A model generated the notes under the pieces. It was not told the DNA's origin. It saw nothing but the letters and a program-made list of their open reading frames with translations, and ran no database searches. A stretch of DNA of 64,000 nt, from IMG/VR virus record IMGVR_UViG_3300032163_000008, positions 1 through 64,000 of that record; one strand, 5' to 3'. Below are positions 1 to 64,000 of the stretch, piece by piece. Every line of letters begins with the position of its first letter. Position 1 is the first letter of the stretch. This DNA comes from a virus. The position numbers were made by a program, and so were the translations under genes.

Positions 1-1
1 A

Positions 2-109
2 GAACCAGTGAGAAACTGGTATAGGGCCCAGCTTGAGTATACAGTAGGGTTTGAGCATAGGAACCACAGAGTGTTCTTCTACTCACCACTACAGAAGTGG
101 CAAAAATAA
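2..109 (+). CDS. C-terminal end of an unidentified protein (5' truncated)
   Basis: A frame open from the window edge encodes 35 residues ending in SPLQKWQK, then a TAA at 107-109. The composition (mixed aromatic and charged residues) looks like a real protein. The stop overlaps the next ATG as TAATG, the coupling used repeatedly in this gene cluster. Too little remains to name it. Confidence 0.5.
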   Translation, partial: EPVRNWYRAQLEYTVGFEHRNHRVFFYSPLQKWQK

Positions 110-408
110 TGGAAGAGTTCCTATCAGGAATGCAAGACAACCTCGTAGAAGACGAGCAGAGGTTTGCGTACTTTGCCCTGAATAAGGAAGACGAGCCCAA
201 GCGGATAGTAAGAGTAATCGATTGGAAACAAGTCGCAGACAGTAGGAGATACAGCATCTACATCAGAGAGAGGAATGCCTACTTTGAGATAGAGTTCCAA
301 AGAGGCACGCGTAACTACTTACACCTCGACATACACGGCAAGGATATACTCAAAACTGCTATGTACACGTATGAAATGCTCAATGAAATAAAGAGGAGGA
401 TTCCATGA
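109..408 (+). CDS. hypothetical early phage protein, 99 aa
   Basis: Small soluble protein of mixed alpha/beta character with a basic centre (KRIVRVIDWKQ) and a C-terminal helix ending in NEIKRRIP. I start it at ATG 109, which overlaps the preceding TAA, rather than GTG 97, because neighbouring genes in this cluster are coupled the same way. No obvious signal peptide or membrane segment. The next gene starts inside its last codons. Function not recognised. Confidence 0.6.
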   Translation: MEEFLSGMQDNLVEDEQRFAYFALNKEDEPKRIVRVIDWKQVADSRRYSIYIRERNAYFEIEFQRGTRNYLHLDIHGKDILKTAMYTYEMLNEIKRRIP

Positions 409-752
409 ATAGACGTATGCAAGAAGCCAGAGAAGATATGAACACAGTACTAGAGAACTTGAGTAGGGGTATCGATGCCGATTATGGTGAGGTACTTACA
501 AAGAAGAACAGCAGAATCCGTGAGCTGACAGAACAATTGGCGCGTGCGGAACACGAGTGCGCCGTGAGGAAAGAAACATCGGAGCAGCAGCAACTGGCCA
601 ATGACTACATGAGGAACCAACTCAAGGAAACATCGGAGCAGCTCAATACATGCCATCCCGAACTACAAAAGGATAACGAGGAACTACGCCTGGAGATAGG
701 AAGCCTGAGGAGAGATCGCAAGACGCGGCAGAGCAGGCAATGGAAGCGCTAG
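405..752 (+). CDS. coiled-coil protein, possibly frameshifted at its 3' end
   Basis: 115 residues with a strong GAGGAGG ribosome site before ATG 405. Long heptad-like stretches (roughly residues 25-100, rich in E, Q, K and L) predict a coiled coil. The last 12 residues (RKTRQSRQWKR) break the pattern, while the overlapping frame continues acidic coiled-coil sequence into the next ORF. Either the two are overlapping genes or they are one protein joined by a -1 shift or a base error near 700-735. Function unknown. Confidence 0.6.
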   Translation: MNRRMQEAREDMNTVLENLSRGIDADYGEVLTKKNSRIRELTEQLARAEHECAVRKETSEQQQLANDYMRNQLKETSEQLNTCHPELQKDNEELRLEIGSLRRDRKTRQSRQWKR

Positions 753-1006
753 AAGCGCTGGTAGAAGAACTGGAACTCAAGGAGTACTGCCTCGAGGGGG
801 AAGTACGGACACAAGCAGATAAGTTGAAGATCATAGAAGGTATATGCGACAGCACAAAGATGAGGGCGGCAGGAGTTTGCACAATGTGGAGATCCTGCAG
901 ATGTTTTGGAAGTGCCAGCCGGAGACCAAATGATGTGGCCCCTGGCAGTAATAGTGTTAATTTGCATAGCAAGAGTAGCGTACAGCCTATCAAGGCTAAA
1001 CAATAA
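740..1006 (+). CDS. acidic coiled-coil ORF, possible continuation of the previous gene
   Basis: The first ~40 residues (MEALEALVEELELKEYCLEG and on) are typical coiled coil and the frame is open upstream of the ATG with similar acidic sequence, so it may be the downstream half of the 405 gene. From about base 860 on the translation becomes unstructured, rich in Ser, Arg and Cys, and overlaps a better small membrane ORF in another frame. The 3' half of this ORF is therefore doubtful. Confidence 0.4.
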   Translation: MEALEALVEELELKEYCLEGEVRTQADKLKIIEGICDSTKMRAAGVCTMWRSCRCFGSASRRPNDVAPGSNSVNLHSKSSVQPIKAKQ

Positions 1007-1049
1007 AATGGAGGCGAGTTGTGAGTACAAAGTTGAGCCCCGAGGCTAA
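930..1049 (+). CDS. small single-pass membrane protein, 39 aa
   Basis: ATG 930 is preceded by a GGAG at good spacing. The product begins MMWPLAVIVLICIARVAYSL, a clean membrane-spanning helix, followed by a charged tail. It overlaps the previous ORF in another frame and runs 29 bases into the next gene. Size and topology resemble phage holin-like or membrane-acting early peptides, but nothing is specific. Competing frame 740-1006 lowers confidence. Confidence 0.45.
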   Translation: MMWPLAVIVLICIARVAYSLSRLNNKMEASCEYKVEPRG

Positions 1050-1305
1050 GAAGATCATAGGGCATATGGCGATCAGAGCAGTGGAGTTCGATCGTACAGG
1101 CACACTAGATATCGTTGAATTAGTTCAGACCCTATGTGAGGTCCACGAGAAGTATGGACTGAGACTAGAGGACATGAGTAGGGCTCAGACCTTCGACTTC
1201 TTCCACGACATCTATGGTATCACACAGAACTACAACAGGGAAACGAAGGAACTTGAGAACTGTTTCAGTCCGAGGTACGAAGTAAACAACGTACAGCAGA
1301 TGTAA
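1021..1305 (+). CDS. hypothetical early phage protein, 94 aa
   Basis: GTG start at 1021 behind a perfect GGAGG. Largely helical soluble protein (LSPEAKKIIGHMAIRAVEFD). No recognised motif. Its TAA overlaps the next ATG (TAATG at 1303-1307), so it belongs to a translationally coupled operon running from the window start to about 2660. Confidence 0.65.
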   Translation: MSTKLSPEAKKIIGHMAIRAVEFDRTGTLDIVELVQTLCEVHEKYGLRLEDMSRAQTFDFFHDIYGITQNYNRETKELENCFSPRYEVNNVQQM

Positions 1306-1478
1306 TGATACAACACGTAATGATGATAGATGGGATAGATGTGGTCTTTTCTGACAAGGAGTTGTATGATCAAGTCCTGGATTGGATACACGAAGCCAAG
1401 CAAGATCCGGGTTTTGTAGTAACAGGGGCCTGGATCAAGGAGATAGTGCAAACTATACAGGAGGAAGACAATGCATAA
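1305..1478 (+). CDS. hypothetical small acidic protein, 57 aa
   Basis: Starts at the ATG overlapping the previous stop (TAATG) and ends eight bases inside the next gene. The product runs from MIQHVMMIDGIDVVFSDKEL to an acidic tail ending EEDNA. The short beta-rich start followed by helices suggests a small folded domain. Not recognised. Confidence 0.55.
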   Translation: MIQHVMMIDGIDVVFSDKELYDQVLDWIHEAKQDPGFVVTGAWIKEIVQTIQEEDNA

Positions 1479-1803
1479 GCCGCTAAAAATGTATGACATA
1501 GCAGGTGAGGAAGAAAACGTGGCAATTCTGAGTAAGGACAAGCAGACGGTTATCTTCACAGATAATGAAGCTGTGCACACCATACATGGCATAGATGACC
1601 CCGTGCTAGGGGATGGTACGACAACCCGACAGATACTCCTGACTAAGTCCGTAAAAGTCAAGGACCTGGGGCAATGGGTGCGCACATTTGGAGCACGCAT
1701 CGAGAACAATTATGCCATGTTGCTACATAGCATCAAGGAGTTGGGGCTAGACCCGGAGGACTACCCACGTTTCAAGCACTGTTACGAGAAAGTACTGTTA
1801 TGA
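1471..1803 (+). CDS. hypothetical early phage protein, 110 aa
   Basis: Excellent ribosome site (AGGAGG, 7 bases before ATG 1471). Soluble alpha/beta protein with no membrane segment. The C-terminal part (LGLDPEDYPRFKHCYEKVLL) is probably helical. Overlaps its downstream neighbour by ATGA. No family recognised; operon context suggests an early host-takeover or nucleic-acid accessory protein, which is inference only. Confidence 0.65.
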   Translation: MHKPLKMYDIAGEEENVAILSKDKQTVIFTDNEAVHTIHGIDDPVLGDGTTTRQILLTKSVKVKDLGQWVRTFGARIENNYAMLLHSIKELGLDPEDYPRFKHCYEKVLL

Positions 1804-1982
1804 AAAAGTATAGAATCATAAACAATCGTTGGGGAACCCTGACACCACAAGTACAGAGGTTTGGTTTCTGGTTTGACATATTTGTGCCAGAAGCACCACT
1901 TAGTGGTATGGGAACGCGTGGTATGTGCGAGTTTGCAATTCTCGCGCATAAGAACAAAGGAAAGGTAGTGAAGTATGGCTAA
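1800..1982 (+). CDS. hypothetical small basic protein, 60 aa
   Basis: ATG 1800 overlaps the previous stop (ATGA) and the end overlaps the next start. Basic, aromatic-rich product (FGFWFDIFVPEAPL) with no recognised domain. Tight coupling on both sides supports it as a real gene despite its size. Confidence 0.55.
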   Translation: MKKYRIINNRWGTLTPQVQRFGFWFDIFVPEAPLSGMGTRGMCEFAILAHKNKGKVVKYG

Positions 1983-2301
1983 GCCACCAAAGAGTAAAGT
2001 AGTAGAGGTTAAGAAGACGGCAGACCTGGGGCATAAAGTAACGAAGAAGCCTCCCCAGGAAAAGGAAGCACACAAGCAGATGAAGAAGCAGACACACCTG
2101 CTCAAGCGCTTCGACGCAAATAAGAGCAGCTTGAAGGAGCTGGCGACTCTAATCAAGAGGGGCGTAGTTAGCATAGAAGATACGGTTAGGCTCAGCGAGC
2201 AGCGCAAGGCAGAGCGTCTCATCAAGCGCAAGGAAAAAGAGTACCAGAAGCGCCTGCATACATCAGCAGCACACAAGCAACTCATGGAGGTAACGTCATA
2301 A
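1975..2301 (+). CDS. lysine-rich helical protein, 108 aa
   Basis: Very basic product, beginning MAKPPKSKVVEVKK with later runs such as RKAERLIKRKEKEYQKR. Predicted to be mostly alpha-helical or coiled coil after residue 40. The charge suggests nucleic-acid binding, which is inference. It abuts the next ATG (TAATGA). No named family. Confidence 0.6.
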   Translation: MAKPPKSKVVEVKKTADLGHKVTKKPPQEKEAHKQMKKQTHLLKRFDANKSSLKELATLIKRGVVSIEDTVRLSEQRKAERLIKRKEKEYQKRLHTSAAHKQLMEVTS

Positions 2302-2663
2302 TGACACACGCACAGGCACAGGCATTGTTTGCTATGCACAGGGAATTGAAGACTGAGGTGGAAACACTCAGACAGAGGAGTGGAGTGAAGCGCAGAGAAA
2401 TAGAGCAGCGCTTCGAAGCACTGGAAGAGGCTTTAGAAGAAATCGGAGACCAGCACCTAGAAGAGGATATGCTAAACCTAGAGGTTATAGCAAACCTAGC
2501 CGAGGAGAACGACAAATTAAGAGGGGACTTGAAAAGCAGCCAGGAGCATGTCAAAATGCTACAAAACGACAACTACCAGGACCTACTACGTACTACGGAA
2601 ATAGAGTATCAGAGGGGCACAAGAGTTTGCACCTCTAATAGAGGTTATATTACCCCTTTTTAG
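2301..2663 (+). CDS. acidic coiled-coil protein, 120 aa
   Basis: Strong heptad pattern from about residue 10 to 95 (RFEALEEALEEIGDQHLEED). It is the acidic counterpart of the basic coiled coil just upstream, so the two could interact. The last ~15 codons lie inside the operon's terminator-like hairpin (2611-2661), an unusual overlap of coding and termination signals. Ribosome site GGAGG at about -16 is a little far. Confidence 0.6.
   Translation: MTHAQAQALFAMHRELKTEVETLRQRSGVKRREIEQRFEALEEALEEIGDQHLEEDMLNLEVIANLAEENDKLRGDLKSSQEHVKMLQNDNYQDLLRTTEIEYQRGTRVCTSNRGYITPF
2611..2661 (+). terminator. nested hairpin and T-run at end of first operon
   Basis: An inner hairpin pairs 2631-2636 with 2640-2645 (ACCTCT/AGAGGT). 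An outer stem pairs AGAGGGG at 2611 with the CCCCTTTT around 2654. A run of Ts follows. It overlaps the 3' end of the preceding gene. Confidence 0.5.
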
Positions 2664-2692
2664 ACTACACCCGTTACACGAGTATAACGATG

Positions 2693-2726
2693 TAATTATC
2701 GATAATTAGACGTCAGATGACGTCTC
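2693..2726. repeat. two adjacent perfect palindromes
   Basis: TAATTATCGATAATTA (2693-2708) is a perfect 16-base palindrome. It is followed at once by GACGTC AGAT GACGTC, a second dyad symmetric about its centre. Tandem dyads in a gene-free stretch suggest protein-binding operators or a replication-associated site. No partner protein is evident. Confidence 0.5.
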
Positions 2727-2814
2727 TGATGTAAGATATCAATTATACGTTTCAAATCGCTATAACAGTTGAATTCACTACGATTAGATGATTATATCGA
2801 TGCTATGAAATAGG

Positions 2815-3050
2815 TGTTGGGGATAACCTGGGGGAAACCCAGGGGGCTTCGGCTCGAGAGTCCCCCGGGGTACCCCAGAACCCCGGATCCGCGCAGAATG
2901 CGGGGTGGGGGAGGGGGATGTCGGGAGGGATGATACGCATCTTCCGCGCTATCAGCGGGTTTGCTGTGCCGCCTCAGATATTCTCACATCGCCTGGCACC
3001 TCTTTAGGTGCTGGCAGAGGGTCCACGGGGCCGGGCAGAGCCGGGTATAG
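2815..3050 (+). ncRNA. GC-rich structured region, candidate non-coding RNA
   Basis: About 235 bases far richer in G and C than their surroundings and with no plausible ORF. Visible pairings include CCTGGG/CCCAGG, GGGGG/CCCCC across a loop with CTTCGG, CTGGGG/CCCCAG closing both, GCACCT-CTTT-AGGTGC, and CCGC/GCGG. The nested arrangement argues for a folded RNA rather than chance. No promoter is obvious. A promoter of the early family starts just downstream (3065), so this RNA would be transcribed from further upstream. The strand is assumed. Confidence 0.4.
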
Positions 3051-3064
3051 TGCGACAAATTGAT

Positions 3065-3100
3065 TTTTTGTAATGAATTGAAATTATTTCATATAGATAT
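3065..3100 (+). promoter_or_regulatory. early-family promoter, copy 1
   Basis: Matches the recurrent pattern TTTTGTAATGAATnGAAATT then CATATAGAT. It lies about 30 bases before the ribosome site of the 3130 gene. The same pattern recurs upstream of at least nine other operons here, which is the basis for calling it a promoter. Confidence 0.55.
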
Positions 3101-3129
3101 CTTTATCATATTTGAGGAGGAAATAAATT

Positions 3130-3624
3130 ATGGCAACAGTAGAAGTGAACGTATCAGACATCAGTTTTGACAGGCATGAGTACATGGATGTCCTTGACAA
3201 CCTTGACGGTGAGAAGGTTCTGGAGTGGGTGCAGGACAATTTCAGCACCGAAGACATCTGTGAGGGCCTAGACACCTATAAGGTGCTAGAGGCCCTGAGC
3301 CTTGATACCAAGGACGTGCTAGATGCGCTTGAAGGCGCTAATGGCAGGCGAGACGAGATCAAGGCATGGATCGGTGAAGAGCTTGAGGTTGATACAGTTA
3401 ACCGCTTAATGGCGGGGTCTGCGCGACAAGCTGTCATAGCCCATGTGTTGAGCAAGGTAACACTGCTCGAGATCGGTCTGGCGCTAGTAGCGATGGCCAC
3501 TCCACCAGTGCCAGCAGTTGAGCAGGTGGAGCCCACTAAGCAGCATGCTGCGTTAGGGGCGGTAGCTGATGACCTGGTGACTATCCTCGATAATGCTGAG
3601 GAAGAGGTCCTAGTGTTGCGTTGA
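3130..3624 (+). CDS. acidic hypothetical protein, 164 aa
   Basis: Starts at ATG 3130 behind GAGGAGG. Acidic, helical, with many Asp/Glu-Val/Leu repeats (DTYKVLEALSLDTKDVLDAL) and an Ala/Val-rich C-terminal half. No membrane segment clear enough to call. It stands alone behind its own early-type promoter. Function not recognised. Confidence 0.7.
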   Translation: MATVEVNVSDISFDRHEYMDVLDNLDGEKVLEWVQDNFSTEDICEGLDTYKVLEALSLDTKDVLDALEGANGRRDEIKAWIGEELEVDTVNRLMAGSARQAVIAHVLSKVTLLEIGLALVAMATPPVPAVEQVEPTKQHAALGAVADDLVTILDNAEEEVLVLR

Positions 3625-3730
3625 TGTTGCCTCTTAAGTATCACTCCAGGTATGACATAGGTATAGACATGACAATAACAGCGCAAGCGCAAAGATGAAG
3701 AGGCAGCTACCCTTTGTGACAAATTGAAGA

Positions 3731-3761
3731 TTTGTAATGTATTTTTTGAGTTCTAATAGAA
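3731..3761 (+). promoter_or_regulatory. early-family promoter, diverged copy
   Basis: TTTGTAATGTATTTTTTGAG followed by TCTAATAGA keeps the TAATGnAT core and a TAATAGA end at the family spacing. It sits about 20 bases upstream of a perfect Shine-Dalgarno and a small membrane gene. Confidence 0.4.
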
Positions 3762-3788
3762 CTACTCATCAAACGCAAGGAGGTAATT

Positions 3789-3890
3789 ATGGATTGGCGA
3801 CTATTATTTTATATTATAGGCTTTCTCCCGTTAACCATTGTAGTGATTATGGCTTGTATGCCGGAGAATGATGGCAGCGTAGATCTTTAG
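3789..3890 (+). CDS. tiny membrane peptide, 33 aa
   Basis: ATG 3789 follows AAGGAGGT at ideal spacing. The product MDWRLLFYIIGFLPLTIVVI continues to a short acidic tail, so it is a single transmembrane helix with an acidic end. Such peptides are common early phage products acting at the host membrane; the specific role is unknown. Confidence 0.6.
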   Translation: MDWRLLFYIIGFLPLTIVVIMACMPENDGSVDL

Positions 3891-3899
3891 GAATACACG

Positions 3900-4280
3900 T
3901 CAAACATAAGTGGGGGCAACGATGAATAAGGAAATCGTAGTAGTGGCAGCTTTGGTTGTCTTCCCCATCTTTGATATGGGAAGCTTCACTACCTCCTTCA
4001 CTCCCTTGGAGTAGAGATAGGTGATTATAGCACCACGGAGCTCCACGATAATAGCGTTCTGTTTGCTAACCCAGAAGTCCTCTATTAGAACCGCACTGAT
4101 GTGAGAGGGTAGTAGAGGTATGAGCTTCCCGTATAGCTCGAACACTCTCTGGTATGGGTCTCTTCCGGAAGTCCTAATGGTGTACTTCTCGTGGGTTTGT
4201 GTCTGAGGATCCCAAATGAATATTCCTGTGCTGTTTGTACCCAAATCAAGACAAACAATTTTTTGGGGCAATAAAGACAT
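3900..4280 (-). pseudogene. RuvC-like Holliday junction resolvase, 3'-truncated
   Basis: 126 residues. CLDLGTNSTGIF near the start matches the RuvC/RNase H-fold first catalytic Asp (xDxGxxxTG). VLIEDFWVSKQN about 55 residues later matches the second (IEExFxxKN), followed by a RuvC-like helix (ELRGAIITYLYSKG) and a KMGK loop. RuvC proteins then need a further helix with H/D-x-x-D catalytic residues; here the frame instead runs into unrelated sequence (ATTTISLFIVAPTYV) and stops. So it retains two of four acidic residues and is likely inactive, or a very short divergent nuclease. It has its own GACAATTAAGAT-ATG start signal. Confidence 0.6.
3922..4014 (+). CDS. possible truncated membrane peptide, 30 aa
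   Basis: ATG 3922 is preceded by GTGGGGG, and the first 16 residues (MNKEIVVVAALVVFPI) resemble a membrane or signal segment. After about base 3965 the frame is antisense to the RuvC-like gene on the other strand. The ORF may be the 5' remnant of a gene cut by the same event that truncated that gene. Low confidence as a functional gene. Confidence 0.25.
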   Translation: MNKEIVVVAALVVFPIFDMGSFTTSFTPLE

Positions 4281-4292
4281 ATCTTAATTGTC
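4278..4292 (-). promoter_or_regulatory. GACAATTA-N4-ATG start element
   Basis: On the minus strand GACAATTAAGATATG spans the start codon of the RuvC-like gene. The identical 15-mer occurs at 12405 and at 35644, each time with the ATG in the same place and no Shine-Dalgarno. It looks like a variant of the TATAATTA late element. Confidence 0.5.
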
Positions 4293-4344
4293 GCTCCCAA
4301 AGCAACAGAAAGTACTGAAATACACAAGAAATAGTATATGATAG

Positions 4345-4620
4345 ACAATAACAGCGTTGCAACGCTGCTTGTAGTTGGCAGACTTCACTGCCCTCTGGTC
4401 CTCTACTGCCAAACTAGTAGATTGAACTTGCGCCAAGGCCGGCAAGAGGGGTTCATCCATTCCCCTGATAAAATTGGGCCCGCTCTGGGACACTGAGACG
4501 TCGTCGGTCCGCTTCGTAATAGACCGTGTTTTTGCTCTAACACCGGGGGTGACCCCAACTACTGAGTGTTTGCATGGTCCCACTGACTCCTAGGCTAGGT
4601 GGGACCGAATAAACTTTTTG
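4345..4620. other. structured gene-free stretch
   Basis: No convincing ORF. It contains a perfect palindrome (CAGCGTTG/CAACGCTG), a TTGGCAG/CTGCCAA stem, a CGGTC/GACCG stem and a strong GGTCCCAC...GTGGGACC hairpin near 4575-4605 followed by an AT-rich stretch. It may be a separate RNA or the 5' part of the structured region downstream. Strand undetermined. Confidence 0.35.
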
Positions 4621-4623
4621 TCT

Positions 4624-4631
4624 GATAATTA
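4624..4631 (+). promoter_or_regulatory. GATAATTA late-type promoter variant
   Basis: GATAATTA differs by one base from the TATAATTA octamer found before many late genes. It lies a few bases before the start of a terminator/antiterminator-like RNA (4638 onward), so it is a plausible promoter for that RNA. Confidence 0.35.
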
Positions 4632-5140
4632 AACCGTCAAGGTGGTACGGGCCGTTCTTCGGATATAAGTGCAAGTTTGCAAGCTGAGACAAAGATACGC
4701 GGAGTAGTGCGGTTTGCTTATCAAGAGTTTGTTTTTTCTAGCCACCTTGAGTGGCTTTTCCGGTTTGCTGGGACAGAATCTGTCAAAGTACCAAAAGGTT
4801 ATAGTTATAGTAGTAGATGTTATGGATTAGCAGCCTTTTCATAAAAGTGCGGCTACTGCCTGGGTAGATATGCCCTGGCCGTCCCCCGTGAAAGCACGCC
4901 TAAAGTCAGGACGTTAAGAAGGTGATGGAGGCAAGGTCATGCCGGAGAGATCCGACAACGATCGTTACCGATCGTTGGACTCGTTGAAAAAGTACGAGAC
5001 CGAAAGGTTCTGTGACCCCTTACTGAGTTTGGATCCCGCATAATCAGCGGGTCAGGCATCAGCGAGCGGGTCATACTATATGCATTACCCATGTCATCTA
5101 TTGCATCCATGACATGGGTTGCCTAGAGACCTAGTGCCGC
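4632..5140 (+). ncRNA. large multi-hairpin non-coding RNA candidate
   Basis: About 500 bases without an ORF and densely hairpinned. Hairpins seen: GACAG-AAT-CTGTC, AGCAGCC...GGCTACT enclosing TTTT/AAAA, GGCA/TGCC, CAACGATCG-TTAC-CGATCGTTG (9 bp), CTCGT/ACGAG, ACC-GAAA-GGT, CCCGC/GCGGG, and an 11-bp stem ACCCATGTCAT/ATGACATGGGT ending near 5121. Size and density resemble the large phage RNA classes such as ROOL or GOLLD, but I recognise no diagnostic sequence. A 3' poly-T is absent after the last hairpin. Confidence 0.45.
4638..4760 (+). promoter_or_regulatory. terminator/antiterminator switch
   Basis: GCCAC-CTTGA-GTGGC-TTTT (4741-4759) is an intrinsic-terminator hairpin. Its left arm and loop (CCACCTTG, 4742-4749) are also exactly complementary to CAAGGTGG at 4638-4645, about 100 bases upstream. 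The two pairings exclude each other, the layout of an attenuator or riboswitch. The 100 bases between could be a sensor domain; no known riboswitch core was recognised. Confidence 0.45.
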
Positions 5141-5149
5141 ATGTGCATC

Positions 5150-5192
5150 CAACCATATTTTGTAATGAATAGAAATTTTTTAATATAGTAAT
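5150..5192 (+). promoter_or_regulatory. early-family promoter, copy 3
   Basis: TCCAACCAtattt-TGTAATGAAT-AGAAATTTTTTA-ATATAGTA: the full form of the family, including the upstream TCCAACCA box seen in half of the copies. Drives the 5253 gene. Confidence 0.6.
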
Positions 5193-5252
5193 ACTCATAC
5201 GTCACAAACAAACAAAAATAAGTTTGTGACCACTTTGGAGGAGGTGAGACGA

Positions 5253-5654
5253 GTGCAAAAAGAAAAGGAGTCTATTATGGACAAAACAATTGAGCTAGTA
5301 CAAGAGAACGGTAAAGAAGTTTGCTATGCAAAGGTAACATCGGGTAAGCGCGAGGGCGCGATCATCCGTGTGTACTACATCCGAGCCAATGACGGAGTTG
5401 TCGTGGGCAAGGACATCCAGACTAAGAAGGTCATAGCTGTGGGCAAGGGTTCGATGAGTGAAGAGTTCAGAGCCCACTACAACTTGACAACTGGCCGTAA
5501 GGGTCAAAGCTACGACAGCATCCTTGCTGAGCTCGGCAAGGCAGTTGAAGCTGTGCAAGAGGAAGTACCTGAGGTTGTAGCTGAGCCAGAAATGGCTATG
5601 GCAGAAGCAAGCGTCGTCGCTCCTAAGAAAGCTACGCCACGCAAGCGTAAGTAA
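5253..5654 (+). CDS. paralogue of the array-associated small proteins, 133 aa
   Basis: Start chosen at GTG 5253 behind GGAGGAGGTGA; ATG 5277 (behind AAGGAG) is an alternative and aligns better with the paralogues. Residues ~10-85 align with the products at 9849 and 11684: ENGK-x(3)-Y, G-x(3)-G, R-x-YYIR-x(2)-DG-x(2)-G-x(2)-IQ, then a conserved S-x-EF and a SY-D-x-I helix. This copy adds an acidic Val/Ala/Glu linker and a basic tail (PKKATPRKRK). The compact beta-rich core plus basic tail suggests nucleic-acid binding. Not recognised as a named family. Confidence 0.7.
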   Translation: MQKEKESIMDKTIELVQENGKEVCYAKVTSGKREGAIIRVYYIRANDGVVVGKDIQTKKVIAVGKGSMSEEFRAHYNLTTGRKGQSYDSILAELGKAVEAVQEEVPEVVAEPEMAMAEASVVAPKKATPRKRK

Positions 5655-5663
5655 TTTATTTCC

Positions 5664-5694
5664 GCTAGGGTGTATGCCTCCACGTCACCCTAGC
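5664..5694 (+). terminator. hairpin terminator
   Basis: GCTAGGGTG (5664-5672) pairs with CACCCTAGC (5686-5694), 9 bp, just after the stop of the 5253 gene. No T-run follows; the right arm is part of a duplicated segment. Confidence 0.45.
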
Positions 5695-5748
5695 ATCCCC
5701 AATACGTCCAACCAAGTCACCCCTAGCATCCCCAATACGTCCAACCAA
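5688..5748 (+). repeat. 28-bp direct repeat, two copies
   Basis: Copies at 5688-5715 and 5721-5748 are identical, starting CCCTAGCATCCCC and ending CCAACCAA, five bases apart. The repeat duplicates the terminator's right arm together with the TCCAACCA box that belongs to the following early promoter. Confidence 0.75.
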
Positions 5749-5785
5749 ATTTTATAATGAATGTAAATTATTTTATATAGTATTA
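5741..5785 (+). promoter_or_regulatory. early-family promoter, copy 4
   Basis: CCAACCAAATTTTATAATGAAT then GTAAATTATTTTATATAGTA. One of the best matches to the shared pattern; upstream of the 5837-6473 operon. Confidence 0.6.
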
Positions 5786-5836
5786 CCTATATAATAAGTA
5801 AATTATTATTATTGATCCTTGGAGGAGGTGATACAA

Positions 5837-5980
5837 GTGTCAGACAAGAAGCATGACATGACAGACATGTGCGGGTGGATGTATGCAGCAGGGTTCGAGC
5901 CATGCAACTTCGGTTGTGACGGCTGTCCGATCTATGATGCAATTGAGGAAGCGAAAGAGGCAGTGGAGACAGAAGAATAA
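5837..5980 (+). CDS. small four-cysteine protein, 47 aa
   Basis: GTG start at 5837 behind GGAGGAGGTGA. Contains a C-x(10)-C-x3-C-x2-C pattern (CGWMYAAGFEPCNFGCDGCP), likely a metal-binding knuckle, then an acidic helical tail. No named family. First gene of a two-gene operon; the next gene follows after 19 bases. Confidence 0.6.
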   Translation: MSDKKHDMTDMCGWMYAAGFEPCNFGCDGCPIYDAIEEAKEAVETEE

Positions 5981-5999
5981 AACGGTGGGAGGCACCAAG

Positions 6000-6473
6000 A
6001 TGACAAATAAGTATAGCATGCTCAACGAGCAAGGCCAGTATGTGGAAGTGACTAAAGAGGTGTTTGAAGCGGACACCAAGGCAAGGGAAGATAAGTTTGC
6101 TGCAGCGCTGGCGATCACACAACCTGATCCCGATAGTTTGCATAGAGCAGTTACCATGAGCAATCACAAGATCGAGGTATGGGCGCTACCATTCCACTTC
6201 GATGAGCCGTTCAAGGTAGGGTATGCGTACAGCATGCTGGACTGCATGAAGATGATAGTTAGGTTCGAGCAAGAGGCCTACGACTGCGAAGTGACCCTAG
6301 AAGAGTTATTCTTCTTCAAGCCTAGCAGTGTGGTAGAATACTACGGCAATATCGAGATAGCACTGAATGAGGAAGTGGTTAGCTTCATTGAGCGCGTCTC
6401 TGATAGGATCGTAGCAGCGATCAGTGTTGACTGGGATGAAACTGACACCTATGTAATGGTCAAGGAAGCCTAG
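6000..6473 (+). CDS. hypothetical early protein, 157 aa
   Basis: I place the start at ATG 6000, behind GGGAGG, because sequence before it in this frame is antisense-like and overlaps the Cys4 gene. Acidic alpha/beta protein (for example VWALPFHFDEPFKVGYAYS), no membrane segment. Followed by a near-perfect 13-bp terminator hairpin. Not recognised. Confidence 0.7.
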   Translation: MTNKYSMLNEQGQYVEVTKEVFEADTKAREDKFAAALAITQPDPDSLHRAVTMSNHKIEVWALPFHFDEPFKVGYAYSMLDCMKMIVRFEQEAYDCEVTLEELFFFKPSSVVEYYGNIEIALNEEVVSFIERVSDRIVAAISVDWDETDTYVMVKEA

Positions 6474-6480
6474 TCATGTG

Positions 6481-6510
6481 GGACGCGGATGCCAGGCATC
6501 CGCGTCCATC
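6481..6510 (+). terminator. strong hairpin terminator
   Basis: GGACGCGGATGCC (6481-6493) and GGCATCCGCGTCC (6495-6507) are exact complements, followed by ATCTATTT. Confidence 0.7.
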
Positions 6511-6511
6511 T

Positions 6512-6553
6512 ATTTGAAATTTTTAATGAATGTAAATTATTTTATATAGTATT
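6512..6553 (+). promoter_or_regulatory. early-family promoter, copy 5
   Basis: ATTTGAAATTTTTAATGAAT then GTAAATTATTTTATATAGTA. This subclass has ATTTGAAATTT in place of the TCCAACCA box and shares it with the copies at 7521 and 8508. Confidence 0.6.
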
Positions 6554-6587
6554 GTCATATATAATATAAAATTATATAAATTGAGTC

Positions 6588-6649
6588 ATGGAGGTGACAA
6601 TAATGGATCGGTATTTAAATGGAGGTGACAATAATGGATCGGTATTTAA
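6588..6649 (+). repeat. 31-bp tandem duplication of a ribosome site and start codon
   Basis: 6588-6618 and 6619-6649 are identical. Each unit holds ATGGAGGTGAC, a spacer and ATGGATCGG. The duplication creates two small overlapping leader ORFs (19 and ~32 codons) ahead of the 6662 gene; the first ends in the TGATG that starts that gene, so translation may be coupled. Confidence 0.8.
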
Positions 6650-6661
6650 AAGGTGGAGATG

Positions 6662-6925
6662 ATGAACCTGAATGCGTACGATCAAGTCGAACTTGTGTCG
6701 TACGATCCAGAGATGTTCGTAGGGGTGGATGAGTACAGAGATTCGATCATAGAGATTCAGCCAGAAGGACATGCACACAAGTATGACTTCAATGAGTGGA
6801 TCAGCGATCGCGAGGGTGAGATTGCTCACTGGGAAAGCATGGAAGGTAACACCGAAGAGGATGAGTCCTTTATCAAGATGCTTAAGGGAGACCTTGAGAC
6901 GATGCTAGCTATGAAACAATTCTAA
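6662..6925 (+). CDS. acidic hypothetical protein, 87 aa
   Basis: Start at ATG 6662 behind AGGTGG; ATG 6659 is equally possible. Very acidic (for example EGNTEEDESF), as are the other products of this region. Early phage genomes often encode such DNA-mimic-like or inhibitor proteins; no specific similarity is seen. Followed by a coupled gene at 6939. Confidence 0.65.
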   Translation: MNLNAYDQVELVSYDPEMFVGVDEYRDSIIEIQPEGHAHKYDFNEWISDREGEIAHWESMEGNTEEDESFIKMLKGDLETMLAMKQF

Positions 6926-6938
6926 GGAGATGAATACT

Positions 6939-7130
6939 ATGAGAAGTTTGCAAGAGCTACAGAAGGTGCCGTTTGCTAAGATGACGACAGAGGAAGAGTG
7001 TTTGTTTGTTCCTCCCGTCACGTCCAGGTTTGCACAGACCATGAATGAAGTTTGTAACAATGAAGTTTGTCATGAGGAAGATCACGAGGCCTACATGCAG
7101 TTTCTAAGTTTGGAGATGAGCCAGCTATGA
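6939..7130 (+). CDS. hypothetical protein, 63 aa, TTTGY-rich coding sequence
   Basis: ATG 6939 lies 9 bases after AAGGAG; ATG 6930 overlaps the ribosome site and is less likely. Product MRSLQELQKVPFAKM continues to an acidic end. The coding strand carries about eight copies of TTTGC or TTTGT in under 200 bases, the same word that makes up the arrays at 9.6 and 11.4 kb. Overlaps the next start by ATGA. Confidence 0.6.
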   Translation: MRSLQELQKVPFAKMTTEEECLFVPPVTSRFAQTMNEVCNNEVCHEEDHEAYMQFLSLEMSQL

Positions 7131-7411
7131 AGAGTTATATCATAATGAGCCAGTACCATGACTATGGGAACATCGAGACCTTCCTGAGGAGAGGGTCCTT
7201 TGCAACTGAGAAGGATCTTTTCAGAGACGTGTTCAAAGCTTCCCTGGATCAAGAGGATGAGCAGGGAAACATTATTGGAGAAGTGTTCAATAGGCTAGAG
7301 GGTGAGGAGCTCATGGATTACATCTATGAGACGCTCGTCGATCCAGACCATGAGTTTACGTTAACAGTCTTTGAAGAGGAAAGCTTGGAGCTTGTCCTAG
7401 AAAAGAACTAA
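7127..7411 (+). CDS. acidic hypothetical protein, 94 aa
   Basis: ATG 7127 is coupled to the previous stop. Acidic mixed alpha/beta protein (MKSYIIMSQYHDYGNIETFL), ending in a Glu-rich strand-helix. No recognised motif. Last gene before a 15-bp terminator stem. Confidence 0.65.
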   Translation: MKSYIIMSQYHDYGNIETFLRRGSFATEKDLFRDVFKASLDQEDEQGNIIGEVFNRLEGEELMDYIYETLVDPDHEFTLTVFEEESLELVLEKN

Positions 7412-7415
7412 TTCC

Positions 7416-7466
7416 TTTGACATGACAGAGACAGAGACCTCCACCTCTGTCATGTCAAATCTCTTT
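7416..7466 (+). terminator. 15-bp hairpin terminator
   Basis: TTTGACATGACAGAG (7416-7430) pairs exactly with CTCTGTCATGTCAAA (7445-7459), followed by TCTCTTT. Just downstream the 12-mer GTGAGTCCAACT occurs twice (about 7474 and 7496). Confidence 0.7.
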
Positions 7467-7520
7467 ACCACTGTGAGTCCAACTTCCTATACATGTGAGT
7501 CCAACTGTGAGAGATCACAT

Positions 7521-7595
7521 ATTTGAAATTTATAATGAATATATATTTTTTTATATAGATGAGTCATATAATAATTTTTTATTATAAATTGACTC
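7521..7595 (+). promoter_or_regulatory. early-family promoter plus 5' leader hairpin
   Basis: Promoter ATTTGAAATTTATAATGAAT then TATATAGAT (7521-7560). The leader begins with GAGTCA-TATAATAA, loops through T5, and returns as TTATTAT-TGACTC, ending just before the GAGGAGG ribosome site of the 7616 gene. A similar GTCA...TGACTC leader follows the 8508 promoter. Confidence 0.55.
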
Positions 7596-7615
7596 ACTGA
7601 GGAGGTGACAAGACG

Positions 7616-7822
7616 ATGGACAAGATACAAGCAGCAATTGACAGCAACGAGGATCTGCGCGAGGTTATGGCGTTTGTGCCAGTCAGCGACGCGGAGAGCT
7701 TCAACGACTGGGATCAAGCAGAAGGTTACGGTGTGTGTTTGCCACTGGTAACGGGTATAGTATGTGAGAAGGCTTTGGAGGAAGCTTACAAGGATCTAGT
7801 GCAGAGGTTTGAGAAGAGATAA
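7616..7822 (+). CDS. acidic hypothetical protein, 68 aa
   Basis: ATG 7616 behind GAGGAGGTGA. Short acidic protein (MDKIQAAIDSNEDLREVMAF) with two helices and a central beta segment, no recognised domain. First gene of a two-gene operon with 7846. Confidence 0.65.
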   Translation: MDKIQAAIDSNEDLREVMAFVPVSDAESFNDWDQAEGYGVCLPLVTGIVCEKALEEAYKDLVQRFEKR

Positions 7823-7845
7823 AATAAAAGTGGGAGGCACTTAAT

Positions 7846-8439
7846 ATGAGACTAGACGACAGGTTCGTAATCAATGTCAATGCAGAGGATAGAGAAGTTT
7901 ATTGTGAGGATAGTGATAATTCAATGTCCAAGGGTGAGTATGTGGGGTATTGTGAAGATACATCAGGTCAGATGATAGGAGACGTCATCATCAGGTTCAA
8001 CGGTACTGAAGAGGGTTTGTATGACGTGGTAAGTCAGTATTGTGGTGATGAGGATCTGGAAACGGTTAAAGAGTTTGTTAGGGGGAAAGAGTTTGTGGAA
8101 GTGTCAGAGTTCAATGACTACGCCATATTAAGGATGTCAGTGAAGCTCCGAGATGCTTGGGAGCGGATAAGGGAAATAGAGACTAAGTGGGAAGCAGATC
8201 TGAGGATAGTGACCGAGAGGCACAACAAGGGTCTTACAGAGGAACAGAAGCTGAGGTTCTGGGCATATGTGTCTGACTTCTGCTTCAGTGGCAGATATGG
8301 TATAGGGAGTTACTACAGTGACTACGTCATGCTTAATACAAGTGACGGTCACGTGTGTGATGATGAGGATTGGTACTATGGGTACGAGGCTGATGTACTG
8401 AAGGTACTAGAGGATGCGGGCATAGAAGTAGTCAGCTAA
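7846..8439 (+). CDS. acidic hypothetical protein, 197 aa
   Basis: ATG 7846 behind GGGAGG. Strongly acidic with a helical centre (ELRDAWERIREIETKWEADL-like region around residues 100-125) and aromatic, Asp-rich C-terminus (DEDWYYGYEADVLKVLEDAG). No membrane or catalytic motif recognised. Ends before a hairpin terminator. Confidence 0.7.
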   Translation: MRLDDRFVINVNAEDREVYCEDSDNSMSKGEYVGYCEDTSGQMIGDVIIRFNGTEEGLYDVVSQYCGDEDLETVKEFVRGKEFVEVSEFNDYAILRMSVKLRDAWERIREIETKWEADLRIVTERHNKGLTEEQKLRFWAYVSDFCFSGRYGIGSYYSDYVMLNTSDGHVCDDEDWYYGYEADVLKVLEDAGIEVVS

Positions 8440-8449
8440 TACTGAAGGG

Positions 8450-8478
8450 TCCTTCTCTGGGTATGAGACAGAGAAGGG
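8450..8478 (+). terminator. hairpin terminator
   Basis: CCTTCTCTG (8451-8459) pairs with CAGAGAAGG (8469-8477), 9 bp, after the stop of the 7846 gene. Confidence 0.5.
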
Positions 8479-8505
8479 TCCGGGGGATGAACTTTAAGCG
8501 ACCAC

Positions 8506-8590
8506 ATATTTGAAATTTATAATGAATGTAAATTATTTTATATAGTAGGGTCATATATATTAAAAATATATAAATTGACTCATGTGGAGG
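8506..8590 (+). promoter_or_regulatory. early-family promoter plus leader hairpin
   Basis: ATTTGAAATTTATAATGAAT then GTAAATTATTTTATATAGTA (8507-8547), followed by GGGTCA-TATATATT...AATATATA-TGACTC, a leader hairpin like that after 7521, then GGAGGTGAG for the 8598 gene. Confidence 0.6.
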
Positions 8591-8597
8591 TGAGACT

Positions 8598-8786
8598 ATG
8601 TACGACGATCAAGATTATGATGACGCGTTCGAAGAGAATCCAGAGTTCGCAGAAAGATACTATGCAGCACGGAATGCAGAACCGACACATCCATGTCCCC
8701 AGTGCGGAACTGAAAATGTGTTGAATGATGATGACGTCAGACGGGGTTACCGTTGTGATGCCTGTGCCGATGAGGCTGAGAGATAG
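8598..8786 (+). CDS. small zinc-ribbon protein, 62 aa
   Basis: ATG 8598 behind GGAGGTGAG. The acidic N-terminal half (MYDDQDYDDAFEENPEFAER) is followed by a C-terminal CPQC...CDAC pair with ~18 residues between, a zinc-ribbon knuckle expected to bind one zinc ion. Such proteins often contact nucleic acid or RNA polymerase; no specific family recognised. Confidence 0.7.
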   Translation: MYDDQDYDDAFEENPEFAERYYAARNAEPTHPCPQCGTENVLNDDDVRRGYRCDACADEAER

Positions 8787-8845
8787 AACCTAAGGGTCCA
8801 GGGCCCGGGTCGAAACAAAAGTTTGTTAAAGGAGTGGAGGCACCT

Positions 8846-9178
8846 ATGAAGGATATAAAGTTTGTTAAGGCAGTGCAGTTTAAGGTTCACGTCTATGGTC
8901 AAAGCGAGGATGTGATCTTACATGTGACTGAGGATGATCCGATCGCTACGACTAATTACTGTGAGCCCAATGATGAGGGTGGTTACAACAGTGAGGAAGA
9001 TGAGTATGAGTGGGATAAGAATGACACGATCACTCACAGGTCAGAGACTGAGGGCAAGGACTGTGATGGCGTTACTAGGCATACGTACAGTCAAGACTAT
9101 ACGATCAGTACAGGCACGTGGGGTAAGATCTATCACGAGCGCTGCTATGATCAATATGCTGAGGCCGCAGGCTACTAA
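8846..9178 (+). CDS. acidic hypothetical protein, 110 aa
   Basis: ATG 8846 behind GTGGAGG (the earlier in-frame GTG overlaps the ribosome site). Beta-rich, acidic and Thr/Tyr-rich (for example DTITHRSETEGKDCDGVTRH), perhaps a small beta domain. Not recognised. Ends shortly before a terminator-like stem. Confidence 0.65.
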   Translation: MKDIKFVKAVQFKVHVYGQSEDVILHVTEDDPIATTNYCEPNDEGGYNSEEDEYEWDKNDTITHRSETEGKDCDGVTRHTYSQDYTISTGTWGKIYHERCYDQYAEAAGY

Positions 9179-9188
9179 AGCGTCTTAA

Positions 9189-9232
9189 GATGTAACTGGG
9201 TCCCTGATCAGAGTGGGGATCCAGATTACATC
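9189..9232 (+). terminator. interrupted-stem terminator
   Basis: GATGTAACTGG (9189-9199) pairs with CCAG-A-TTACATC (9221-9232) with one bulged base. No T-run; the right arm leads directly into the TCCAACCA box of the next promoter. Confidence 0.45.
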
Positions 9233-9345
9233 CAACCATAAATTTTATTGTATTTATTTTTTATTAAATAGATGGACCCTTTGAGTATTCCCAAAGCATC
9301 CACCCATGAAAATTAATGAACAGATTTTATTTTAAATAGTAGTGT
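9232..9345 (+). promoter_or_regulatory. two early-family promoters in tandem
   Basis: First copy: CCAACCATAAATTTTATTGTAT then TTAAATAGAT (about 9233-9272). Second copy: CCACCCATGAAAATTAATGAAC then TTAAATAGTA (9300-9343). They read into the TTTGY array with no gene in between. Confidence 0.5.
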
Positions 9346-9421
9346 CTCGAAGGGTCCTGGGACCACAAGTTTGCTGAGTCCGCATCCCTGTTATTTTCGA
9401 TTTTAATAAGTTTGTTTAGAA

Positions 9422-9595
9422 GTTTGTATGATCTTATTAAAAAGTTTTTCTAATCGATTTTTGCAAGAAGAAACGTTTGTTTTAGTTGAAGTTTGTTTAA
9501 CTATGTTTGTTTGTATGATCTTATTAAAAAGTTTTTCTAATCGATTTTTGCAAGAAGAAACGTTTGTTTTAGTTGAAGTTTGTTTAACTATGTTT
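9422..9595 (+). repeat. 87-bp tandem duplication
   Basis: 9422-9508 and 9509-9595 are identical by eye, starting GTTTGTATGATC. Each unit itself contains several TTTGT/TTTGC words. Because 87 is a multiple of three, an in-frame ORF spans it (9428-9811), but its translation (repeated Phe/Leu/Val with FVRVVC-like stretches) is not protein-like and I do not call it. Confidence 0.8.
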
Positions 9596-9811
9596 GTTTG
9601 TTTTTATTTATTAATAAGTTTATTAATGAGGTTTGTCAGAGTCGTTTGTCACTCGTGTTTGTTGGTCAAGTTTGCTGGGGACGTTTGTCTGGGTGAGTTT
9701 GCTAGAGGAGTTTGCTCTGTAGGTTTGTCGCAGGAGTTTGCTGCATTAAGTTTTGTTGGACACAGTTTGCCCAGGGAGTTTGCTAGAGGAGTTTGTCAAG
9801 CGGTTTGTTAA
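9596..9811 (+). repeat. TTTGT/TTTGC array, copy A
   Basis: About 14 TTTGY words, nearly always preceded by G, occur every 12-17 bases on the + strand with variable G/A-rich spacers such as AGAGGA or GGTGAG. The array lies between two early promoters and a strong terminator, so it is probably transcribed without being translated. The terminator loop repeats the same word. Confidence 0.7.
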
Positions 9812-9814
9812 AGG

Positions 9815-9850
9815 ATGCGAGCGGGTTTGTGGCCCGCTCGCATTTTGTTT
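9815..9850. terminator. strong terminator between array A and the convergent gene
   Basis: ATGCGAGCGGG (9815-9825) pairs with CCCGCTCGCAT (9833-9843), loop TTTGTGG, followed by TTTTGTTT. It sits at the 3' ends of both the array and the convergent minus-strand gene and may serve both. Confidence 0.8.
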
Positions 9851-10130
9851 ATTCTTCGGTTTGGAACTTGTCCATTATCGCGGAATAGTCCTTACTTGCA
9901 CGCGCACTTGCTGGCTTGGCTCCAACTGCTTCCAGGAACTCTGGACTGAAGTTAGACCTGCCGATGTACTTGACTCCAGCGATCTTCTTACCGTTCTGGA
10001 TTACTGATCCGCCGATGATGCCATCTTTACGGATGAAGTAGAACCTGAATAGCTCGCCTTTATAAGTGCCACCCACTGGACGCGTGTAGTAAGCGTCCTT
10101 TCCATTTTCGGACTGCTTTACTACTGACAT
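9849..10130 (-). CDS. array-associated small protein A, 93 aa
   Basis: Start at the ATG complementary to 10128-10130, behind GGAGG; an earlier in-frame ATG contains the ribosome site. About 75% identical by eye to the product at 11684 (SENGKDAYYTRP, LFRFYFIRKDGIIGGSVIQ, VKYIGRSNFS) and more distantly related to the 5253 product. Compact beta-rich core then a Lys/Ser tail. Convergent with the TTTGY array, as in the second cassette. The association suggests it binds or is regulated by the array; that is inference. Confidence 0.75.
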   Translation of the reverse strand: MSVVKQSENGKDAYYTRPVGGTYKGELFRFYFIRKDGIIGGSVIQNGKKIAGVKYIGRSNFSPEFLEAVGAKPASARASKDYSAIMDKFQTEE

Positions 10131-10336
10131 ATTATGCCTCCACATATATTTATTATAATTTATTTATTTTAATAAATATTAATTTAAATTTATTATATTA
10201 TTAAATTATTAAAATAATATAATATTAATATTTATATATATAGCTAGTGTCAAAAATTTATATACATTAAAAAATATCGATATATACGAAATATTTAATG
10301 TATATAAATATTATTATATAGGGACCAGGTTCGAGA
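10131..10336. promoter_or_regulatory. divergent early-type promoters in AT-rich spacer
   Basis: About 200 bases of almost pure A/T. On the minus strand ATTTTTTAATGTATATAAAT lies near 10285-10255 and would drive the 9849 gene through a long A/T hairpin leader ending in GGAGG. On the plus strand ATATTTAATGTATATAAATA then TATATAGGG (10291-10322) faces the other way. The two cores form an imperfect inverted repeat. Confidence 0.45.
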
Positions 10337-10382
10337 ATCCAACCATAAAATCTAATGAACATAAATTTAATTAAATAGCAGG
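10337..10382 (+). promoter_or_regulatory. early-family promoter with TCCAACCA box
   Basis: TCCAACCATAAAATCTAATG followed by AACATAAATTTAATTAAATAGCA. Lies 20 bases upstream of the GC-rich hairpin module at 10400. Confidence 0.5.
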
Positions 10383-10399
10383 GTCCCGCCTGGATCGGA

Positions 10400-10434
10400 G
10401 CCCGGGACGAAGTCCGGGGTGGTCGAAGACTCCT
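10400..10434 (+). promoter_or_regulatory. conserved GC-rich hairpin module, copy 1
   Basis: GCCCGGGACGAAGTCCGGGG then TGGTC (10400-10424) is identical to 12261-12285. The first part folds as CCCGG(G)AC-GAA-GTCCGGG. A second short stem GTC-GAA-GAC follows, matching stems GTCAC-GTA-GTGAC and GTCGC-GTA-GCGAC in the other cassette. Likely an RNA element in the leader of the 10517 operon. Confidence 0.55.
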
Positions 10435-10440
10435 AGAATT

Positions 10441-10483
10441 AATTTAAAATATTTAATGTATTAAAATTTAGAATTATAGTACT
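10441..10483 (+). promoter_or_regulatory. early-family promoter, diverged copy
   Basis: AAAATATTTAATGTATTAAAATTTAGAATTATAGTA keeps the TAATGTAT core and TATAGTA end (broken here only for naming; 10446-10481). Directly upstream of the 10517 operon. Confidence 0.45.
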
Positions 10484-10516
10484 ACACATAACTACACATT
10501 AACGGGAGGAACCAAA

Positions 10517-10669
10517 ATGAGTAGAGAGCACTTAGAAGAGCAGTACAAGATCAAGTTAAGGATTCTCGAACAACTGAGGGTATTCGTGAATGCAGAGGAT
10601 GATCTAGTAAAGTTGGCACGGATCGAACAAGAAATCAATTCGTACATAGGGGGGAAGCACAATGGATGA
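10517..10669 (+). CDS. small helical protein, 50 aa
   Basis: ATG 10517 behind GGGAGG. Charged amphipathic helices (MSREHLEEQYKIKLRILEQL), perhaps a coiled-coil dimer. Overlaps the next gene by eight bases. Not recognised. Confidence 0.55.
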   Translation: MSREHLEEQYKIKLRILEQLRVFVNAEDDLVKLARIEQEINSYIGGKHNG

Positions 10670-10817
10670 TGATGTAATAAAGATCGTAGAAGAAGCTCAC
10701 AGGGAGTGGGAGCAGTTCAGTAAGGAATATGATCGCAACATAAAACCTAACATTACGGTACCATTCGTAATGGATTTCGGTACAATAGCGATCGAGTTAG
10801 AGTATTCGAGGAGTTAA
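10662..10817 (+). CDS. small acidic protein, 51 aa
   Basis: ATG 10662 behind GGGGGG at good spacing, inside the end of the previous gene. The product starts MDDDVIKIVEEAHREWEQFS and finishes with a beta-like stretch. No recognised motif. Confidence 0.55.
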   Translation: MDDDVIKIVEEAHREWEQFSKEYDRNIKPNITVPFVMDFGTIAIELEYSRS

Positions 10818-10892
10818 GTAAGGAAAAGATAGAGTATAGTAGTAGGCATACAACCGTATTAGGAATAACAAAGTACTAATACGTCACCTCAT

Positions 10893-10943
10893 GATCGGTA
10901 GGAGGTTCCCTCCCTCCCCATTCCTCCTACCGATCTTCTTTCT
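10893..10943 (+). terminator. 13-bp hairpin terminator
   Basis: GATCGGTAGGAGG (10893-10905) pairs exactly with CCTCCTACCGATC (10923-10935), then TTCTTTCTTT. Confidence 0.75.
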
Positions 10944-10960
10944 TTCCTTACATAGTATTA

Positions 10961-10968
10961 TATAATTA
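10961..10968 (+). promoter_or_regulatory. TATAATTA element
   Basis: TATAATTA followed immediately by CGGAGG and ATG 10983; same layout as late genes further right (octamer, then ribosome site with almost no leader). Confidence 0.45.
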
Positions 10969-10982
10969 CGGAGGCGATACAA

Positions 10983-11144
10983 ATGAAAGATTACTTTAAG
11001 TGGCTGTTCGAGGATGCGATACCAAAGATGATGATCTTCTTGGGTAACACGCTCGTGTATATCATCAAATTAATATTCGCGTTCGCGATCGGGTGGATGA
11101 TAGGAGCTGTTCTCTTTGGAGGTAACCATGATCAAGAGAATTGA
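10983..11144 (+). CDS. small membrane protein, 53 aa
   Basis: ATG 10983 behind CGGAGG. An amphipathic N-terminus (MKDYFKWLFEDAIPKM) is followed by one or two hydrophobic helices (MIFLGNTLVYIIKLIFAFAI, then GWMIGAVLFGG). It could be a holin-like or other membrane-acting peptide. Overlaps the next gene by 17 bases. Confidence 0.55.
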   Translation: MKDYFKWLFEDAIPKMMIFLGNTLVYIIKLIFAFAIGWMIGAVLFGGNHDQEN

Positions 11145-11301
11145 GTCGGCTGTCGAGAACTACTTGCGAGCGAAAAGAGAGAATCCTAACTTCAAGCAGT
11201 ATCGTCCTAGCGTTCAACTCACTGCAAAGGACAAAGCTCAGAAGAGGAACAACGCAAAACAGATCTTCCGCAAAGAATTAGAGGAAGAATGGCACGCTTA
11301 A
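11128..11301 (+). CDS. small basic protein, 57 aa
   Basis: ATG 11128 behind GGAGG located in the previous gene. Highly charged and basic helical product (MIKRIESAVENYLRAKRENP), probably soluble. It is the last gene before TTTGY array B, which would form its 3' untranslated region. Confidence 0.55.
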   Translation: MIKRIESAVENYLRAKRENPNFKQYRPSVQLTAKDKAQKRNNAKQIFRKELEEEWHA

Positions 11302-11326
11302 CCGGGAATTTTCCCCTGGATGAAGT

Positions 11327-11648
11327 TTGTTTGCTATAGTTGATAGTACAGATCGAAGTTTGCTATCAAAATCGTTTCTAGGTGATGGGTTTTGTCAGGT
11401 GTTTGCCTGAGATTTTGTTTCTCTGGGATTTTGCTATGAAATTTGTCATAGGAGTTTGTTGATCACTTTTGTCAGACTGTTTTGTCAGGTGAGTTTGTTA
11501 GATTATTTTGTCAGGTCAGTTTGTTGGACTATTTTGCTTATCGGGTTTGTTCGGGTGGTTTGTAAAACTCTTTTGCCACTGAGGTTTGTGGGATCAGTTT
11601 GTCCAGAGAGTTTGCTTGGGGGTTTGCTAGAGGAGTTTGTTAAAAAAC
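11327..11648 (+). repeat. TTTGT/TTTGC array, copy B
   Basis: About two dozen TTTGY words by eye over 320 bases, mostly 12-17 bases apart, for instance the near-repeats TTTTGTCAGGTGAG, TTTTGTCAGGTCAG and TTTGCTAGAGGAG. All are on the + strand. It continues from the 11128 operon to a terminator whose loop again reads TTTGTTAGA. The unit TTTGCTAGAGGAGTTTGT is shared with array A. Confidence 0.75.
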
Positions 11649-11649
11649 T

Positions 11650-11686
11650 GGGGACAAGTTTGTTAGACTTGTCCCCTTTGTTTTTA
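11650..11686. terminator. strong terminator between array B and the convergent gene
   Basis: GGGGACAAG (11650-11658) pairs with CTTGTCCCC (11668-11676), then TTTGTTTTT. Same position and loop word as the array A terminator. Confidence 0.8.
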
Positions 11687-11980
11687 TTCTATTTCTTCAG
11701 CAGGTTTCTCGAACTTGCTTAAGATATCGTCGTAAGACTTTGTACTACGTGCAGTTGCTGGCTTGGCTCCGACAGCTTTTAGAAATTCTTCAGAGAAGTT
11801 CGATCTTCCGATGTACTTGACTCCTGGTAACTTCTTACCATCTTGTATAACCGACCCACCGATAATCCCATCCTTGCGGATGAAGTAGAATCTGAATAGA
11901 TCACCTTTATACGTACCACCCTCTGGCCGCGTGTAGTACGCGTCCTTTCCGTTCTCGGACTGCGTTACTACTTCACTCAT
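11684..11980 (-). CDS. array-associated small protein B, 98 aa
   Basis: Start at ATG complementary to 11978-11980 behind GGAGG. Close paralogue of the 9849 product; the two align over their whole length except the last ten residues (KPAEEIE here). Conserved SENGKDAYY, GGTYKG, FIRKDGIIGG and SNFS-EF-AVGAKPA motifs. Codons differ enough that this is an old duplication under selection rather than a recent copy. Function unknown. Confidence 0.75.
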   Translation of the reverse strand: MSEVVTQSENGKDAYYTRPEGGTYKGDLFRFYFIRKDGIIGGSVIQDGKKLPGVKYIGRSNFSEEFLKAVGAKPATARSTKSYDDILSKFEKPAEEIE

Positions 11981-12190
11981 GTTATGCCTCCACATATTTA
12001 TTATAATTTACTTATTATTAAATATTTAATTTAGATTTATTATATAATTAAATTATTAAAATTATATAATATTAAATATTTATAAATATATCTAGGAAGT
12101 GACAAATCAATACATTACAAAATATGAGTCAATTAACTTGAGACATATTGATTATTTATAATGTATTGATATTATTATAAATAGAGAGTC
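11981..12190. promoter_or_regulatory. divergent early-type promoters, copy B
   Basis: AT-rich spacer homologous to 10131-10336. Minus strand TTTTGTAATGTATTGATTTG (about 12125-12105) with TAGATA further on points to the 11684 gene; plus strand TTTATAATGTATTGATATTA then ATAAATAGAG (12150-12187) points right. ATCAATACATTA and TAATGTATTGAT form a perfect 12-bp inverted repeat around them. Confidence 0.5.
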
Positions 12191-12404
12191 CACCCATAGA
12201 GTCCAATGTATAGAATTGAAATCATATAGGGGATTCATATACCCCAAAAAGTGGTTACGTGCCCGGGACGAAGTCCGGGGTGGTCACGTAGTGACTAAGG
12301 TCAACGGGTAATCACATATACCCCAAAAAATGGGTATATGTCGGGTCGAAGGAAAAAAGTAGCGATGGCGTACCGGGTGGTCGCGTAGCGACTCCTGGAT
12401 CGGT
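12190..12404 (+). ncRNA. structured leader or small RNA with repeated hairpin module
   Basis: Starts with a promoter-like TCCACCCATAGAGTCCAATG. It then contains the 25-base module identical to 10400 (12261-12285), the stem GTCAC-GTA-GTGAC, CATATACCC/GGGTATATG around a CAAAAAAT loop, and a second CCGGGTGGTC followed by GTCGC-GTA-GCGAC (12376-12392). The paired stems differ by compensating changes, good evidence for RNA structure. No ORF of note. Confidence 0.5.
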
Positions 12405-12452
12405 GACAATTAAGATATGAACACAAAGAAAGGAAAGGTGGTGATGGTATAG
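12405..12452 (+). promoter_or_regulatory. GACAATTA-N4-ATG element with 11-codon ORF
   Basis: GACAATTAAGATATGAAC is identical to the start region of the 35656 gene. Here the ATG (12417) opens only 11 codons (MNTKKGKVVMV). It may be a leader peptide ahead of the radical SAM operon or the relic of a gene start. Confidence 0.35.
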
Positions 12453-12631
12453 GTGAGAGAATTTGAAGAAGAGTCTACGTTCTACAACGGCGTAGCTTAA
12501 GTCAGCATAGTAGCCCTGCTACTACATCATGAAGTGCTGATAGTCAGAAACAGTAAAGTACAATTTCCAATATAATATAGAGGTACATGCAGAACTCCAG
12601 GGTTCCGCTAAAATCATTACAGGGAGACACC

Positions 12632-13693
12632 ATGCAAAACAGAGTGTTAGCGCTTGAAGAGGTTATATGGGAAATTACCAGTAAGTGCAACAATGGGTGC
12701 AGTTACTGTGGAAGTGCTGCGTATTTGAATCAAGCAGAAGATGATACATGGAAGAGGATCATTGAGAACATCATTGCTATGAAGACCATTAAAGAGGTTA
12801 ACATAAGTGGTGGTGATCCTCTACTAGTAGACATGGACACCCATTACACAATCACAGCAATGCTCAAACAAGAGGGCATCAAAGCAAAGATCATAATCAA
12901 TCCAATTAGCTTGCAGACAACCCAGAATGTTGATGCAGAGGAAATCCTTCGCATGTACGACTGGATAGGAGTAAGTGTAAATAATATCAGGGAGTATAAC
13001 AATTACAAGGTCTATCTAAAAGACTTTGAGAACGTCACACTGATAACAAATATCAATGTTAGCAACTACCACATGCTGGATGCAATCGCAGCAGAACTAC
13101 CCAAAGACAGGATCTGGACCATACAGTTCACAATAGCTGATAATAACAATGCTATCTACAGAGATGAGAGCTTGGCGGCACTGGTAAGGGTAAAGCTACA
13201 TGCAGCTATAACAAATGGACTGAAGATAGTATTTGGAGACAATTGCAATAAGGCTTTGTGTGGAGCAGGTTCAAGAAGTGTGGGTATAACTTTTGACGGA
13301 GTAGTACTTCCATGTTTGAGTATGAGGAGTTGGTGGACAGAAGACGAAATACATTTGTGGAGCATGGATGAAAGTCACAGTCTAAATCATAGAGCACTCT
13401 CAAGTATTTGGAGAGATAGCTTTGATGGCTATAGGTTTGAAGAATTTAAGTGTTGTAAAGATGCGTGTGATAATAGGATACTAGAGGTTCAACCTGCCTT
13501 TATCAAAAGAGATATAGGAGAAAGAACTGGACCGTATGCACCAGTAGATTGGCCAGAGCCTAATTGGCCTCCAAGGAACAATCAGGTAATGATGTATGGA
13601 GTAACAACGGGTCCGGTAATGGTATACGGAGTAAAGGATAGTTGGAGTTCAGGGGTATCTTACACAGGAGCGACAGGAGAACCACCACAGTGA
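12632..13693 (+). CDS. radical SAM protein with SPASM/twitch-like C-terminus
   Basis: Start at ATG 12632 behind AGGGAG; ATG 12587 in frame is an alternative. C19-x3-C23-x2-C26 (KCNNGCSYCG) binds the [4Fe-4S]-SAM cluster, and SGGDPL is the usual GGE/GGD SAM-binding strand. A C-terminal Cys set (NKALCGAGSRS, LPCLSMR, KCCKDAC, residues ~205-285) resembles SPASM/twitch auxiliary-cluster domains of peptide- and protein-modifying enzymes. The last ~45 residues are Pro/Gly-rich with a doubled MxYGV motif (QVMMYGVTTGPVMVYGVK). The substrate is unknown. Followed by a coupled small gene and an RNA ligase. Confidence 0.85.
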   Translation: MQNRVLALEEVIWEITSKCNNGCSYCGSAAYLNQAEDDTWKRIIENIIAMKTIKEVNISGGDPLLVDMDTHYTITAMLKQEGIKAKIIINPISLQTTQNVDAEEILRMYDWIGVSVNNIREYNNYKVYLKDFENVTLITNINVSNYHMLDAIAAELPKDRIWTIQFTIADNNNAIYRDESLAALVRVKLHAAITNGLKIVFGDNCNKALCGAGSRSVGITFDGVVLPCLSMRSWWTEDEIHLWSMDESHSLNHRALSSIWRDSFDGYRFEEFKCCKDACDNRILEVQPAFIKRDIGERTGPYAPVDWPEPNWPPRNNQVMMYGVTTGPVMVYGVKDSWSSGVSYTGATGEPPQ

Positions 13694-13941
13694 TATTAAG
13701 TGTTAAACAGAAGAGAGTGTTAAAAGAAAGAGTAGCAGAGAAGTTCCCTAATGCGGAACTGCTACGTATAAGATCGGTACAGAAAGCATATACTGATAGT
13801 AAGGTAAAGATAATCCTGCTTGAAGCAGGTAAGGAACAGACACATTACTTAGACTTAGCTTATCTCAGAGATGAGAAGGGTAATGGTGTACTGAAGAAAA
13901 AAGGAGGCAGAGATGTCAACACTAGCAGTAGAAGTATGTAG
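13690..13941 (+). CDS. small basic hypothetical protein, 83 aa
   Basis: GTG 13690 overlaps the radical SAM stop (GTGA) and has AGGAG eight bases upstream, better than the distant ATG 13642. Basic alpha/beta fold (RVLKERVAEKFPNAELLRIR, then VKIILLEAGKEQTHYLDLAY). Overlaps the RNA ligase start by 29 bases. Not recognised; a partner for either neighbour is possible. Confidence 0.55.
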   Translation: MILSVKQKRVLKERVAEKFPNAELLRIRSVQKAYTDSKVKIILLEAGKEQTHYLDLAYLRDEKGNGVLKKKGGRDVNTSSRSM

Positions 13942-15013
13942 CGTAGATAAGATAGAGCCGATTGAGAAAGCAGATAGCTTAGAGCTTCTGTACGTCAAGG
14001 GTTGGTGCTGTGTAGCACAGAAAGATGCCTTCAAAGTAGGAGATCTGTGCGTGTACTTTCCAATAGACAGCATCCTCACAGAAGAACTAGAGAACCGTAT
14101 CTTCGGGCTTGAGTCTAAGATCAGACTAGAGAAGCATCGCATTAGAACAATAAAGCTTCGTGGACAGATCAGCCAAGGGCTGGTAACTAAGTTTGATACA
14201 CTGGGCATTACTCCAAGAAAGCTTGGAGACGACCTTACTAAAGAACTTGGTGTAACTAAGCATGAGCCACCCCTAAGAACAGGACCTCAGTCTAACATCA
14301 AGCAGGCATCAAAGAAGCAGGTTAATCCTCTATTCCGTAAGTACACAGACATAGAGAACTTCAAGAACCATGTCACGGTATTTGAAGAAGGTGAGCAGGT
14401 ATCAATAACTGAGAAGGTACATGGTAGTAATGTCAGATTCGCATATCTGCCAACTGCTCCATCTACACTGTGGAAGAAGATACTGAAGTTCATTGGGATG
14501 CTGCCAGCATACGAAATATGCATAGGTAGTCATAACGTACAACTCCAGGATAAAGGTAAGAACACAAAGACCTTTCACGGTGGTAACATCTATAGAGAGA
14601 TGTTCGACAAATACGAGATAGAGCAGTACCTGGCTCCGGGCTGGGCATTCTATGGAGAAGTCTATGGAAGCTCTGTACAGGGCGGGTATATGTATGGATG
14701 CAAAGAAGGTGAGCGTAAACTCTGCTTATTCGATATTATGGTAGATGGGGTGTGGATGGATGCTCCTGACTTTCAGGTATTCTGTAGAACTCATGGACTA
14801 CCAATGGTACCAGAACTCTATAGAGGACCTTTCAATGCTGAAGCTGCTAAAGCTCTGACTGCTGGTAACTCAGTAATAGCTCCTACACAGAAGGTCAGAG
14901 AAGGCGTGGTCATTAAACCTTTGAAGGAAGAACACTGCCGTATAGGGCGTAAGGTGCTAAAGCTGATCAGTGATGAGTATCTCCTAGTAAAGGGGAATAC
15001 AGATTTCCACTAA
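13913..15013 (+). CDS. RNA ligase, DRB0094/Rnl5-like family
   Basis: ATG 13913 behind AAGGAGG. 366 residues. The N-terminal ~110 residues (VDKIEPIEKADSLELLYVKG, then GDLCVYFPIDSIL) are the OB-type domain that precedes the catalytic domain in this family. Motif I is EKVHGSN at about residue 167, whose Lys would carry AMP. Downstream FYGEVYG (motif III-like), EGVVIKP (motif IV) and KLIS (motif V) are in order. It would seal RNA nicks or breaks, for example repairing tRNA cut by host defence nucleases. Length is normal for the family. Confidence 0.85.
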   Translation: MSTLAVEVCSVDKIEPIEKADSLELLYVKGWCCVAQKDAFKVGDLCVYFPIDSILTEELENRIFGLESKIRLEKHRIRTIKLRGQISQGLVTKFDTLGITPRKLGDDLTKELGVTKHEPPLRTGPQSNIKQASKKQVNPLFRKYTDIENFKNHVTVFEEGEQVSITEKVHGSNVRFAYLPTAPSTLWKKILKFIGMLPAYEICIGSHNVQLQDKGKNTKTFHGGNIYREMFDKYEIEQYLAPGWAFYGEVYGSSVQGGYMYGCKEGERKLCLFDIMVDGVWMDAPDFQVFCRTHGLPMVPELYRGPFNAEAAKALTAGNSVIAPTQKVREGVVIKPLKEEHCRIGRKVLKLISDEYLLVKGNTDFH

Positions 15014-15206
15014 GCCCAACTATAACGGTCCTCACAGTGACTTCCATGACAAGTTCTGGGCTAACTACATATATAGGTCTACCTTTGGTCAGCATGTAGC
15101 AGTGAGTTCAGAAGCTGTATACATAGGTAGAGCAATTAGTGTAGCGCTCGCTGATAATTATGATAGCCAAGGAAAGCAGGAGGACGAATATGTTAGTAAT
15201 AGATAA
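15003..15206 (+). CDS. possible small protein with non-standard start, 67 aa
   Basis: An open frame follows the RNA ligase with protein-like sequence (PNYNGPHSDFHDKFWANYIY, then VALADNYDSQGKQEDEYVSN). No ATG/GTG/TTG is available near its 5' end. ATT 15003 is preceded by AAAGGGG at good spacing, and ATA 14997 is also possible. Either a rare start codon is used, ribosomes enter by frameshift at the ligase end, or it is a remnant. It overlaps the next gene. Confidence 0.35.
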   Translation: MSTKPNYNGPHSDFHDKFWANYIYRSTFGQHVAVSSEAVYIGRAISVALADNYDSQGKQEDEYVSNR

Positions 15207-15471
15207 GCACGCGTATGGGAATCATTGTGGGGATGTAATCAACACAGAAGATGATGTATTGGTAGAAGATATCGACGTAGATATGATGGTAATCTTCACA
15301 CCAGGAAATGTGACTGCAAAGGGTCTAGTAAAGATCCATGGTATTACGTGTCACACATTTACACTTGAAGAGCACAGTGAGGCAGTACTTAAGACATTGC
15401 GCACTAAAGTAGCACCAGTAGTACCTACAGGTAGTATTCTTGCTTGCAACGACAAACAGATAGTAGTATAG
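15190..15471 (+). CDS. hypothetical protein, 93 aa
   Basis: ATG 15190 behind AGGAGG. Beta-rich product (MLVIDKHAYGNHCGDVINTE, later TPGNVTAKGLVKIHGITCHT), perhaps a small beta-barrel. Acidic. Followed one base later by the next start. Not recognised. Confidence 0.6.
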   Translation: MLVIDKHAYGNHCGDVINTEDDVLVEDIDVDMMVIFTPGNVTAKGLVKIHGITCHTFTLEEHSEAVLKTLRTKVAPVVPTGSILACNDKQIVV

Positions 15472-15472
15472 T

Positions 15473-15661
15473 ATGTGGGTTCCAGTAGAAGAGAGATTGC
15501 CAGTACAGACGGGATACTACAACTGTAAGTGTATCCTAGAAGATAGCGATCCTCTTCCTGAGCCCCGTTCCGCGATAGAAACAATCCTCAGCATTTACTT
15601 TGCTAATGGGTCTTTCGCGTACAACCCAGACACAACAACAATCATAGCCTGGCAGGAATAG
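15473..15661 (+). CDS. DUF551-like small protein, 62 aa
   Basis: MWVPVEERLPVQTGYYNCKC at the start and IIAWQE at the end match the W-x-P-x(3)-LP ... W pattern of DUF551 proteins, common small phage products of unknown role, usually 60-100 residues. No clear Shine-Dalgarno; coupling to the previous stop (one base away) likely provides initiation. Confidence 0.65.
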   Translation: MWVPVEERLPVQTGYYNCKCILEDSDPLPEPRSAIETILSIYFANGSFAYNPDTTTIIAWQE

Positions 15662-16255
15662 ATGGCTTCATTCGGTATAGGTGGGATGTTCACTAGTGTT
15701 ACTAAAGGGGTAGCGGCTAATCCCATATATCATGAAGGCGAGGGTCCTGGAGCAGGTAGGTCTCTTCCAGAGTTCCACTTGGGTCAAAATGTGTACAACT
15801 GGATAAGAGCCACCCAAGGTGCTCCATTCGTGTTGGAGTTTAGGAAGCGTAGTGATGGGGTCATTAAGGCTATTAGGTGTAAGTCACTACTGCATCAAGG
15901 TCTCTCAGGACATGGTAGAAGGTATAACGCAGCTGCTAAGAACCTTATAACTGTATTTGATATTGGTGCTGGTGGATGGAGATCTATACCTATAGAAGGC
16001 ATCATCTATATGTCAATGCGAGGTGAACACTTGCCTTTCGTAGATCCTAACGCTCCTGTGCATACGTTGGATGCTGAAGAAGAGAGGTATAAGACAGGGG
16101 ACATACTAACACAAGAAGAGAAAGACTTCTTCGCAGCTGGGATCGATTATGGAGAGGCTGATGACGTAGGTGAGATAGACTTCGCTGACAGTGCACAAGT
16201 AAGTGACCTTAGTGAGTACAAAGGCATAAAGAACTTTAACTCTCCCTTCCTATAG
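15662..16255 (+). CDS. SH3-like beta-barrel protein, DUF2693-like, 197 aa
   Basis: ATG directly after the previous TAG. Residues ~55-125 (PFVLEFRKRSDGVIKAIRCK, then LITVFDIGAGGWRSIPIEGI) match the small barrel described in phages as DUF2693/SH3-like, with the typical f-D-x-x-x-GGWRS-I motif. The C-terminal 70 residues are acidic and probably unstructured. Such proteins occur in phage DNA-metabolism operons; the role is unproven. Confidence 0.6.
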   Translation: MASFGIGGMFTSVTKGVAANPIYHEGEGPGAGRSLPEFHLGQNVYNWIRATQGAPFVLEFRKRSDGVIKAIRCKSLLHQGLSGHGRRYNAAAKNLITVFDIGAGGWRSIPIEGIIYMSMRGEHLPFVDPNAPVHTLDAEEERYKTGDILTQEEKDFFAAGIDYGEADDVGEIDFADSAQVSDLSEYKGIKNFNSPFL

Positions 16256-16952
16256 AGGCTGCACCCAGCTCAAATCGAGGTCGCCATTTAGGGGGGCTGT
16301 AATGAGGTCGGGAACTGGGCATGATTACGTAGGCTGTAAGAAACACGTCTTATAATAACCCAGTCTTACGATTAAATGTCGATTAAATTGTCTGTGTTAT
16401 ATTTGTAGCAGTATTCCACCCCCGTATAAACCCCCCAGTAATCCTCAGTGGTTCTACAATGAGTGCCATCACTATTCCCTACCGATTAAATTGTCTGTGT
16501 CTTATATCCTATTGTCTTTGTATGAGTATTGATTGTGGCCTTGGTATGCATTGCACCTCTGTGTATGATGAGCGTTGGTTAGGATGAGGGTAATGATACA
16601 TGAGTTAGACATTCGTGGTGTACGAGCCTCCAGGTCGAGAAAACCCCTTTTCCACCCTATAGGAGTTTTAAGTAGGAGCTTTTTCACGCAGAAAAATTTT
16701 CACCAAATCTGTTTGCCGGTCGAGGGTCCAGTTAATGAGTGTCATAGTGTGGTGTTTACGCTAAAAAACCTAGGAACCCCACTTAATCCCAGGGAAAAAC
16801 GGCCGCAGAAAATTTTAGGTTAAAACGGTTTTGGAGTTAAAACGGCTGACGACGCCCTGCGTTAATTCCATCTTTGTAGTCTTTCAGCGGCCAATTGGGG
16901 TTGCTGTGTCGTGCATGGTCTTACCACTTTTAGCATGCACTGTGTTCTAGCA
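16256..16952. other. gene-free convergent interval with short repeats
   Basis: About 700 bases between convergent gene sets with no ORF I trust. It contains the 18-mer CGATTAAATTGTCTGTGT at 16380-16397 and again at 16483-16500, plus a partial copy CGATTAAATGT at 16369. No strong terminator hairpin was seen on either strand. Possible roles are transcription termination, a recombination site or a small RNA; none is supported further. Confidence 0.4.
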
Positions 16953-17180
16953 TTACATCCTGTTAATAACTACTCGCCTGGGCTTGCCCTTTTTGGCCTT
17001 ATACGCGTCTAAGCGGTCTTCGGCGCTGGGAGTTGCCTTGAGTTTGCTCCCACTCCGAAGGGGACCCTCTACCTCTACGTCATTGGGAGCAGGTATGTCA
17101 TCGCCTGCTCTGTGATTGTTGGCATCATAACTACTCAGCTTAAAGGCTTTAACCATGTCTTCAAAATCTCTGGCGTACAT
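16953..17180 (-). CDS. hypothetical basic protein, 75 aa
   Basis: Start at the ATG complementary to 17178-17180, two bases after the upstream gene's stop, behind AAAGAGG. The product begins MYARDFEDMVKAFKLSSYDA and ends in a basic tail (KGKPRRVVINRM). Last gene of the five-gene minus-strand set; probably a virion-associated component like its neighbours, by context only. Confidence 0.55.
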   Translation of the reverse strand: MYARDFEDMVKAFKLSSYDANNHRAGDDIPAPNDVEVEGPLRSGSKLKATPSAEDRLDAYKAKKGKPRRVVINRM

Positions 17181-17181
17181 A

Positions 17182-17703
17182 TTAGTCCTCTTTCTTAAGC
17201 AGATGGCCTCTGCGTTTACTCGCATCGATGATCTCTACTTCTTTTTTAGTGCGTTTAACTTCTACGGGAGCAATGACCTGTTTGGTGCGATCCTTGTTCC
17301 AGATCGGTATAAAGAACTTCTTCTGTTTCTGAGCAGCAGCGGGTTCATCCGGCTTACGTATCCACTCACTACCAGTGCCTTTGATCTTAGCAGGATCACT
17401 GCCGAAGCTGCCAGTACTAAGCATATACGCTTTGGCGAAGTTCTCGGCGAAGTCCGCCCATAGCTGCCTGTACAGGGGATCCAAGTTGTAACTCTTATTC
17501 AAATAATCTTGGTTCTCTAGGACGATGCCAGCAAAGATCTCCGTGACAAATCCTGGGTCGGCAAACCCGGTAAAGCTCTTGTTGAGTTCGTCATAGAAGT
17601 ACACCTCTCTGCCCGCGCTGATATCAGCGAGTAGGGGTTCAACACAGCCCTTATAAAGCTCTGTCATTCTCGGATCTCTGAGGTAATCGCTGTAGTTATC
17701 CAT
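17182..17703 (-). CDS. hypothetical virion-type protein, 173 aa
   Basis: MDNYSDYLRDPRMTELYKGC followed by helical acidic sequence resembles the 28733 product's C-terminal part (YKGVVVPCLENITT there, YKGCVEPLLADISA here, both followed by a hydrophobic F-DE/YFYDELNKSF-like stretch). The C-terminal third is basic. That similarity to a protein beside the capsid genes suggests a structural or internal virion role. Start overlaps the previous stop (TAATG). Confidence 0.6.
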   Translation of the reverse strand: MDNYSDYLRDPRMTELYKGCVEPLLADISAGREVYFYDELNKSFTGFADPGFVTEIFAGIVLENQDYLNKSYNLDPLYRQLWADFAENFAKAYMLSTGSFGSDPAKIKGTGSEWIRKPDEPAAAQKQKKFFIPIWNKDRTKQVIAPVEVKRTKKEVEIIDASKRRGHLLKKED

Positions 17704-18104
17704 TATTTTTCTGGGTACTTCAGAGGTTGTATGCTGAGGACGTTGTCACCCTTTTTAACCAGCTCATTATGCAGCTGTGCATGATGATTAGCTTTGGCGT
17801 GTTGGTGCCGGGCCATGTTTATATGTGCATGCATATAGTTATCGGCTTTGGCTTGGGCGTGATGATCGGCCTGATCTTCCCAACTTGCATTGGGATTACT
17901 CTTATCCTTGGGTATATCCAGAGCTTGACCCGACTTCTTGGCATAGTCTTCGGCTCCGTACATCCAGGTGTGAGCATTGTGTGCGTGACCCAGTGCTCTG
18001 TGATAGTGATGCTGCTTCTCATGCTCACGGCTCTGAGCCATGTGGTCATTCGCTTGTTTCGTATGATCTCTGTATTGTTGAAACGGTGTCATTTGCTTTT
18101 CCAT
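17703..18104 (-). CDS. histidine-rich protein, 133 aa
   Basis: 18 His in 133 residues, spread along amphipathic helical sequence with Ala, Gln and Lys (for example MARHQHAKANHHAQLHNELV). No zinc-finger pattern. Could be a metal-binding or pH-responsive virion protein. ATG behind GAAGG, with TATAATTA (minus strand, 18130-18123) about 20 bases upstream, the same late element as for capsid genes. No named family recognised. Confidence 0.65.
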   Translation of the reverse strand: MEKQMTPFQQYRDHTKQANDHMAQSREHEKQHHYHRALGHAHNAHTWMYGAEDYAKKSGQALDIPKDKSNPNASWEDQADHHAQAKADNYMHAHINMARHQHAKANHHAQLHNELVKKGDNVLSIQPLKYPEK

Positions 18105-18122
18105 GTTGTACCTTCTCTTTCC

Positions 18123-18130
18123 TAATTATA
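18123..18130 (-). promoter_or_regulatory. TATAATTA late element, minus strand
   Basis: Reads TATAATTAGG on the minus strand, 19 bases before the start codon of the His-rich gene. Shows that the element works with genes on both strands. Confidence 0.5.
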
Positions 18131-18131
18131 C

Positions 18132-18359
18132 CTAATTGGGCTGTCCATATTCTCGAAACACCTTAAGGTTCTGTCCTTCGATGTTATGGCTCCTATTTAT
18201 ATGGGCCTTGCCCTGAAGTGGTTTTACTTCGGCATTAGGATCGGGGCTGCCTTCAGCCTTAGCCTTTTTTTGCTTGGCTTTGATCCCTGGGCCCAACTCA
18301 TTGATGTGTATGTCGTCAAACTTATAAGCTTTTAGGAGGTCTACGAATGAGTTGAGCAT
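18132..18359 (-). CDS. hypothetical basic protein, 75 aa
   Basis: MLNSFVDLLKAYKFDDIHIN, then Lys/Pro-rich unstructured sequence. Start overlaps or abuts the previous gene's stop at 18359. No recognised domain; grouped with the minus-strand virion-like genes. Confidence 0.5.
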   Translation of the reverse strand: MLNSFVDLLKAYKFDDIHINELGPGIKAKQKKAKAEGSPDPNAEVKPLQGKAHINRSHNIEGQNLKVFREYGQPN

Positions 18360-18991
18360 TAGTTTTGACTCCTACCCTTGCCATAAGTCTTGAAGTCACT
18401 GACATCGTGTTTAAGTGCTGGCTTGTATACAACCTTGGTTTGATCAGGCTTCAAATGAGGGGGTTCGGTGTTTTGTACCCTGGCATTAGGAATCTTTGTC
18501 TCTTTGTCTTCATTGGTGCTATCAAAGAGCTTGCCTCGGGCATAAGCATCACCCTTGGGTACAAAGCTCTTTCTTTCTTCACTGCTATAGGTATTCTTGG
18601 GCCAGCGCTTCTTTGAAGGCGGCTCAGGAGTCTTGGTGCCATTAACTGCATCCTTGATTTGACGGTTAGCATCTCTGCGGTCTCTTCTGAATTGACGATT
18701 CCTAGGACTGATGAACTCATCAAAGACGACAGGCGGATCCTGCATGACATAGGCCTTATTAAGAGGTAGGCCCGGCAGAGCTTTATGGAGTCTAGCACTA
18801 TTGCCTAGACTGGGGTCTCTCCTAGTATTTATTGCTTCACTAGTACCCTTGGCTTGATGGCTCAGGTACTTGGCATAGAGTTGCGTCGAGTTCAGCTGTT
18901 TAGGCATAGGCGTGATTCGGGGCTGACCCATGCCGGTACTTCCACCCATGAGAAGAGCCTTAGTTAGTAGAACAGGGATATCTTTTGACAT
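18359..18991 (-). CDS. basic low-complexity protein, 210 aa
   Basis: Start at ATG complementary to 18989-18991 (MSKDIPVLLTKALLMGGSTG); the longer frame would include the promoter. Arg/Lys/Pro-rich throughout (RNRQFRRDRRDANRQIKDAV), with little predicted structure, like DNA-binding internal head proteins. No Shine-Dalgarno; TATAATTTA lies 7 bases upstream. Confidence 0.6.
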   Translation of the reverse strand: MSKDIPVLLTKALLMGGSTGMGQPRITPMPKQLNSTQLYAKYLSHQAKGTSEAINTRRDPSLGNSARLHKALPGLPLNKAYVMQDPPVVFDEFISPRNRQFRRDRRDANRQIKDAVNGTKTPEPPSKKRWPKNTYSSEERKSFVPKGDAYARGKLFDSTNEDKETKIPNARVQNTEPPHLKPDQTKVVYKPALKHDVSDFKTYGKGRSQN

Positions 18992-18997
18992 GCTACC

Positions 18998-19006
18998 TAA
19001 ATTATA
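18998..19006 (-). promoter_or_regulatory. TATAATTTA late element variant, minus strand
   Basis: GGTATAATTTAGGTAGC-ATG on the minus strand. Divergent from TTTATAGTAC-N5-GTG at 19030-19044 on the plus strand, which may be the start signal of the 19044 gene. Confidence 0.4.
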
Positions 19007-19043
19007 CCTCAAAGTACTAAAATAATCTTTTATAGTACTAGTC

Positions 19044-19325
19044 GTGAGTAAATACTTGTGTTATATAATTACGGGCTACGAGGGTCTAACAGCTCGAGAC
19101 CTCGAAGACCTTAGAGCACAGGACGTTTGTCTCGACGACTGGGATTATATGCTTGTCCTCCCCGCAGATGTCCTCCACGTCGAAACTGATGAGTGGGGAA
19201 AACCGTATTGGACTACTTCAGACTATGACCTGCAAAGACTGATGACTGGATGCTGCGACAATACTTGGTATAAAATTAAGTATAGGGGTCAAACTAAAGC
19301 CCTGGGAGTAGCTTATCATGCGTAG
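19044..19325 (+). CDS. hypothetical protein, 93 aa
   Basis: GTG start with no ribosome site; TATAGTAC lies a few bases upstream. Acidic alpha/beta protein with several Trp (DDWDYMLVLPADVLHVETDE; ending GCCDNTWYKIKYRGQ). Not recognised. First gene of the rightward block; overlaps the next by eight bases. Confidence 0.6.
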   Translation: MSKYLCYIITGYEGLTARDLEDLRAQDVCLDDWDYMLVLPADVLHVETDEWGKPYWTTSDYDLQRLMTGCCDNTWYKIKYRGQTKALGVAYHA

Positions 19326-19551
19326 ACCAACCTTTTGGAACTATGGTTTTTACATGGGCCTATCTAAAAACAAGAGCTTGGAAGTAGAATTTCTCGCCGA
19401 GGATACTTGGTTTGAGTTTTATATTGCACTAATTAGGCATCAAGATCACGCAGGGTTTAACCTGCGAATCGCAGTGCTTAGGTTGAGTTTTAACCTTAAA
19501 TTATATGATAATAGACATTGGGATTATGAAAATAACGAATATGAGGAGTAA
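19318..19551 (+). CDS. conserved small phage protein, 77 aa
   Basis: MRRPTFWNYGFYMGLSKNKS, then a hydrophobic/aromatic beta sequence ending KLYDNRHWDYENNEYEE. The GF-x-L-x-hydrophobic-LYDNRHW pattern is one I associate with short uncharacterised proteins of many tailed phages. Probably a small beta sandwich. No function known. Confidence 0.6.
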   Translation: MRRPTFWNYGFYMGLSKNKSLEVEFLAEDTWFEFYIALIRHQDHAGFNLRIAVLRLSFNLKLYDNRHWDYENNEYEE

Positions 19552-19554
19552 CAC

Positions 19555-19884
19555 ATGGTAGTAATCGTAGTAGAGCCCGCAGTTCCTGCGGAAAAAGAGG
19601 AAAACGTCGCGGAAGTCACAGGGGTACCTAGTAAATTGATTAAGTTTTTTAGAGAGACTTGCAGTCCCTGCAAGCAACTGACGCCTATTTTAAATCATAT
19701 TTTAGTTGACTATCCCCAAGTAGAGGTCTATAATTATGATGCTGATAAACAGCCTGAATTAGTTCAGCAATACAGTGTAACAGCTGTGCCCACATTAATA
19801 TTTATCAAAGATGATAAAGAAGTTGAACGTATACTAAGCCTTAGGTCGGAGGAAGTACTACGTAAAGCGTTTGAAAAACTATAA
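19555..19884 (+). CDS. thioredoxin
   Basis: ATG behind GAGGAG. 109 residues. After a 25-residue acidic extension comes the thioredoxin fold: KFFRETCSPCK with the active-site C36-S-P-C39, then VPTLIF with the conserved cis-Pro and a closing helix. It would reduce disulfides in the cytoplasm, for instance supporting nucleotide reduction or folding. The CSPC pair differs from the classic CGPC, so redox potential may differ. Confidence 0.9.
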   Translation: MVVIVVEPAVPAEKEENVAEVTGVPSKLIKFFRETCSPCKQLTPILNHILVDYPQVEVYNYDADKQPELVQQYSVTAVPTLIFIKDDKEVERILSLRSEEVLRKAFEKL

Positions 19885-19894
19885 AGGAGTTCAC

Positions 19895-20293
19895 ATGAAA
19901 CTAAAAGTATTTGATGTATTGAATAGTATTGAACCAATCCGCGAGCTCAATAACAGAGATGATATGCCAATCGGTGTTAGCTTGAACCTAGTTCTAGCTT
20001 CTAAAGCCCTTGAGCCAATTCTCAATGTCATTGACGAGAAACAAAAAGGTCTTGTTGTAAAGTACACTACACCCACAGAGGAAACTACTACGGATGCAGA
20101 AGGTAAAGAAACAACTCAGACTCTTAATAAGTTTAATAGTGATGAGGATCGTGAAGCCTATAGCAAGGCCTACCAAGAGCTTCTTAATGAAGAAGTAGAG
20201 ATCACTGCTAAGCAAGTTGATTCCAGTAAGTTCCCCGAGACTTTTACAATTAGTGCCCAGAAGCTTATGGCTCTGAGCTGGTTGTTAGTCTAA
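19895..20293 (+). CDS. DUF1617-like phage protein, 132 aa
   Basis: ATG 19895 behind AAGGAG (a longer frame overlaps the thioredoxin). Architecture MKLKVFDVLNSIEPIRELNN, charged helix, YQELLNEEVEITAKQVDSSK and a final LMALSWLLV helix is like the DUF1617-type proteins of Firmicutes phages, which have no known biochemical role. Followed by a terminator. Confidence 0.5.
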   Translation: MKLKVFDVLNSIEPIRELNNRDDMPIGVSLNLVLASKALEPILNVIDEKQKGLVVKYTTPTEETTTDAEGKETTQTLNKFNSDEDREAYSKAYQELLNEEVEITAKQVDSSKFPETFTISAQKLMALSWLLV

Positions 20294-20301
20294 ACTTAGT
20301 C

Positions 20302-20337
20302 AGAGCAGCATTAGATCGACCCCTAGTGCTGCTCTCC
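20302..20337 (+). terminator. hairpin terminator directly before a late element
   Basis: AGAGCAGCA (20302-20310) pairs with TGCTGCTCT (20327-20335). TATAATTA starts three bases later. Confidence 0.6.
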
Positions 20338-20345
20338 TATAATTA
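20338..20345 (+). promoter_or_regulatory. TATAATTA late element, N4-ATG form
   Basis: TATAATTA, four bases, then ATG 20350 with no Shine-Dalgarno in between. If the octamer acts as a -10 region the transcript would begin at or next to the start codon. Confidence 0.55.
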
Positions 20346-20349
20346 AACT

Positions 20350-20538
20350 ATGCCATTAGGATTCCTTGATACATTATTATTGATTTTAATCACACTAAAG
20401 CTACTACATCTAGTCAGCTTTTCCTGGTGGGTAGTATTTACACCTCTTTTCTTATCACTAGCTCTGAATATTGTGGCCTTTGCAAGCATTATCACACTGA
20501 CTCGAAAAATAGTAGATGTCAAAAAGAAGGCTAAATAA
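20350..20538 (+). CDS. two-helix membrane protein, 62 aa
   Basis: MPLGFLDTLLLILITLKLLH and a second span (FTPLFLSLALNIVAFASIIT) followed by a Lys-rich tail, i.e. two membrane helices with both ends probably inside. Similar small proteins are common in tailed phages. Start set by the TATAATTA-N4-ATG element; the stop overlaps the next ATG. Confidence 0.7.
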   Translation: MPLGFLDTLLLILITLKLLHLVSFSWWVVFTPLFLSLALNIVAFASIITLTRKIVDVKKKAK

Positions 20539-21836
20539 TGGTACATGTAGAGGGTTACGACAGGTTAGATCCAGTTACAGGTAGAGTTGAGCACGTCAAG
20601 CCTCACGAAGACGCCAGACGTAAAGCAACTCCAGTAGTACCAACAGACCAAGGCAAGGGAGTTACAAAAGAAGTTACTCCAGCCCTTCATATAAATAGAA
20701 AAGCAGAGCAGGGTTCCAGTAATGAGCAGCCCGTACCCATTGATAACTCTTTTACCAGAGCCGATACCAAAGGAATGCTTCATTCCATACAGAAGGCCAA
20801 CCTCGAGGATCTTGTAAGCAATGAGCCCATGGTCATTAGTAGCGCAATAAAGCACAGAAACAGCTATAAAATGATAGAGGCCTACGCAAAAAGGCTCGGA
20901 GAAGACCAGGAAGTTCTGATGAATACCTACGATACGACGAAAGACTGGTTGGCTAAAGCCCTATATAGTAATAAGTACCCCGATGGCAGCGAAATATCAT
21001 CCTTTGCGAACAAGCAGAGTGTTGCAGCTAGCTACAGTAAGTTAAGAGCTGAGCTGAGTAAATACGCCGATTATGAGAATTTAACCAAGCTAAAGACTGA
21101 AGATAACATATATGTCATAGGAAATGTCAATCATAGACTCACAGATGAGTTTCTTAAGAGCAGCGATGACTCCGGCTTAAAGCAAGCAGTCACAAATGTT
21201 AAAGACCTCGTTGACTTCATAGACACAAAAACACCAGATATTCGCAAAGAAACTGCGTCTATTATGGAAAAATATGGCATGAAGGACTACGGAGCTGAAG
21301 CTCTGGATTTCACGGCAAATGGCGACCCCAGCTTTAATCAGGCTGTAATGCAAACCATGTATCATAAGGACTATAATCCCATTACAAAACCTCAGCCCAT
21401 AGTAAAGCCTAAACCCGGGTCAAAAGAGAAGGCTGAACCGGAGCCTGTTGATCTAGGAGAATTCAGCACCAAGTACGTTCACGTCAGTTCTGCTGCAAAT
21501 AGGGCTTACCTAAATGCTCAAGGTGTTAAAGAGATGACTTTATATAGAACCCTAGACTTAAACAAGAATCATCCCACATACAAAAAACTAGATAAAGCAC
21601 ACAACGAGACTGCAGCTACTAAGGGTGCAGTACAATATACAGCAGAAGCTGATATCAGTCCAGCATCCCTATGGAGCTCTGTACCTCCTAAAGCTGATAA
21701 GGGTTCAGTGGTAGTAGCTTCTACTATTCCTGTTCATGACATAGTATCTAGCAAGTATACCGACGAAGCTCTTAACAAGGATAATGCGTTTATTATAGCA
21801 AGTCCCCTACAGCGCAAGGTCAGTCTCCATAAATAA
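20538..21836 (+). CDS. virion-type protein with possible ADP-ribosyltransferase-like C-terminus, 432 aa
   Basis: ATG overlaps the previous stop (TAATG). The N-terminal ~80 residues are basic and unstructured, the middle is helical, and residues ~310-430 have the order seen in ART-fold domains of phage proteins: MTLYRTL, a central strand with ISPAS, then GSVVVASTIPVHDIVSSKYT and DNAFIIAS. The Glu expected in the last strand of active R-S-E enzymes is not seen, so it may be inactive or a look-alike. Possibly injected with DNA. Assignment tentative. Confidence 0.4.
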   Translation: MVHVEGYDRLDPVTGRVEHVKPHEDARRKATPVVPTDQGKGVTKEVTPALHINRKAEQGSSNEQPVPIDNSFTRADTKGMLHSIQKANLEDLVSNEPMVISSAIKHRNSYKMIEAYAKRLGEDQEVLMNTYDTTKDWLAKALYSNKYPDGSEISSFANKQSVAASYSKLRAELSKYADYENLTKLKTEDNIYVIGNVNHRLTDEFLKSSDDSGLKQAVTNVKDLVDFIDTKTPDIRKETASIMEKYGMKDYGAEALDFTANGDPSFNQAVMQTMYHKDYNPITKPQPIVKPKPGSKEKAEPEPVDLGEFSTKYVHVSSAANRAYLNAQGVKEMTLYRTLDLNKNHPTYKKLDKAHNETAATKGAVQYTAEADISPASLWSSVPPKADKGSVVVASTIPVHDIVSSKYTDEALNKDNAFIIASPLQRKVSLHK

Positions 21837-21869
21837 TAAGTAAGTTTTTTTCTCTTTCTAGTATTCGGT

Positions 21870-22094
21870 ATGAAAATTACCTTACAACTCATATCTTTCG
21901 TTATTTTAATGTTCTTTGCCACAGCGGGATTCATGGCTCTATACGACTATGTCCCTATGACTGTAAGGTTCGCTCACCCCATCATTGCGGGTATAATTTT
22001 TGTAACAGCAGCAGTACTACTATTGACTACAATAATCGATAGTATTCTGTGGTTACTCTTAGAGGAAGGAAGTGGTAGAGCAAAGAAAAGGTAG
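21870..22094 (+). CDS. two-helix membrane protein, 74 aa
   Basis: MKITLQLISFVILMFFATAG forms the first helix and AGIIFVTAAVLLLTTIIDSI the second, with a basic C-terminal tail. It overlaps the NAMPT gene's upstream region but not its likely start. No Shine-Dalgarno is obvious. Function unknown; could be a holin, which cannot be told from sequence. Confidence 0.6.
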   Translation: MKITLQLISFVILMFFATAGFMALYDYVPMTVRFAHPIIAGIIFVTAAVLLLTTIIDSILWLLLEEGSGRAKKR

Positions 22095-22125
22095 AGACAT
22101 CACAAATCATATGAAGGAGAATATA

Positions 22126-23532
22126 ATGGATAAAAGATACAACATTATTCTTGACACAGATAGTTACAAGCAGGGACACTGGAATCAGTATCCCAAGGAC
22201 ACCCAGACAATTTATAGTTATTTTGAAGCTCGTATTGGAGCTGAGTACGACAAAACCGTATTCTTTGGCTTACAGTATATCCTCATGAGTTATCTTGAGG
22301 GTGAAGTAGTCACACAAGCTGACATCGATGAAGCCAAGGCGCTCATGGATCAGCACTTAGGGCCTAACGCCTTCAATCTCGAGGGCTGGCAGTATATTCT
22401 TGATGTACACCAAGGCAAACTTCCTATTCGTATTAAAGCAGTTGCAGAAGGTACACCAGTGCCTGTCGACAATGTTTTAATGACGGTAGAAAACACGGAT
22501 CCTAAATGCTACTGGCTGACCAACTTTGTAGAAACACTGCTTTCACGAGTATGGTATGCATCCACAGTAGCAAGCAAATCCTATAATGTAAAAAAATCGT
22601 TGGAAACCTACTTCGATCGAAATTGTGATAACAGAGACGGCTTAATGTTTATGTTGCATGACTTCGGTAGTAGAGGCGTTTCCTCTTATGAAAGTGCTGG
22701 AATTGGTGGGTTAGCCCACTTAGTTAACTTCATGGGAACTGACACAGTTCATGCCTTGAAGTTTGCACAACAGTACTATGGAGCTCAAGGAGCTGTTGCG
22801 TATTCCGTTCCAGCCACTGAGCACAGTGTTATGACAATCAGAGGTAAAGAAGGAGAAGAGCAGGTCTTTGCTGAACTTCTCGAGAATTATCCTTCTGGTA
22901 TTCTATCAGTAGTTAGCGATAGCTATGACATCTGGAACTTTATCAACTGCTTTGGTGCTAGGTATAAAGAGCAGATCGAAGCCCGAGAAGGTAAACTCGT
23001 CTTTCGTCCTGATAGTGGAGATCCTCTTACCATGGTAACTGGCATTGCGAAGGCTCTCGGTGATATCTTCGGATACACTATGAATAGCAAAGGTGCCAGA
23101 GTGTTGAATCCTAAAGTAGGAATCATCTTTGGTGATGGCTTAGATGAATCAGCTATAGATAGAATCCTCTTTGCTCTTGACCTACATGGCTGGGCAGCAT
23201 CTACATGCGTTTTTGGCATGGGTGGTGGGTTGTTACAGAAAGTTAACAGAGACACACAGAGATTCGCATTCAAATGCAGTGCAACGCAAAGAAACGGCGA
23301 ATGGCACGATGTATACAAGGACCCTGTTGACAAGGGCTTCGTAAAGAACAGTAAGCGCGGTAGATTAATGCTTACCAGGAATGGCGACGACTTTAAAACC
23401 GTCTCAGGATATATGAAGCAGAGATCTCCTGGAGTCTCTTCTTTAGGCTTCGATCTCCTGACTCCTGTGTTTGAGAATGGTGTCATCTTGAAGAAGTACA
23501 GTTTTGATGAGGTAAGAGCTAATGCTCAGTAA
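22126..23532 (+). CDS. nadV: nicotinamide phosphoribosyltransferase (NAMPT)
   Basis: ATG 22126 behind AAGGAG. 468 residues, close to family length. Seen: NIILDTDSYKQGHWNQYP at the start, HDFGSRGVSSYESAGIGG around residue 185, YSVPATEHSVM with the catalytic-type His, VSDSYDIWN, FRPDSGDP and FGDGLDE phosphate/ribose-binding motifs, and the late GMGGGLLQ-x-NRDT segment. It makes NMN from nicotinamide and PRPP. The NMN adenylyltransferase two genes on completes a two-step route to NAD+. Confidence 0.95.
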   Translation: MDKRYNIILDTDSYKQGHWNQYPKDTQTIYSYFEARIGAEYDKTVFFGLQYILMSYLEGEVVTQADIDEAKALMDQHLGPNAFNLEGWQYILDVHQGKLPIRIKAVAEGTPVPVDNVLMTVENTDPKCYWLTNFVETLLSRVWYASTVASKSYNVKKSLETYFDRNCDNRDGLMFMLHDFGSRGVSSYESAGIGGLAHLVNFMGTDTVHALKFAQQYYGAQGAVAYSVPATEHSVMTIRGKEGEEQVFAELLENYPSGILSVVSDSYDIWNFINCFGARYKEQIEAREGKLVFRPDSGDPLTMVTGIAKALGDIFGYTMNSKGARVLNPKVGIIFGDGLDESAIDRILFALDLHGWAASTCVFGMGGGLLQKVNRDTQRFAFKCSATQRNGEWHDVYKDPVDKGFVKNSKRGRLMLTRNGDDFKTVSGYMKQRSPGVSSLGFDLLTPVFENGVILKKYSFDEVRANAQ

Positions 23533-23932
23533 TGCCATCGAACGTGCTCTCAGCAAGTATAAGAGTGGTAACTGGGATAAGCTGTATCTTGCAGTTGACC
23601 TGCATGGTGTAGTCTGTAAGCCCACCTACTCAGACAAGATTGAGTTCTATGCAGAGGCCTTATGGCCTCTGCAGCAGCTCTCCAAGAGTCCACATATTGT
23701 TTTGATCACCTTTACTGGTAGTCATCCCAAGGATGTGGCTAAAATTGCTAAGAGGCTCAAGGAAGAGTGGCAGATTGAATTCAACTACTTCAACGACAAC
23801 CCTGAAGTAGTAGACAATAAGCTCAGTTGTTTTTATGCGAAATTTTATTTTGACTTACTATTCGACGATAAAGCTGGCTTTGTGCCATACGATTGGTTCG
23901 ATGTTGTCGACGGATTAAAGGAGATATTATGA
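23522..23932 (+). CDS. HAD-like phosphatase, 136 aa
   Basis: Starts inside the NAMPT gene end (GAGG ribosome site). YLAVDLHGVVC near residue 25 replaces the usual DxDGT with D-L-H-G, retaining the nucleophile Asp but with His in place of the second acidic residue. LITFTGS is the motif II region and LLFDDKAGF the acidic motif IV. Short core with little cap, as in nucleotide-operon phage HAD proteins. Substrate unknown. Sits between the two NAD+ synthesis genes. Confidence 0.65.
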   Translation: MLSNAIERALSKYKSGNWDKLYLAVDLHGVVCKPTYSDKIEFYAEALWPLQQLSKSPHIVLITFTGSHPKDVAKIAKRLKEEWQIEFNYFNDNPEVVDNKLSCFYAKFYFDLLFDDKAGFVPYDWFDVVDGLKEIL

Positions 23933-24837
23933 ATACTAGTAACTACGATTTAGGAGTGATCATTGGCAGATTTCAGGTGCCTGAGCTGCATGATTCCCAC
24001 AGAAAGCTATTTGACTTTGTTTTTAAGAACCATAAAAAGGTCATCTGTATCATTGGATTGAGTCCCCTAAAGACTACGCTAAGAAATCCTCTTGACTTTA
24101 TTCAGCGTAAAGCCATGCTTGAGGAAGAGTACCCTCAATTAACATGCCTCTATGTTAAGGATGTATGGGATGATGGCTTGTGGAGTAAGAGTTTAGATGG
24201 AGTTCTCAGCGATAATATGATGCCTGGTCAAAAACCTCTACTCTATGGATCTAGAGATAGTTTCATTAAGGTTTACTCAGGTAGACATGATACATATGAG
24301 CTTGAAAGTGATAGTTTTATCAGTGGCACGGAGATTCGTAAGCAGATTACAAGGTCTATGCACAGCAGTAAAGACTTTCGTATGGGTGCTTGTTGGTCCG
24401 CAGCCAACCACTTTCCTGTGAACTACACTTGCGTGGATGTTGCTATTATGCGGGATCACCGCAGCAAACTGCTATTAGCACGTAAGTCAGATGAGAACTT
24501 ATATAGATTTGTTGGAGGCTTTACAGATCCAACAAGTGAGAGTATTGAGGCTGATGCGCAAAGAGAGGTTCTAGAAGAGTCTGGCTTATACGTGGATAAA
24601 CCTAAATACATCGCTTCAATGCGTATAGATGATTGGCGCTATAGAAGTGAAGTAGACAAGATCTGTACAACCTTTTGGGTAGCGGATGTGATTAGTGGAG
24701 CGCCCATTGCCGGTGATGATGTGTGTGAAGTACGCTGGTTTGACATGGCAACGCTCACAGAATCCCAGATCATGGTTCAACACAGACACCTCTTCCGAGC
24801 TCTTAAAGAGTATATGGAACCAAAGGTACTCGACTAA
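23929..24837 (+). CDS. nadM: bifunctional NMN adenylyltransferase / Nudix hydrolase
   Basis: ATG 23929 behind AAAGGAG, overlapping the HAD stop (ATGA). 302 residues. GVIIGRFQVPELHDSH holds the nucleotidyltransferase GRFQ-x(4)-H-x2-H signature, and FISGTEIRKQ is the distal ISxTxxR motif. Residues ~165-300 are a Nudix domain, GGFTDPTSESIEADAQREVL then EESGL, with one extra residue between Gly and Glu compared with the usual GX5E spacing. The first domain adenylates NMN to NAD+; the second probably clears ADP-ribose. Confidence 0.9.
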   Translation: MNTSNYDLGVIIGRFQVPELHDSHRKLFDFVFKNHKKVICIIGLSPLKTTLRNPLDFIQRKAMLEEEYPQLTCLYVKDVWDDGLWSKSLDGVLSDNMMPGQKPLLYGSRDSFIKVYSGRHDTYELESDSFISGTEIRKQITRSMHSSKDFRMGACWSAANHFPVNYTCVDVAIMRDHRSKLLLARKSDENLYRFVGGFTDPTSESIEADAQREVLEESGLYVDKPKYIASMRIDDWRYRSEVDKICTTFWVADVISGAPIAGDDVCEVRWFDMATLTESQIMVQHRHLFRALKEYMEPKVLD

Positions 24838-24838
24838 T

Positions 24839-25333
24839 ATGGGTAGAGTACTCATATGGTCTGACCTTCACTTAGGTCATAGTAAGATTATTGAGTACGA
24901 GAATCGTCCCTTTACAGATGTGTATGAGATGGATAAAGAACTACTTGACAACTGGCGCACATTTGTAAAGAAGGATGATACCCTTATTAACTTAGGAGAT
25001 CTCTCCATGTATATTAACAAGGAGAGGATGATAAAGCTCCTCGCCAACCTTCCTGGAAAGAAGATCTTAATCATTGGAAATCATGATCGCAGTAAGCCGG
25101 TGAAGTGGTGGTATGAGGTGGGCTTTGATGAGGTGTATAAACATCCTTATGTCTATTGTGATAGGTTTATATTAAGCCATAAGCCCCTTGAAGGTGACCT
25201 TGGAGGTTTCCTAAATATACACGGACACACTCACAGCCAACGCGAAGACGATAATCAACATAGGTGTGTAAGTGTAGAAAAGACTGGGTATAAACCCCTG
25301 CTATTTGATGACGTTATAAGGAGTTTCAAATGA
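24839..25333 (+). CDS. calcineurin-like metallophosphoesterase, 164 aa
   Basis: ATG 24839 one base after the previous stop. All dimetal motifs are present: SDLHLGH, LGDLS, GNHD, LSHKPL and HGHTH. Length fits the compact prokaryotic family acting on phosphomono- or diesters. In an NAD+/nucleotide operon it could trim nucleotide intermediates; the substrate is not determinable. Confidence 0.85.
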   Translation: MGRVLIWSDLHLGHSKIIEYENRPFTDVYEMDKELLDNWRTFVKKDDTLINLGDLSMYINKERMIKLLANLPGKKILIIGNHDRSKPVKWWYEVGFDEVYKHPYVYCDRFILSHKPLEGDLGGFLNIHGHTHSQREDDNQHRCVSVEKTGYKPLLFDDVIRSFK

Positions 25334-25680
25334 TAAGAGACGCAGCGCAGCTAGGTAATCAGACTATTCAAGACATTAAAGCGGAGAAGGCCCGACAGAT
25401 AGATAAGTGGGGGATACAGGATAGGCCTATAGCGGATTGGTTAGCTATTTTAGGAGAAGAGGTGGGGGAGTGCAACCGAGCCTACCTAGAGATGATGTTT
25501 GACAAAAACTACGATAATTATGACGGACACTATCAGGAGCTCATAGATGAGTTGATCCAAGTTGCCACAGTAGCTGCGAATGTAGCAGACGCTTTGCGGT
25601 TGACTAAGGTAAGGAAGAAAGATATGTTTCAAGCCCTTAAAGATATAATTACGGATGCCTGGACAGGACCAAAGAACTGA
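25330..25680 (+). CDS. MazG-like nucleotide pyrophosphohydrolase, 116 aa
   Basis: Overlaps the previous stop (ATGA). IKAEKARQIDKWGIQD, then ILGEEVGECNRAYLEMMF and ELIDELIQVATVAANVADAL give the EExxE and later ExxD/E metal-binding helices of all-alpha NTP pyrophosphatases. Such phage proteins hydrolyse non-canonical or alarmone-type nucleotides. Context supports nucleotide pool management. Confidence 0.7.
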   Translation: MIRDAAQLGNQTIQDIKAEKARQIDKWGIQDRPIADWLAILGEEVGECNRAYLEMMFDKNYDNYDGHYQELIDELIQVATVAANVADALRLTKVRKKDMFQALKDIITDAWTGPKN

Positions 25681-25853
25681 TGAGAGACCCTAAACGCATC
25701 GAAGAAATCCTCGTAACTCTAGGCCACATTTGGATGAAGCATCCCGATCAGCGCTTTTGCCAACTACTCTTCAATATAGGGCTGGCACAAGACCTCTTTT
25801 ACCTAGAAGATGATAAACTGCAAGTAATGCTAGATAAAGTCAAAAAGGAGTAA
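25680..25853 (+). CDS. conserved small phage protein, 57 aa
   Basis: ATG overlaps the MazG-like stop (TGATG). MRDPKRIEEILVTLGHIWMK then PDQRFCQLLFNIG and YLEDDKLQVML is a pattern I associate with short uncharacterised proteins of Firmicutes phages (R-DP-RI..iL..L..lW...PD.Rf.QLl.N..g....fy.EDd). Biochemical role unknown. Confidence 0.65.
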   Translation: MRDPKRIEEILVTLGHIWMKHPDQRFCQLLFNIGLAQDLFYLEDDKLQVMLDKVKKE

Positions 25854-25859
25854 ACTGCC

Positions 25860-26012
25860 ATGGATGAATGTGAAAACTGCAAGAAACTGGAAAAGAAGCT
25901 TAAGGACGAGTATGTGAAGATTAGGGCATTGACTACACTATTCTTACAACTAACTGAAGATCACTTGGGGCAACTAGAGACTACTATGAAGGATGCGGAT
26001 GTACCCTTCTAA
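25860..26012 (+). CDS. small helical protein with CxxC, 50 aa
   Basis: ATG 25860 follows GGAG a little upstream. MDECENCKKLEKKLKDEYVK has a CxxC at residues 4-7 and then a long charged helix, perhaps a dimer or zinc-bridged coiled coil. Ends just inside the next gene. Not recognised. Confidence 0.5.
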   Translation: MDECENCKKLEKKLKDEYVKIRALTTLFLQLTEDHLGQLETTMKDADVPF

Positions 26013-26223
26013 ACTAGTTACTGAGAAGTTGCAGGAGTTACGGAATGAGCCCAACGAGACTCTGTCTAGGATGAGCTTTGAGGAGTATACTGATGCTGTA
26101 TGGAATGCAGCTATTGAGCATTCTGTAAACACTAGACAGATTCAAAATCTTATTGAGGATGCCTATAGTGAAGGCTATGAGAATGGATGGGAAGAAGGAT
26201 GCGAAGAGTATGACAGCAAATAG
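25999..26223 (+). CDS. acidic helical protein, 74 aa
   Basis: ATG 25999 behind AAGGA within the previous gene. MYPSKLVTEKLQELRNEPNE then helices ending with repeated acidic/aromatic residues (YSEGYENGWEEGCEEYDSK), a style common in small phage nucleotide-metabolism proteins. No function known. Confidence 0.55.
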   Translation: MYPSKLVTEKLQELRNEPNETLSRMSFEEYTDAVWNAAIEHSVNTRQIQNLIEDAYSEGYENGWEEGCEEYDSK

Positions 26224-26455
26224 TTTAAAAGCGGATAGCAGAGACCTTATTGAGCATCTTGATAAAAGAGGACTCTCATATAAAGAGTCTAATGGTGGAC
26301 AGTTCCATAAAAGTATCGCGATAGGGAGTATTGAGAAGCTTAGGGAAGGCTATAAGATAGCTAACTTATTCAATACGGTAACGAATGAGAAGTTCTTGAA
26401 GGCCTTAGAGGTATCACAGAAGGCTGCCAATATGATACTTCAAAACAACAACTAG
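26210..26455 (+). CDS. hypothetical protein, 81 aa
   Basis: ATG 26210, inside the end of the previous gene, gives MTANSLKADSRDLIEHLDKR and a basic amphipathic remainder. Longer frames start in antisense-like sequence. Ends immediately before the late element at 26456. Not recognised. Confidence 0.5.
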   Translation: MTANSLKADSRDLIEHLDKRGLSYKESNGGQFHKSIAIGSIEKLREGYKIANLFNTVTNEKFLKALEVSQKAANMILQNNN

Positions 26456-26463
26456 TATAATTA
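26456..26463 (+). promoter_or_regulatory. TATAATTA late element of the non-coding RNA
   Basis: GTATAATTAAGTC: the same octamer as before capsid and fibre genes, but here followed by about 240 bases with no ORF and heavy secondary structure. Confidence 0.6.
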
Positions 26464-26690
26464 AGTCACTCACGTACCTAGTGTACGAGGAGCTATTAGG
26501 ATGCTTGCATCCTTTTTAGAAGAGGCGTGTTGGGGATGGTACACGGCTAATCGATGCTCAGCTTGAGCAGAGTGGGGGATGCCCCAAGCGTGTGCTGGCT
26601 CATGGTAACCAGACTACCCCAACTTAGGCGGACACGCCGCTCTATCGAGGTTTTGGGGGTGTACCCGGTAACAAAACACCCCCTCACACA
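26464..26690 (+). ncRNA. structured late non-coding RNA
   Basis: Between a late element and the next late element, with no ORF. Pairings seen: CGTAC-CTAGT-GTACG; AGGATG-CTTG-CATCCT; a long closing stem GGCGTGT (26524-26530) with ACACGCC (26632-26638) continuing as TGGGG/CCCCA (26531-26535 with 26617-26621); inside it GTACACG (26539-26545) with CGTGTGC (26589-26595), then GCTCA/TGAGC and GGGG/CCCC; CTGG/CCAG; and a 3' GGGGGTGT/ACACCCCC stem. This multibranched fold suggests a functional RNA. No known class was recognised. Confidence 0.6.
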
Positions 26691-26701
26691 AAACTTAGCC
26701 A

Positions 26702-26709
26702 TATAATTA
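26702..26709 (+). promoter_or_regulatory. TATAATTA late element, N4-ATG form
   Basis: TATAATTA, GTAT, then ATG 26714. No Shine-Dalgarno. Same geometry as 20338 and as the GACAATTA form at 35644. Confidence 0.55.
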
Positions 26710-26713
26710 GTAT

Positions 26714-28732
26714 ATGCGTCCTGGGTTACTCATAAAAAATGATCCACATAAAAAGGTTATACTACACGATGGTCTCCGTATCCACGTAGAATGGCTCAAA
26801 GGTTCTATACGATCATACAAAAATTCCGATTTTAAGAAGCTCATGCACGCCGATTATGGTTACATACACGATACCACAAGCCGTGACGGAGAGGACATTG
26901 ATGTATATGTAGGCTCTGATCAAGTTACAGAAAAAGTGTATAAAATAAAACAACTAAAGTCTGAGTATGAGGCTGAGAAGCAAGGTGGTACTGCTTATGA
27001 GTCTTTTGATGAATGGAAGTATATGCTTTTCTTTCCCTCAGCGAAGGCAGCAAAAGATTGTTATATAAAGTGTATGGATAAGAAACTTTTTGGCGGTATT
27101 GATGAGATGTCCTGGAGCACCTTTAAAGGGATAGTCACTCGCAGTAGACCAAAAGAACTATCTAAGGGGGTACAATTAAAAGAGAAACCCGAGTACAAGG
27201 AGACTAATATGGATGACGGCAAAATAGAGTTATGGTTAAAGGCAAAAACGTCTAGTATCATTATACCTCATAAGGATTTTACTCCTAAGAAACCCAAAAT
27301 AAACTTAAACCCTTTTAAAGCAAAAAAGGAATCTCCTGATACTATTATGCCTCTTTCGGCAGACCTAACAAAGAACCAGCACGATGACCTGAAGATAAAG
27401 AAGGGTAAGACTGTTGAGCGAAATTTTGATCCCAAAACTCACTACATAAATAGGGATGGTAAGGTTACTAAGAAGGTTCCCGCTGCCCAACGCATCGAGC
27501 AACTTTCGAGCCACGATCAAGTCGAGCATGCAAAAAATCCAGAAATAGAACTAAAGGATCCAGACCTTAATCCAAAAGGACATGAGGGTGGACCAGTTAA
27601 AGTTTTCAAATTAGAAAAGAGCGCACAGGAGGCTAACATGATAGAGTACAGAGATGGGAATAGTGAGATAGGTTACCAATTACTAGTAAAAAATGCTACA
27701 GACAGGGCTGAGCTTATCAAAACTAACTTCATGGAAGAGTTTACATACGAAGAGACTCCCTCTCAAGAGCTGTTTAAAGGCTGGTCAGAGGATCAAGAGT
27801 ATGGAGAATACCTATCAAAACGTAGAGGTAACATGGTAAAAGATGCTCCTATCTACAAGATGGCCGATTTAGAGCCGATTGAAGTCTCTCCAGAGCTTAT
27901 TGCTTTATATAAAGGGGATACTTTTGGTATTCCTTCTGAAGGTGAATTTGATCTAGTGGATTTCGTCAAGAATAGCCAATTAAGTGAGTTTGAAGGCTCC
28001 CCAGTGGCACAGCAAGACGCTGACCATCGAGCATTAGCGAAGATGGCTGAGCTATATAATGAGGTATGGACGCCTTTATTAAAGAAGGTTGCAGAAGAGC
28101 TTGAAGAAAAAGAAAAGAAAAAAGACGAGGACCTCGAAGATGTTGAAGTTGATTTAGATGGAGAGGACGAGGATACTCCTGAAGATGACACTATCGATGA
28201 AGCTGCAGATAAAGAGGATAAAGTAGACTTTAAGAAGGAACTTCATAAGGGTCTAACGGACCGTGGTGTTGTAGACGTTAACAAAGTTGAGCGCATATTT
28301 ATTAAGATGCTACTTGAGGGTGGAGAATCCGAATTACAGAAGAAATATGCAAGTTTTAGTAAGCTAGTCAGCAGACTCAAGAAGAGTACTGAGATGACCA
28401 GTGACCAAAAGCCCCAAGTGGTTAATGGTAATCCCGTTGCCAAGAAGTTTGACTCAAAGTCAAATACCAAAGCTACAATCATTCACAGAGCCCCTACAAA
28501 GAAGAAGGGTATTTCTGAGAGCGTTTTAAGTGATGAAGAAAAATATTTTTTCAGTCCTAAAAACCCAGATAATAAAGGGTTTAGAAAGTCTTTTGACGCA
28601 CTTTTAGAGCGTTTTGACGGCCTACAAAAGGATTATCAGCATACCACGAAGCCAAAAGGTAGACCCGTGGGCTCCAAAAATGCAGTAGTTAAACCTGAAG
28701 TTGAAAAGATTGAGGAGCAAAGGGAAGTATAG
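26714..28732 (+). CDS. large virion-type protein with pyrophosphatase-like domain, 672 aa
   Basis: Residues ~10-140 match the inorganic-pyrophosphatase-like domain known from phage polyvalent or head-associated proteins: VEWLKGSIRSYKNSDF, YGYIHDTTSRDGEDIDVYVG, then WKYMLFFPSAKAAKDCY and KKLFGGIDEMSWSTFKGIV. The middle is low-complexity; residues ~460-500 are a long acidic run (EEKEKKKDEDLEDVEVDLDG). The C-terminus carries KPKGRPVGSKN, an AT-hook-like DNA-binding motif. First gene of the head block, in the position often held by portal-linked or injected proteins. Confidence 0.55.
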   Translation: MRPGLLIKNDPHKKVILHDGLRIHVEWLKGSIRSYKNSDFKKLMHADYGYIHDTTSRDGEDIDVYVGSDQVTEKVYKIKQLKSEYEAEKQGGTAYESFDEWKYMLFFPSAKAAKDCYIKCMDKKLFGGIDEMSWSTFKGIVTRSRPKELSKGVQLKEKPEYKETNMDDGKIELWLKAKTSSIIIPHKDFTPKKPKINLNPFKAKKESPDTIMPLSADLTKNQHDDLKIKKGKTVERNFDPKTHYINRDGKVTKKVPAAQRIEQLSSHDQVEHAKNPEIELKDPDLNPKGHEGGPVKVFKLEKSAQEANMIEYRDGNSEIGYQLLVKNATDRAELIKTNFMEEFTYEETPSQELFKGWSEDQEYGEYLSKRRGNMVKDAPIYKMADLEPIEVSPELIALYKGDTFGIPSEGEFDLVDFVKNSQLSEFEGSPVAQQDADHRALAKMAELYNEVWTPLLKKVAEELEEKEKKKDEDLEDVEVDLDGEDEDTPEDDTIDEAADKEDKVDFKKELHKGLTDRGVVDVNKVERIFIKMLLEGGESELQKKYASFSKLVSRLKKSTEMTSDQKPQVVNGNPVAKKFDSKSNTKATIIHRAPTKKKGISESVLSDEEKYFFSPKNPDNKGFRKSFDALLERFDGLQKDYQHTTKPKGRPVGSKNAVVKPEVEKIEEQREV

Positions 28733-30040
28733 ATGCTCGAAGGAACTGGCTATCTGTCAAGGTCTTTTGCTAGTGCCCTGGATGCTCTTGAAGACATCAC
28801 AAAGGGATTAGATCATAGCCTACTCTTATCCGAAGATGAGATAAGAGAATCTATGCACGAGCCTGAGCACCAAGCTATCAATGTGAAGACAGAATCGGGA
28901 GGGTGGAAACCAGCTCGTAGTCCCCTTGAATATGACCCAGACCTAAAAGATCATCATATCGAGCACAATATAAACGATAATGCTACAAAACCTGGTAAAG
29001 CAAATAAGAAGGTTAAAGGTACAGATCTTTCTGAGCACATGAAAGTCTCTGTGACTCATAAGCCTCCCTTTAAGCAGCTTAAGGAATACCCAGTAAATGA
29101 AGCTATGAGGGATGCTAATAACAAGCATCAAGAAGAGAAATTACATAAAGGAGTGGAGAGCATGGACAACGACATTACAGATTACGACGCAAACACGGCA
29201 TATGTACAATATGTTATCGAGGAAAAGCTCAGCAGCCTTTATAAGGGTGTAGTCGTACCCTGCTTAGAAAATATTACTACTCCAGACTTTTATTTCATTG
29301 ACGAAATGAGAAAAGGCTTTATTTTAGCTGGGGTAGAAGATCTTGATGAAGTAGAAGAACTCTTTAAGAGTGCGCTTCTTGATGAGTACGAGGTTCTCTC
29401 TAAGAACTATGAGGGATTTGACCTCCTTGCTGAGGCTATAAGTGAAGATTTCTTTAAGAATGACGAGCCATCTTCTGGTATAGATAAATACCGATCAAAA
29501 TATGAACAACCAGGATTTACACCCCCTCCAGAAAAGGTTATAAAAGTTCCTGAAGCTGGTGGAAGAGGGCGTCCAGCTAAGCCCCTTACAGAGTCTGAGC
29601 ACGCTGATCAACGCAGAAACATTAAAAATGCCCTATTAAACGGACCTGCACCCAAAAATGAAAAGGGTGAGTACGATACAAAGAAAATGACTGAAGAGGG
29701 TAGAATAGGCCACGAGGATGCAAAATTTAAGCAACACAAGAAATCTAAAGACGACTCCTATAAAAAGGACCAGTCTAGCGTTATTATTGAGGGTAAGCAT
29801 TACAAATATGTAAAGCGTAAAGGGAGAGCGGGAGGCACAGAAGGCCAGACTCTTCAACAAATTATTGCTAGACACGAATCTGATAAGGCAAAACACGCAG
29901 CAAAAGCTAATACATTACCAAAAGCAACACCAGAGCAAGAAAAGTTTGTAGCGGATGCCAACGAAAGATATGCTAAAGCGCAAGAGCGAAAAGCGGCACA
30001 GCAAGCTAAGTTTGACTCAGGCTCAAAGAAATTCTTTTAA
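28733..30040 (+). CDS. virion-type protein with AT-hook-like motif, 435 aa
   Basis: ATG directly after the previous stop, behind AGGGAAG. Charged and modular: acidic N-terminus, HHIEHNINDNATKPGKANKK region, then a folded segment (residues ~150-240) resembling the minus-strand 17182 product, then GGRGRPAKPL (AT-hook-like) and a basic helical tail with GKHYKYVKRKGRAGGTEGQT. Probably an internal head or DNA-binding structural protein. Confidence 0.5.
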   Translation: MLEGTGYLSRSFASALDALEDITKGLDHSLLLSEDEIRESMHEPEHQAINVKTESGGWKPARSPLEYDPDLKDHHIEHNINDNATKPGKANKKVKGTDLSEHMKVSVTHKPPFKQLKEYPVNEAMRDANNKHQEEKLHKGVESMDNDITDYDANTAYVQYVIEEKLSSLYKGVVVPCLENITTPDFYFIDEMRKGFILAGVEDLDEVEELFKSALLDEYEVLSKNYEGFDLLAEAISEDFFKNDEPSSGIDKYRSKYEQPGFTPPPEKVIKVPEAGGRGRPAKPLTESEHADQRRNIKNALLNGPAPKNEKGEYDTKKMTEEGRIGHEDAKFKQHKKSKDDSYKKDQSSVIIEGKHYKYVKRKGRAGGTEGQTLQQIIARHESDKAKHAAKANTLPKATPEQEKFVADANERYAKAQERKAAQQAKFDSGSKKFF

Positions 30041-30046
30041 TATAAC

Positions 30047-30967
30047 ATGCCAGTAGCAGCACTAAAGGGTATCGCCAAGAAAAATAAGACGTCCGTAAGG
30101 GCTGTTGAAAAGGATTGGAAAGAGGCTAAAGGTGTTGTAAAGGGTCAAAAGGGCACTGCAGAGGGTAATTGGGGTCTTGTCAACTTTATCACTCAGAAGA
30201 AAGCTCATGCACATGTTCTTGAGAAAAGCGATGAATTACTTAAGAGCATAGCTAAAGCAGAGTCTAAGAAGAAAAAGACAAAAGACGCAGACGAGCCTCT
30301 TACAGAGATCCCTGAAATTGATTTTGAGGAAGTTCTCGATGACTCTGAAGCATACAAGAAGGCTAAAGAAGAGACAAGTAATCCATCTCTATATCCTAAT
30401 ACACTACTCTTAAATGCTGATCGCGCCTATAGATACGGAGTTTATAGCGGAAAAATAGATCCTGATAACTTTGATCCTGATTACAGTGGGCAGACCGTAG
30501 ACAAGATGCTCAACAGAAAGTCCATAAAAGAGATCGCTATAGAGGATGATCAAGAAGTTAAGCATGAAATTAGGGACTCATATATACCCGCCACCGTTAT
30601 ACAGAGAATAAAAGAGAGAGATGCAGCTACACTAGATTTACCTAAAAAAGTTGATACAGATTCCCCAGAAGATGATGAGTCCGAAGATAAGACGGGTAAT
30701 AGAGGCCTTCAAAAGAGAGCGGCCCTTCCTGGAGGAGACTCAGGTCTAGCAGCTAAAGCTAAGTTTAAGGCCAAAGATGCTAACCCCCAAGAACTTAAAG
30801 AGGGTATTAAGTTTGAGAAAGAGCACTCAAGTGATCCAGCCGTAGAAGAGGAAATAGCTTTGGACCATATCTCAGAAGATCCTAAGTATTATGATAAACT
30901 GAAGACAATGGAAAAGCATTTGAAAACGTGGGACTCAATGACAAAGTCATGGGTTGAGGTATTTTAG
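30047..30967 (+). CDS. virion-type protein, 306 aa
   Basis: The N-terminal 60 residues (LKGIAKKNKTSVRAVEKDWK, then WGLVNFITQKKAHAH) form a small helical module I associate with repeated domains in phage structural proteins. The rest alternates acidic and basic low-complexity sequence. No Shine-Dalgarno is apparent; TAATATAAC precedes the ATG. Sits between the AT-hook protein and the maturation protease. Confidence 0.5.
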   Translation: MPVAALKGIAKKNKTSVRAVEKDWKEAKGVVKGQKGTAEGNWGLVNFITQKKAHAHVLEKSDELLKSIAKAESKKKKTKDADEPLTEIPEIDFEEVLDDSEAYKKAKEETSNPSLYPNTLLLNADRAYRYGVYSGKIDPDNFDPDYSGQTVDKMLNRKSIKEIAIEDDQEVKHEIRDSYIPATVIQRIKERDAATLDLPKKVDTDSPEDDESEDKTGNRGLQKRAALPGGDSGLAAKAKFKAKDANPQELKEGIKFEKEHSSDPAVEEEIALDHISEDPKYYDKLKTMEKHLKTWDSMTKSWVEVF

Positions 30968-31015
30968 ATAGTAAGGGTGTTTCTGCCCAAGGGGTAGAAG
31001 TAGATTAGCGCTCTG

Positions 31016-31023
31016 TATAATTA
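31016..31023 (+). promoter_or_regulatory. TATAATTA late element of the protease gene
   Basis: TATAATTAAGGAG: the octamer runs straight into the ribosome site, 12 bases before ATG 31036. Confidence 0.55.
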
Positions 31024-31035
31024 AGGAGAACAACC

Positions 31036-32619
31036 ATGACTGACACTTTTAATTTTGGATTTGATTTAGTAAAGGGAAAAGAAGAGGGGGGTAAACGATA
31101 CATTTATGGTATCGCGTCCTCAGAGAGTCCTGACCAAGCAAATGAGATCGTGGAAGCGGCTGGACTAAAGAAGTCTGCTGAATTCTTCATTAAAAAGGGT
31201 CTCATTGACTACGATCACCAAAGCCAGATTAAGAAAGATCCTTCCGCTATTATAGGTAAGCCTATGAATGTGCATTGGGATGACCAGAATCGCATGCATC
31301 TCAAAGCCGAGATATACAAAGGTGTAGCAAAAGCTGATGCAGTATGGGATCTCGTTAAAGCAGGAGCTCCACTTGGCTTAAGTGTCGGTGGTAAGGTTCT
31401 TGATAGATACCAAACCTATGATCCAAAATTAAACAAAAATGTAACCCGTGTTACCAGAGCTATGATCAATCACGTTGCCGTAACACCATTCCCTTGTAAT
31501 GAAGACACTATGGTAACTAATGAATCCTACGCATCCTTCTTCAAAAGCCTATCAACAGGCTCACGACTCTCAGAAGACGAGTTTGAAGACATACTAAAAA
31601 ATGAGGCGTGGGAAGATTCTGATAACCTACAAAAAGATATGGCTGCAATGGGTAATCCAGTGTCTGAAGGCTCCGGTGGAGTTCAACAAGGCGTTAATCC
31701 CATAGTACGACAGGATCTAGAAGCCCAACATAAAGTAGAGGGGGCTACACAAGAGGATAAAAAGAAAAAGAAGGTTGTCAAATTGAATAAACACACAGTC
31801 GAATTCGACGGCTCATATGTTACTATAAATACCACAGACAACTCAACGGACGTTATGGAAGATCGCGAGCTTGCTAAAGCAAGTGACGCAGACAAAGAAA
31901 AGATCGTTGAGTGCTATATCAACTTGGTTAAAGCTATGAGTGACGGCGACAAAGAAGCCGTAAATGTAGACTCTTTTCTTAAGAGTAGGGACCTAGACCG
32001 GTACGGCCGCAGAATTATTAAGAGGCATCTGGTTAAGAAGTTTTCGGAAGTGTTTAGTAATGACAATTTTGTTAAGAGCTTATACGCCGATTCCCCTCTA
32101 GGTCCCGATATCGCCAATGCTTATGTGAACCCTATGAGTGCCCCTTATAAGAAAGATGGTGTTATATATGGTGCTTATGAAGATCCTAGTTTTATCCCTG
32201 TGCACGTACCTTCTATACCTCTTACAGAAGAACTTACCTCCCAGAATCTAGACGTTAAGGTAAGAGACAGTATCCGTGGAGAAGCTGAAGCAGCTAACGA
32301 CGATCACAAAAAGTATATCCTAGACAGTATCAATAGAATTGATGCAAATACCCTTTCTGAAGCTGAAGCGTTGAAAAAGTTCAATGATGTCAGATCTAGT
32401 TATGGTAAGGAAGCACTTAAAGCAGCTAACTTCGCCAAGTTGTGGAAAGAAGACAAGTACGCCATACAAAGCGTTATTCGCGAGTTTGCTGAGATGATGA
32501 AGAAAGAGGTTGAAGGTGCGCTTAAAAATGCTGTAAGGCAGATAAAAGACCACGTAAATCCCGATCCTCGTGATACTCAGAACATCAAAGACTTTAGTCA
32601 GGTTCGCCCCATTCAGTAA
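31036..32619 (+). CDS. prohead maturation protease, XkdF/HK97-type, 527 aa
   Basis: Residues ~1-160 are a herpes/HK97-type serine protease domain: GLIDYDHQ with candidate catalytic His61, IIGKPMNVHW, and GAPLGLSVGGKV with Ser116. INHVAVTPFPCNEDT closes the domain as in XkdF-like proteases. About 360 further residues, with a Lys-rich linker near 235 and a helical C-terminal domain, make it far longer than stand-alone proteases; the extension may act in scaffolding or be cleaved off. Scaffold and capsid genes follow. Confidence 0.85.
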   Translation: MTDTFNFGFDLVKGKEEGGKRYIYGIASSESPDQANEIVEAAGLKKSAEFFIKKGLIDYDHQSQIKKDPSAIIGKPMNVHWDDQNRMHLKAEIYKGVAKADAVWDLVKAGAPLGLSVGGKVLDRYQTYDPKLNKNVTRVTRAMINHVAVTPFPCNEDTMVTNESYASFFKSLSTGSRLSEDEFEDILKNEAWEDSDNLQKDMAAMGNPVSEGSGGVQQGVNPIVRQDLEAQHKVEGATQEDKKKKKVVKLNKHTVEFDGSYVTINTTDNSTDVMEDRELAKASDADKEKIVECYINLVKAMSDGDKEAVNVDSFLKSRDLDRYGRRIIKRHLVKKFSEVFSNDNFVKSLYADSPLGPDIANAYVNPMSAPYKKDGVIYGAYEDPSFIPVHVPSIPLTEELTSQNLDVKVRDSIRGEAEAANDDHKKYILDSINRIDANTLSEAEALKKFNDVRSSYGKEALKAANFAKLWKEDKYAIQSVIREFAEMMKKEVEGALKNAVRQIKDHVNPDPRDTQNIKDFSQVRPIQ

Positions 32620-32650
32620 ACTGTGGGGTATCATTCGGTCATATCACCGC

Positions 32651-32658
32651 TATAATTA
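32651..32658 (+). promoter_or_regulatory. TATAATTA late element of the scaffold gene
   Basis: CTATAATTAGG, 131 bases before the scaffold start. The leader from 32659 contains TGTTA-GTAA-TAACA, TAGGT-A-ACCTA and GAGCT...AGCTC hairpins, unusual for this genome where most late leaders are almost absent. Confidence 0.55.
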
Positions 32659-32788
32659 GGTTGTTAGTAATAACATTATAAGGCTTGCCTGAAAAAGGTA
32701 GGTAACCTAAGGTCGAGCTGCTAGTAATAGCTCAAATATAACTGAACAAGTTGCAAAAAATTAAAGTAAAGGTAGGTGAAAAGTAAAG

Positions 32789-33754
32789 ATGAAAATTTTG
32801 GAAAGATTCATTAAGTCGTTAGGTGATGATCAGGAAGAACTGACACTTAACAAGGCGATTGATGATTCACAGAGCTCTATCGAGCGTATGTTGAACATTA
32901 TCGATGGTGCGAGTGAGTTAAATAAGTCAAACATTCCGGAGGAAGCAGACGCAAAGGCCGAAAAGGAAGCTGCGAACGCAACTGACAGTGTCTTTACGGT
33001 AGAAAAGAAAAGGGAAGATCAGGGAAAGGGTATTCAAAAGAGCCCAGACTCATCTGTTCCTGAGGAAGCTGACATTGCTGCAGAAGATGAAGCAGCAGAC
33101 GCAACCGACAAAGTATTTTCTGTCGAAAGAAAATTAGGTGAAACTCCTAAGTCTACGAAGCAAGCTGAGGTTCATCTTCGCAAATCCGATAAAAAGGAAG
33201 AAGAAGAGGAATTAGAGGATGTAGAAGAAGACGAAGAATGTGAAGAAGATGATGCTAAAGACGCTAAGAAAAAGGTCAAAAAAATTGAAGAAAAGTTAGA
33301 AAAAAGTTCCGATATGTACAAGAGTTCCGACTCTGACACAATGGAAATGTTCGACGTTTCTTTGCCTTTAGAAGAGCTCAAAAAAGCTATCGATTTCCTT
33401 GCTGAAGAAATCATTTCTCTGCGCAAAGGTCACGAAGTAATTCAAGACTCTATCTCGGCAATCGCTGAAGTAGAAGCAAAGGGTTTTATTCTCAACAAGA
33501 GTATCGCTTCTGCATTAGATGATCTAGGAAGTACACCAAACCAGCCAAAAGGCCAAGTTAGTGTATTCCACAAGTCATTTGATCAAGGTGATCAAGGTCT
33601 CCCATCAGTTCAAGAATTCTCTGACGTTATGTATAAAAGCATGATCGAAGGAAAAACTTCCGCAGACGTAGCTTCAAAGCTAATTGCGAATGCAGAAGCT
33701 TCTGGACAGGTTGATCCTTCTTATATGTCCTATTTCACACAGGCCAGTAAGTAG
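32789..33754 (+). CDS. acidic capsid scaffold protein, 321 aa
   Basis: ATG 32789 behind AGGTAGGTG. Acidic, helical, low-complexity protein between protease and capsid genes, the usual scaffold position. Two ~40-residue repeats start PEEAD (residues ~50 and ~91) and share A-x-EAA-x-ATD-x-VF-V-E-K. Residues ~130-175 form an acidic run (KEEEEELEDVEEDEECEED), and the C-terminal ~110 residues are a helical domain likely to bind capsid protein. Confidence 0.75.
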   Translation: MKILERFIKSLGDDQEELTLNKAIDDSQSSIERMLNIIDGASELNKSNIPEEADAKAEKEAANATDSVFTVEKKREDQGKGIQKSPDSSVPEEADIAAEDEAADATDKVFSVERKLGETPKSTKQAEVHLRKSDKKEEEEELEDVEEDEECEEDDAKDAKKKVKKIEEKLEKSSDMYKSSDSDTMEMFDVSLPLEELKKAIDFLAEEIISLRKGHEVIQDSISAIAEVEAKGFILNKSIASALDDLGSTPNQPKGQVSVFHKSFDQGDQGLPSVQEFSDVMYKSMIEGKTSADVASKLIANAEASGQVDPSYMSYFTQASK

Positions 33755-33815
33755 TAGTTTTTAGTGTGTGTTAAGTTTGAAAAATTAAAACAATTGAAAG
33801 GAAGGTGAGAAAGAC

Positions 33816-35204
33816 ATGAGTAATATTTTAGGTGGCGTTTTAGGTGATTCTTTCGGAGTCCCAACTCAAGAGTTGAACGATCTCGCGAAAGCATTAGGAA
33901 CTGGTACAGCAAACACAAGTACATACGTACAAGGTGGAGCTCCTTTCCGCGTTCAGAGCTTAGAAGGAATTTTGAAGGTTGTAACGTATCAAGATAGAAA
34001 CATCGTCTTTTGGAAAGATATTCCTAAACTACAGGCTTTTAACACTGTAGAAGAATATAACCAATTAACATCGTACGGTTCTACAGGTAGTGGGTTCTTC
34101 AGTGAAGGAGGACTTCCAACCGAGGACGACAGTACTTATGTTCGTCAAACAGCTTTAGTGAAATTTATGGGTACAACTGGTGTCGTAACACATCCTTTAA
34201 CATTAGTGCGTTCTGCGCATGGTGATGTTATCGGTCGTGAAGCGAAGAACAGAACTCTGTGGCTGTTACAGAGAGTAGAAGAAGCACTTTTCGGTGGTAA
34301 TTCTGCAATTAATCCATTCGCATTTGATGGTTTAGAAAAGCAAGTTGTTACTGCTAATGCAGCTTCACAACTTCAAGAAAACGTAATTGACCTTCGTGGT
34401 GCTGCACTTGATGAAGAGACAAGTGAAAATCTATCTCGCGTCGTTGCAGACAACTTCGGTACTCTTACAACTCTATATGCTGGAAACAAAGTCCTTACAG
34501 ACCTTTCCAAGCAGATTCTTCCAAATGGTCGTTTCAGTCTACCTTACGGTGACAAAGAAGGACGTCTTGGATACAGAGTTCGCTTTTTTGATTCGCAGGT
34601 TGGTTCCTACGAATTGAAGCCAAACGTATTCCTTAAAGCAGGCGGACCTTGTCCTACTGTTGCAGACGCTGGTACATCAGCTACAGGAACAATCGTAAAC
34701 CCACTACTCGTTGGTGGTATTGCTAAGTCAGCTATTACACAAACATCACAGTTTACTGCTGGTGCAACGTACAGCTACAGAATCAGTTCCATTGGTGCAG
34801 CCGGAGAAACAGTTCCTAGTGGTCAACTCGCTCAAGCAGTTGCAGGTAGCACAGAATGTGTACAACTTGTAATTACTAACGTGACTGGTGCTACAGGATA
34901 CAAGGTTTACCGCGCTCCTGCTGGTACAACAACTGGTCATCTACTTATGACAACAATTCCTGCTACTGTTGGAGCAACAACAACTTTCGTTGATGCTAAC
35001 GCAGATCTTCCAGGAACGTCAAAAGCATATGGCGTAATGATCGATCCAGACCAAGGTCTAGCTTTCAAACAGTTAGCTCCTTTGATGAAGATGGATCTTG
35101 CAACAGTTGCTGCAAGCTATCGTTTTATGGTTCTTCTTTATGGTGTACCGATTGTTTACAGTCCTCTTAAACAGGTTGTAATTAAGAATATCGGGAATCT
35201 ATAG
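33816..35204 (+). CDS. major capsid protein, HK97 fold with Ig/FN3-like insertion, 462 aa
   Basis: ATG behind GGAAGGTGAG. NIVFWKDIPKLQAFNTVEEY, TGVVTHPLTLVR and AKNRTLWLLQRVEEALFGGN are typical of HK97-fold capsids of Gram-positive phages, with LAPLMKMDLATVAASYRFMV and VIKNIG at the C-terminal end. Between ~residues 290 and 405 an extra beta domain rich in Thr, Ala and Gly occurs (TYSYRISSIGAAGETVPSGQ; VTGATGYKVYRAPAGTTTGH), matching fibronectin-III/Ig-like decoration domains, probably exposed on the capsid surface. Followed by a strong terminator. Confidence 0.9.
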   Translation: MSNILGGVLGDSFGVPTQELNDLAKALGTGTANTSTYVQGGAPFRVQSLEGILKVVTYQDRNIVFWKDIPKLQAFNTVEEYNQLTSYGSTGSGFFSEGGLPTEDDSTYVRQTALVKFMGTTGVVTHPLTLVRSAHGDVIGREAKNRTLWLLQRVEEALFGGNSAINPFAFDGLEKQVVTANAASQLQENVIDLRGAALDEETSENLSRVVADNFGTLTTLYAGNKVLTDLSKQILPNGRFSLPYGDKEGRLGYRVRFFDSQVGSYELKPNVFLKAGGPCPTVADAGTSATGTIVNPLLVGGIAKSAITQTSQFTAGATYSYRISSIGAAGETVPSGQLAQAVAGSTECVQLVITNVTGATGYKVYRAPAGTTTGHLLMTTIPATVGATTTFVDANADLPGTSKAYGVMIDPDQGLAFKQLAPLMKMDLATVAASYRFMVLLYGVPIVYSPLKQVVIKNIGNL

Positions 35205-35231
35205 AATTTAGAATCTTAGGTTAGTTTCTTG

Positions 35232-35260
35232 GAGGGCCCCGAAAGGGGCCCTCTTCGTTT
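35232..35260 (+). terminator. terminator after capsid gene
   Basis: GAGGGCCCC-GAAA-GGGGCCCTC (35232-35253), a perfect 9-bp stem with GNRA-like loop, then TTCGTTT. Confidence 0.85.
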
Positions 35261-35295
35261 GTAAAGTACTATTTTTTTCCATTACAGTCTAATGT

Positions 35296-35391
35296 ATGTT
35301 CATTCCGATTACCAAGTCTAATACTGTAAGTACTCCTACACCCTCTCCCAGTGAGGATGAGGAATTTATTATCATGGAGGAAGCAAAATGA
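35296..35391 (+). CDS. possible small peptide, 31 aa
   Basis: MFIPITKSNTVSTPTPSPSE then an acidic end; the stop overlaps the next start (ATGA). It has no clear ribosome site. The coupling and protein-like composition favour a real gene, but its size keeps confidence low. Confidence 0.35.
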   Translation: MFIPITKSNTVSTPTPSPSEDEEFIIMEEAK

Positions 35392-35633
35392 GTGAATGTA
35401 GCTGTGAGACCTGTATAATGGGAAGACGTAAGCGAGATATAGTTGCTACTCTAGAGAAGGAACCTATAACTCCTGGCGTATTAAAATTAGTGGTAGATCT
35501 TATTGAGGAGTTAGGAGAGCTCTGGATAAATGAGGGATTTGAGGCAGATTGTCAAAAATGGGCTAAAGAACAAAGAGAGGCTCTGCTGGATAAGCACGGT
35601 ATCGTGTGGAGAGGTACAGGCGTGTTAGGGTAA
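35388..35633 (+). CDS. small N-terminal Cys-rich protein, 81 aa
   Basis: ATG 35388 behind GGAGGAAG. MSECSCETCIMGRRKRDIVA has three close cysteines (C-x-C-x2-C) that could bind zinc, followed by a helical acidic domain. Not recognised. Lies between the capsid terminator and the next late start element. Confidence 0.6.
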   Translation: MSECSCETCIMGRRKRDIVATLEKEPITPGVLKLVVDLIEELGELWINEGFEADCQKWAKEQREALLDKHGIVWRGTGVLG

Positions 35634-35643
35634 TATTACCCAC

Positions 35644-35655
35644 GACAATTAAGAT
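35644..35655 (+). promoter_or_regulatory. GACAATTA-N4-ATG start element
   Basis: GACAATTAAGAT directly before ATG 35656 and identical to 12405 and to the minus-strand element at 4292. No ribosome site. Confidence 0.5.
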
Positions 35656-36318
35656 ATGAACTCAATACTAGATCAATTAGATGGAGATGAGGCTCAAAGA
35701 GCCTTCCAAGAGGGAGGAATATACCTTGCTCGTCTCGATAGCAATAATGAGCCCATGGAAGAAACCTTTGTACCTTTTCAGGGAGGCATTGTTAGGTATC
35801 CCGACGTACTTACACTTCACACAGATTTCCCTGAGAGAGATTATAAACTGTCTCGTCCTGAGAGGATCGGGGATATTGTGATGATTCAGCCCGATGGTAG
35901 CAAAAAGATAATCAGCCAGGAACAGCTTGATGGTGTGATAAAGGCTAAATGTGTGGAGGCTCTTCCGAAAAGTACTCCCGACGTGTCTATATTTGAATTT
36001 GGGCTCGTATCAGCTCTAGACACGCTCAGGCTACGGTACAGTATTGACCCAATCAAGGTTTATGAGGGTTACATTGGAAATAGTTTCTATAGAATACACA
36101 TAAACCACGAGGTAAAGAATACTTTTATAGCCTTTAATAAGGGGACTGTAATGGATGTATTACTTGTGGCAGAGCTTTGTGCGATGTGTAGTGACTATTG
36201 CAGCGCTATGAAATATGAATTTAAGATAGGAGATTATTATGAGGACAGAACAAGTGAACCTGAGACTACCGAAAGAGCAGATTCAGGCACTCAAGGTGAT
36301 AGCAGCAAAACTAAGTAG
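35656..36318 (+). CDS. hypothetical virion-region protein, 220 aa
   Basis: Apparently leaderless start after GACAATTA-N4. Soluble alpha/beta protein (YLARLDSNNEPMEETFVPFQ; FRIGDIVMIQPDGSKKI-like central part), with an aromatic C-terminal half. The last 26 residues are acidic, Ser/Thr-rich and overlap another gene in a different frame. Could be a head-completion or DUF-type phage protein; not recognised. Confidence 0.6.
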   Translation: MNSILDQLDGDEAQRAFQEGGIYLARLDSNNEPMEETFVPFQGGIVRYPDVLTLHTDFPERDYKLSRPERIGDIVMIQPDGSKKIISQEQLDGVIKAKCVEALPKSTPDVSIFEFGLVSALDTLRLRYSIDPIKVYEGYIGNSFYRIHINHEVKNTFIAFNKGTVMDVLLVAELCAMCSDYCSAMKYEFKIGDYYEDRTSEPETTERADSGTQGDSSKTK

Positions 36319-36397
36319 TGAGGTTGGTGGGAGGCTATCCTACCAAGATGTTATTCGTCTAGTTTTACAAGAAAAGTTTGAAGCTGAGATACAATAG
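36239..36397 (+). CDS. ribbon-helix-helix protein, 52 aa
   Basis: ATG 36239 follows AGGAG at good spacing, inside the 3' end of the previous gene in another frame. EQVNLRLPKEQIQALKVIAA is a beta strand plus helix, and LSYQDVIRLVLQEKF the second helix: the RHH DNA-binding fold (as in Arc/CopG), normally dimeric. It could regulate late genes or itself. The 80-base out-of-frame overlap is notable. Confidence 0.65.
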   Translation: MRTEQVNLRLPKEQIQALKVIAAKLSSEVGGRLSYQDVIRLVLQEKFEAEIQ

Positions 36398-36424
36398 TGG
36401 TAGTAATATCATATAACCCTCCTC

Positions 36425-36432
36425 TATAATTA
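36425..36432 (+). promoter_or_regulatory. TATAATTA late element
   Basis: CTATAATTAGGACAG, 40 bases before ATG 36472. Confidence 0.55.
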
Positions 36433-36471
36433 GGACAGAGCCTTAGGGCAAAATATATAGGAGGAAGAAAA

Positions 36472-36948
36472 ATGGCATTGTTACACCCGATCGCGAATAA
36501 GTTAGATAGATACCAACCAGCATTTAAGAAAGTTCACTTTGAGGATATTCTCACAGATTTATCAACACAAATTGATAATATTGAAGTAGGAACAGTTGCA
36601 GATAACTCAATTACTGCAGCAAAATTAACAGCTGACTCTGTGTCGTCAGTGAAAATAATCAATGCAAACGTAACCCTAGCCAAATTGGCTCCTGGGATCA
36701 CTCCTTCACATATCGTTGTGAAAGCTGGGTCAATCACTTGGTCAGGAAGCGGAGCAAGTCTTGCAACAACAATTGCTGGAGTCGCTGCTACTGATATCGT
36801 TATGTGCACCATTGCTGTAGCTCCTACACAGGCTGCCTACATTAAAGCTGCTGCACCTACGCTGAACACGATCACAATTGTACTTTCTGCTGCAAACACA
36901 TCTAATGATGCTGAGATCAGTTACCAAGTATTAAGAGCCGCTGCATAG
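36472..36948 (+). CDS. virion decoration or fibre protein, 158 aa
   Basis: ATG behind GGAGGAAG. Residues ~1-30 charged (LHPIANKLDRYQPAFKKVHF), then Thr/Ala/Ile-rich beta sequence (TVADNSITAAKLTADSVSSV, as in fibre shafts) and a C-terminal beta domain. Likely a head decoration or fibre component. Monocistronic between a late element and a terminator, which suggests high expression. Confidence 0.6.
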   Translation: MALLHPIANKLDRYQPAFKKVHFEDILTDLSTQIDNIEVGTVADNSITAAKLTADSVSSVKIINANVTLAKLAPGITPSHIVVKAGSITWSGSGASLATTIAGVAATDIVMCTIAVAPTQAAYIKAAAPTLNTITIVLSAANTSNDAEISYQVLRAAA

Positions 36949-36972
36949 TAACTCTTAGTTAGTTTGATCTAC

Positions 36973-36999
36973 AAAAAGGCCTCTTCGGAGGCCTTTTTT
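36973..36999 (+). terminator. hairpin terminator
   Basis: AAAAAGGCCTC-TTCG-GAGGCCTTTTT, a perfect symmetrical terminator with a TTCG loop. Confidence 0.85.
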
Positions 37000-37016
37000 A
37001 TTGTCTCCATCCCGTC

Positions 37017-37104
37017 TATAATTAAATTGAGTGGCATGCCAGCTCAAACCGGCGGTCACTTGGGCGTGAGCCCTAGCGAAATAATCAAATAAAAGGAGTC
37101 GAAG
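37017..37104 (+). promoter_or_regulatory. TATAATTA late element and structured leader
   Basis: CTATAATTA (37016-37024), then an 80-base leader with GAG-TGGCATGCCA-CTC and GGGC-GTGA-GCCC hairpins, before GGAG and ATG 37105. Confidence 0.5.
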
Positions 37105-37428
37105 ATGAACAACAATAACCCCAATGCTAGAAATGGTTTATCACGCAGTGATATAGAATATAAGAAGTTTTTTAAAGATCAGTTTGGAATGCCCGCAATT
37201 AGAGTTGGAGCAGACGATATTGACACAGTTACTGCACTAGTCTATGTACAAGCAGCAGATATTAGTGCTGATTATATGGCAGGTAGTGTGGGACAAGTAA
37301 AGACTATTACTGAATACCAAGCTGGTGCTTTAACAGGAGCGCCTACTAAAGTAACAACTCTTACCTACACGGATCCAGTTTATACAACAAAGCCTACAGG
37401 TATTGTAGTGGTTCAAGGGACCCTATAA
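37105..37428 (+). CDS. virion protein, 107 aa
   Basis: ATG behind AAAGGAG. MNNNNPNARNGLSRSDIEYK then beta-rich Thr/Val sequence (AADISADYMAGSVGQVKTIT). Typical of small virion decoration proteins. The next gene starts at its stop. Confidence 0.6.
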   Translation: MNNNNPNARNGLSRSDIEYKKFFKDQFGMPAIRVGADDIDTVTALVYVQAADISADYMAGSVGQVKTITEYQAGALTGAPTKVTTLTYTDPVYTTKPTGIVVVQGTL

Positions 37429-37934
37429 TGAATGTCGTTGATATTGTAAAACAGAGTGTATTATTTCCTATAGCAGTGTCAAAATCTGCAGTAGGTCTAG
37501 ACAATGTAGATAACGTCAGACAAGTTGCACAATTTAATTCAGCAGTAGGTTCTAACCTATTCTCAGGCATCTACTTCAATATGACAATGAATAATAACCA
37601 AATTCACTTTGGTGATGTGTTGACAGTAGGAGCAGATGGCTACGCAGTACAAGCAAAAGCCGACAGTGCAACAACGCTGCCTGCCGTGTTTATGGCGTGT
37701 CAGACGGGCTTTGATCATCCACCACAACAAGCTCTTGTAATGAGTCAAGGGTTTCTAGATAAATCTACCTGGAGTTGGACTCCTGGACAGCTTTTATATG
37801 TATCTGATGCTACCGAAGGTCTTATGACCGCTACTAAGCCAGTAGGTGCAGGGAAGTTCGTGCAACCTGTAGCAATAGCTATGTCCGCTACCAGAATATT
37901 CTTCAATCCTAGTCTTAGCATGGTGGCGTTGTAG
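37428..37934 (+). CDS. virion protein, 168 aa
   Basis: Start overlaps the previous stop (TAATG). KSAVGLDNVDNVRQVAQFNS matches the short VGL-x-NVDN helix motif found repeatedly in the fibre proteins downstream. The remainder is beta-rich (HFGDVLTVGADGYAVQAKAD) like adaptors or decoration domains that present a fibre. Probably structural. Confidence 0.6.
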   Translation: MNVVDIVKQSVLFPIAVSKSAVGLDNVDNVRQVAQFNSAVGSNLFSGIYFNMTMNNNQIHFGDVLTVGADGYAVQAKADSATTLPAVFMACQTGFDHPPQQALVMSQGFLDKSTWSWTPGQLLYVSDATEGLMTATKPVGAGKFVQPVAIAMSATRIFFNPSLSMVAL

Positions 37935-38473
37935 TGAATACATTGCCACAAGGATTTGGGATTAAAGAACTAGTGCCTCCTGAGACGTTTGCTCTCGGAG
38001 AGGATAAAGCTCTAGCTCTTATGGATCAAAGGCTACTAGATGTCTTAGGACAGCTTAAAGCTGCTTTTGGATACACCATGATCATTGACTCTTGGGGTTT
38101 TGCCTCTCGCAAGTATGACGAAGCTACAGGTAGCCCCTACAAGTACAGTGGTTATCGTCCCGTTGGCTGTAATGTCGGGGTTATTGGTGGAGCCCACTAC
38201 AAGGGAATGGCCGCCGATATAAAGTTTTACGATGCAACTGGGAAACGCATTCCTACGCAGACTATGCAGAAGCTTATTATACAGAATATGGCTAAGTTTC
38301 CTAAGCTAGTTGCTATGGAGCTTAATGTTAGTTGGAACCATATTGACGTTATGACAGAAAAAGATAGCTCTTCACGCGGTGGAGTAGTACCTGGAAAGAT
38401 TTTTATGTTTAATGTAACAGATAACAGTAAGAGCTGGACGGCTACAAAGCCAGAGGATTCAGCTCGAGTATAG
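37934..38473 (+). CDS. M15/DUF882-like peptidoglycan peptidase, 179 aa
   Basis: GTG start overlapping the previous stop. After a helical part come GGAHYKGMAADIKF (zinc ligands His88 and Asp95) and MELNVSWNHIDVM (catalytic-type Glu129 and zinc ligand His136), the arrangement of D,D-carboxypeptidase/endopeptidase-type M15 enzymes. It would cut peptide cross-bridges of the cell wall. Its place among virion genes suggests a role at the tail during entry rather than lysis. Confidence 0.75.
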   Translation: MNTLPQGFGIKELVPPETFALGEDKALALMDQRLLDVLGQLKAAFGYTMIIDSWGFASRKYDEATGSPYKYSGYRPVGCNVGVIGGAHYKGMAADIKFYDATGKRIPTQTMQKLIIQNMAKFPKLVAMELNVSWNHIDVMTEKDSSSRGGVVPGKIFMFNVTDNSKSWTATKPEDSARV

Positions 38474-38486
38474 AGAGGGAGCTAGT

Positions 38487-38822
38487 ATGAATTTAAACGC
38501 AGTAAGAGGAGATACTTTTACTCTACCCATTCAAATAAAGAACAATGGGATTCCTATGGATATCTCTGGATGGACCTTCTTCTTCACAATGAAGAACAAG
38601 ATTAACGATTCAGACGCTAATGCGGTGCTTAAGAGGGATATTGTTATACACGTGGATGCAAATCAAGGCAGAACTCAGTTAGTATTAAGTGCTACTGATA
38701 CAGCAAACTTTGTAGGAAGCTACGTATACGACTTTCAATTTAGGGACATAAATGGTAATGTTGGTACATTTTTGCTGGGAACTATGAATTTTGTAAAAGA
38801 CGTATCTAGGAGAATAGCATAA
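38487..38822 (+). CDS. BppU-like baseplate/fibre adaptor domain, 111 aa
   Basis: ATG behind GAGGGAG. VRGDTFTLPIQIKNNGIPMD, ISGWTFFFTMK, QGRTQLVLSATDTANFVG and YVYDFQFRDINGNVGTFLLG follow the N-terminal Ig-like domain of BppU-type upper baseplate proteins of Gram-positive phages, here as a stand-alone domain. It probably attaches fibres to the baseplate. Overlaps the fibre gene start. Confidence 0.7.
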   Translation: MNLNAVRGDTFTLPIQIKNNGIPMDISGWTFFFTMKNKINDSDANAVLKRDIVIHVDANQGRTQLVLSATDTANFVGSYVYDFQFRDINGNVGTFLLGTMNFVKDVSRRIA

Positions 38823-41800
38823 TGGGAGTAATCACACCAGTTGAAGTAAGTTTAACACAACCAAATCCCATTATAGTGGACATCCTTAGCGATGGGTCCT
38901 TAATGGCTGGCTCAGGCTCAGGATCGGGAAGTACTATTAACGTATTCCAGCAATTTGGAGTATATAATAGCTTACTTCATGCCTACATAACTACAGACAA
39001 TTACAGACTAACGGTAGATGAGTACTTTAGCTGGCAGCAACCTATTATATCAATACTGAACACTCCTCCAGATCTTCCTACAGTAGGAGATAGGTACATA
39101 GTAGGAACTGCTCCTACAGATATTTGGACAGGGCATGAGAAGGCGATCGCATGGTTTGACGGGCTTAACTGGAATTATGACGTACCCTCAACTGGGTGGG
39201 TGGCGTTTAACTTAGCGACCCTATCTCTCTACTATTACACAGGGACTTGGGGTGCTTTAGACACTACAGTTAAGGCTGATAAGGTAGCTGGTGCGGTAGC
39301 TGGTAACTTTGCTGGGCTCGATGTTACAGGAAATTTAACGGATAGTGGTTTTGATTCGGCTAGTTTTGACCTTTCTGGTACAACTACAACTCATGCCAGC
39401 TTAACTACAACTCACGGAGTTAGTGGACACCTTGTTGGAACTACTGATATACAGACTCTAACTAATAAGACCTTAACAAGCCCCAAAATAAACGAAAATG
39501 TTGCTTTAGTAGCAACTTCAACGCTTCTCGACGACGCTGTAGCAAAAAGACACTCACAAAATACAGATACAGGTACAACAGCCAGTACCTTCGTCATTAA
39601 CTCCACCTCAGGAACAAAGAGACTAACTATAGACACCTCTACACTAACACATAACATGGTGTTCGATCCCACAGCGTATATAACTACCACTAGTATATCT
39701 ACCCTAACAAACAAGACTATCCTGGCTCCTTGGGGATTAGTGAGTAGTGATGTAGGCTTAGGAAGCGTAGACAATGTCCAACAGATGCCTTTATCCTACT
39801 TAGATGCAGATAGCGCATTAACAGCCAATAGTGATGTTAAAGTAGCGTCACAGAAGGCAACTAAGGCTTATGTAGATGCCGCTATTACTGGATTAAGCTG
39901 GAAGCAGTCAGTAAGACTCGCCACAGCCAGCTTAAATGTGACTCTAACAGGCACTCAAACCGTTGATGGAAAGTCAACTGTTCCTGGAGATCGAATCCTG
40001 GTTAAAGATCAATCGAATCCAGCTGCTAATGGCATATACGAGGCCTCTGCTGCGGGATGGACAAGATCCGCTGACGCTAATACCGCTAATGAACTCCTAC
40101 AGATGGCTGTATTTGTTCGTGAAGGTGATAGTTTGGCTGATACCGCATGGGTATTAACAAATAATAGTATTACATTAGAATCCACAGCTCTAACATACGC
40201 TCAGTTTGCTGGTAGCAGCACCTATGTTGGTGGCTATGGTATCCTTGTAAATGGTAACCAAATAAGAATCAACACAAATGTTACAACACTAACCGATATA
40301 CAGACTCTAACTAATAAGACTCTAACGAACCCCAAGATAAATGATGTGGTGGCTTTATCAGCTTCCTCAACAGCTATTGACGACGCAGTTACAAAGAAGC
40401 ATACTCAGAATACGGATACAGGAACTTCTTCTACCTCTTGGATAGTTAACTCAGCATCAGGTACTAAGCGATTTACGATAGATACGTCAGGGCTGTCAAC
40501 CGCCACAGTAATCGACGCTAGTAAGTTTGTTACTACTGATAATTCAGTAACACTAACAAATAAGACTCTTATTACTCCTCTAGGTCTTGTAAAGGGAGAC
40601 GTAGGCTTAGGAAGCGTAGACAATGTCCAACAGATGCCTTTATCCTACTTAGACATCGATGGCACTCTTACAGCTAATAGTGATATCAAAGTAGCTTCGC
40701 AAAAAGCGATCAAGACTTATGTAGATGCCCAAGTAGTGGGTACAGGACACCTACAGAACACCGACACAGGCACAGATAAAACCTCTTGGATTATTAATTC
40801 CACCTCAGGCACAAAGAAACTGACCCTTACAACAGCGGGATTATCGGCAAGCCTATCAATAGATGGCAATGACATCGTTACGAGATCTGCCGAACAAACC
40901 CTAACAAATAAGACTCTTATTACTCCTCTAGGCCTAGTGAGTAGTGACGTAGGTTTAGGAAATGTTACTAATGTGGCACAGATGCCTTTATCCTATCTAG
41001 ACATCGATGGTACTCTCACAGCCAATAGCGATACTAGAGTGGCTTCACAAAAGGCTGTTAAGACATATATTGACGCTCATGGATCAGGTGGAGGTCATGT
41101 ACAGAACACAGATACAGGCACTACACAGGTTACTTGGATCATAAACTCTACATCCCTTACGAAGAAGTTAACTCTCGATACAACAAACTTATCAGTAAAT
41201 ACTACAGTAGATGCTGTTAAGCTCGTAACAACGGACAGCGCGCAGACACTAACCAATAAAACAATTACAGCTCCTCTGGGATTAGTAAGCGGTGACGTAG
41301 GATTAGGAAATGTTACTAATGTAGCTCAGATGCCTCTGTCATATCTTGATACTGACGTGGCTCTAACAGCCAACAGCAATCTTAAAGTACCTTCTCAACA
41401 TGCCGTAAAGACTTATGTAGATAGTGTGCTTCAGGGTGTTGCTTGGAAGCAATCAGTAAAGCTCGTTACGGCAAACAATGAGCAAATGAACTTCGTTGGA
41501 CCAACCTTTGTCGATGGCAGACAAGCATCTAGTGGAGATCGAATCCTAGTTAAAGATCAACAGGATCCCGCTCAAAATGGTATTTGGGTAGTATCTAACA
41601 CTGGGTGGACAAGGGCTACTGACGCAGACACCCCGGCAAAGCTGCTACAAATGGCTGTGTTTGCTCGAGAAGGTATCACTAATGCAGATACTGGATGGAT
41701 GCTTAACGCTGATGCGATAACTATAGGCGTAACTCCACTTTTATATGGACAGATTGGTAGTGGTGCAGCATACACAGCAGGTACAGGAATATCAATAAGT

Positions 41801-41995
41801 GGTGTGCATGTAATTAGCATTAACTCTACTGTTGCAACTCTTACAGGAGTTCAAACCCTAACTAATAAGACTCTAACAAGTCCTAAAATTAATGAAGACG
41901 TAATATTAACGGCGACATCCACGCAATTAAACGCAGCAGTGGCCATAGCAACCAGCTACAATCTAGCCTTGGGCTGTGTAGTAATGAACTTATAG
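38822..41995 (+). CDS. tail fibre protein with DUF2793-like and repeated shaft modules, 1057 aa
   Basis: Residues ~70-145 form a DUF2793-like module (PPDLPTVGDRYIVGTAPTDI; IAWFDGLNW; LYYYTGTWG). Then repeated shaft units: QTLTNKTLTSPKINE, KHTQNTDTGT, VGLGSVDNVQQMPLSYLD and ASQKA-KTYVDA, several copies each, and two copies of a GDRILVKDQ...NGIYEA...GWTRSADA module (residues ~380 and ~900). The protein stops soon after the start of another repeat (LGCVVMNL), which looks like truncation of a longer fibre. Trimeric beta-helix expected. Confidence 0.8.
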   Translation: MGVITPVEVSLTQPNPIIVDILSDGSLMAGSGSGSGSTINVFQQFGVYNSLLHAYITTDNYRLTVDEYFSWQQPIISILNTPPDLPTVGDRYIVGTAPTDIWTGHEKAIAWFDGLNWNYDVPSTGWVAFNLATLSLYYYTGTWGALDTTVKADKVAGAVAGNFAGLDVTGNLTDSGFDSASFDLSGTTTTHASLTTTHGVSGHLVGTTDIQTLTNKTLTSPKINENVALVATSTLLDDAVAKRHSQNTDTGTTASTFVINSTSGTKRLTIDTSTLTHNMVFDPTAYITTTSISTLTNKTILAPWGLVSSDVGLGSVDNVQQMPLSYLDADSALTANSDVKVASQKATKAYVDAAITGLSWKQSVRLATASLNVTLTGTQTVDGKSTVPGDRILVKDQSNPAANGIYEASAAGWTRSADANTANELLQMAVFVREGDSLADTAWVLTNNSITLESTALTYAQFAGSSTYVGGYGILVNGNQIRINTNVTTLTDIQTLTNKTLTNPKINDVVALSASSTAIDDAVTKKHTQNTDTGTSSTSWIVNSASGTKRFTIDTSGLSTATVIDASKFVTTDNSVTLTNKTLITPLGLVKGDVGLGSVDNVQQMPLSYLDIDGTLTANSDIKVASQKAIKTYVDAQVVGTGHLQNTDTGTDKTSWIINSTSGTKKLTLTTAGLSASLSIDGNDIVTRSAEQTLTNKTLITPLGLVSSDVGLGNVTNVAQMPLSYLDIDGTLTANSDTRVASQKAVKTYIDAHGSGGGHVQNTDTGTTQVTWIINSTSLTKKLTLDTTNLSVNTTVDAVKLVTTDSAQTLTNKTITAPLGLVSGDVGLGNVTNVAQMPLSYLDTDVALTANSNLKVPSQHAVKTYVDSVLQGVAWKQSVKLVTANNEQMNFVGPTFVDGRQASSGDRILVKDQQDPAQNGIWVVSNTGWTRATDADTPAKLLQMAVFAREGITNADTGWMLNADAITIGVTPLLYGQIGSGAAYTAGTGISISGVHVISINSTVATLTGVQTLTNKTLTSPKINEDVILTATSTQLNAAVAIATSYNLALGCVVMNL

Positions 41996-42005
41996 AGGAA
42001 TATAA

Positions 42006-42482
42006 ATGACAAAAATATACGTACCGTCTTTATCTAATTTCGAGTGGCAGCCTACAGTTCTAGCTAAGGATGTTAACACTCCTCCCGTAGCCCCACAACC
42101 AGGGGACAGATATATTGTCGGAAGTCATCCCACAGGCATTTGGATAGGCAATCCTCTATGGATTGCTTGGTATACAGGCACTGAGTGGGAATATATCGAG
42201 CCTAAAAATGGTATGACTCTCTACATTGTAGACCTTGCAGGTCTTTATACATATCTCGACGGCTACTGGGTAGTTCTGCTAATGGGCAAGTACACATTCT
42301 ATCAGAATACCCTATCAGACACCTGGAATATCAACCATCCCCTTAAAACCACAGACCTTCAAGTTTCTATCTGGAGTGATACTAATACCTCTATTATTGC
42401 TAATATGCAAGTAATAGATGCGAATAATCTCATGCTTTCCTTCACATCGGAACAACAAGGGAGGGCTATACTGATAGGATAA
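42006..42482 (+). CDS. DUF2793-like fibre protein, 158 aa
   Basis: VAPQPGDRYIVGSHPTGIWI, LWIAWYTGTEWEYIEP and GLYTYLDGYWVV repeat the DUF2793-like module of the previous protein as a separate gene, followed by a C-terminal beta domain (ending EQQGRAILIG) related to the end of the 42527 product (DAQAGYAVVIG). It could be the receptor-contact or adaptor piece of the preceding fibre. Confidence 0.7.
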   Translation: MTKIYVPSLSNFEWQPTVLAKDVNTPPVAPQPGDRYIVGSHPTGIWIGNPLWIAWYTGTEWEYIEPKNGMTLYIVDLAGLYTYLDGYWVVLLMGKYTFYQNTLSDTWNINHPLKTTDLQVSIWSDTNTSIIANMQVIDANNLMLSFTSEQQGRAILIG

Positions 42483-42526
42483 CTGAACGATAATATAAGT
42501 AGCAGACTACAAAAAAGGAGAAAATA

Positions 42527-44281
42527 ATGGCCATAATCAATGCAGATGTAACCATCTATGGGCAGTTAGAATTAGGTAAAACAAACAAAGTAATATTAAG
42601 TAACGCATCGCAGACAGCGAACAGGACTTTCACGATTCCTGATACGGCAGGGGACATTGTTGTTGATGTAGCTTCTCAAACGCTTACAAACAAGACTCTC
42701 ACAAGTCCTAAAATCAACGAGAACGTAGTTCTCGCAGCAACTTCAACGACATTAGACGATGCCGTTGCTAAAAAGCACACACAAAATACAGACACAGGTA
42801 CAACTGATGCTGGATTTGTTATTAACAGTGGATCATCAGTTAAAAAGTTCACGATCACTACTGGTGGTCTAGCAGCAAACAGAAGCTTAGACGCAGCAGA
42901 TATCGTCGATCTCTCTACGAATCAGACTCTAACGACTAAGACAATCAACGCAACGAACAACACAATCAGTAATTTAACGACAGGGATGTTCGCAGCCGGC
43001 GTTATTGATACTGATGGAACTCTCGCGGCAAACTCCGATACGGTACTAGCTACTCAAAAAGCTATCGTAACATATGTAAATCATCAAATTGGTGATCAAA
43101 GCTTAAACGGCCTATCTGACGTTGTAATCGCTACTCCAACAGTAGCACAGATGATTCTGTTTGATGACTCTGATGCTCTTTGGAAAAATGTATCAATGTC
43201 TGGTGACGCTGTCACTACTAAGCTAGGCGTTGTTACAGTTTCGAAAATTGGTGGAAAATCAATTAGCCTTGCTAACTCATTCACTACTACAGGCAACTTC
43301 GCAGTTACCTTAGCAGCAGGAGCTACAACAAGCTTGACCCTTCCAGCTTCTGGAACTCTTGCAACTCTCGCTGGTGTTGAATCTTTCACAAACAAGACTC
43401 TTACAAGTCCTAAGATTAATGAAGATGTAGTACTTGCTTCTACATCAACTCAACTAGACAGTGCAGTTGCTCTAAAGCACACACAGAATACAGACACAGG
43501 TACAACTGCATCATCATTCAACATCCTTAGTGGTGGGACTGGTGTTAAGTTAAAGGTTGCAGCTGGTGGAGTTCTTGAGCTTCGTAATCTAGCAGATAAT
43601 GCTTACGCAGACTTCAAAGCAAAGAATGCTACATTCACAGGTAATGTAACACACATTGATTCAACAGACATCTTAATCGCTGACCCGATCATCACGTTGA
43701 ATTCAAACCTCGCTGATAATGCAAACAACGCAAGTGGTGGTATCGAAATCAAGAGACTTGATGACGAAACCGCAACAGGTAGAGCAATCGAATCAATCAC
43801 GAAGCTATCTAATGTTTTAGTAGTTAGTGATGCAGGTCATGGTATCGTAGCAAGTGATCGTATCCAACTCGTTGGATGTACTAACCCTCTAAATGATGGT
43901 TACTATGCAGTAGCAAGTATTGATGGCGCTTCGATCACAATCGACCCAGTCTTCCAAGAATTCGCTGCAGACCAAGCACTTCCAGCTGGTACGGTTGCTA
44001 AGGCAGTTAACGCTATTATCGAATGGAACGAAGGCGATAAATTATGGGAAGCTGGGTATAACACCCTTATTCTTCCAATTGTTCGTAGAGTCGTGATTCC
44101 AAAGACTTCTAGCACAACTTGGACACTAACACACAACTTAGGTGTAAAAGAGGTTTCAGTGGTAATTTATGCCTCTGATGACACTCAAGTTTACCCTGAT
44201 ACTGTTACGCTAACAAGTACTTCTGTTACGACAGTAACTTTCCATGACGCTCAAGCAGGATATGCAGTAGTTATTGGCTAG
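42527..44281 (+). CDS. tail fibre protein, 584 aa
   Basis: ATG behind AAAAGGAG. N-terminus MAIINADVTIYGQLELGKTN, then QTLTNKTLTSPKINENVVLA and KKHTQNTDTGT shaft repeats, a region (residues ~335-460) of the type LRNLADNAYADFKAKNATFT and ILIADPIITLNSNLADNANN known from many phage fibres, and a C-terminal beta domain ending QAGYAVVIG. Followed by a terminator. Confidence 0.8.
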   Translation: MAIINADVTIYGQLELGKTNKVILSNASQTANRTFTIPDTAGDIVVDVASQTLTNKTLTSPKINENVVLAATSTTLDDAVAKKHTQNTDTGTTDAGFVINSGSSVKKFTITTGGLAANRSLDAADIVDLSTNQTLTTKTINATNNTISNLTTGMFAAGVIDTDGTLAANSDTVLATQKAIVTYVNHQIGDQSLNGLSDVVIATPTVAQMILFDDSDALWKNVSMSGDAVTTKLGVVTVSKIGGKSISLANSFTTTGNFAVTLAAGATTSLTLPASGTLATLAGVESFTNKTLTSPKINEDVVLASTSTQLDSAVALKHTQNTDTGTTASSFNILSGGTGVKLKVAAGGVLELRNLADNAYADFKAKNATFTGNVTHIDSTDILIADPIITLNSNLADNANNASGGIEIKRLDDETATGRAIESITKLSNVLVVSDAGHGIVASDRIQLVGCTNPLNDGYYAVASIDGASITIDPVFQEFAADQALPAGTVAKAVNAIIEWNEGDKLWEAGYNTLILPIVRRVVIPKTSSTTWTLTHNLGVKEVSVVIYASDDTQVYPDTVTLTSTSVTTVTFHDAQAGYAVVIG

Positions 44282-44300
44282 TTTTAGGTAGACACAGCGA

Positions 44301-44340
44301 CCCCTTCGTGTATTGTAAAAAGTACACGAAGGGGTTTATA
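44301..44340 (+). terminator. 12-bp hairpin terminator
   Basis: CCCCTTCGTGTA (44301-44312) pairs exactly with TACACGAAGGGG (44323-44334), then TTTATATT. Confidence 0.8.
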
Positions 44341-44353
44341 TTAGGAGAAGTAC

Positions 44354-46747
44354 ATGCGGCATAATAGTTCGGACAGCTTTCAAGGCACAGTCAATAAAAT
44401 TACACTAACTCCACCAACTAATGGAGCTACCCTAACTTTAGCAGATGGCAAGACTCTAGCAGTTGACAATAGTTTAACTCTTAGTGGCACGGATGCTTCC
44501 ACATTAAATATTGGTACAGGTGGTACTCTAGGAACTGCAGCTTACACTGCCTCGACAGCATATGATGCTTCTGGAGCAGCAACTACCGCAGTCAGCAATC
44601 ACGCAGCATTACAAACGGGTGTTCATGGAATATCAATTACGGCTGCAAAAACTCTTACAGTTAGCAATAGTTTAACATTAGCAGGGACAGATGGCAACTC
44701 TCTGACTATCGGCGCTAGTGCATCAGTAGCTGGATCCAACACAGGCGATGTAACCCTAGCAACTAACCATGGCCTAGCTCTAACGAATCAGGTCATTGGA
44801 ATGGGTACACCTTCAAGTATAACTGACACATCGACAAACGCAGTAACAACGACAACGCACACTCATGCCATAACAGGTTTTGAGGTCACATCCAATAAAT
44901 CAAATAACATTGCAACGGATGCTGCTTCTACGACGAAGTATCCTTCTGTAAAAGCCATAAAGGACTATGCAGATGGATTGGTCGTAGGCCTTCTTGACTA
45001 CAGAGGTGGATACGATGCCTCAGTTAATACCTATCCAACAACGGGTGGGTCAGGGTCTGCTGGTGCGGTTCTAAAAGGTGATATGTATGTAATTTCCGTT
45101 GGTGGTACTCTTAGTGGAGTAGCAATTCAAGTTGGAGACATGATCATCGCAACCGTAGATACTCCTGGACAGACAGCAGGAAACTGGAATACCTTAAATA
45201 CGAACATATCCTACGTGGCAGAAGACGTCGCCAATAAAGTTACATCTCTATCAGGAGCTTCAACAAATACTCAGTATACTGGTGCAAAACTAGTTTACGA
45301 TCAATTGGCTCTAAAGGCTAACCTAATAAGCCCAGCATTTACAACGCCAAGCCTAGGTGTGGCGACAGCAACGTCTATCAACGGTGCAACAATCACATCA
45401 GGAACTCTAAATGGTTCTGTAACAGGGACAAACACAGGGGACGTCACACTAACAGTAAATAGTGGTATGGCTCTTACCGGTCAAGCCCTAAATATGGGTA
45501 CACCGTCCACTATCACATCAGCTACAACAAATAGCGTCACTACTACAACACATACACACGCTCTAACAGTTACGAAGTCCGATGTAGGACTAGGTTCTGT
45601 AGAAAACACAGCACTATCTACATGGGCAGGCACTGCTAATGTCATTACATTGGGAACAGTCACAACTGGTACATGGAATGCAGCAACTATTGCTGACGGG
45701 AAGATTGCCACAGCTCTTACAGGCAAGACATATAATGCTCTAACACTGACAGCACTAGCAACCGGATTTTCTATTGCTGGTGGAACGACATCAAAAACTC
45801 TAACAGTTTCAAATACTCTGACTCTTGCCGGTACGGATGGAACGACAATGACGTTTCCAACTACCTCAGCAACCTTAGCCAGAACGGATGCCGCTAATAC
45901 TTTCACAGGACACCAAACAATTGAAGGGGTAACTTCAACAGGTGCAACTGGCACAGGTAATCTAGTATTCAACGGTACTCCTACTCTATTAACTCCAGTA
46001 TTTACAGGTCTTCCAACAGGAACGGGTGTATCAAGCACTGCAACCGCTTCAACCCTAGTTGCTAGAGATGTGAATGGTATGACTACTGCTGCAGGACGTA
46101 TAACATCAGTAACCTCTACCGCTACAGCGGCCGGTACAACAACTCTAACTTCTAGTAGCAACTACTACCGGGAGTTCACGGGTACGACTACACAAACCCT
46201 GGTTCTTCCCAACGCAACGACACTATCTGTAGGAGCTGAATACAAGATATTTAATAACTCCACTGGTGGATCCATAACAATCAATGTAAATGGTGGAACA
46301 CTGCTTTTAACTCTAACGTCAGGATCAGTCGCTACTCTCCTTCTTACATCGAATGGATCTACAGCTGGTACTTGGGACACCACAGTAAATATCCCTGTAT
46401 ATAGTAATGAAGTCTATTCTGCTGCTACTTTTACTGGTACTGGTGCCGATGCTCTCGTTACTGGTATGGCGATAACTCCACCAGCGGGTATCTACAAGGT
46501 ATTTTTTGAAGCTCCCTGTGATTCAACAGTTGCGGGAGGTGTTAACGCAACACTTACCATTCGTGCTGGTGGGGTAGCAAACACTAACTCAACGAGGGCA
46601 TTGATGTTAAGAACGGCAGCTAGAGGATCAATAACTACGGCTGCAATAGTAACGGTTAACGGTTCTCAGGTAATAGATGTCTATGTTAATGCTCCGAATA
46701 CAGTAAGTGTTTACAATAGAAGACTTGAAGTAATAAGAATAGAGTAA
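44354..46747 (+). CDS. tail fibre protein, 797 aa
   Basis: ATG behind AGGAG. Thr/Ser/Ala-rich shaft with repeated units NTGDVTLATNHGLALTNQVI and GMGTPSTITSATTNSVTTTT plus KSDVGLGSVENTALSTWAGT, shared nearly word for word with the 53837 protein. C-terminal ~100 residues (FFEAPCDSTVAGGVNATLTI) form a separate beta head, likely for receptor binding or trimer closure. Confidence 0.75.
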   Translation: MRHNSSDSFQGTVNKITLTPPTNGATLTLADGKTLAVDNSLTLSGTDASTLNIGTGGTLGTAAYTASTAYDASGAATTAVSNHAALQTGVHGISITAAKTLTVSNSLTLAGTDGNSLTIGASASVAGSNTGDVTLATNHGLALTNQVIGMGTPSSITDTSTNAVTTTTHTHAITGFEVTSNKSNNIATDAASTTKYPSVKAIKDYADGLVVGLLDYRGGYDASVNTYPTTGGSGSAGAVLKGDMYVISVGGTLSGVAIQVGDMIIATVDTPGQTAGNWNTLNTNISYVAEDVANKVTSLSGASTNTQYTGAKLVYDQLALKANLISPAFTTPSLGVATATSINGATITSGTLNGSVTGTNTGDVTLTVNSGMALTGQALNMGTPSTITSATTNSVTTTTHTHALTVTKSDVGLGSVENTALSTWAGTANVITLGTVTTGTWNAATIADGKIATALTGKTYNALTLTALATGFSIAGGTTSKTLTVSNTLTLAGTDGTTMTFPTTSATLARTDAANTFTGHQTIEGVTSTGATGTGNLVFNGTPTLLTPVFTGLPTGTGVSSTATASTLVARDVNGMTTAAGRITSVTSTATAAGTTTLTSSSNYYREFTGTTTQTLVLPNATTLSVGAEYKIFNNSTGGSITINVNGGTLLLTLTSGSVATLLLTSNGSTAGTWDTTVNIPVYSNEVYSAATFTGTGADALVTGMAITPPAGIYKVFFEAPCDSTVAGGVNATLTIRAGGVANTNSTRALMLRTAARGSITTAAIVTVNGSQVIDVYVNAPNTVSVYNRRLEVIRIE

Positions 46748-46758
46748 AGGGGAGAAAA

Positions 46759-47028
46759 ATGGCAATTCAGTTAGAAAATTACGAGACACCGTTTGGATTT
46801 GTTATTCCATACGCATATTGTCGCTTAGACAGTATGATAGGAGATAAGTATACAGTCACAGCTAGGGTAAGAGCCTATACCACACCTACAGCTTTTGGTG
46901 AGGGTAAAGAGGGTGTACTTATGGGAGACTTTAGCTTCACTCCAGCAATGGATGCTGACAACTACATTGCCCAGGGCTATGGCTACTTAATGACTTTACC
47001 TCTGTTCTCTAGTGGAACATGGGTATAG
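46759..47028 (+). CDS. small fibre-associated protein, 89 aa
   Basis: ATG behind GGGGAG. MAIQLENYETPFGFVIPYAY then beta strands (YTVTARVRAYTTPTAFGEGK). Likely a compact beta domain accompanying the fibre. Followed by 110 bases with a late element. Confidence 0.6.
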   Translation: MAIQLENYETPFGFVIPYAYCRLDSMIGDKYTVTARVRAYTTPTAFGEGKEGVLMGDFSFTPAMDADNYIAQGYGYLMTLPLFSSGTWV

Positions 47029-47096
47029 GGAGGGTGAATCCGGAGAAAGAGCTTATACGCAGCTTAACTAGACCATATAGTACTTCCATCAAGGTG

Positions 47097-47104
47097 TATA
47101 ATTA
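47097..47104 (+). promoter_or_regulatory. TATAATTA late element
   Basis: GTATAATTAAGTAG, 36 bases before the start of the largest fibre gene. Confidence 0.55.
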
Positions 47105-47140
47105 AGTAGATAAGTCACGTAAAGGAATTAAGCACTAAAG

Positions 47141-50100
47141 ATGGTTCAAAAATTAACTCCTCCAATCCTCTCAGCTGATGAGATTGCAGCCATAAAAAAT
47201 GCTGTCAATCCATCTGGAGCCAATCCTTTCTCTACTGGAACCGATGTAACTACTATAGCAGAGAACCTAACAGGTACTACTGCTGACTCCTTCGATATTA
47301 AAAAGAATGGTCCTGCGGGAGTAAAACTTAAAAACTCCAGTGGTGATGTCCAATTTAGAAATCTCGGTGACACAGAATTCGCAAGCATTGAGGCTAAGAA
47401 TGTAACAGTTCATGGAACCCTATTTGCTGACGGTGCCAGTGTAGATCTCGAAGTTGCAACTCTTGAAGTCAAAGACAAAAACATCAGTGTAAATAAAAAT
47501 GGTGGTGGAGCTGCTGCTCCTGGTGCAGGTTTTACAGTACTAGGAAATGGTAATTCTGCCTTAGCGGGGATCTTTTACGATCCTACAACAGCGAGCCTGT
47601 TTACGGCTGGTGATGCAAGTGCTCCAGTAGAGCTCGTAAATATCAACGCGTCACAAGTCCTAACGAATAAAACATACAACGGTGTTCTAGCTAACGTAAC
47701 AGCAACTACGCAGGCTCAGAATGATAATAGCACAAAAGTTGCAACAACAGCTTATGTGGATAGTGCTGTTGCCCCCGAAAGCATGTGGGATCGTGCTGGT
47801 GGAGTAATAACTCCTCATACAGCTGGAGACACTTTAAGTATTCTTGGAGACGTAGAGCTAGCAAATAATAAGTTTATAATTCGAACTGCAACAGGAAACG
47901 CTTCATTGACAGGAATTTTAACCGCTACTGGAGGTTTCGTAGGAAATCTGACTGGTAATGTCACTGGTCTAGTTAAAACAGGTTCTAGCCTCGAAAATGG
48001 AGTTACAGCTTCAACCCAGTCACAAAACGACAATAGCACAAAAATAGCCACAACAGCGTATGTAGATGCGGCGATTGCCCCAGAAAATATGTGGGACAGA
48101 AGTGGGACGATTATATCTTCTCGTACAGCCGGAGATAGCTTGTACGTAGATGGTAACTTCAAGGTAAACACAACGAAGTTTGTAGTAGATCCTATAACAG
48201 GTAATACTACACAAGAGGGTACAGCAACAGCTATTTCTTTTATAGGACCTCTGACAGGAAATGTAACAGGAAACCTAACTGGTATACTCCAAGCCGGATC
48301 TAGTATTGCGGGTACTGTTACGGCTGTAACACAAGCACCTCTTAATAATTCAACAAAGATTGCTACTACTGCTTATGTAGATGCAGCACTTTCTGGTGAG
48401 AGCTTCTGGGATAGGGCTGGTAACACAATAACATCCCTTGTTCCTACAGACAACTTGAGTATTGGTGGAAACATCGTTATATCAAATACAGGAACACTGA
48501 CTGCTGGAACTAATTTTGTCACAAATAGCGCGGGTACCCTTACTAAGGTAGACTTCATCGCTCAAAAATACTCGTCTATAGGAAAAGATATCACGAGCAT
48601 TGACCATAATGTGTCACCAGAGGCTGTATTAGTACTAGGCAAGTCCAGCTATTTCGCTAGTACTGACTCTTATTTTAGAATTGACAGTGTGGCGAATGCT
48701 AGAATCTTAGAGTTAGACCACTTAGGAGCACTTCGATCTACAGGCAATAAGTTTATATTAGATACTACAACAGGTAACATAACAACCACTGGAACAGTTG
48801 TAGCAAATAACATTTCTGCAACACTTACAGCTGGAAGCTACTTAGCAGACGGCGTTATGTCAACAACCCAGCCAGTAGGAGACGGGTCCAATAAGGTCGC
48901 TACTACGGCATATGTTGACAATGCCCGATATGTTGTAGATGAGATATGGGATAGAGACCCGACTCTACAGAGGGTATATCTCCACAACTGGGGAGACACT
49001 ATTGAGCTCTCCGGTCTTATCACATTCAACCAATTAACCCTAATCGATGATACTCCTGTTAATCTAAGAAATGGAAACAGTACCGTATATTCAGGAGCGG
49101 ATGGTTACTTAGACTTTCATGCTACAATAGGTTTTAGATACAATACATCATTAATAACAATAGACGCTGTAACAGGTGACACCTTTATAACCGGTAAACT
49201 GGATATAGGAGATAGCTTCACAGTAGCCACAACAAAATTCATGGTTGACAGCGCTACAGGGAACACCACTATTGCTGGTACTCTTGATGTGGCTAAGGAT
49301 GTTGCAGTAGCTGTAGATAAGTTTAATATTGATTATCTCACAGGTGACACACTTATTGCAGGTACGCTGGGTGTAACTGGCATCACAGATTTAACTAGTG
49401 ATCTGAGAGTAGCTACAACAAAGTTCACAGTAGCTTCAGCAACAGGTAATACTGTTATTGCAGGTACGCTGGATGTAGCTAAAGACCTCAAGGTTAACAC
49501 AAATATGTTCACCGTAGCTAATGCTACTGGTAATACAATAATAGCTGGTACATTGGATGTGGCCAAGGATTTCAAAGTAAACACAAATGTATTTACTGTT
49601 GCATACGCCACAGGCAACACCTATATAGACGGGACTCTAAATGTACATGGCATAACTGACTTAGACAAGGATTTACGAGTAAATACAAACATGTTTACAG
49701 TAGATAGTGTTACAGGTAATACTCTGGTGGCTGGCACACTTAATGCCACAGGAAGTTTTAAAGTAAATACAAATATGTTTACCGTAGATAGTGCCAACGG
49801 TGACACACTTATTGCTGGTACGTTAGGTGTAACTGGCATAACCGATCTCACTGATGACCTGAGAATTGCTACAACAAAATTCACAGTGGCGGCCGCAACT
49901 GGTAATACGGTTGTTGCAGGTACCCTAGATGTGGCCAAAGATCTTAAAGTAAACACAAATATGTTTACCGTTGATAACACTAATGGTAACACCCTTGTGG
50001 CTGGGACATTAAATGTTACTAAGAGCCTCTATGTAAACACTAATATGTTTACAATCGACAGCACTAATGGTAATACAGCTATAGCAGGTACACTAGATAT

Positions 50101-53100
50101 AGCCAAGGACTTCAGAGTAAATACAACGATGTTCACTGTGGCATATGCTACAGGCAACACTCATGTAGACGGAACTTTTAGCGTAAAAGGTATAACTGAT
50201 CTCACAGACGATCTGAGAGTAGCTACAACAAAGTTCACAGTAGCTTCAGCAACAGGTAATACCGTTATAGCGGGTACATTGGATGTAGCCAAGGACTTCA
50301 AAGTAAACACAACGATGTTTACAGTGGCCAATGCTACTGGTAACACACACATTGCTGGAACATTGAATGTAGTAGGGCTATCCACACAAAACGGAGGCAT
50401 ATCAGTAACTAGTGCCACAGGAGTACAAGTCGCTCAAGTAATGGGTGATAGCTATGCTCTTGGAGGTGTAGGTAATAGCCTTGTAATGACAGACACTCAA
50501 ACCAACGCCTTGATGGGTGTTCAAGTAGACATGGGTGCTTCAAGCCTAGTTCACCACGCATTTCAAGCAAGGGGCTCAAATAACTCAGCAGCCGTTGCCT
50601 TCTGTGCAGACATGCAGACAGGATTTACCGGGATGCTGTACCACGGCATGGTTAACTCAGTCAATAAGTTTATAGTAGACTATCAAGGCAACACGACAAT
50701 CGCAGGTACTCTAGGCGTAACAGGCATAACAGATCTATCTGGAAACTTTAGAATATCTACAGATAGATTTACTGTGGCAGCTGCCACAGGTGACACGATT
50801 ATAAAAGGAACTCTAGATGTAACTGGAGCCTTGACTCTAGCAGGGTTATCTACTCTAACAGGTGGAATAAGTATAACAACTGCCACAGGAACCCAAATAA
50901 CTCAGGTAATGAGTAATAGCTACGCTTTGAATGGAGTAGGAACAAGTATTTCTATGGGAAATACGCAAGTTAATCCTCTAATAGGATTAGTTGTGGATAT
51001 GGGGTCTTCAGCGATTGCACACGATGCCTTCAAGGCTAGAGGGTCTAACGCAGCTGCAGCTGATGCCTTTATGGCGGAAATGCAAACAGGCTTTACTGGT
51101 AACCTATTCCATGGTACACTAAACTCAGTCGATAAGTTCGTAGTAGACTATCAAGGTAACACAAATATTGCTGGGACTTTAAATGTAGTAGGGTTATCCA
51201 CTCAAAATGGTGGTATCTCTGTAACTAATGCCACTGGAACTCAAGTAGTTCAGGTAATGAGTAATAGTTTTGCATCGGGGGGTATAGGTCAATCCGTAAC
51301 GGTTGGTAATACTCAAACCAACGCCCTAATAGGTAACCAGGTAGATTTAGGATCTTCCACAGTTACACACAGTGCCTTCGTAGTAAAGGGATCAAACACA
51401 GCAGTAGCCAATGCATTCTATGCGAATATGCAGACAGGTTATACTGGAAACTACTTCTTGGGTGTACTGAACGCCGTAGAGAAGTTTAAAGTAGACTACC
51501 AAGGTAATGTTACTATTGCTGGAACAATCGCAGTTACGGGACATACAACTTTCGAGGGGGTTACTTCTACAGGCGCAACTGGTACTGGAAAGCTGGTATA
51601 TGACACAGCTCCTTCCTTCTCTTCAACAATTAATGTGGTAGGGTTATCTACTCAAAATGGTGGAATAAGTATTACTAACGCCACTGGAACTCAAGTAGTT
51701 CAAGTAATGAGCAATGCTTACGCTTCTGGTGGTATTGGAAATAGCATAACACTAGGTAATACACAGTCAAACGCCCTAATAGGTGTTCAAGTAGATTTAG
51801 GATCTTCAGCAGTAGCACATAGCGCTTTCACAGCTAAAGGATCAAATGCCACAACTGCAAACGCGTTCTACGCAAATATGCAGACGGGCTTCGCCGGAAG
51901 CTTATTCAATGGTGGAGTAAATGGCGTTAATAAGTTTAATGTGGACTACTTAGGAAATGTATCCAATGTAGGTACTCTAATGACTACAGGAATTATTTCA
52001 GGGGCAGCTGGGGCACCTGCAAACGTAGCAGTAACTTCTCGGTATGTTGGAAATTCCACAGACCTCAATACAGCTCTAGCTAATCTAGATGATTCTGAGT
52101 TTTATAAGGTTATGTCAGGGTTCGCTCAATGGGGAGTTGAAGCTGGATATTATTCTATAGCTTCTGGGTTCTTTACTCTTCTTAAGAGTGGTTTTGGTTT
52201 TATTAAGGGTAAAAAGGTATCTTGGGCAGCCAACCAAGTAACGTCAGCAATCCTACCAGCCCATACGGCTGGATGGCTCTACATCGACAGTTCAGGAATA
52301 CTACTGCAAACACCATCAGTTGGGTCCATATACACAGATGCAATTCCTTTGTTTTACTACTGGTTTGACGGAACCAATTATTTTGTAGAAAAAGAAAATC
52401 ATCCCTACTCCTTCCACACAGCTACAGCCACATTCTTCCACCGCACAATCAATGTTATTGTTCGAGGATCAGGAGTAGTAATTTCCAGAGTAGGTTCTGG
52501 TACAGGAACCCTCGCTGCTGATAGGCAGATACAAACAAACGGTGTGGATTCCATAGATGACCACGGTCTATCAACAGCAGTTCCACTTACTAATCCGGTA
52601 TCTTGGATAGTTGTTAATACTAACAGCTCTGCACAGTGGGTGCAAAATATCACAGCTACAGAGCTTCCAATTAAATACAACAATGGAGGCACTCCTACAG
52701 CGCTAGACGCTGTTAATGCTTACGCAGTATATACTCTGTATGCTTTACAAGATGACCTAGCCACAGCCACACCGAGGTTTATGGCAGTTATGGATACACA
52801 GGTATTCACGACGCTGCTCGCAGCTCAACAAGCAGTTGCCAACGGCGCTGTCGCGGTTGCCGCGGGTGAAGTAGAAACAATCGAGCCATGTCAATTAGGT
52901 TATGCAATTGTAGCATACAGCGCAACTGGTGGGTATGTTGCAGATTATGCCGTGGCAAGAAACACATTTAATCAGTCCTTAGTTGGTGGTGGTGCCGGTA
53001 GCTCACAAGATCATGCTTTCTTAACGGGTCTAGATTATGCAAGTGCGGGTCACACAGGGTTCACAAGTCCAGCTTCCGTGGATGTGTTCACAAATAAGAC

Positions 53101-53818
53101 GTTTGACACGGCCGCAACAGGCAACGTATTTAAAGTTAATGCAAATCAGATAAATGCGTACACCGGTACAGGTGCGACAGTAGTACTATCAGCAAGTCCA
53201 ACCCTTACAGGAAGTCCTCTAGCACCTACTCAGACAGCACTGGATAATTCAACGAAGATTGCCACTACGGCTTACGTTGATTCAGCAGTTAGTGTAGAGA
53301 ACCTCTGGGATCGCGCAAGTACCACAGTAACATTACGCAACTCAGGAGATACTTTAAACCTCAGTGGCGACCTACAGATCGCAACAAATAAAGCAGTAAT
53401 TGCAGCGGCTACAGGAAATATAACGAATGCGGGTAACATTACAACGGCAGGCATGATATATGGTCCAGCAGGCTTAACTTACTCAAGAAAAATGACTGGT
53501 CAGGTTAATGGAACAATAAATATTGCTACTATTGGTGCTGCTGACGCAGCATATAGTGGTCTTATCACAGTACAAGCCTGGAAGGCTGGTAAGGCAGTCT
53601 CTCAAACATACAGCGTTGAGGGCAGATATGACGATGGTGGTAATATCACTCAATTAGGATCTATCAACAGAACCAGTGAAACTTGTGTACTTAACATCAC
53701 AGGAACATCGACTAATGTAAAAACACTCAGTGTTACAATTGCTGGTTTTGATGCAGCTTTCGTATTAACCGTTGGAGCTCAGTTATTTGGCGATGGCATT
53801 GTAGCCACAAACCTATAA
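47141..53818 (+). CDS. giant repeat-bearing tail fibre protein, 2225 aa
   Basis: ATG behind AAGGAAT. Four to five copies of QNDNSTK-ATTAYVDSAV-x-WDR modules open the protein. Residues ~680-1090 hold at least a dozen ~27-residue repeats of the form TTKFTVASATGNTVIAGTLD/VAKDLKVNTNMFTV. Then four ~110-residue repeats (LSTQNGGISVTNATGTQVVQ to a KFxVDYQGN motif) and a distinct domain (~1600-1900) precede another ATTAYVDSAV module and a C-terminal beta domain. Typical of long, flexible trimeric side fibres. Confidence 0.8.
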   Translation: MVQKLTPPILSADEIAAIKNAVNPSGANPFSTGTDVTTIAENLTGTTADSFDIKKNGPAGVKLKNSSGDVQFRNLGDTEFASIEAKNVTVHGTLFADGASVDLEVATLEVKDKNISVNKNGGGAAAPGAGFTVLGNGNSALAGIFYDPTTASLFTAGDASAPVELVNINASQVLTNKTYNGVLANVTATTQAQNDNSTKVATTAYVDSAVAPESMWDRAGGVITPHTAGDTLSILGDVELANNKFIIRTATGNASLTGILTATGGFVGNLTGNVTGLVKTGSSLENGVTASTQSQNDNSTKIATTAYVDAAIAPENMWDRSGTIISSRTAGDSLYVDGNFKVNTTKFVVDPITGNTTQEGTATAISFIGPLTGNVTGNLTGILQAGSSIAGTVTAVTQAPLNNSTKIATTAYVDAALSGESFWDRAGNTITSLVPTDNLSIGGNIVISNTGTLTAGTNFVTNSAGTLTKVDFIAQKYSSIGKDITSIDHNVSPEAVLVLGKSSYFASTDSYFRIDSVANARILELDHLGALRSTGNKFILDTTTGNITTTGTVVANNISATLTAGSYLADGVMSTTQPVGDGSNKVATTAYVDNARYVVDEIWDRDPTLQRVYLHNWGDTIELSGLITFNQLTLIDDTPVNLRNGNSTVYSGADGYLDFHATIGFRYNTSLITIDAVTGDTFITGKLDIGDSFTVATTKFMVDSATGNTTIAGTLDVAKDVAVAVDKFNIDYLTGDTLIAGTLGVTGITDLTSDLRVATTKFTVASATGNTVIAGTLDVAKDLKVNTNMFTVANATGNTIIAGTLDVAKDFKVNTNVFTVAYATGNTYIDGTLNVHGITDLDKDLRVNTNMFTVDSVTGNTLVAGTLNATGSFKVNTNMFTVDSANGDTLIAGTLGVTGITDLTDDLRIATTKFTVAAATGNTVVAGTLDVAKDLKVNTNMFTVDNTNGNTLVAGTLNVTKSLYVNTNMFTIDSTNGNTAIAGTLDIAKDFRVNTTMFTVAYATGNTHVDGTFSVKGITDLTDDLRVATTKFTVASATGNTVIAGTLDVAKDFKVNTTMFTVANATGNTHIAGTLNVVGLSTQNGGISVTSATGVQVAQVMGDSYALGGVGNSLVMTDTQTNALMGVQVDMGASSLVHHAFQARGSNNSAAVAFCADMQTGFTGMLYHGMVNSVNKFIVDYQGNTTIAGTLGVTGITDLSGNFRISTDRFTVAAATGDTIIKGTLDVTGALTLAGLSTLTGGISITTATGTQITQVMSNSYALNGVGTSISMGNTQVNPLIGLVVDMGSSAIAHDAFKARGSNAAAADAFMAEMQTGFTGNLFHGTLNSVDKFVVDYQGNTNIAGTLNVVGLSTQNGGISVTNATGTQVVQVMSNSFASGGIGQSVTVGNTQTNALIGNQVDLGSSTVTHSAFVVKGSNTAVANAFYANMQTGYTGNYFLGVLNAVEKFKVDYQGNVTIAGTIAVTGHTTFEGVTSTGATGTGKLVYDTAPSFSSTINVVGLSTQNGGISITNATGTQVVQVMSNAYASGGIGNSITLGNTQSNALIGVQVDLGSSAVAHSAFTAKGSNATTANAFYANMQTGFAGSLFNGGVNGVNKFNVDYLGNVSNVGTLMTTGIISGAAGAPANVAVTSRYVGNSTDLNTALANLDDSEFYKVMSGFAQWGVEAGYYSIASGFFTLLKSGFGFIKGKKVSWAANQVTSAILPAHTAGWLYIDSSGILLQTPSVGSIYTDAIPLFYYWFDGTNYFVEKENHPYSFHTATATFFHRTINVIVRGSGVVISRVGSGTGTLAADRQIQTNGVDSIDDHGLSTAVPLTNPVSWIVVNTNSSAQWVQNITATELPIKYNNGGTPTALDAVNAYAVYTLYALQDDLATATPRFMAVMDTQVFTTLLAAQQAVANGAVAVAAGEVETIEPCQLGYAIVAYSATGGYVADYAVARNTFNQSLVGGGAGSSQDHAFLTGLDYASAGHTGFTSPASVDVFTNKTFDTAATGNVFKVNANQINAYTGTGATVVLSASPTLTGSPLAPTQTALDNSTKIATTAYVDSAVSVENLWDRASTTVTLRNSGDTLNLSGDLQIATNKAVIAAATGNITNAGNITTAGMIYGPAGLTYSRKMTGQVNGTINIATIGAADAAYSGLITVQAWKAGKAVSQTYSVEGRYDDGGNITQLGSINRTSETCVLNITGTSTNVKTLSVTIAGFDAAFVLTVGAQLFGDGIVATNL

Positions 53819-53821
53819 TTA
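53814..53821 (+). promoter_or_regulatory. TATAATTA late element over a stop codon
   Basis: CTATAATTAAGAAGG covers the stop of the giant fibre gene and runs into the ribosome site of the next (ATG 53837). Confidence 0.5.
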
Positions 53822-53836
53822 AGAAGGATATAATAA

Positions 53837-56800
53837 ATGACAGGTAGTCGCTATAACAGTAATGTATATGAGAGCTGGACTTTAAGCAAAGACGCGGGGG
53901 GAAGTGACCTAGCAGGGTTACTCTTAGGTACTGGTGCAGCAACTAATGACACAAATCTATATAGAAGCGCAATAGGTACTCTAAAGACTGACGGCATTTT
54001 CACAGTTGGTGGAGCACTCAATGCCAATAGCACTCTAACCGTTGCAAGCACTCTAACAACTACAGGCTTTACAACTGGCTCTGTACATTTTACTGGAGCA
54101 GCTGCTGCCTTAACGCAAGACGCTACTAACTTCTTTTGGGATAACACAGACAAAAGACTGGGTATTGGAACGAATGCTCCAAGTGCAATTATTCACTCAT
54201 ACACGACAGGAGCCATAGATCAGCTATGGGTTGAGCGTTATGGTGGTAGTGCAGCTACTAGAGGTAAGTTAAGGATCTGGCACTCTAATATTGGCTATAG
54301 TGGTGGTACTGGTGCAGATACGCTTCACACTGCCGATTGGGGACATGCTTTTCAGGTAAACAACCAATCTGCAGCAGCCTACGCCATGACTATTACGAAT
54401 GGTGGACTTGTTGGTATTGGTACCACAGGACCATCTAACCTACTGACAGTACAAAACGTCTTAAACAGTGCTTCAGCGATTGCAGTATTACAACAGAATC
54501 AAGCGAGTACATCCAATCCTCTGGCACGACTAGATTTACTAGGAGTCTCAGGAACAGGATCTGCTGGTGGTGTTATATATCTTACTGAAGGTACTTATCC
54601 CACATATATTAAAGGCATCAGAGATGCGTCTCTAACAAAATCAAAGCTTATATTTGGAACAAATAATGGTGGTGGAAACACAGTAACCGACTGGATGACT
54701 CTAAACAGTGTTGGTGAGTTAATACTAACCAGCACCTCAGTGTCGAGCTCTACAGCAACGGGTACTTTAATTCTCAGTGGTGGTGCCGGTATCGCTGGTG
54801 CAGTATATATTGGTGGAGCATTAAATGTAACAGGAAATATAACAGGAACCCTAGCCACAGCAGCCCAACCGAATATTACGAGTGTGGGTACACTAAGTGC
54901 TCTTACAGTTACTGCAACGATCACAGGAAGCGTTAGTGGATCTGCGGCAACGGTTACAGGAGCTTCTCAAACAGCTATTACAACTCTATCAAATCTTGTA
55001 TCAGTGGGAGTAATTACAACAGGTACTTGGCGCGGTACAGTCGTAGAATCGGTCTATGGTGGTACTGGCGTAAATAACGGTGGTAGAACTCTAACGATTG
55101 CAACACAGAGTGGTACTCTAACATTCACAGGAGCATCTCTAACTATTGGTGCTAGCGCATCAGTAGCTGGCTCAAATACCGGCGATGTAACTCTAGCTAC
55201 GAATCATGGCCTATCATTAACTAATCAAGTAATTGGAATGGGAACTCCTAGCACAGTTACAAGCGCTACGACAAATAGCGTTACAACTACAACACATACC
55301 CACGCCCTAACGGTTACGAAGTCAGATGTAGGATTGGGCAGCGTGGAAAATACAGCACTATCTACTTGGGCAGGCACTGGAAATATCACCACAGTAGGTA
55401 CAATTACATCTGGTACTTGGACAGGTGGTGTAATAGGTGCGACTTATGGTGGTACAGGTATAAACAACGGTGCTAGAACTCTAACCATTAGTACTAATGC
55501 TGGTACGCTATCTTTCACGAACGCAAGTACAACGCTGACTATAGGTACTGCAGCAGCTTCAGTTAGCAACGCTAACACAGGTGATGTAACTCTAGCTACG
55601 AATCATGGTCTATCACTAACTAATCAAGTAATTGGAATGGGCACACCGTCCACAGTGACAAGTGCCACAACAAATGCTGTAACAACTACAACACACAGCC
55701 ACGCTCTAACAGTTACTAAGTCTGATGTAGGCTTGAGCGCCGTGGAAAATACAGCACTGTCCACATGGGCAGGTACTGGGAATATTACCACAGTAGGTAC
55801 AATTACATCTGGGTCATGGACTAGCGGCGTAATAGCCTCTAACTATGGTGGTACTGGCGTAAATAACGCAGGTAGAACCCTAACTCTTAATACAAATTCG
55901 GGTACACTAGCATATTCTAGTGCAAGTTTAACTCTAACAGTTGCAGCGAATGCTACCGTTAGTGGATCAAACACAGGGGATCAAACAACTATAACAGGTA
56001 ATGCTGGATCAGCAACATACGCGTCAAATACAACCATCACAGATGATACAACAACGGCAGCTACAATGTATCCTACATGGGTTACAGCTAATACTGGAAA
56101 CATACCTCAAAAGGTATCTAGTACGAAGCTTAGCTTCGTGCCTAGCACGGGAATTTTAAGTGCTACGGGCTTTGCAGGACCTCTGACAGGAAATGTAACA
56201 GGTAACGTCAGTGGATCGGCTGGATCGGTGACTTGGGCTAACGTGTCAAGTAAGCCTTTTAACTATAGTGGCCAAGCTGGGCAACCGTCATGGTTATGGG
56301 GTACAAGCGACGGAGTTGCATACTATGTGTGGAACCCTAGTAACTTTAATGTAAATTCCGCAACTACGGCTACTAACGCCACTAATGCCACATATCTAAA
56401 TGTCGCAGATACCAGAGATACAGCACTTACTCCAAACAGTATGATCGCAAATAAGGTGCAGTCAGCTTTCACAAATATGAATGGTGGAGGTTGGAGATCT
56501 TTCTTAAACATACAGGGTTGGTCAAGTGGTTATGCTTCTTGGAGAATTATAGGGCCAGCAAATGCAAGTAATGATGACTTATGGTATCTACAGGGTGGCG
56601 TAAATACTACTTGGGGTACTCAACACACAATCATGCACAGCGGTAACATTGGGTCATATGCACCAACTCTAACGGGTGGTGGTGCCAGTGGTAACTGGGG
56701 CATCAATGTAACAGGAACAGCGGCGTCTACTACGAGATTCTTCTCTACGAGTCACCCTACATCATACTATCTAGAGCATACTTGGGATGGCACGTATTGG

Positions 56801-57265
56801 TATATTAATGGTAACCATCCTACTAATCCTGGTGCCAGAGTTGCACGTGCCGATACAGCCGGGTCAGCTACAACTGCTGGATCTGTCACTAACTCTCTAA
56901 CAGCAGGAACAGGACTATCCGGTACAGCCTTTAATGGTAGTGCAGCACAGACTTGGAATCATGCTAGCGGTAACGGATATAATCATATTCCGACGGGTGG
57001 TCAATCTACATATGTTCTGACGTGGGCATCTAGTGGTGCAGCGACATGGGCAGCACCTACAGGTGGAGGTTCTAGTGGATGGACTTATTACAGAGACTCT
57101 AGTGGTATAAATGCTACGGCACCCGTCATTAGAACGAATGCGCAGCAAATTGATGCAAACATAACGATGCTAGCCACAGAGAATGGTTTATCAGCAGGAC
57201 CCATTACTATTAGCAGTGGTGTTACTGTCACTATTCCAAGTGGGGCTTCTTGGTCTATTGTCTAA
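53837..57265 (+). CDS. tail fibre protein, 1142 aa
   Basis: ATG behind AAGGATA. Residues ~90-330 resemble fibre segments with repeated GIGT-x-PS and ILSGGAGIAGAVYIGGALNV; then two or three copies of the NTGDVTLATNHG/KSDVGLGSVENTALSTW unit shared with the 44354 protein, each with a YGGTG-NNG-RTL turn. Residues ~830-1080 (WLWGTSDGVAYYVWNPSNFN; WYINGNHPTNPGARVARADT) are a widespread fibre C-terminal region. Ends in a short beta tip. Confidence 0.8.
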   Translation: MTGSRYNSNVYESWTLSKDAGGSDLAGLLLGTGAATNDTNLYRSAIGTLKTDGIFTVGGALNANSTLTVASTLTTTGFTTGSVHFTGAAAALTQDATNFFWDNTDKRLGIGTNAPSAIIHSYTTGAIDQLWVERYGGSAATRGKLRIWHSNIGYSGGTGADTLHTADWGHAFQVNNQSAAAYAMTITNGGLVGIGTTGPSNLLTVQNVLNSASAIAVLQQNQASTSNPLARLDLLGVSGTGSAGGVIYLTEGTYPTYIKGIRDASLTKSKLIFGTNNGGGNTVTDWMTLNSVGELILTSTSVSSSTATGTLILSGGAGIAGAVYIGGALNVTGNITGTLATAAQPNITSVGTLSALTVTATITGSVSGSAATVTGASQTAITTLSNLVSVGVITTGTWRGTVVESVYGGTGVNNGGRTLTIATQSGTLTFTGASLTIGASASVAGSNTGDVTLATNHGLSLTNQVIGMGTPSTVTSATTNSVTTTTHTHALTVTKSDVGLGSVENTALSTWAGTGNITTVGTITSGTWTGGVIGATYGGTGINNGARTLTISTNAGTLSFTNASTTLTIGTAAASVSNANTGDVTLATNHGLSLTNQVIGMGTPSTVTSATTNAVTTTTHSHALTVTKSDVGLSAVENTALSTWAGTGNITTVGTITSGSWTSGVIASNYGGTGVNNAGRTLTLNTNSGTLAYSSASLTLTVAANATVSGSNTGDQTTITGNAGSATYASNTTITDDTTTAATMYPTWVTANTGNIPQKVSSTKLSFVPSTGILSATGFAGPLTGNVTGNVSGSAGSVTWANVSSKPFNYSGQAGQPSWLWGTSDGVAYYVWNPSNFNVNSATTATNATNATYLNVADTRDTALTPNSMIANKVQSAFTNMNGGGWRSFLNIQGWSSGYASWRIIGPANASNDDLWYLQGGVNTTWGTQHTIMHSGNIGSYAPTLTGGGASGNWGINVTGTAASTTRFFSTSHPTSYYLEHTWDGTYWYINGNHPTNPGARVARADTAGSATTAGSVTNSLTAGTGLSGTAFNGSAAQTWNHASGNGYNHIPTGGQSTYVLTWASSGAATWAAPTGGGSSGWTYYRDSSGINATAPVIRTNAQQIDANITMLATENGLSAGPITISSGVTVTIPSGASWSIV

Positions 57266-57275
57266 GGAGTGATGT

Positions 57276-57674
57276 ATGAAATTAAATGTTAACACCATTA
57301 AAGGCATAACAGCAGCCACCCCAACATTTAAAAACGCTCTTGGGGCGGAGTTAGGTCAGCCCTGCAAGGCTTTTATCGCCTTCAACGGATCTACAGGGGT
57401 GGTTAATTCCAACTTTAACATGCCATCAATCACAAAAGATGGCACAGGAAACTATAGGGCAAATATAACTCCAGGGACTTTCGCCACTGCAACATTCTCT
57501 ATAGCAGGGACGTCTGTTATGCTCCCAACTTCGACTTTTAACCCACACAGGAGAGGCCTAGGAGTAGGAGCCATATCGACATCAGTAGTCTACTGTAGTA
57601 CAGGGTATGTGACAGAAAGTGCGAGTACTTATGAAGATATGATGGTCAGCGTTGTCCTATTTGGACACGGATAA
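57276..57674 (+). CDS. fibre-tip family protein 1, 132 aa
   Basis: ATG behind AAGGAG. Shares with the next two genes the pattern GxxCKAxIxF, then FN-PSITKDGTGNYRANI, FNPHRRG, and GYVTESASTYEDMM. The fold is probably the short beta-sandwich typical of fibre-tip proteins (the order cKAW..f.....SFNv.sit..g.G.Y.i.f occurs at the end of many phage fibres). Three in a row suggests a hetero-oligomeric tip or receptor diversification. Confidence 0.65.
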   Translation: MKLNVNTIKGITAATPTFKNALGAELGQPCKAFIAFNGSTGVVNSNFNMPSITKDGTGNYRANITPGTFATATFSIAGTSVMLPTSTFNPHRRGLGVGAISTSVVYCSTGYVTESASTYEDMMVSVVLFGHG

Positions 57675-57678
57675 TATA

Positions 57679-58068
57679 ATGAGCACATTGGCAACAGATA
57701 GTATCTATAGCGTACAGAACACAGTTCCTCCAGTGTTTAGGAACTCTACAGGAGCCGAGATTGGGAAGCTATGCAAGGCTTGGATATACTTTGATGGGGT
57801 TGCTCTAGGTATGGTAGCCTTCAACGTATCTTCAGTTACTAAGGATGGAACTGGTATGTACAGAATAAATATACCAGTGGGAATATTTGCAGATGCTAAT
57901 TACGCTATAATGGGCTGTAATAGTGCGAGTGGCACATATAACCCTCATAGAAAGGGAATCGGTTTTGCGGCTCAATCGGCTACACAGCTTCCCTGCAATT
58001 CTGGGTATGTAACAGAAAATGCTACAGCCTATGAGGATCATCCCATGCATGTTCAGATGTGGTCATAA
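57679..58068 (+). CDS. fibre-tip family protein 2, 129 aa
   Basis: ATG 57679 chosen so that the product begins like its paralogues (MSTLATDSIYSVQNTVPPVF). Contains GKLCKAWIYFDG, FNVSSVTKDGTGMYRINI and YNPHRKGIG. Starts four bases after the previous stop; no strong ribosome site. Confidence 0.65.
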   Translation: MSTLATDSIYSVQNTVPPVFRNSTGAEIGKLCKAWIYFDGVALGMVAFNVSSVTKDGTGMYRINIPVGIFADANYAIMGCNSASGTYNPHRKGIGFAAQSATQLPCNSGYVTENATAYEDHPMHVQMWS

Positions 58069-58077
58069 GGAGATAGT

Positions 58078-58479
58078 ATGCCAGTAAATGTACAAACAAT
58101 TCAGAGTCTAACGACAGCTCCTCCAGCGATTACAAACTCTTCTGATGTTGTAAAGGGTAAGTTATGCAAGGCTTGGGTGAACTATAACGCAATAGGAACC
58201 GTGCCCGTTCCTATCAGGGCTTCTTTTAATATTCCTTCAATCACTAGAAATGGTGTGGGTGGGTATATGATTAATATTACTCCTGGTGTTCTTGCAGACA
58301 CTAATTTCTGTCTCATCGGAAGTCAGACATACCCTCAAGGTGCATATGATCCTCATAGAAACGGCACGGGATTATCAATTCAGTCATCAACACTAGTATA
58401 CCAATCGATGTCTTGGGTATCTGAGGGTTCAAGTGGTTTTGAAGATATGACCCAGGGTTGTATTCAGATATATACTTAA
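58078..58479 (+). CDS. fibre-tip family protein 3, 133 aa
   Basis: ATG behind AAGGAG. Contains GKLCKAWVNYNAIG, FNIPSITRNGVGGYMINI and YDPHRNGTG, aligned with the previous two products. The third copy is the most diverged in its C-terminal loop. Confidence 0.65.
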   Translation: MPVNVQTIQSLTTAPPAITNSSDVVKGKLCKAWVNYNAIGTVPVPIRASFNIPSITRNGVGGYMINITPGVLADTNFCLIGSQTYPQGAYDPHRNGTGLSIQSSTLVYQSMSWVSEGSSGFEDMTQGCIQIYT

Positions 58480-58532
58480 AGTATAAAAAAGCTCCCGTGA
58501 TAGGGATGCATGTAAGATAGGAGGAAGAACTT

Positions 58533-58967
58533 ATGAATATAGTATGGAGAAGACCTGATGGTGGAATATCAACTACACACCTAGCTAGCAATGCAGGGAC
58601 TCCTGAGGAGCATGCTGAGGAATTGAAGCAGTGGGGAAATATTCCTGAGGATTGGGAGGTAGTTGCAACTCGCTATGACCTTCCAATGGAGCATCCCGAG
58701 TATTTTAACGCTTGGGAATGGCATGAGCAGGATGGGATTATACACAATATGGGTAAAGCCGCAGAGGTAACAAAGGAGCGTTTACGACGTGAGCGTGCAC
58801 CTCTCTTAACTGCGCTCGATGTTGAACACTTCCGTGCAGATGAGGCTGGCGATACCGTTGCTAAGGCGGAAATCTCAGCCCGTAAGCAGGCGCTAAGAGA
58901 CGTTACAAAGAGAGTTCATAATAGGCTCACAATAGAGCAAATGAAGGCTATTAAGGTAGGGGAATAA
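58533..58967 (+). CDS. tail fibre assembly-like protein, 144 aa
   Basis: ATG behind AGGAGGAAG. MNIVWRRPDGGISTTHLAS begins as small fibre-accessory proteins do. The C-terminal half is helical and charged, with ERLRRERAPLLTALDVEHFR resembling the conserved R-x-x-RD-x-LL-x-x-D of phage fibre-assembly chaperones. It would help fold or attach one of the fibres upstream. Confidence 0.55.
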   Translation: MNIVWRRPDGGISTTHLASNAGTPEEHAEELKQWGNIPEDWEVVATRYDLPMEHPEYFNAWEWHEQDGIIHNMGKAAEVTKERLRRERAPLLTALDVEHFRADEAGDTVAKAEISARKQALRDVTKRVHNRLTIEQMKAIKVGE

Positions 58968-58968
58968 T

Positions 58969-59469
58969 ATGGTATCTACAATATCAGCAGTTGATTTGAA
59001 TTTTACTGGGAACATTACAGTAGCTGGAAACACAGTTATATCAGGAAACATGTCTGCTGCAGGCACAATATATGCCAACTACGCCGACTTAGCGGAGTAT
59101 TTTGATGTTAAAAAGGACGTCGTCCTGAAGCCTGGGGATCCCACGTCCATTGCAGGCCTTCGTACACTCACAACCTACAATGGAAAGAACTACGCAGGAA
59201 TAATTAGTACAGAGCCAGGAGTAATGCTAGGTAGGAGTCGCACTCAAGCCATAGCCCTAGCCCTAGCTGGCACGGTGCCTGTAAGAACTTCTGACACAAG
59301 CATAAAAATTGGGGACACCCTAGTATTAACAAAAAAGGGTAAGATTATTCGAAAGCGTTTTTGGAGCTTATTTTTGACTGTGGTAGGGATAGCGCAAGAG
59401 AAATACAAGAAGACCTCGTTTGGTCCCAACGGCAGTAGTGAGACTCTTTTGAATTGTTTATTAGATTAA
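58969..59469 (+). CDS. YADLAEYF-domain fibre-end protein 1, 166 aa
   Basis: ATG near GGGGAA. A short fibre-like N-terminus (TGNITVAGNTVISGNMSAAG), then NYADLAEYFDVKKDV, SIAGLRTL, YAGIISTEPG, ALAGTVPVRT and KIGDTLVLTKKGKI. This order matches the C-terminal module that follows many phage fibres and resembles the intramolecular chaperone/peptidase G2-type region. Here it is an independent gene, with two paralogues downstream. Confidence 0.6.
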   Translation: MVSTISAVDLNFTGNITVAGNTVISGNMSAAGTIYANYADLAEYFDVKKDVVLKPGDPTSIAGLRTLTTYNGKNYAGIISTEPGVMLGRSRTQAIALALAGTVPVRTSDTSIKIGDTLVLTKKGKIIRKRFWSLFLTVVGIAQEKYKKTSFGPNGSSETLLNCLLD

Positions 59470-59478
59470 GGGGTATAG

Positions 59479-59841
59479 ATGACTTTTTCATTCGTTGATA
59501 TTTCTGGATGCACCTCTGACACTAATAACGGGTTTAACGGCTCTGACTTTAAATATAAGATCGCACTATTCGCAGAGCTACTAGACACAATTCTCAATAT
59601 ACTAGATGTACCTAGCGCCTCAGTGTCGCTGGCTATCGGAAACGATGATCCTAGTACACTTGAGGCATTCGCAGTAGAACTAGAGAAGGGTCTCATAACT
59701 CTGCATAATAGAATAATAGGTACACAATGGACACCCAAGGAAATGACTTATGAAGAGCGTCTCAATATGTGTCTGGTGCTCTCAGTGTCAATGCTCGACA
59801 ATAATTTAGATGGAGACAATAATGGTATCAACCCTAAATAG
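59479..59841 (+). CDS. hypothetical virion-region protein, 120 aa
   Basis: MTFSFVDISGCTSDTNNGFN resembles the first residues of the 60696 product (a Phe-Thr-x-Gly-Cys-x-Asn/Ser pattern) and the middle is helical, but it lacks that protein's Cys-rich segment. No strong ribosome site. Overlaps the next gene by 20 bases. Confidence 0.55.
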   Translation: MTFSFVDISGCTSDTNNGFNGSDFKYKIALFAELLDTILNILDVPSASVSLAIGNDDPSTLEAFAVELEKGLITLHNRIIGTQWTPKEMTYEERLNMCLVLSVSMLDNNLDGDNNGINPK

Positions 59842-60247
59842 TAATATTGAGATAACGGGGAACTTAACTGCTGGAGGCACGGTAAGGGGAACCTATTCGG
59901 ATCTAGCAGAATACTTTCTTGTGGAGGGCTCAATTCTGTGCGGAAACCCTACATCTATAGTAGGCTTTCGAAAAGTTGGGAAGTACAGTGGAAGAGCCTA
60001 TGCAGGTATCAGAAGCTTTAGGCCAGCTATGTCGATGGGTGGAGACATTAGTAAGAGCAGCATTCCAATAGCCCTCAGTGGGTCCGTAAAGGTTAACACT
60101 AGAGACCGAAGCATCAAATTAGGAGACAAATTAGTAGTTACAAAGCAAGGTACGGTTATCCGTAAGAGATGGTATCATTTGGGTTTACCTCTTGTTGGAG
60201 TGGCACAAGAGGATTATAGGAAGAACTCCGTAATGACTTTGGTATAA
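59822..60247 (+). CDS. YADLAEYF-domain fibre-end protein 2, 141 aa
   Basis: ATG 59822 behind TGGAG. MVSTLNSNIEITGNLTAGGT, then YSDLAEYFLVEGSI, SIVGFRKVG, ALSGSVKVNTRDRS and KLGDKLVVTKQGTV. Second paralogue of the set. Confidence 0.6.
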   Translation: MVSTLNSNIEITGNLTAGGTVRGTYSDLAEYFLVEGSILCGNPTSIVGFRKVGKYSGRAYAGIRSFRPAMSMGGDISKSSIPIALSGSVKVNTRDRSIKLGDKLVVTKQGTVIRKRWYHLGLPLVGVAQEDYRKNSVMTLV

Positions 60248-60250
60248 TTA
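60243..60250 (+). promoter_or_regulatory. TATAATTA late element over a stop codon
   Basis: GTATAATTAAAGGAG covers the stop of the previous gene and runs directly into the ribosome site for ATG 60263. Confidence 0.5.
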
Positions 60251-60262
60251 AAGGAGAATAAT

Positions 60263-60694
60263 ATGACATCAACTCTAACAGCAGCAGACTTATATATTTC
60301 AGGAAATGTTACCGCTGGTGGTACTGTGCAGGCCAACTACGCGGATCTAGCAGAGTATTTCCTTACTAAAGATACAATTGCTTGCGGTGACCCCGTTTCA
60401 ATCACTGACTTGCGTACGGTAGGAAAATATAACGGAAAATCCTATGCAGGGGTGAGAAGCACTATCCCCGGTTTTTCTATGGGCGGTGAGATGGGCGGAG
60501 GTATTCCAGTTGCCCTAATCGGCTCTGTTCCAGTTAACACTAGAGATCAAAGCATCAGGATTGGAGATAAGTTAGTTTTAACTAGAAGTGGAAAAATTGT
60601 AAAAAAGAGATGGTTTCACGTGTTCACTCAGTATGTGGGAATTTCTCAAGACGCATATAAGGACGGCCAAGTAATGTGCCTATTAGGGGTGTAG
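60263..60694 (+). CDS. YADLAEYF-domain fibre-end protein 3, 143 aa
   Basis: ATG behind AAAGGAG. NYADLAEYFLTKDTI, SITDLRTVGKYNGKSYAGVR, ALIGSVPVNTRDQS and RIGDKLVLTRSGKI. Third copy, very similar to the second (NTRDxSIxxGDKLV shared). Immediately upstream of the Cys-rich/radical SAM pair. Confidence 0.6.
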   Translation: MTSTLTAADLYISGNVTAGGTVQANYADLAEYFLTKDTIACGDPVSITDLRTVGKYNGKSYAGVRSTIPGFSMGGEMGGGIPVALIGSVPVNTRDQSIRIGDKLVLTRSGKIVKKRWFHVFTQYVGISQDAYKDGQVMCLLGV

Positions 60695-60695
60695 C

Positions 60696-61238
60696 ATGGC
60701 ATTTACATACACAAATGGGTCAGGGTGTAATGCCAACACATCGAACACGTATAACAGCACGATACTTCCAACTAAGGGCTACATAAGAGCAGCTCATACA
60801 AACGAGCTGAGAAAGGCTCTTGAAGACTTCTACGCACAACATCAAGTAACTGCTCCAACATGGGCTGACACACCTACAGGAATGCCTGCTGGAACTCTAG
60901 TTAGAAACCCAGATATTAACGAACTAAGAACAGCTGTCAATAAAATACGACAGCTGGTATATCGATGCACTTGTGATTCAAACGGGTGTTGCGTCTGTCA
61001 TAATACTGGAGGTTGCTGGATGGGAAGTACTTGCGTCTCCCAGTACTTTTATAACTACTCTTCTACTATGGCATTATACACATTCAGTAATGAAACCGGA
61101 GACACCTCAGGGGCAGGTACACGAGTGACAACGAATGCAGTTGATAAGAAGTTTATAAACCAGATCAGGAATGCCATAGATGCGCCAAACTCTAATACAG
61201 CTCCCGCTTACTGGCAGAACTACAACCAGGCTTTCTAA
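60696..61238 (+). CDS. cysteine-rich virion-region protein, candidate radical SAM substrate, 180 aa
   Basis: ATG one base after the previous stop; no strong ribosome site. MAFTYTNGSGCNANTSNTYN start, then a helical N-E-LR-A-(V/L) region (residues 33-88), then seven Cys within 23 residues (C91, 93, 98, 99, 101, 107, 113; starts CTCDSNGCCVCHNTGG), then a Tyr/Asn/Thr-rich beta part. The TAA overlaps the ATG of the radical SAM/SPASM gene (TAATG), so the two are translationally coupled. It might be crosslinked by that enzyme or bind metal. Confidence 0.65.
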   Translation: MAFTYTNGSGCNANTSNTYNSTILPTKGYIRAAHTNELRKALEDFYAQHQVTAPTWADTPTGMPAGTLVRNPDINELRTAVNKIRQLVYRCTCDSNGCCVCHNTGGCWMGSTCVSQYFYNYSSTMALYTFSNETGDTSGAGTRVTTNAVDKKFINQIRNAIDAPNSNTAPAYWQNYNQAF

Positions 61239-62698
61239 TGAGAACTATTAATTTTATAACAACTAACAGCTGCAACGCTAACTGTTCCTTCTGTTTTGAG
61301 CAACATAAAAGGGATTTTAAAGCAGTAGCTATTTCAAATGAGGTCGTCGACAAGACTCTCGAGTACTTCTTCAACTTATGGGGGAATACTGACATAATTT
61401 CCATAGACCTCTTTGGCGGAGAGCCCACTCTTGCAGAGGACACCTGCGTGTACACAGTTAATCGCGCAACCGAGATGGCTCGGGAGTATCGGATTAGTCT
61501 GAGATTCTTATTATTCACCAACTGCTTTGTATTTCCTGAGAAGCTAGTAGAGGTACTCTTAGAGTCAAAAGCACTGGTTACAATACAGATATCTAATGAG
61601 GGTGTTGACAATCATCTTAAGGATCATAACAACACCACTCTTAGGGAAAAAATTCATAGTAACATCGAGAGGTACGTTGCAACGAAGCTTCCCGTTATTG
61701 TGAGAGCAACCATGAGTAGTGAGAGTCTAACTACTGCAGAAAACCTCCTAGAATCTGTGAAGCTAATGGTCTCTCTGGGATTAGATTCCTTCTACTTCTT
61801 TCCTATTATGGAGCATGGATGGCAGGAGCACCACTTTAAAGTTTGGCGAGATGGCTTCCACCTAATCGCGGACTACTTATTCGAGTTACATAGTAAGAGC
61901 CCAGAGATACCCTTTAATGTTGGTAACTTTCTTCACGAAGTAACTGAGGAGATCCCCCCAATGTGCGCAGCAGGAGAGGACTATGTGTCAGTTAATACCG
62001 ATGGTGAGGTGTATGCCTGTCAACGATTCTTGCCTATAGCCACAAACACACCACAGTCTATGGGGAGCGTGTTTACTGGAGTGGATTTAAAGCTTATTGG
62101 AGAAATAGGTGCCCATGAGGGCTGCAGAGAGTGTAGGGTAAAAAACTGCAAGATCTGCCCAGCAGTATCTTATGTGGCTCAAGACGACAGGATCGTGATA
62201 GGTAGGGGAGACTACTGCAGAATTCGGCTGATAATGTGGGACGAATACATGTACTACACAGAAAAGATGCAATCTATAGGGCAATATAACCTTCCAACTT
62301 CTGAGCAGCTTGAAGAATTGGATTTAGTGCAATACATCGAAACAATGTTCTATAAGCTGTTTAATGTACCTAACCAGGATGCTGAGTCAGGTTACAACAT
62401 ATACAACACTAGGACTTCATACATGACTAATATTATCCGATACTTCCTGAGGATGTCTAGAGTGTTTATAGACCTTACTGAGGGAGAGCTTGGGCTAGAC
62501 ACATCTCTTACTGATGAGAGCCAGATACTGACCTACCTGATAAAATTTATCGAGAGCATTCTCTTTGAGATATACAATACAAACCCTCAGGTAACATACA
62601 TATACCACGACAATGCTACGAGTCTAACTAGTCTCTCAGCGATGCTAGTGCTATTACTCGAGGAGAAAGGCCAACGCTATGACAGAAACAATATATAA
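61238..62698 (+). CDS. radical SAM/SPASM domain protein, 486 aa
   Basis: NFITTNSCNANCSFCFEQ gives C12-x3-C16-x2-C19 for the [4Fe-4S]-SAM cluster, and DLFGGEPTL the GGE SAM motif. A C-terminal SPASM-type set follows: MCAAGEDYVSVNTDGEVYAC, then CRECRVKNCKIC and GDYCRI, ligands for auxiliary Fe-S clusters as in peptide/protein-modifying maturases. Residues ~355-486 are an extra helical domain. Located at the end of the fibre genes and coupled to a Cys-rich protein, it may modify a virion protein. Confidence 0.85.
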   Translation: MRTINFITTNSCNANCSFCFEQHKRDFKAVAISNEVVDKTLEYFFNLWGNTDIISIDLFGGEPTLAEDTCVYTVNRATEMAREYRISLRFLLFTNCFVFPEKLVEVLLESKALVTIQISNEGVDNHLKDHNNTTLREKIHSNIERYVATKLPVIVRATMSSESLTTAENLLESVKLMVSLGLDSFYFFPIMEHGWQEHHFKVWRDGFHLIADYLFELHSKSPEIPFNVGNFLHEVTEEIPPMCAAGEDYVSVNTDGEVYACQRFLPIATNTPQSMGSVFTGVDLKLIGEIGAHEGCRECRVKNCKICPAVSYVAQDDRIVIGRGDYCRIRLIMWDEYMYYTEKMQSIGQYNLPTSEQLEELDLVQYIETMFYKLFNVPNQDAESGYNIYNTRTSYMTNIIRYFLRMSRVFIDLTEGELGLDTSLTDESQILTYLIKFIESILFEIYNTNPQVTYIYHDNATSLTSLSAMLVLLLEEKGQRYDRNNI

Positions 62699-63407
62699 AG
62701 TAGATGACAACGAACTTCTTAAAAAGGTTTACAGCAACGTAAAATTAGCACATAGAGACATATACAATACTACGATTGCGTATCTAAGTGACTCGCAATT
62801 TCAGTACATATTCGATCTAGTGGTATCCGTAGGAGATCTCAAGAAATCATACGTGGTTGTAGTCAATAACGAAGCCAATATTCAAAAGCTTAAGAACTTT
62901 CTTGTGTCAAAAGGAGTTCCCAGTAGCTTCATATTTAGGCAATATGATGCAGCAATAGTATATGTCTTGAGAATGGTTATAACGGATGGGGTAGTTAGTG
63001 GGATAGAACCAGTGTATCTACAAGGGCACCTACCCGATGGATTTACTCTTGAGTATCTGTCAACTTTCACACCAGACATTCACCCACCTTTTGAAGGTGT
63101 TGCTTGGGTAGAGGGTGATGATACCTTCGGATACCAGTTCACAAACACAGCTTTCTTTGACTCTGTTCAAGCCAGCCATGGTACAGTATATGATAAATTC
63201 ATGGCCACGTATCCCGGACTAGACCTGACGAGACTCTACGGAGTACTGGATGCAGGCGTCCTTAAGTTCTATTATTACACAGCTTATAGAGAGCCTACCG
63301 ACATATCAAATGGGTATTACACGAAGGCAGTTTATGATGAGACCACCGACGCTTTTATTATTCACGAATATACCGGGTATTATAACGAGAAAAAAGTCAT
63401 AGGCTAG
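62679..63407 (+). CDS. hypothetical protein, 242 aa
   Basis: ATG inside the end of the radical SAM gene, behind GAGGAG. Soluble alpha/beta protein (MTETIYKVDDNELLKKVYSN; later LYGVLDAGVLKFYYYTAYRE). The C-terminal half contains long hydrophobic/aromatic beta strands. No recognised motif. Overlap with the enzyme gene suggests a shared function, perhaps recognition of its substrate. Confidence 0.6.
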   Translation: MTETIYKVDDNELLKKVYSNVKLAHRDIYNTTIAYLSDSQFQYIFDLVVSVGDLKKSYVVVVNNEANIQKLKNFLVSKGVPSSFIFRQYDAAIVYVLRMVITDGVVSGIEPVYLQGHLPDGFTLEYLSTFTPDIHPPFEGVAWVEGDDTFGYQFTNTAFFDSVQASHGTVYDKFMATYPGLDLTRLYGVLDAGVLKFYYYTAYREPTDISNGYYTKAVYDETTDAFIIHEYTGYYNEKKVIG

Positions 63408-63420
63408 CAGCACTTACTCC

Positions 63421-63428
63421 TATAATTA
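63421..63428 (+). promoter_or_regulatory. TATAATTA late element
   Basis: CCTATAATTAAAC, 35 bases before ATG 63463. Confidence 0.55.
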
Positions 63429-63462
63429 AACTAAAGCATTTTAATTACGCATAGGAGTACTA

Positions 63463-64000
63463 ATGGCATCGGTATTTACGTGGTTTTGGGGGGTTCTTCT
63501 AACTCTTGCGTCTCATGCCCCTGCCATACTCATATTACTACTATTTTTAGCGCTCGTTATTGCGAGCTTTTATGCCTATCACACTCTATTCGTAGCTCCT
63601 GCTTTCACGGCCACACTCAGGACTATCCAGGATAAATTCCTACTAGGGATCTCCCAAGTAACTGGTGGAATTGAGTCAGTAGAAAACACGGTAAAGGCTT
63701 ATAAAGATAACGAGGACATAAAGCACAATCAAATAGAGACTAAGATGGAAGAGATTCATGTGGGTATACGTGCTAATAATGAGCAGTTACTAATTATAAA
63801 GGATGACATGAACACGTACAAAATAGTTAACCACGAGGTGCTTAGTGATGAGTTGGATAAGATAGGCGCGGTGGTATACTACTCCTCAACAGCCGCTACA
63901 AACATTTTATCAGAGGCCCTTATCAGCTTCAGAGATCATCCAGAGAGAGTAGTCATAAGTAACGACCAGTTACTCCATGACATTACAAAGGATGTTCAGA
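63463..64000 (+). CDS. membrane-anchored coiled-coil protein (3' end beyond window)
   Basis: ATG behind AGGAG. MASVFTWFWGVLLTLASHAP then a strong membrane helix (AILILLLFLALVIASFYAYH), followed by charged helical sequence likely to coil (KAYKDNEDIKHNQIETKMEE). At least 179 residues; open at the window end. One-pass topology with a large cytoplasmic or virion-internal helical domain. Not recognised. Confidence 0.65.
   Translation, partial: MASVFTWFWGVLLTLASHAPAILILLLFLALVIASFYAYHTLFVAPAFTATLRTIQDKFLLGISQVTGGIESVENTVKAYKDNEDIKHNQIETKMEEIHVGIRANNEQLLIIKDDMNTYKIVNHEVLSDELDKIGAVVYYSSTAATNILSEALISFRDHPERVVISNDQLLHDITKDVQ

Follow-up and report, generated by a model that had tools for sequence, protein, structure and literature searches.

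What reads the word TTTGY, and in which nucleic acid, is the question raised by a viral DNA in which this word recurs on one strand and is twice stacked into regular arrays beside a duplicated gene. The window, that is, the whole stretch of 64,000 nucleotides analysed here, comprises positions 1 to 64,000 of the IMG/VR record IMGVR_UViG_3300032163_000008, whose full length is 79,204 bases and whose ends may differ from the physical ends of the genome. Judged from its capsid, which places it in the SPO1-like group, the phage is a distant relative of SPO1. Its early region carries repeated GTTTGC or GTTTGT on the transcribed strand, together with two arrays of 13-base period beside the duplicated gene, and the likeliest role of these words is that of RNA docking sites for a small protein of the phage.

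A first-pass annotation of this DNA had described two regions (9360-10434 and 11327-12290) with the same five-part layout, and all five parts are present in both: an array, a terminator, a paralogous gene facing the array convergently, AT-rich divergent promoters and an identical 25-base module (Table 1). The proposed symmetry did not hold, however, since array 1 is preceded by two copies of an early-promoter-like motif and no gene, and array 2 closes an operon of small genes on its 3' side. The annotation had also missed the third paralog, the early promoter motif and the single GTTTGY words scattered upstream. In a PWM scan of the 79-kb record, the early-promoter-like motif occurred only between 3.06 and 12.2 kb.

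Table 1. Features of the word-bearing region, in window coordinates.
Feature	Start	End	Strand	Description
Scattered single GTTTGY words	162	8866	+ only	n=32; within coding sequence (every phase) and outside it
Leader hairpin of paralog 3	5202	5228	+	Predicted fold; GTTTGT buried in stem
Paralog 3	5277	5654	+	125 aa; 34% identity (sequence comparison)
Early-promoter-like motif, copy 1	9239	9280	+	Upstream of array 1; weaker, PWM score 31.4
Early-promoter-like motif, copy 2	9307	9348	+	Directly upstream of array 1; PWM score 36.0
Array 1	9370	9848	+	Probable untranslated RNA; in-register part 9632-9808, period 13 nt
87-bp block	9422	9621	+	Leading part of array 1, with irregularly spaced TTTGY; 2.3 copies, 95% matches (Tandem Repeats Finder)
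Array 1 terminator	9812	9848	+	Stem-loop with U-rich tail; TTTGT at apex and in tail
Paralog 1	9849	10130	-	93 aa; convergent with array 1; 80% identical to paralog 2
5' leader of paralog 1	10131	10245	-	Almost AU-only; 88% identical between copies, exceeding the gene
Early-promoter-like motif, paralog 1	10235	10276	-	PWM score 23.4
Early-promoter-like motif	10289	10330	+	Divergent from paralog 1; PWM
Second + strand early-promoter-like motif	10346	10387	+	PWM
GC-rich module, copy 1	10400	10424	+	25 bases; folds as hairpin; identical to copy 2
Array 2	11326	11684	+	Closes the 10517-11301 operon on its 3' side; at 11391-11640, 20 TTTGY units in register
Array 2 terminator	11650	11684	+	Stem-loop with U-rich tail; TTTGT at apex and in tail
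Paralog 2	11684	11980	-	98 aa; convergent with array 2
Early-promoter-like motif, paralog 2	12083	12124	-	Weak; PWM score 13.5
Two early-promoter-like motifs	12152	12238	+	Divergent from paralog 2; starts 12152 and 12197; PWM
GC-rich module, copy 2	12261	12285	+	25 bases; folds as hairpin; identical to copy 1

The + strand holds 29 TTTGY starts in array 1 (within 9370-9844) and 25 in array 2 (within 11326-11677). Fourteen of the former lie in near-perfect register at 9632-9804, with successive steps of 13, 13, 13, 13, 14, 13, 13, 13, 15, 14, 13, 13 and 12 nt, and 20 of the latter at 11391-11636, with steps that are mostly exactly 13. The longest chains at 12-14 nt steps comprise 9 and 17 words, respectively, and shuffling cannot reproduce them: the longest chain never exceeded 2 in 200 dinucleotide shuffles of the window, nor 3 (array 1) or 4 (array 2) in 2000 shuffles of each array, which bears out the one-stranded runs first described, at a spacing of mainly 13 nt. 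The irregular early words of array 1 represent one duplicated unit, because 9422-9621 consists of an 87-bp block repeated 2.3 times. Array 1 contains no credible ORF, and no ORF in its sequence has a ribosome-binding site; given the two promoter-like motif copies just upstream and the lack of a gene, it looks like a stand-alone untranslated RNA. Protein-coding repeats were rejected as an explanation of the arrays, 13 not being a multiple of 3 and ribosome-binding sites being absent. As for the terminators, whose loops had been described as reading TTTGT, the word does stand at both apices and again in the U-rich tails, but the loop may not be fully free, since by energy part of it can pair through G-U wobble. 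An apical TTTGT could also simply be the sole free sequence in a terminator.

Repeats of this kind could be a functionless, decaying minisatellite combined with local composition bias, and 13-bp minisatellites with TTTGY do occur in unrelated contigs; residual duplication is likewise visible here, as a 26-bp unit in array 2 and the 87-bp block in array 1. The comparison of the two array copies makes this explanation scarcely tenable. The TTTG core is identical at 54 of 56 positions (96%) and Y at 14 of 14, whereas the spacers agree at only 60 of 117 (51%), and the divergence is old, with a dS of 1.23 between paralogs 1 and 2 and synonymous sites near saturation. Judged from this alignment, the array word is under purifying selection, since its cores have been kept while the spacers decayed. 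When IMG/VR was scanned, independently of homology, for four TTTGY in steps of 13 nt, 65 stretches emerged; the strongest ones inspected were rejected, six as simple minisatellites and one as an unrelated contig.

The word also occurs singly, and this too is left unexplained by a minisatellite with composition bias. Between 163 and 8861, the + strand carries 32 GTTTGY against 5.1 expected, an approximately sixfold excess. GTTTGC and GTTTGT are the top two enriched hexamers on the + strand of 1-9355 and the only enriched ones among NTTTGN, and the - strand shows no enrichment; neither composition nor, in a codon-shuffle test, codon use accounted for the excess. Three of the + strand words are antisense to what may be a gene on the - strand (3900-4280), and GTTTGY is absent from the coding sequences of the paralogs themselves and from the + strand genes at 10.5-11.3 kb. 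Isolated words are strictly GTTTGY, whereas TTTTGY is found in 10 of 38 array units, a tolerance limited to the arrays that would be expected if array units bind cooperatively. The place of this decorated region in the 79,204-base record resembles that of the SPO1 terminal region.

Accessibility was evaluated by RNA folding predictions. In sense RNA, the scattered words have a predicted accessibility of 0.42, which exceeds that of implanted words (0.31, p=0.001) and that of nearby hexamers of the same composition (0.26, p=0.0003); in antisense RNA no significant effect was found (p=0.14). Whole arrays lay above their spacer-shuffled controls, 0 of 40 and 2 of 40 of which were equally accessible, and the in-register part of array 1 alone was weakly more accessible than its control (6 of 60). 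The earlier suggestion that the functional form is RNA is thus favoured by a + strand that appears transcribable (two promoter-motif copies before array 1, terminators after both arrays), by selection on the word and by its predicted unpaired state, with the in-register part of array 1 taken alone adding little.

The main rival to an RNA reading, which we consider rather unlikely, is that GTTTGY is a Chi-like word of a host RecBCD/AddAB-type enzyme, which the phage has spread in one orientation over a terminal or early part of its genome and amplified into arrays to tame a nuclease entering from the right. GTTTGY is, as a Chi word should be, a short, sharply defined, oriented hexamer over-represented regardless of reading frame and in coding and non-coding sequence alike, and the arrays, which border the decorated region on its inner side, would be the first words met from the right. 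In two phages of the SPO1-like group the terminal repeat concentrates the host Chi (Chi words taken from PMC5959072): in phage K, GAAGCGG occurs 13 times on the + and 7 times on the - strand of the 8.5-kb repeat but is absent from the 131 kb that separate the repeats, and in SPO1 AGCGG is about fourfold denser in the 13-kb terminal region. Chi clusters have also been published for lambdoid phages (PMC3784561). Nevertheless, K and SPO1 are enriched on both strands and have no such arrays, whereas a single strand is enriched here, and known Chi words are G-rich, which GTTTGY is not. A Chi site works as DNA and should be indifferent to RNA folding; in folding predictions, the Chi sites of K and SPO1 indeed lack any tendency to lie in unpaired RNA (p=0.99 and 0.93), unlike the GTTTGY words. 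A Chi function would also not account for the two promoter motifs ahead of array 1, for the neighbouring paralogs or for the TTTTGY variants in the arrays.

The paralogs, all three encoded within the decorated 12 kb, are the natural candidates for binding. Proteins 1 and 2 probably start at inner ATGs behind GGAGG and not at the ORF starts, and a dN/dS of 0.12 indicates purifying selection on them. Neither matches Pfam, whether helix-turn-helix, ribbon-helix-helix, another DNA-binding family or CsrA, and paralog 3 gave only sub-threshold matches to DUF4988 and PRA-PH. Searches of GenBank phages, IMG/VR and GTDB genomes with single sequences and a three-member alignment found no homologs. Two AlphaFold models (mean pLDDT 52 and 56) give a low-confidence hint of a beta-rich fold with a C-terminal helix, for which Foldseek matched a PURA repeat and Spt5 KOW/SH3 barrel fragments without significance. 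No homolog, domain or confident fold ties the paralogs to RNA binding. A relationship to the WYL_2-like gene 15662 was rejected (hhalign probability 0.1).

Searches for the locus elsewhere were equally negative within their scope. Searches of IMG/VR found no relatives of early gene 7846 or of the radical SAM gene at 12632 and no match to the early-promoter pattern. A run of three TTTGY in 13-nt steps is missing from all 27 capsid relatives, and the eleven examined for arrays of short period contain none made of TTTGY. A capsid scan of bacterial genomes for the host found no relative, and Rfam gave no match at gathering score and only chance-level ones below it.

Direct repeats adjoining a small-protein gene, with AT-rich stretches beyond it, also recall iterons, so that the arrays might act as double-stranded DNA bound by the paralogs at a replication origin, partition or packaging site. 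We regard this as very unlikely: at a spacing of 13 bp, neighbouring sites would point to different sides of the helix, the sites extend beyond the arrays to the 32 single one-way words over 163-8861, the words are predicted to prefer unpaired RNA, and the paralogs have no DNA-binding Pfam match.

We favour, with a probability of roughly 0.4, the reading that the paralogous proteins recognise and bind GTTTGY in RNA and that the arrays are multi-site RNAs. The word would be read single-stranded from the + strand of the early region, RNA carrying GUUUGY being its most likely form, with single copies on early messages and multiple copies on the array 1 transcript and on the operon 3' end. The likely binders are the two paralogs beside the arrays, together with the third at 5277. 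Each array RNA would bind numerous protein molecules cooperatively and simultaneously, and as a buffer or sponge would set the level of free protein acting on singly tagged early messages; alternatively, the array RNAs may serve as nucleation sites. Transcription, binding, which protein binds and what regulation results are all steps that we infer. The sponge RNA and protein pair proposed in the first-pass annotation agrees with this as regards a decorated + strand RNA, but it overlooked the same word across about 9 kb of early transcripts.

The same anatomy would also fit array RNAs acting as decoys for a host factor, be it a protein that binds RNA or a defence protein that cuts it, in place of the phage paralogs. 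Their early location fits host takeover, and phages are described, in the part of the literature covered by PMC10853763 (citing Blower 2012), as countering RNA-based defences by RNA mimics or RNA-binding proteins. Host decoys remain distinctly unlikely, since they explain neither the joint duplication of paralog genes and arrays nor the scattering of the word over the phage's own early messages.

Among known systems, CsrB/CsrC and RsmX/Y/Z with CsrA/RsmA offer a close parallel to the favoured reading, being non-coding RNAs with many short single-strand motifs (18 sites in CsrB, 11 in CsrC; PMC7366521) that sequester a small protein also acting on single mRNA sites. By sequence, only array 1 resembles this type, with promoter-like motifs at 9239 and 9307, a terminator at 9812 and no coding capacity. 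In contrast to it, the motif here is TTTGY and not GGA, stands in a regular 13-nt register and not in hairpin loops, and is phage-borne, and the paralogs lack any recognised relative and do not belong to the CsrA family. TRAP-type RNA leaders, in which regularly spaced short triplets are wound round a ring, share the regular spacing of a short single-strand motif; they differ in motif and spacing, and the array does not lead a regulated operon. Type III toxin-antitoxin loci and phage antitoxin mimics likewise combine a promoter, a tandem-repeat RNA, a terminator and an adjacent protein gene, but their repeats measure 36-50 nt (PMC10853763) and their ribonuclease gene runs in the same direction, as against 13-nt units and a convergent gene without Pfam match. 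The Chi-decorated terminal repeats of K and SPO1 share the concentration of a short word in the early or terminal region in any reading frame, and differ in strandedness, arrays, adjoining paralogs, promoter-like motifs and predicted unpaired-RNA preference.

A fuller version of the favoured reading, which we put forward as doubtful, is that the phage tags its own early messages with GUUUGY in coding and non-coding sequence, that a phage protein family of a new type recognises the word, and that the two array RNAs are cooperative reservoirs or assembly platforms. If so, a virus of bacteria would possess a system for tagging its own RNA. If the RNA reading is true, the locus would add a new family of RNA-binding proteins whose recognition code is unusually easy to read, together with a natural RNA bearing many sites, and would exemplify a phage that tags its early transcripts; if the Chi reading is true, the Chi word of the phage's host would have been named from the phage alone, and the comparison with K and SPO1 suggests that host Chi words might be named in this way throughout this phage group. 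Under either reading, the word, its register and its orientation give clear and cheap predictions.

The two runs of TTTGY words that the first-pass annotation placed on the + strand were recovered as regular arrays in a 13-nt register. The convergent paralogous genes, AT-rich divergent stretches and 25-base GC-rich module in identical copies that it described beside them are likewise present. When chained at steps of 12-14 nt, the words reach 9 units in array 1 and 17 in array 2, compared with at most 2 when the window is shuffled and at most 4 when the arrays themselves are shuffled. The first part of array 1 consists of 2.3 copies of an 87-bp block. Each array is closed by a strong stem-loop followed by a U-rich tail, and the TTTGT reported in the terminator loops lies at the apex of both stem-loops and again in the tails. 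Ahead of a radical SAM gene, the GC-rich hairpin module has a third, diverged relative (GGTGGTCGCGTAGCGACTCC).

Coordinates of the arrays, paralogous genes and neighboring features
Feature	Position	Strand	Remark
Array 1 TTTGY words	9370-9844	+	14 units in 13-nt register
Array 2 TTTGY words	11326-11677	+	20 units in 13-nt register
Paralog 1 gene	9849-10130	-	
Paralog 2 gene	11684-11980	-	
Paralog 3 gene	5277-5654	+	inside decorated region
25-base GC-rich module	10400-10424, 12261-12285		identical copies
Diverged GC-rich module relative	12325-12405		
Radical SAM gene	start ~12632		downstream of diverged module relative

Alignment of the two arrays indicates that the word is under selection, since the TTTG core is the same at 54/56 positions and the pyrimidine is kept in 14/14, while spacer identity is 60/117 (51%) and synonymous divergence between the genes of paralogs 1 and 2 is near saturation (dS 1.23, dN/dS 0.12); the words were thus kept while the sequence between them drifted. 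The 13-nt register alone is weaker evidence of constraint, because tandem duplication is clearly how the arrays grew and small indels arise less often than substitutions.

Single GTTTGY sites are also scattered through the early region (1-9355), where the + strand holds 32 versus 5.1 expected under a second-order Markov model, and the - strand 5 versus 4.3. The two hexamers most enriched in this region are GTTTGC and GTTTGT; no other NTTTGN hexamer there and no one-letter neighbor of GTTTGC clearly exceeds expectation. The sites occupy all three codon phases and non-coding sequence, and the coding count of 20 is higher than in all 1000 synonymous-codon shuffles (means of 7.9 per gene and 4.9 pooled). 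The word ends at the arrays, with none on the + strand in 10131-11320, 11981-12632 and 12632-16255. We consider it very probable that the word has a function and that, whatever the mechanism, the + strand is the one read. Three GTTTGY lie on the antisense strand of an ORF at 3900-4280 (-), which has no Pfam match and whose DLGTNSTG start recalls RuvC-like resolvases.

The motif AATGwA-N14-wAwAG, flanked by AT-rich sequence, has 12 + strand copies between 3064 and 12197 (stretch to 12238). A thirteenth, weaker + strand copy stands at 9239, and two weaker - strand copies face paralogs 1 and 2; no convincing copy was found elsewhere in the 79-kb record. This motif is a candidate phage-specific early promoter. 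Because the copies at 9239 and 9307 directly precede array 1, and no ORF behind them has the GGAGG-type signal of the other early genes, array 1 would most simply be an untranslated RNA of ~510 nt. Array 2 would be the 3' end of a transcript of the small genes at 10517-11301, although read-through into it may be reduced by a hairpin near 10892-10945 that has a U-rich tail.

A word read in RNA is expected where the sense transcript is unpaired. In folding predictions, the mean unpaired probability of the 32 scattered words in the sense strand was 0.42. Copies of these words placed at random sites averaged 0.31 (p=0.001), and native hexamers matched in composition averaged 0.26 when taken locally (p=0.0003) and 0.32 when taken from 13-63 kb (p=0.004). 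No significant difference appeared in the antisense strand (p=0.14), and the Chi sites that phage K and SPO1 carry in their terminal regions, which served as a negative control, showed no unpaired preference (p=0.99 and 0.93). Whole arrays were more unpaired than spacer-shuffled controls (0/40 and 2/40 as high); without terminator and duplicated block parts, array 2 stayed above controls (0/60 as high) and array 1 weakly so (6/60). Although these are predictions on few sites, the sense preference, not significant on the antisense strand or at Chi sites, favors RNA. The functional RNA form proposed in the first-pass annotation gains from this preference and from the promoter-like pair at array 1, with the array 1 core contributing weakly.

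Chi is a serious rival reading, since a one-strand, all-frame word of the early region, in a phage related to K and SPO1, could well be the Chi of its host. Taking Chi words from PMC5959072 and PMC11442139, we found the S. aureus Chi GAAGCGG 13 times on the + and 7 times on the - strand of the 8.5-kb terminal repeat of phage K (NC_005880) and 0 times in the 131-kb stretch that separates the repeats, a pattern resembling protection of the genome ends by Chi; a limited literature search found no paper stating this confinement. Chi clusters have been published for lambdoid phages (PMC3784561). In SPO1 (NC_011421), both strands of the 13-kb terminal region carry the B. subtilis Chi AGCGG at ~fourfold the density seen elsewhere; terminator stems contain some of the copies. 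However, K and SPO1 lack arrays, and Chi would account neither for the promoter-like pair before array 1, the adjoining paralogs and the predicted preference for unpaired sense RNA, nor for TTTTGY in 10/38 array units where isolated words are strictly GTTTGY. Cooperative binding would fit this last feature, since weak sites are tolerated among strong neighbors.

The paralogs number three rather than two. Those beside the arrays encode proteins of 80% identity, and paralog 3, 34% identical, carries a GTTTGT buried in its leader hairpin. The leaders of paralog 1 (10131-10245) and, upstream of 11980, of paralog 2 are almost AU-only and 88% conserved between copies, versus 75% for the coding sequence. 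For paralogs 1 and 2, Pfam gave no match and PHROG a marginal hit at most; the Pfam hits of paralog 3 fell below threshold and carry no weight, and no relatives appeared in any collection searched. Two low-confidence structure models suggest a beta-rich domain with a C-terminal helix and nothing more. Given that all three co-locate with the word, that duplication took in gene and array together and that the proteins are under purifying selection, the paralogs are the putative binders of the word.

The window covers the opening 64 kb of a 79,204-base IMG/VR virus record, possibly a fragment. By its capsid protein (33816-35204), which shares 38% identity with the capsid of SPO1-like Bacillus phages and ~42%, over full length, with the best IMG/VR match, the phage belongs broadly to the SPO1/Herelleviridae-type group. 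Many small genes fill bases 1 to ~12.6 kb, the same layout as the SPO1 early host-takeover region; searches for relatives of this phage, in collections from which its very near records were withheld, found none with homologous early genes. Whole-genome scans of 11 capsid relatives found no TTTGY arrays. One relative (G013) carries, near one end (157.2-161.0 kb) and between small genes, three short-period arrays of 15, 8 and 12 units with a 10-nt unit, YTAG with GGGGG, which hints that such arrays may recur in these regions with other words. The same interval holds >30 copies of AGCATTTAC, perhaps promoters. Another relative (G003, 147.5 kb) carries TGGCAC-N5-TTGC-like sites by the dozen at ~4-16 kb; they lie in both orientations and look like sigma-54 promoters, which is unusual in a phage region. 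The unrelated IMGVR_UViG_3300030328_003898 has a similar look at 420-4350, with six intergenic T-rich arrays (TTTTTGTYY, at steps of mostly 13 nt) set between minus-strand genes whose TATA boxes look archaeal.

Our tentative reading, to which we give a probability of roughly 40%, is a GUUUGY-reading protein family acting on early RNAs, with the arrays as multi-site RNAs; here we infer transcription, RNA rather than DNA, binder and outcome alike, whereas the words with their register, strand and selection, the promoter-like motifs, the terminators and the paralogs are evident in the sequence itself. Such proteins would coat or mark early phage RNAs, and the two array RNAs would bind them cooperatively and may buffer or nucleate them.
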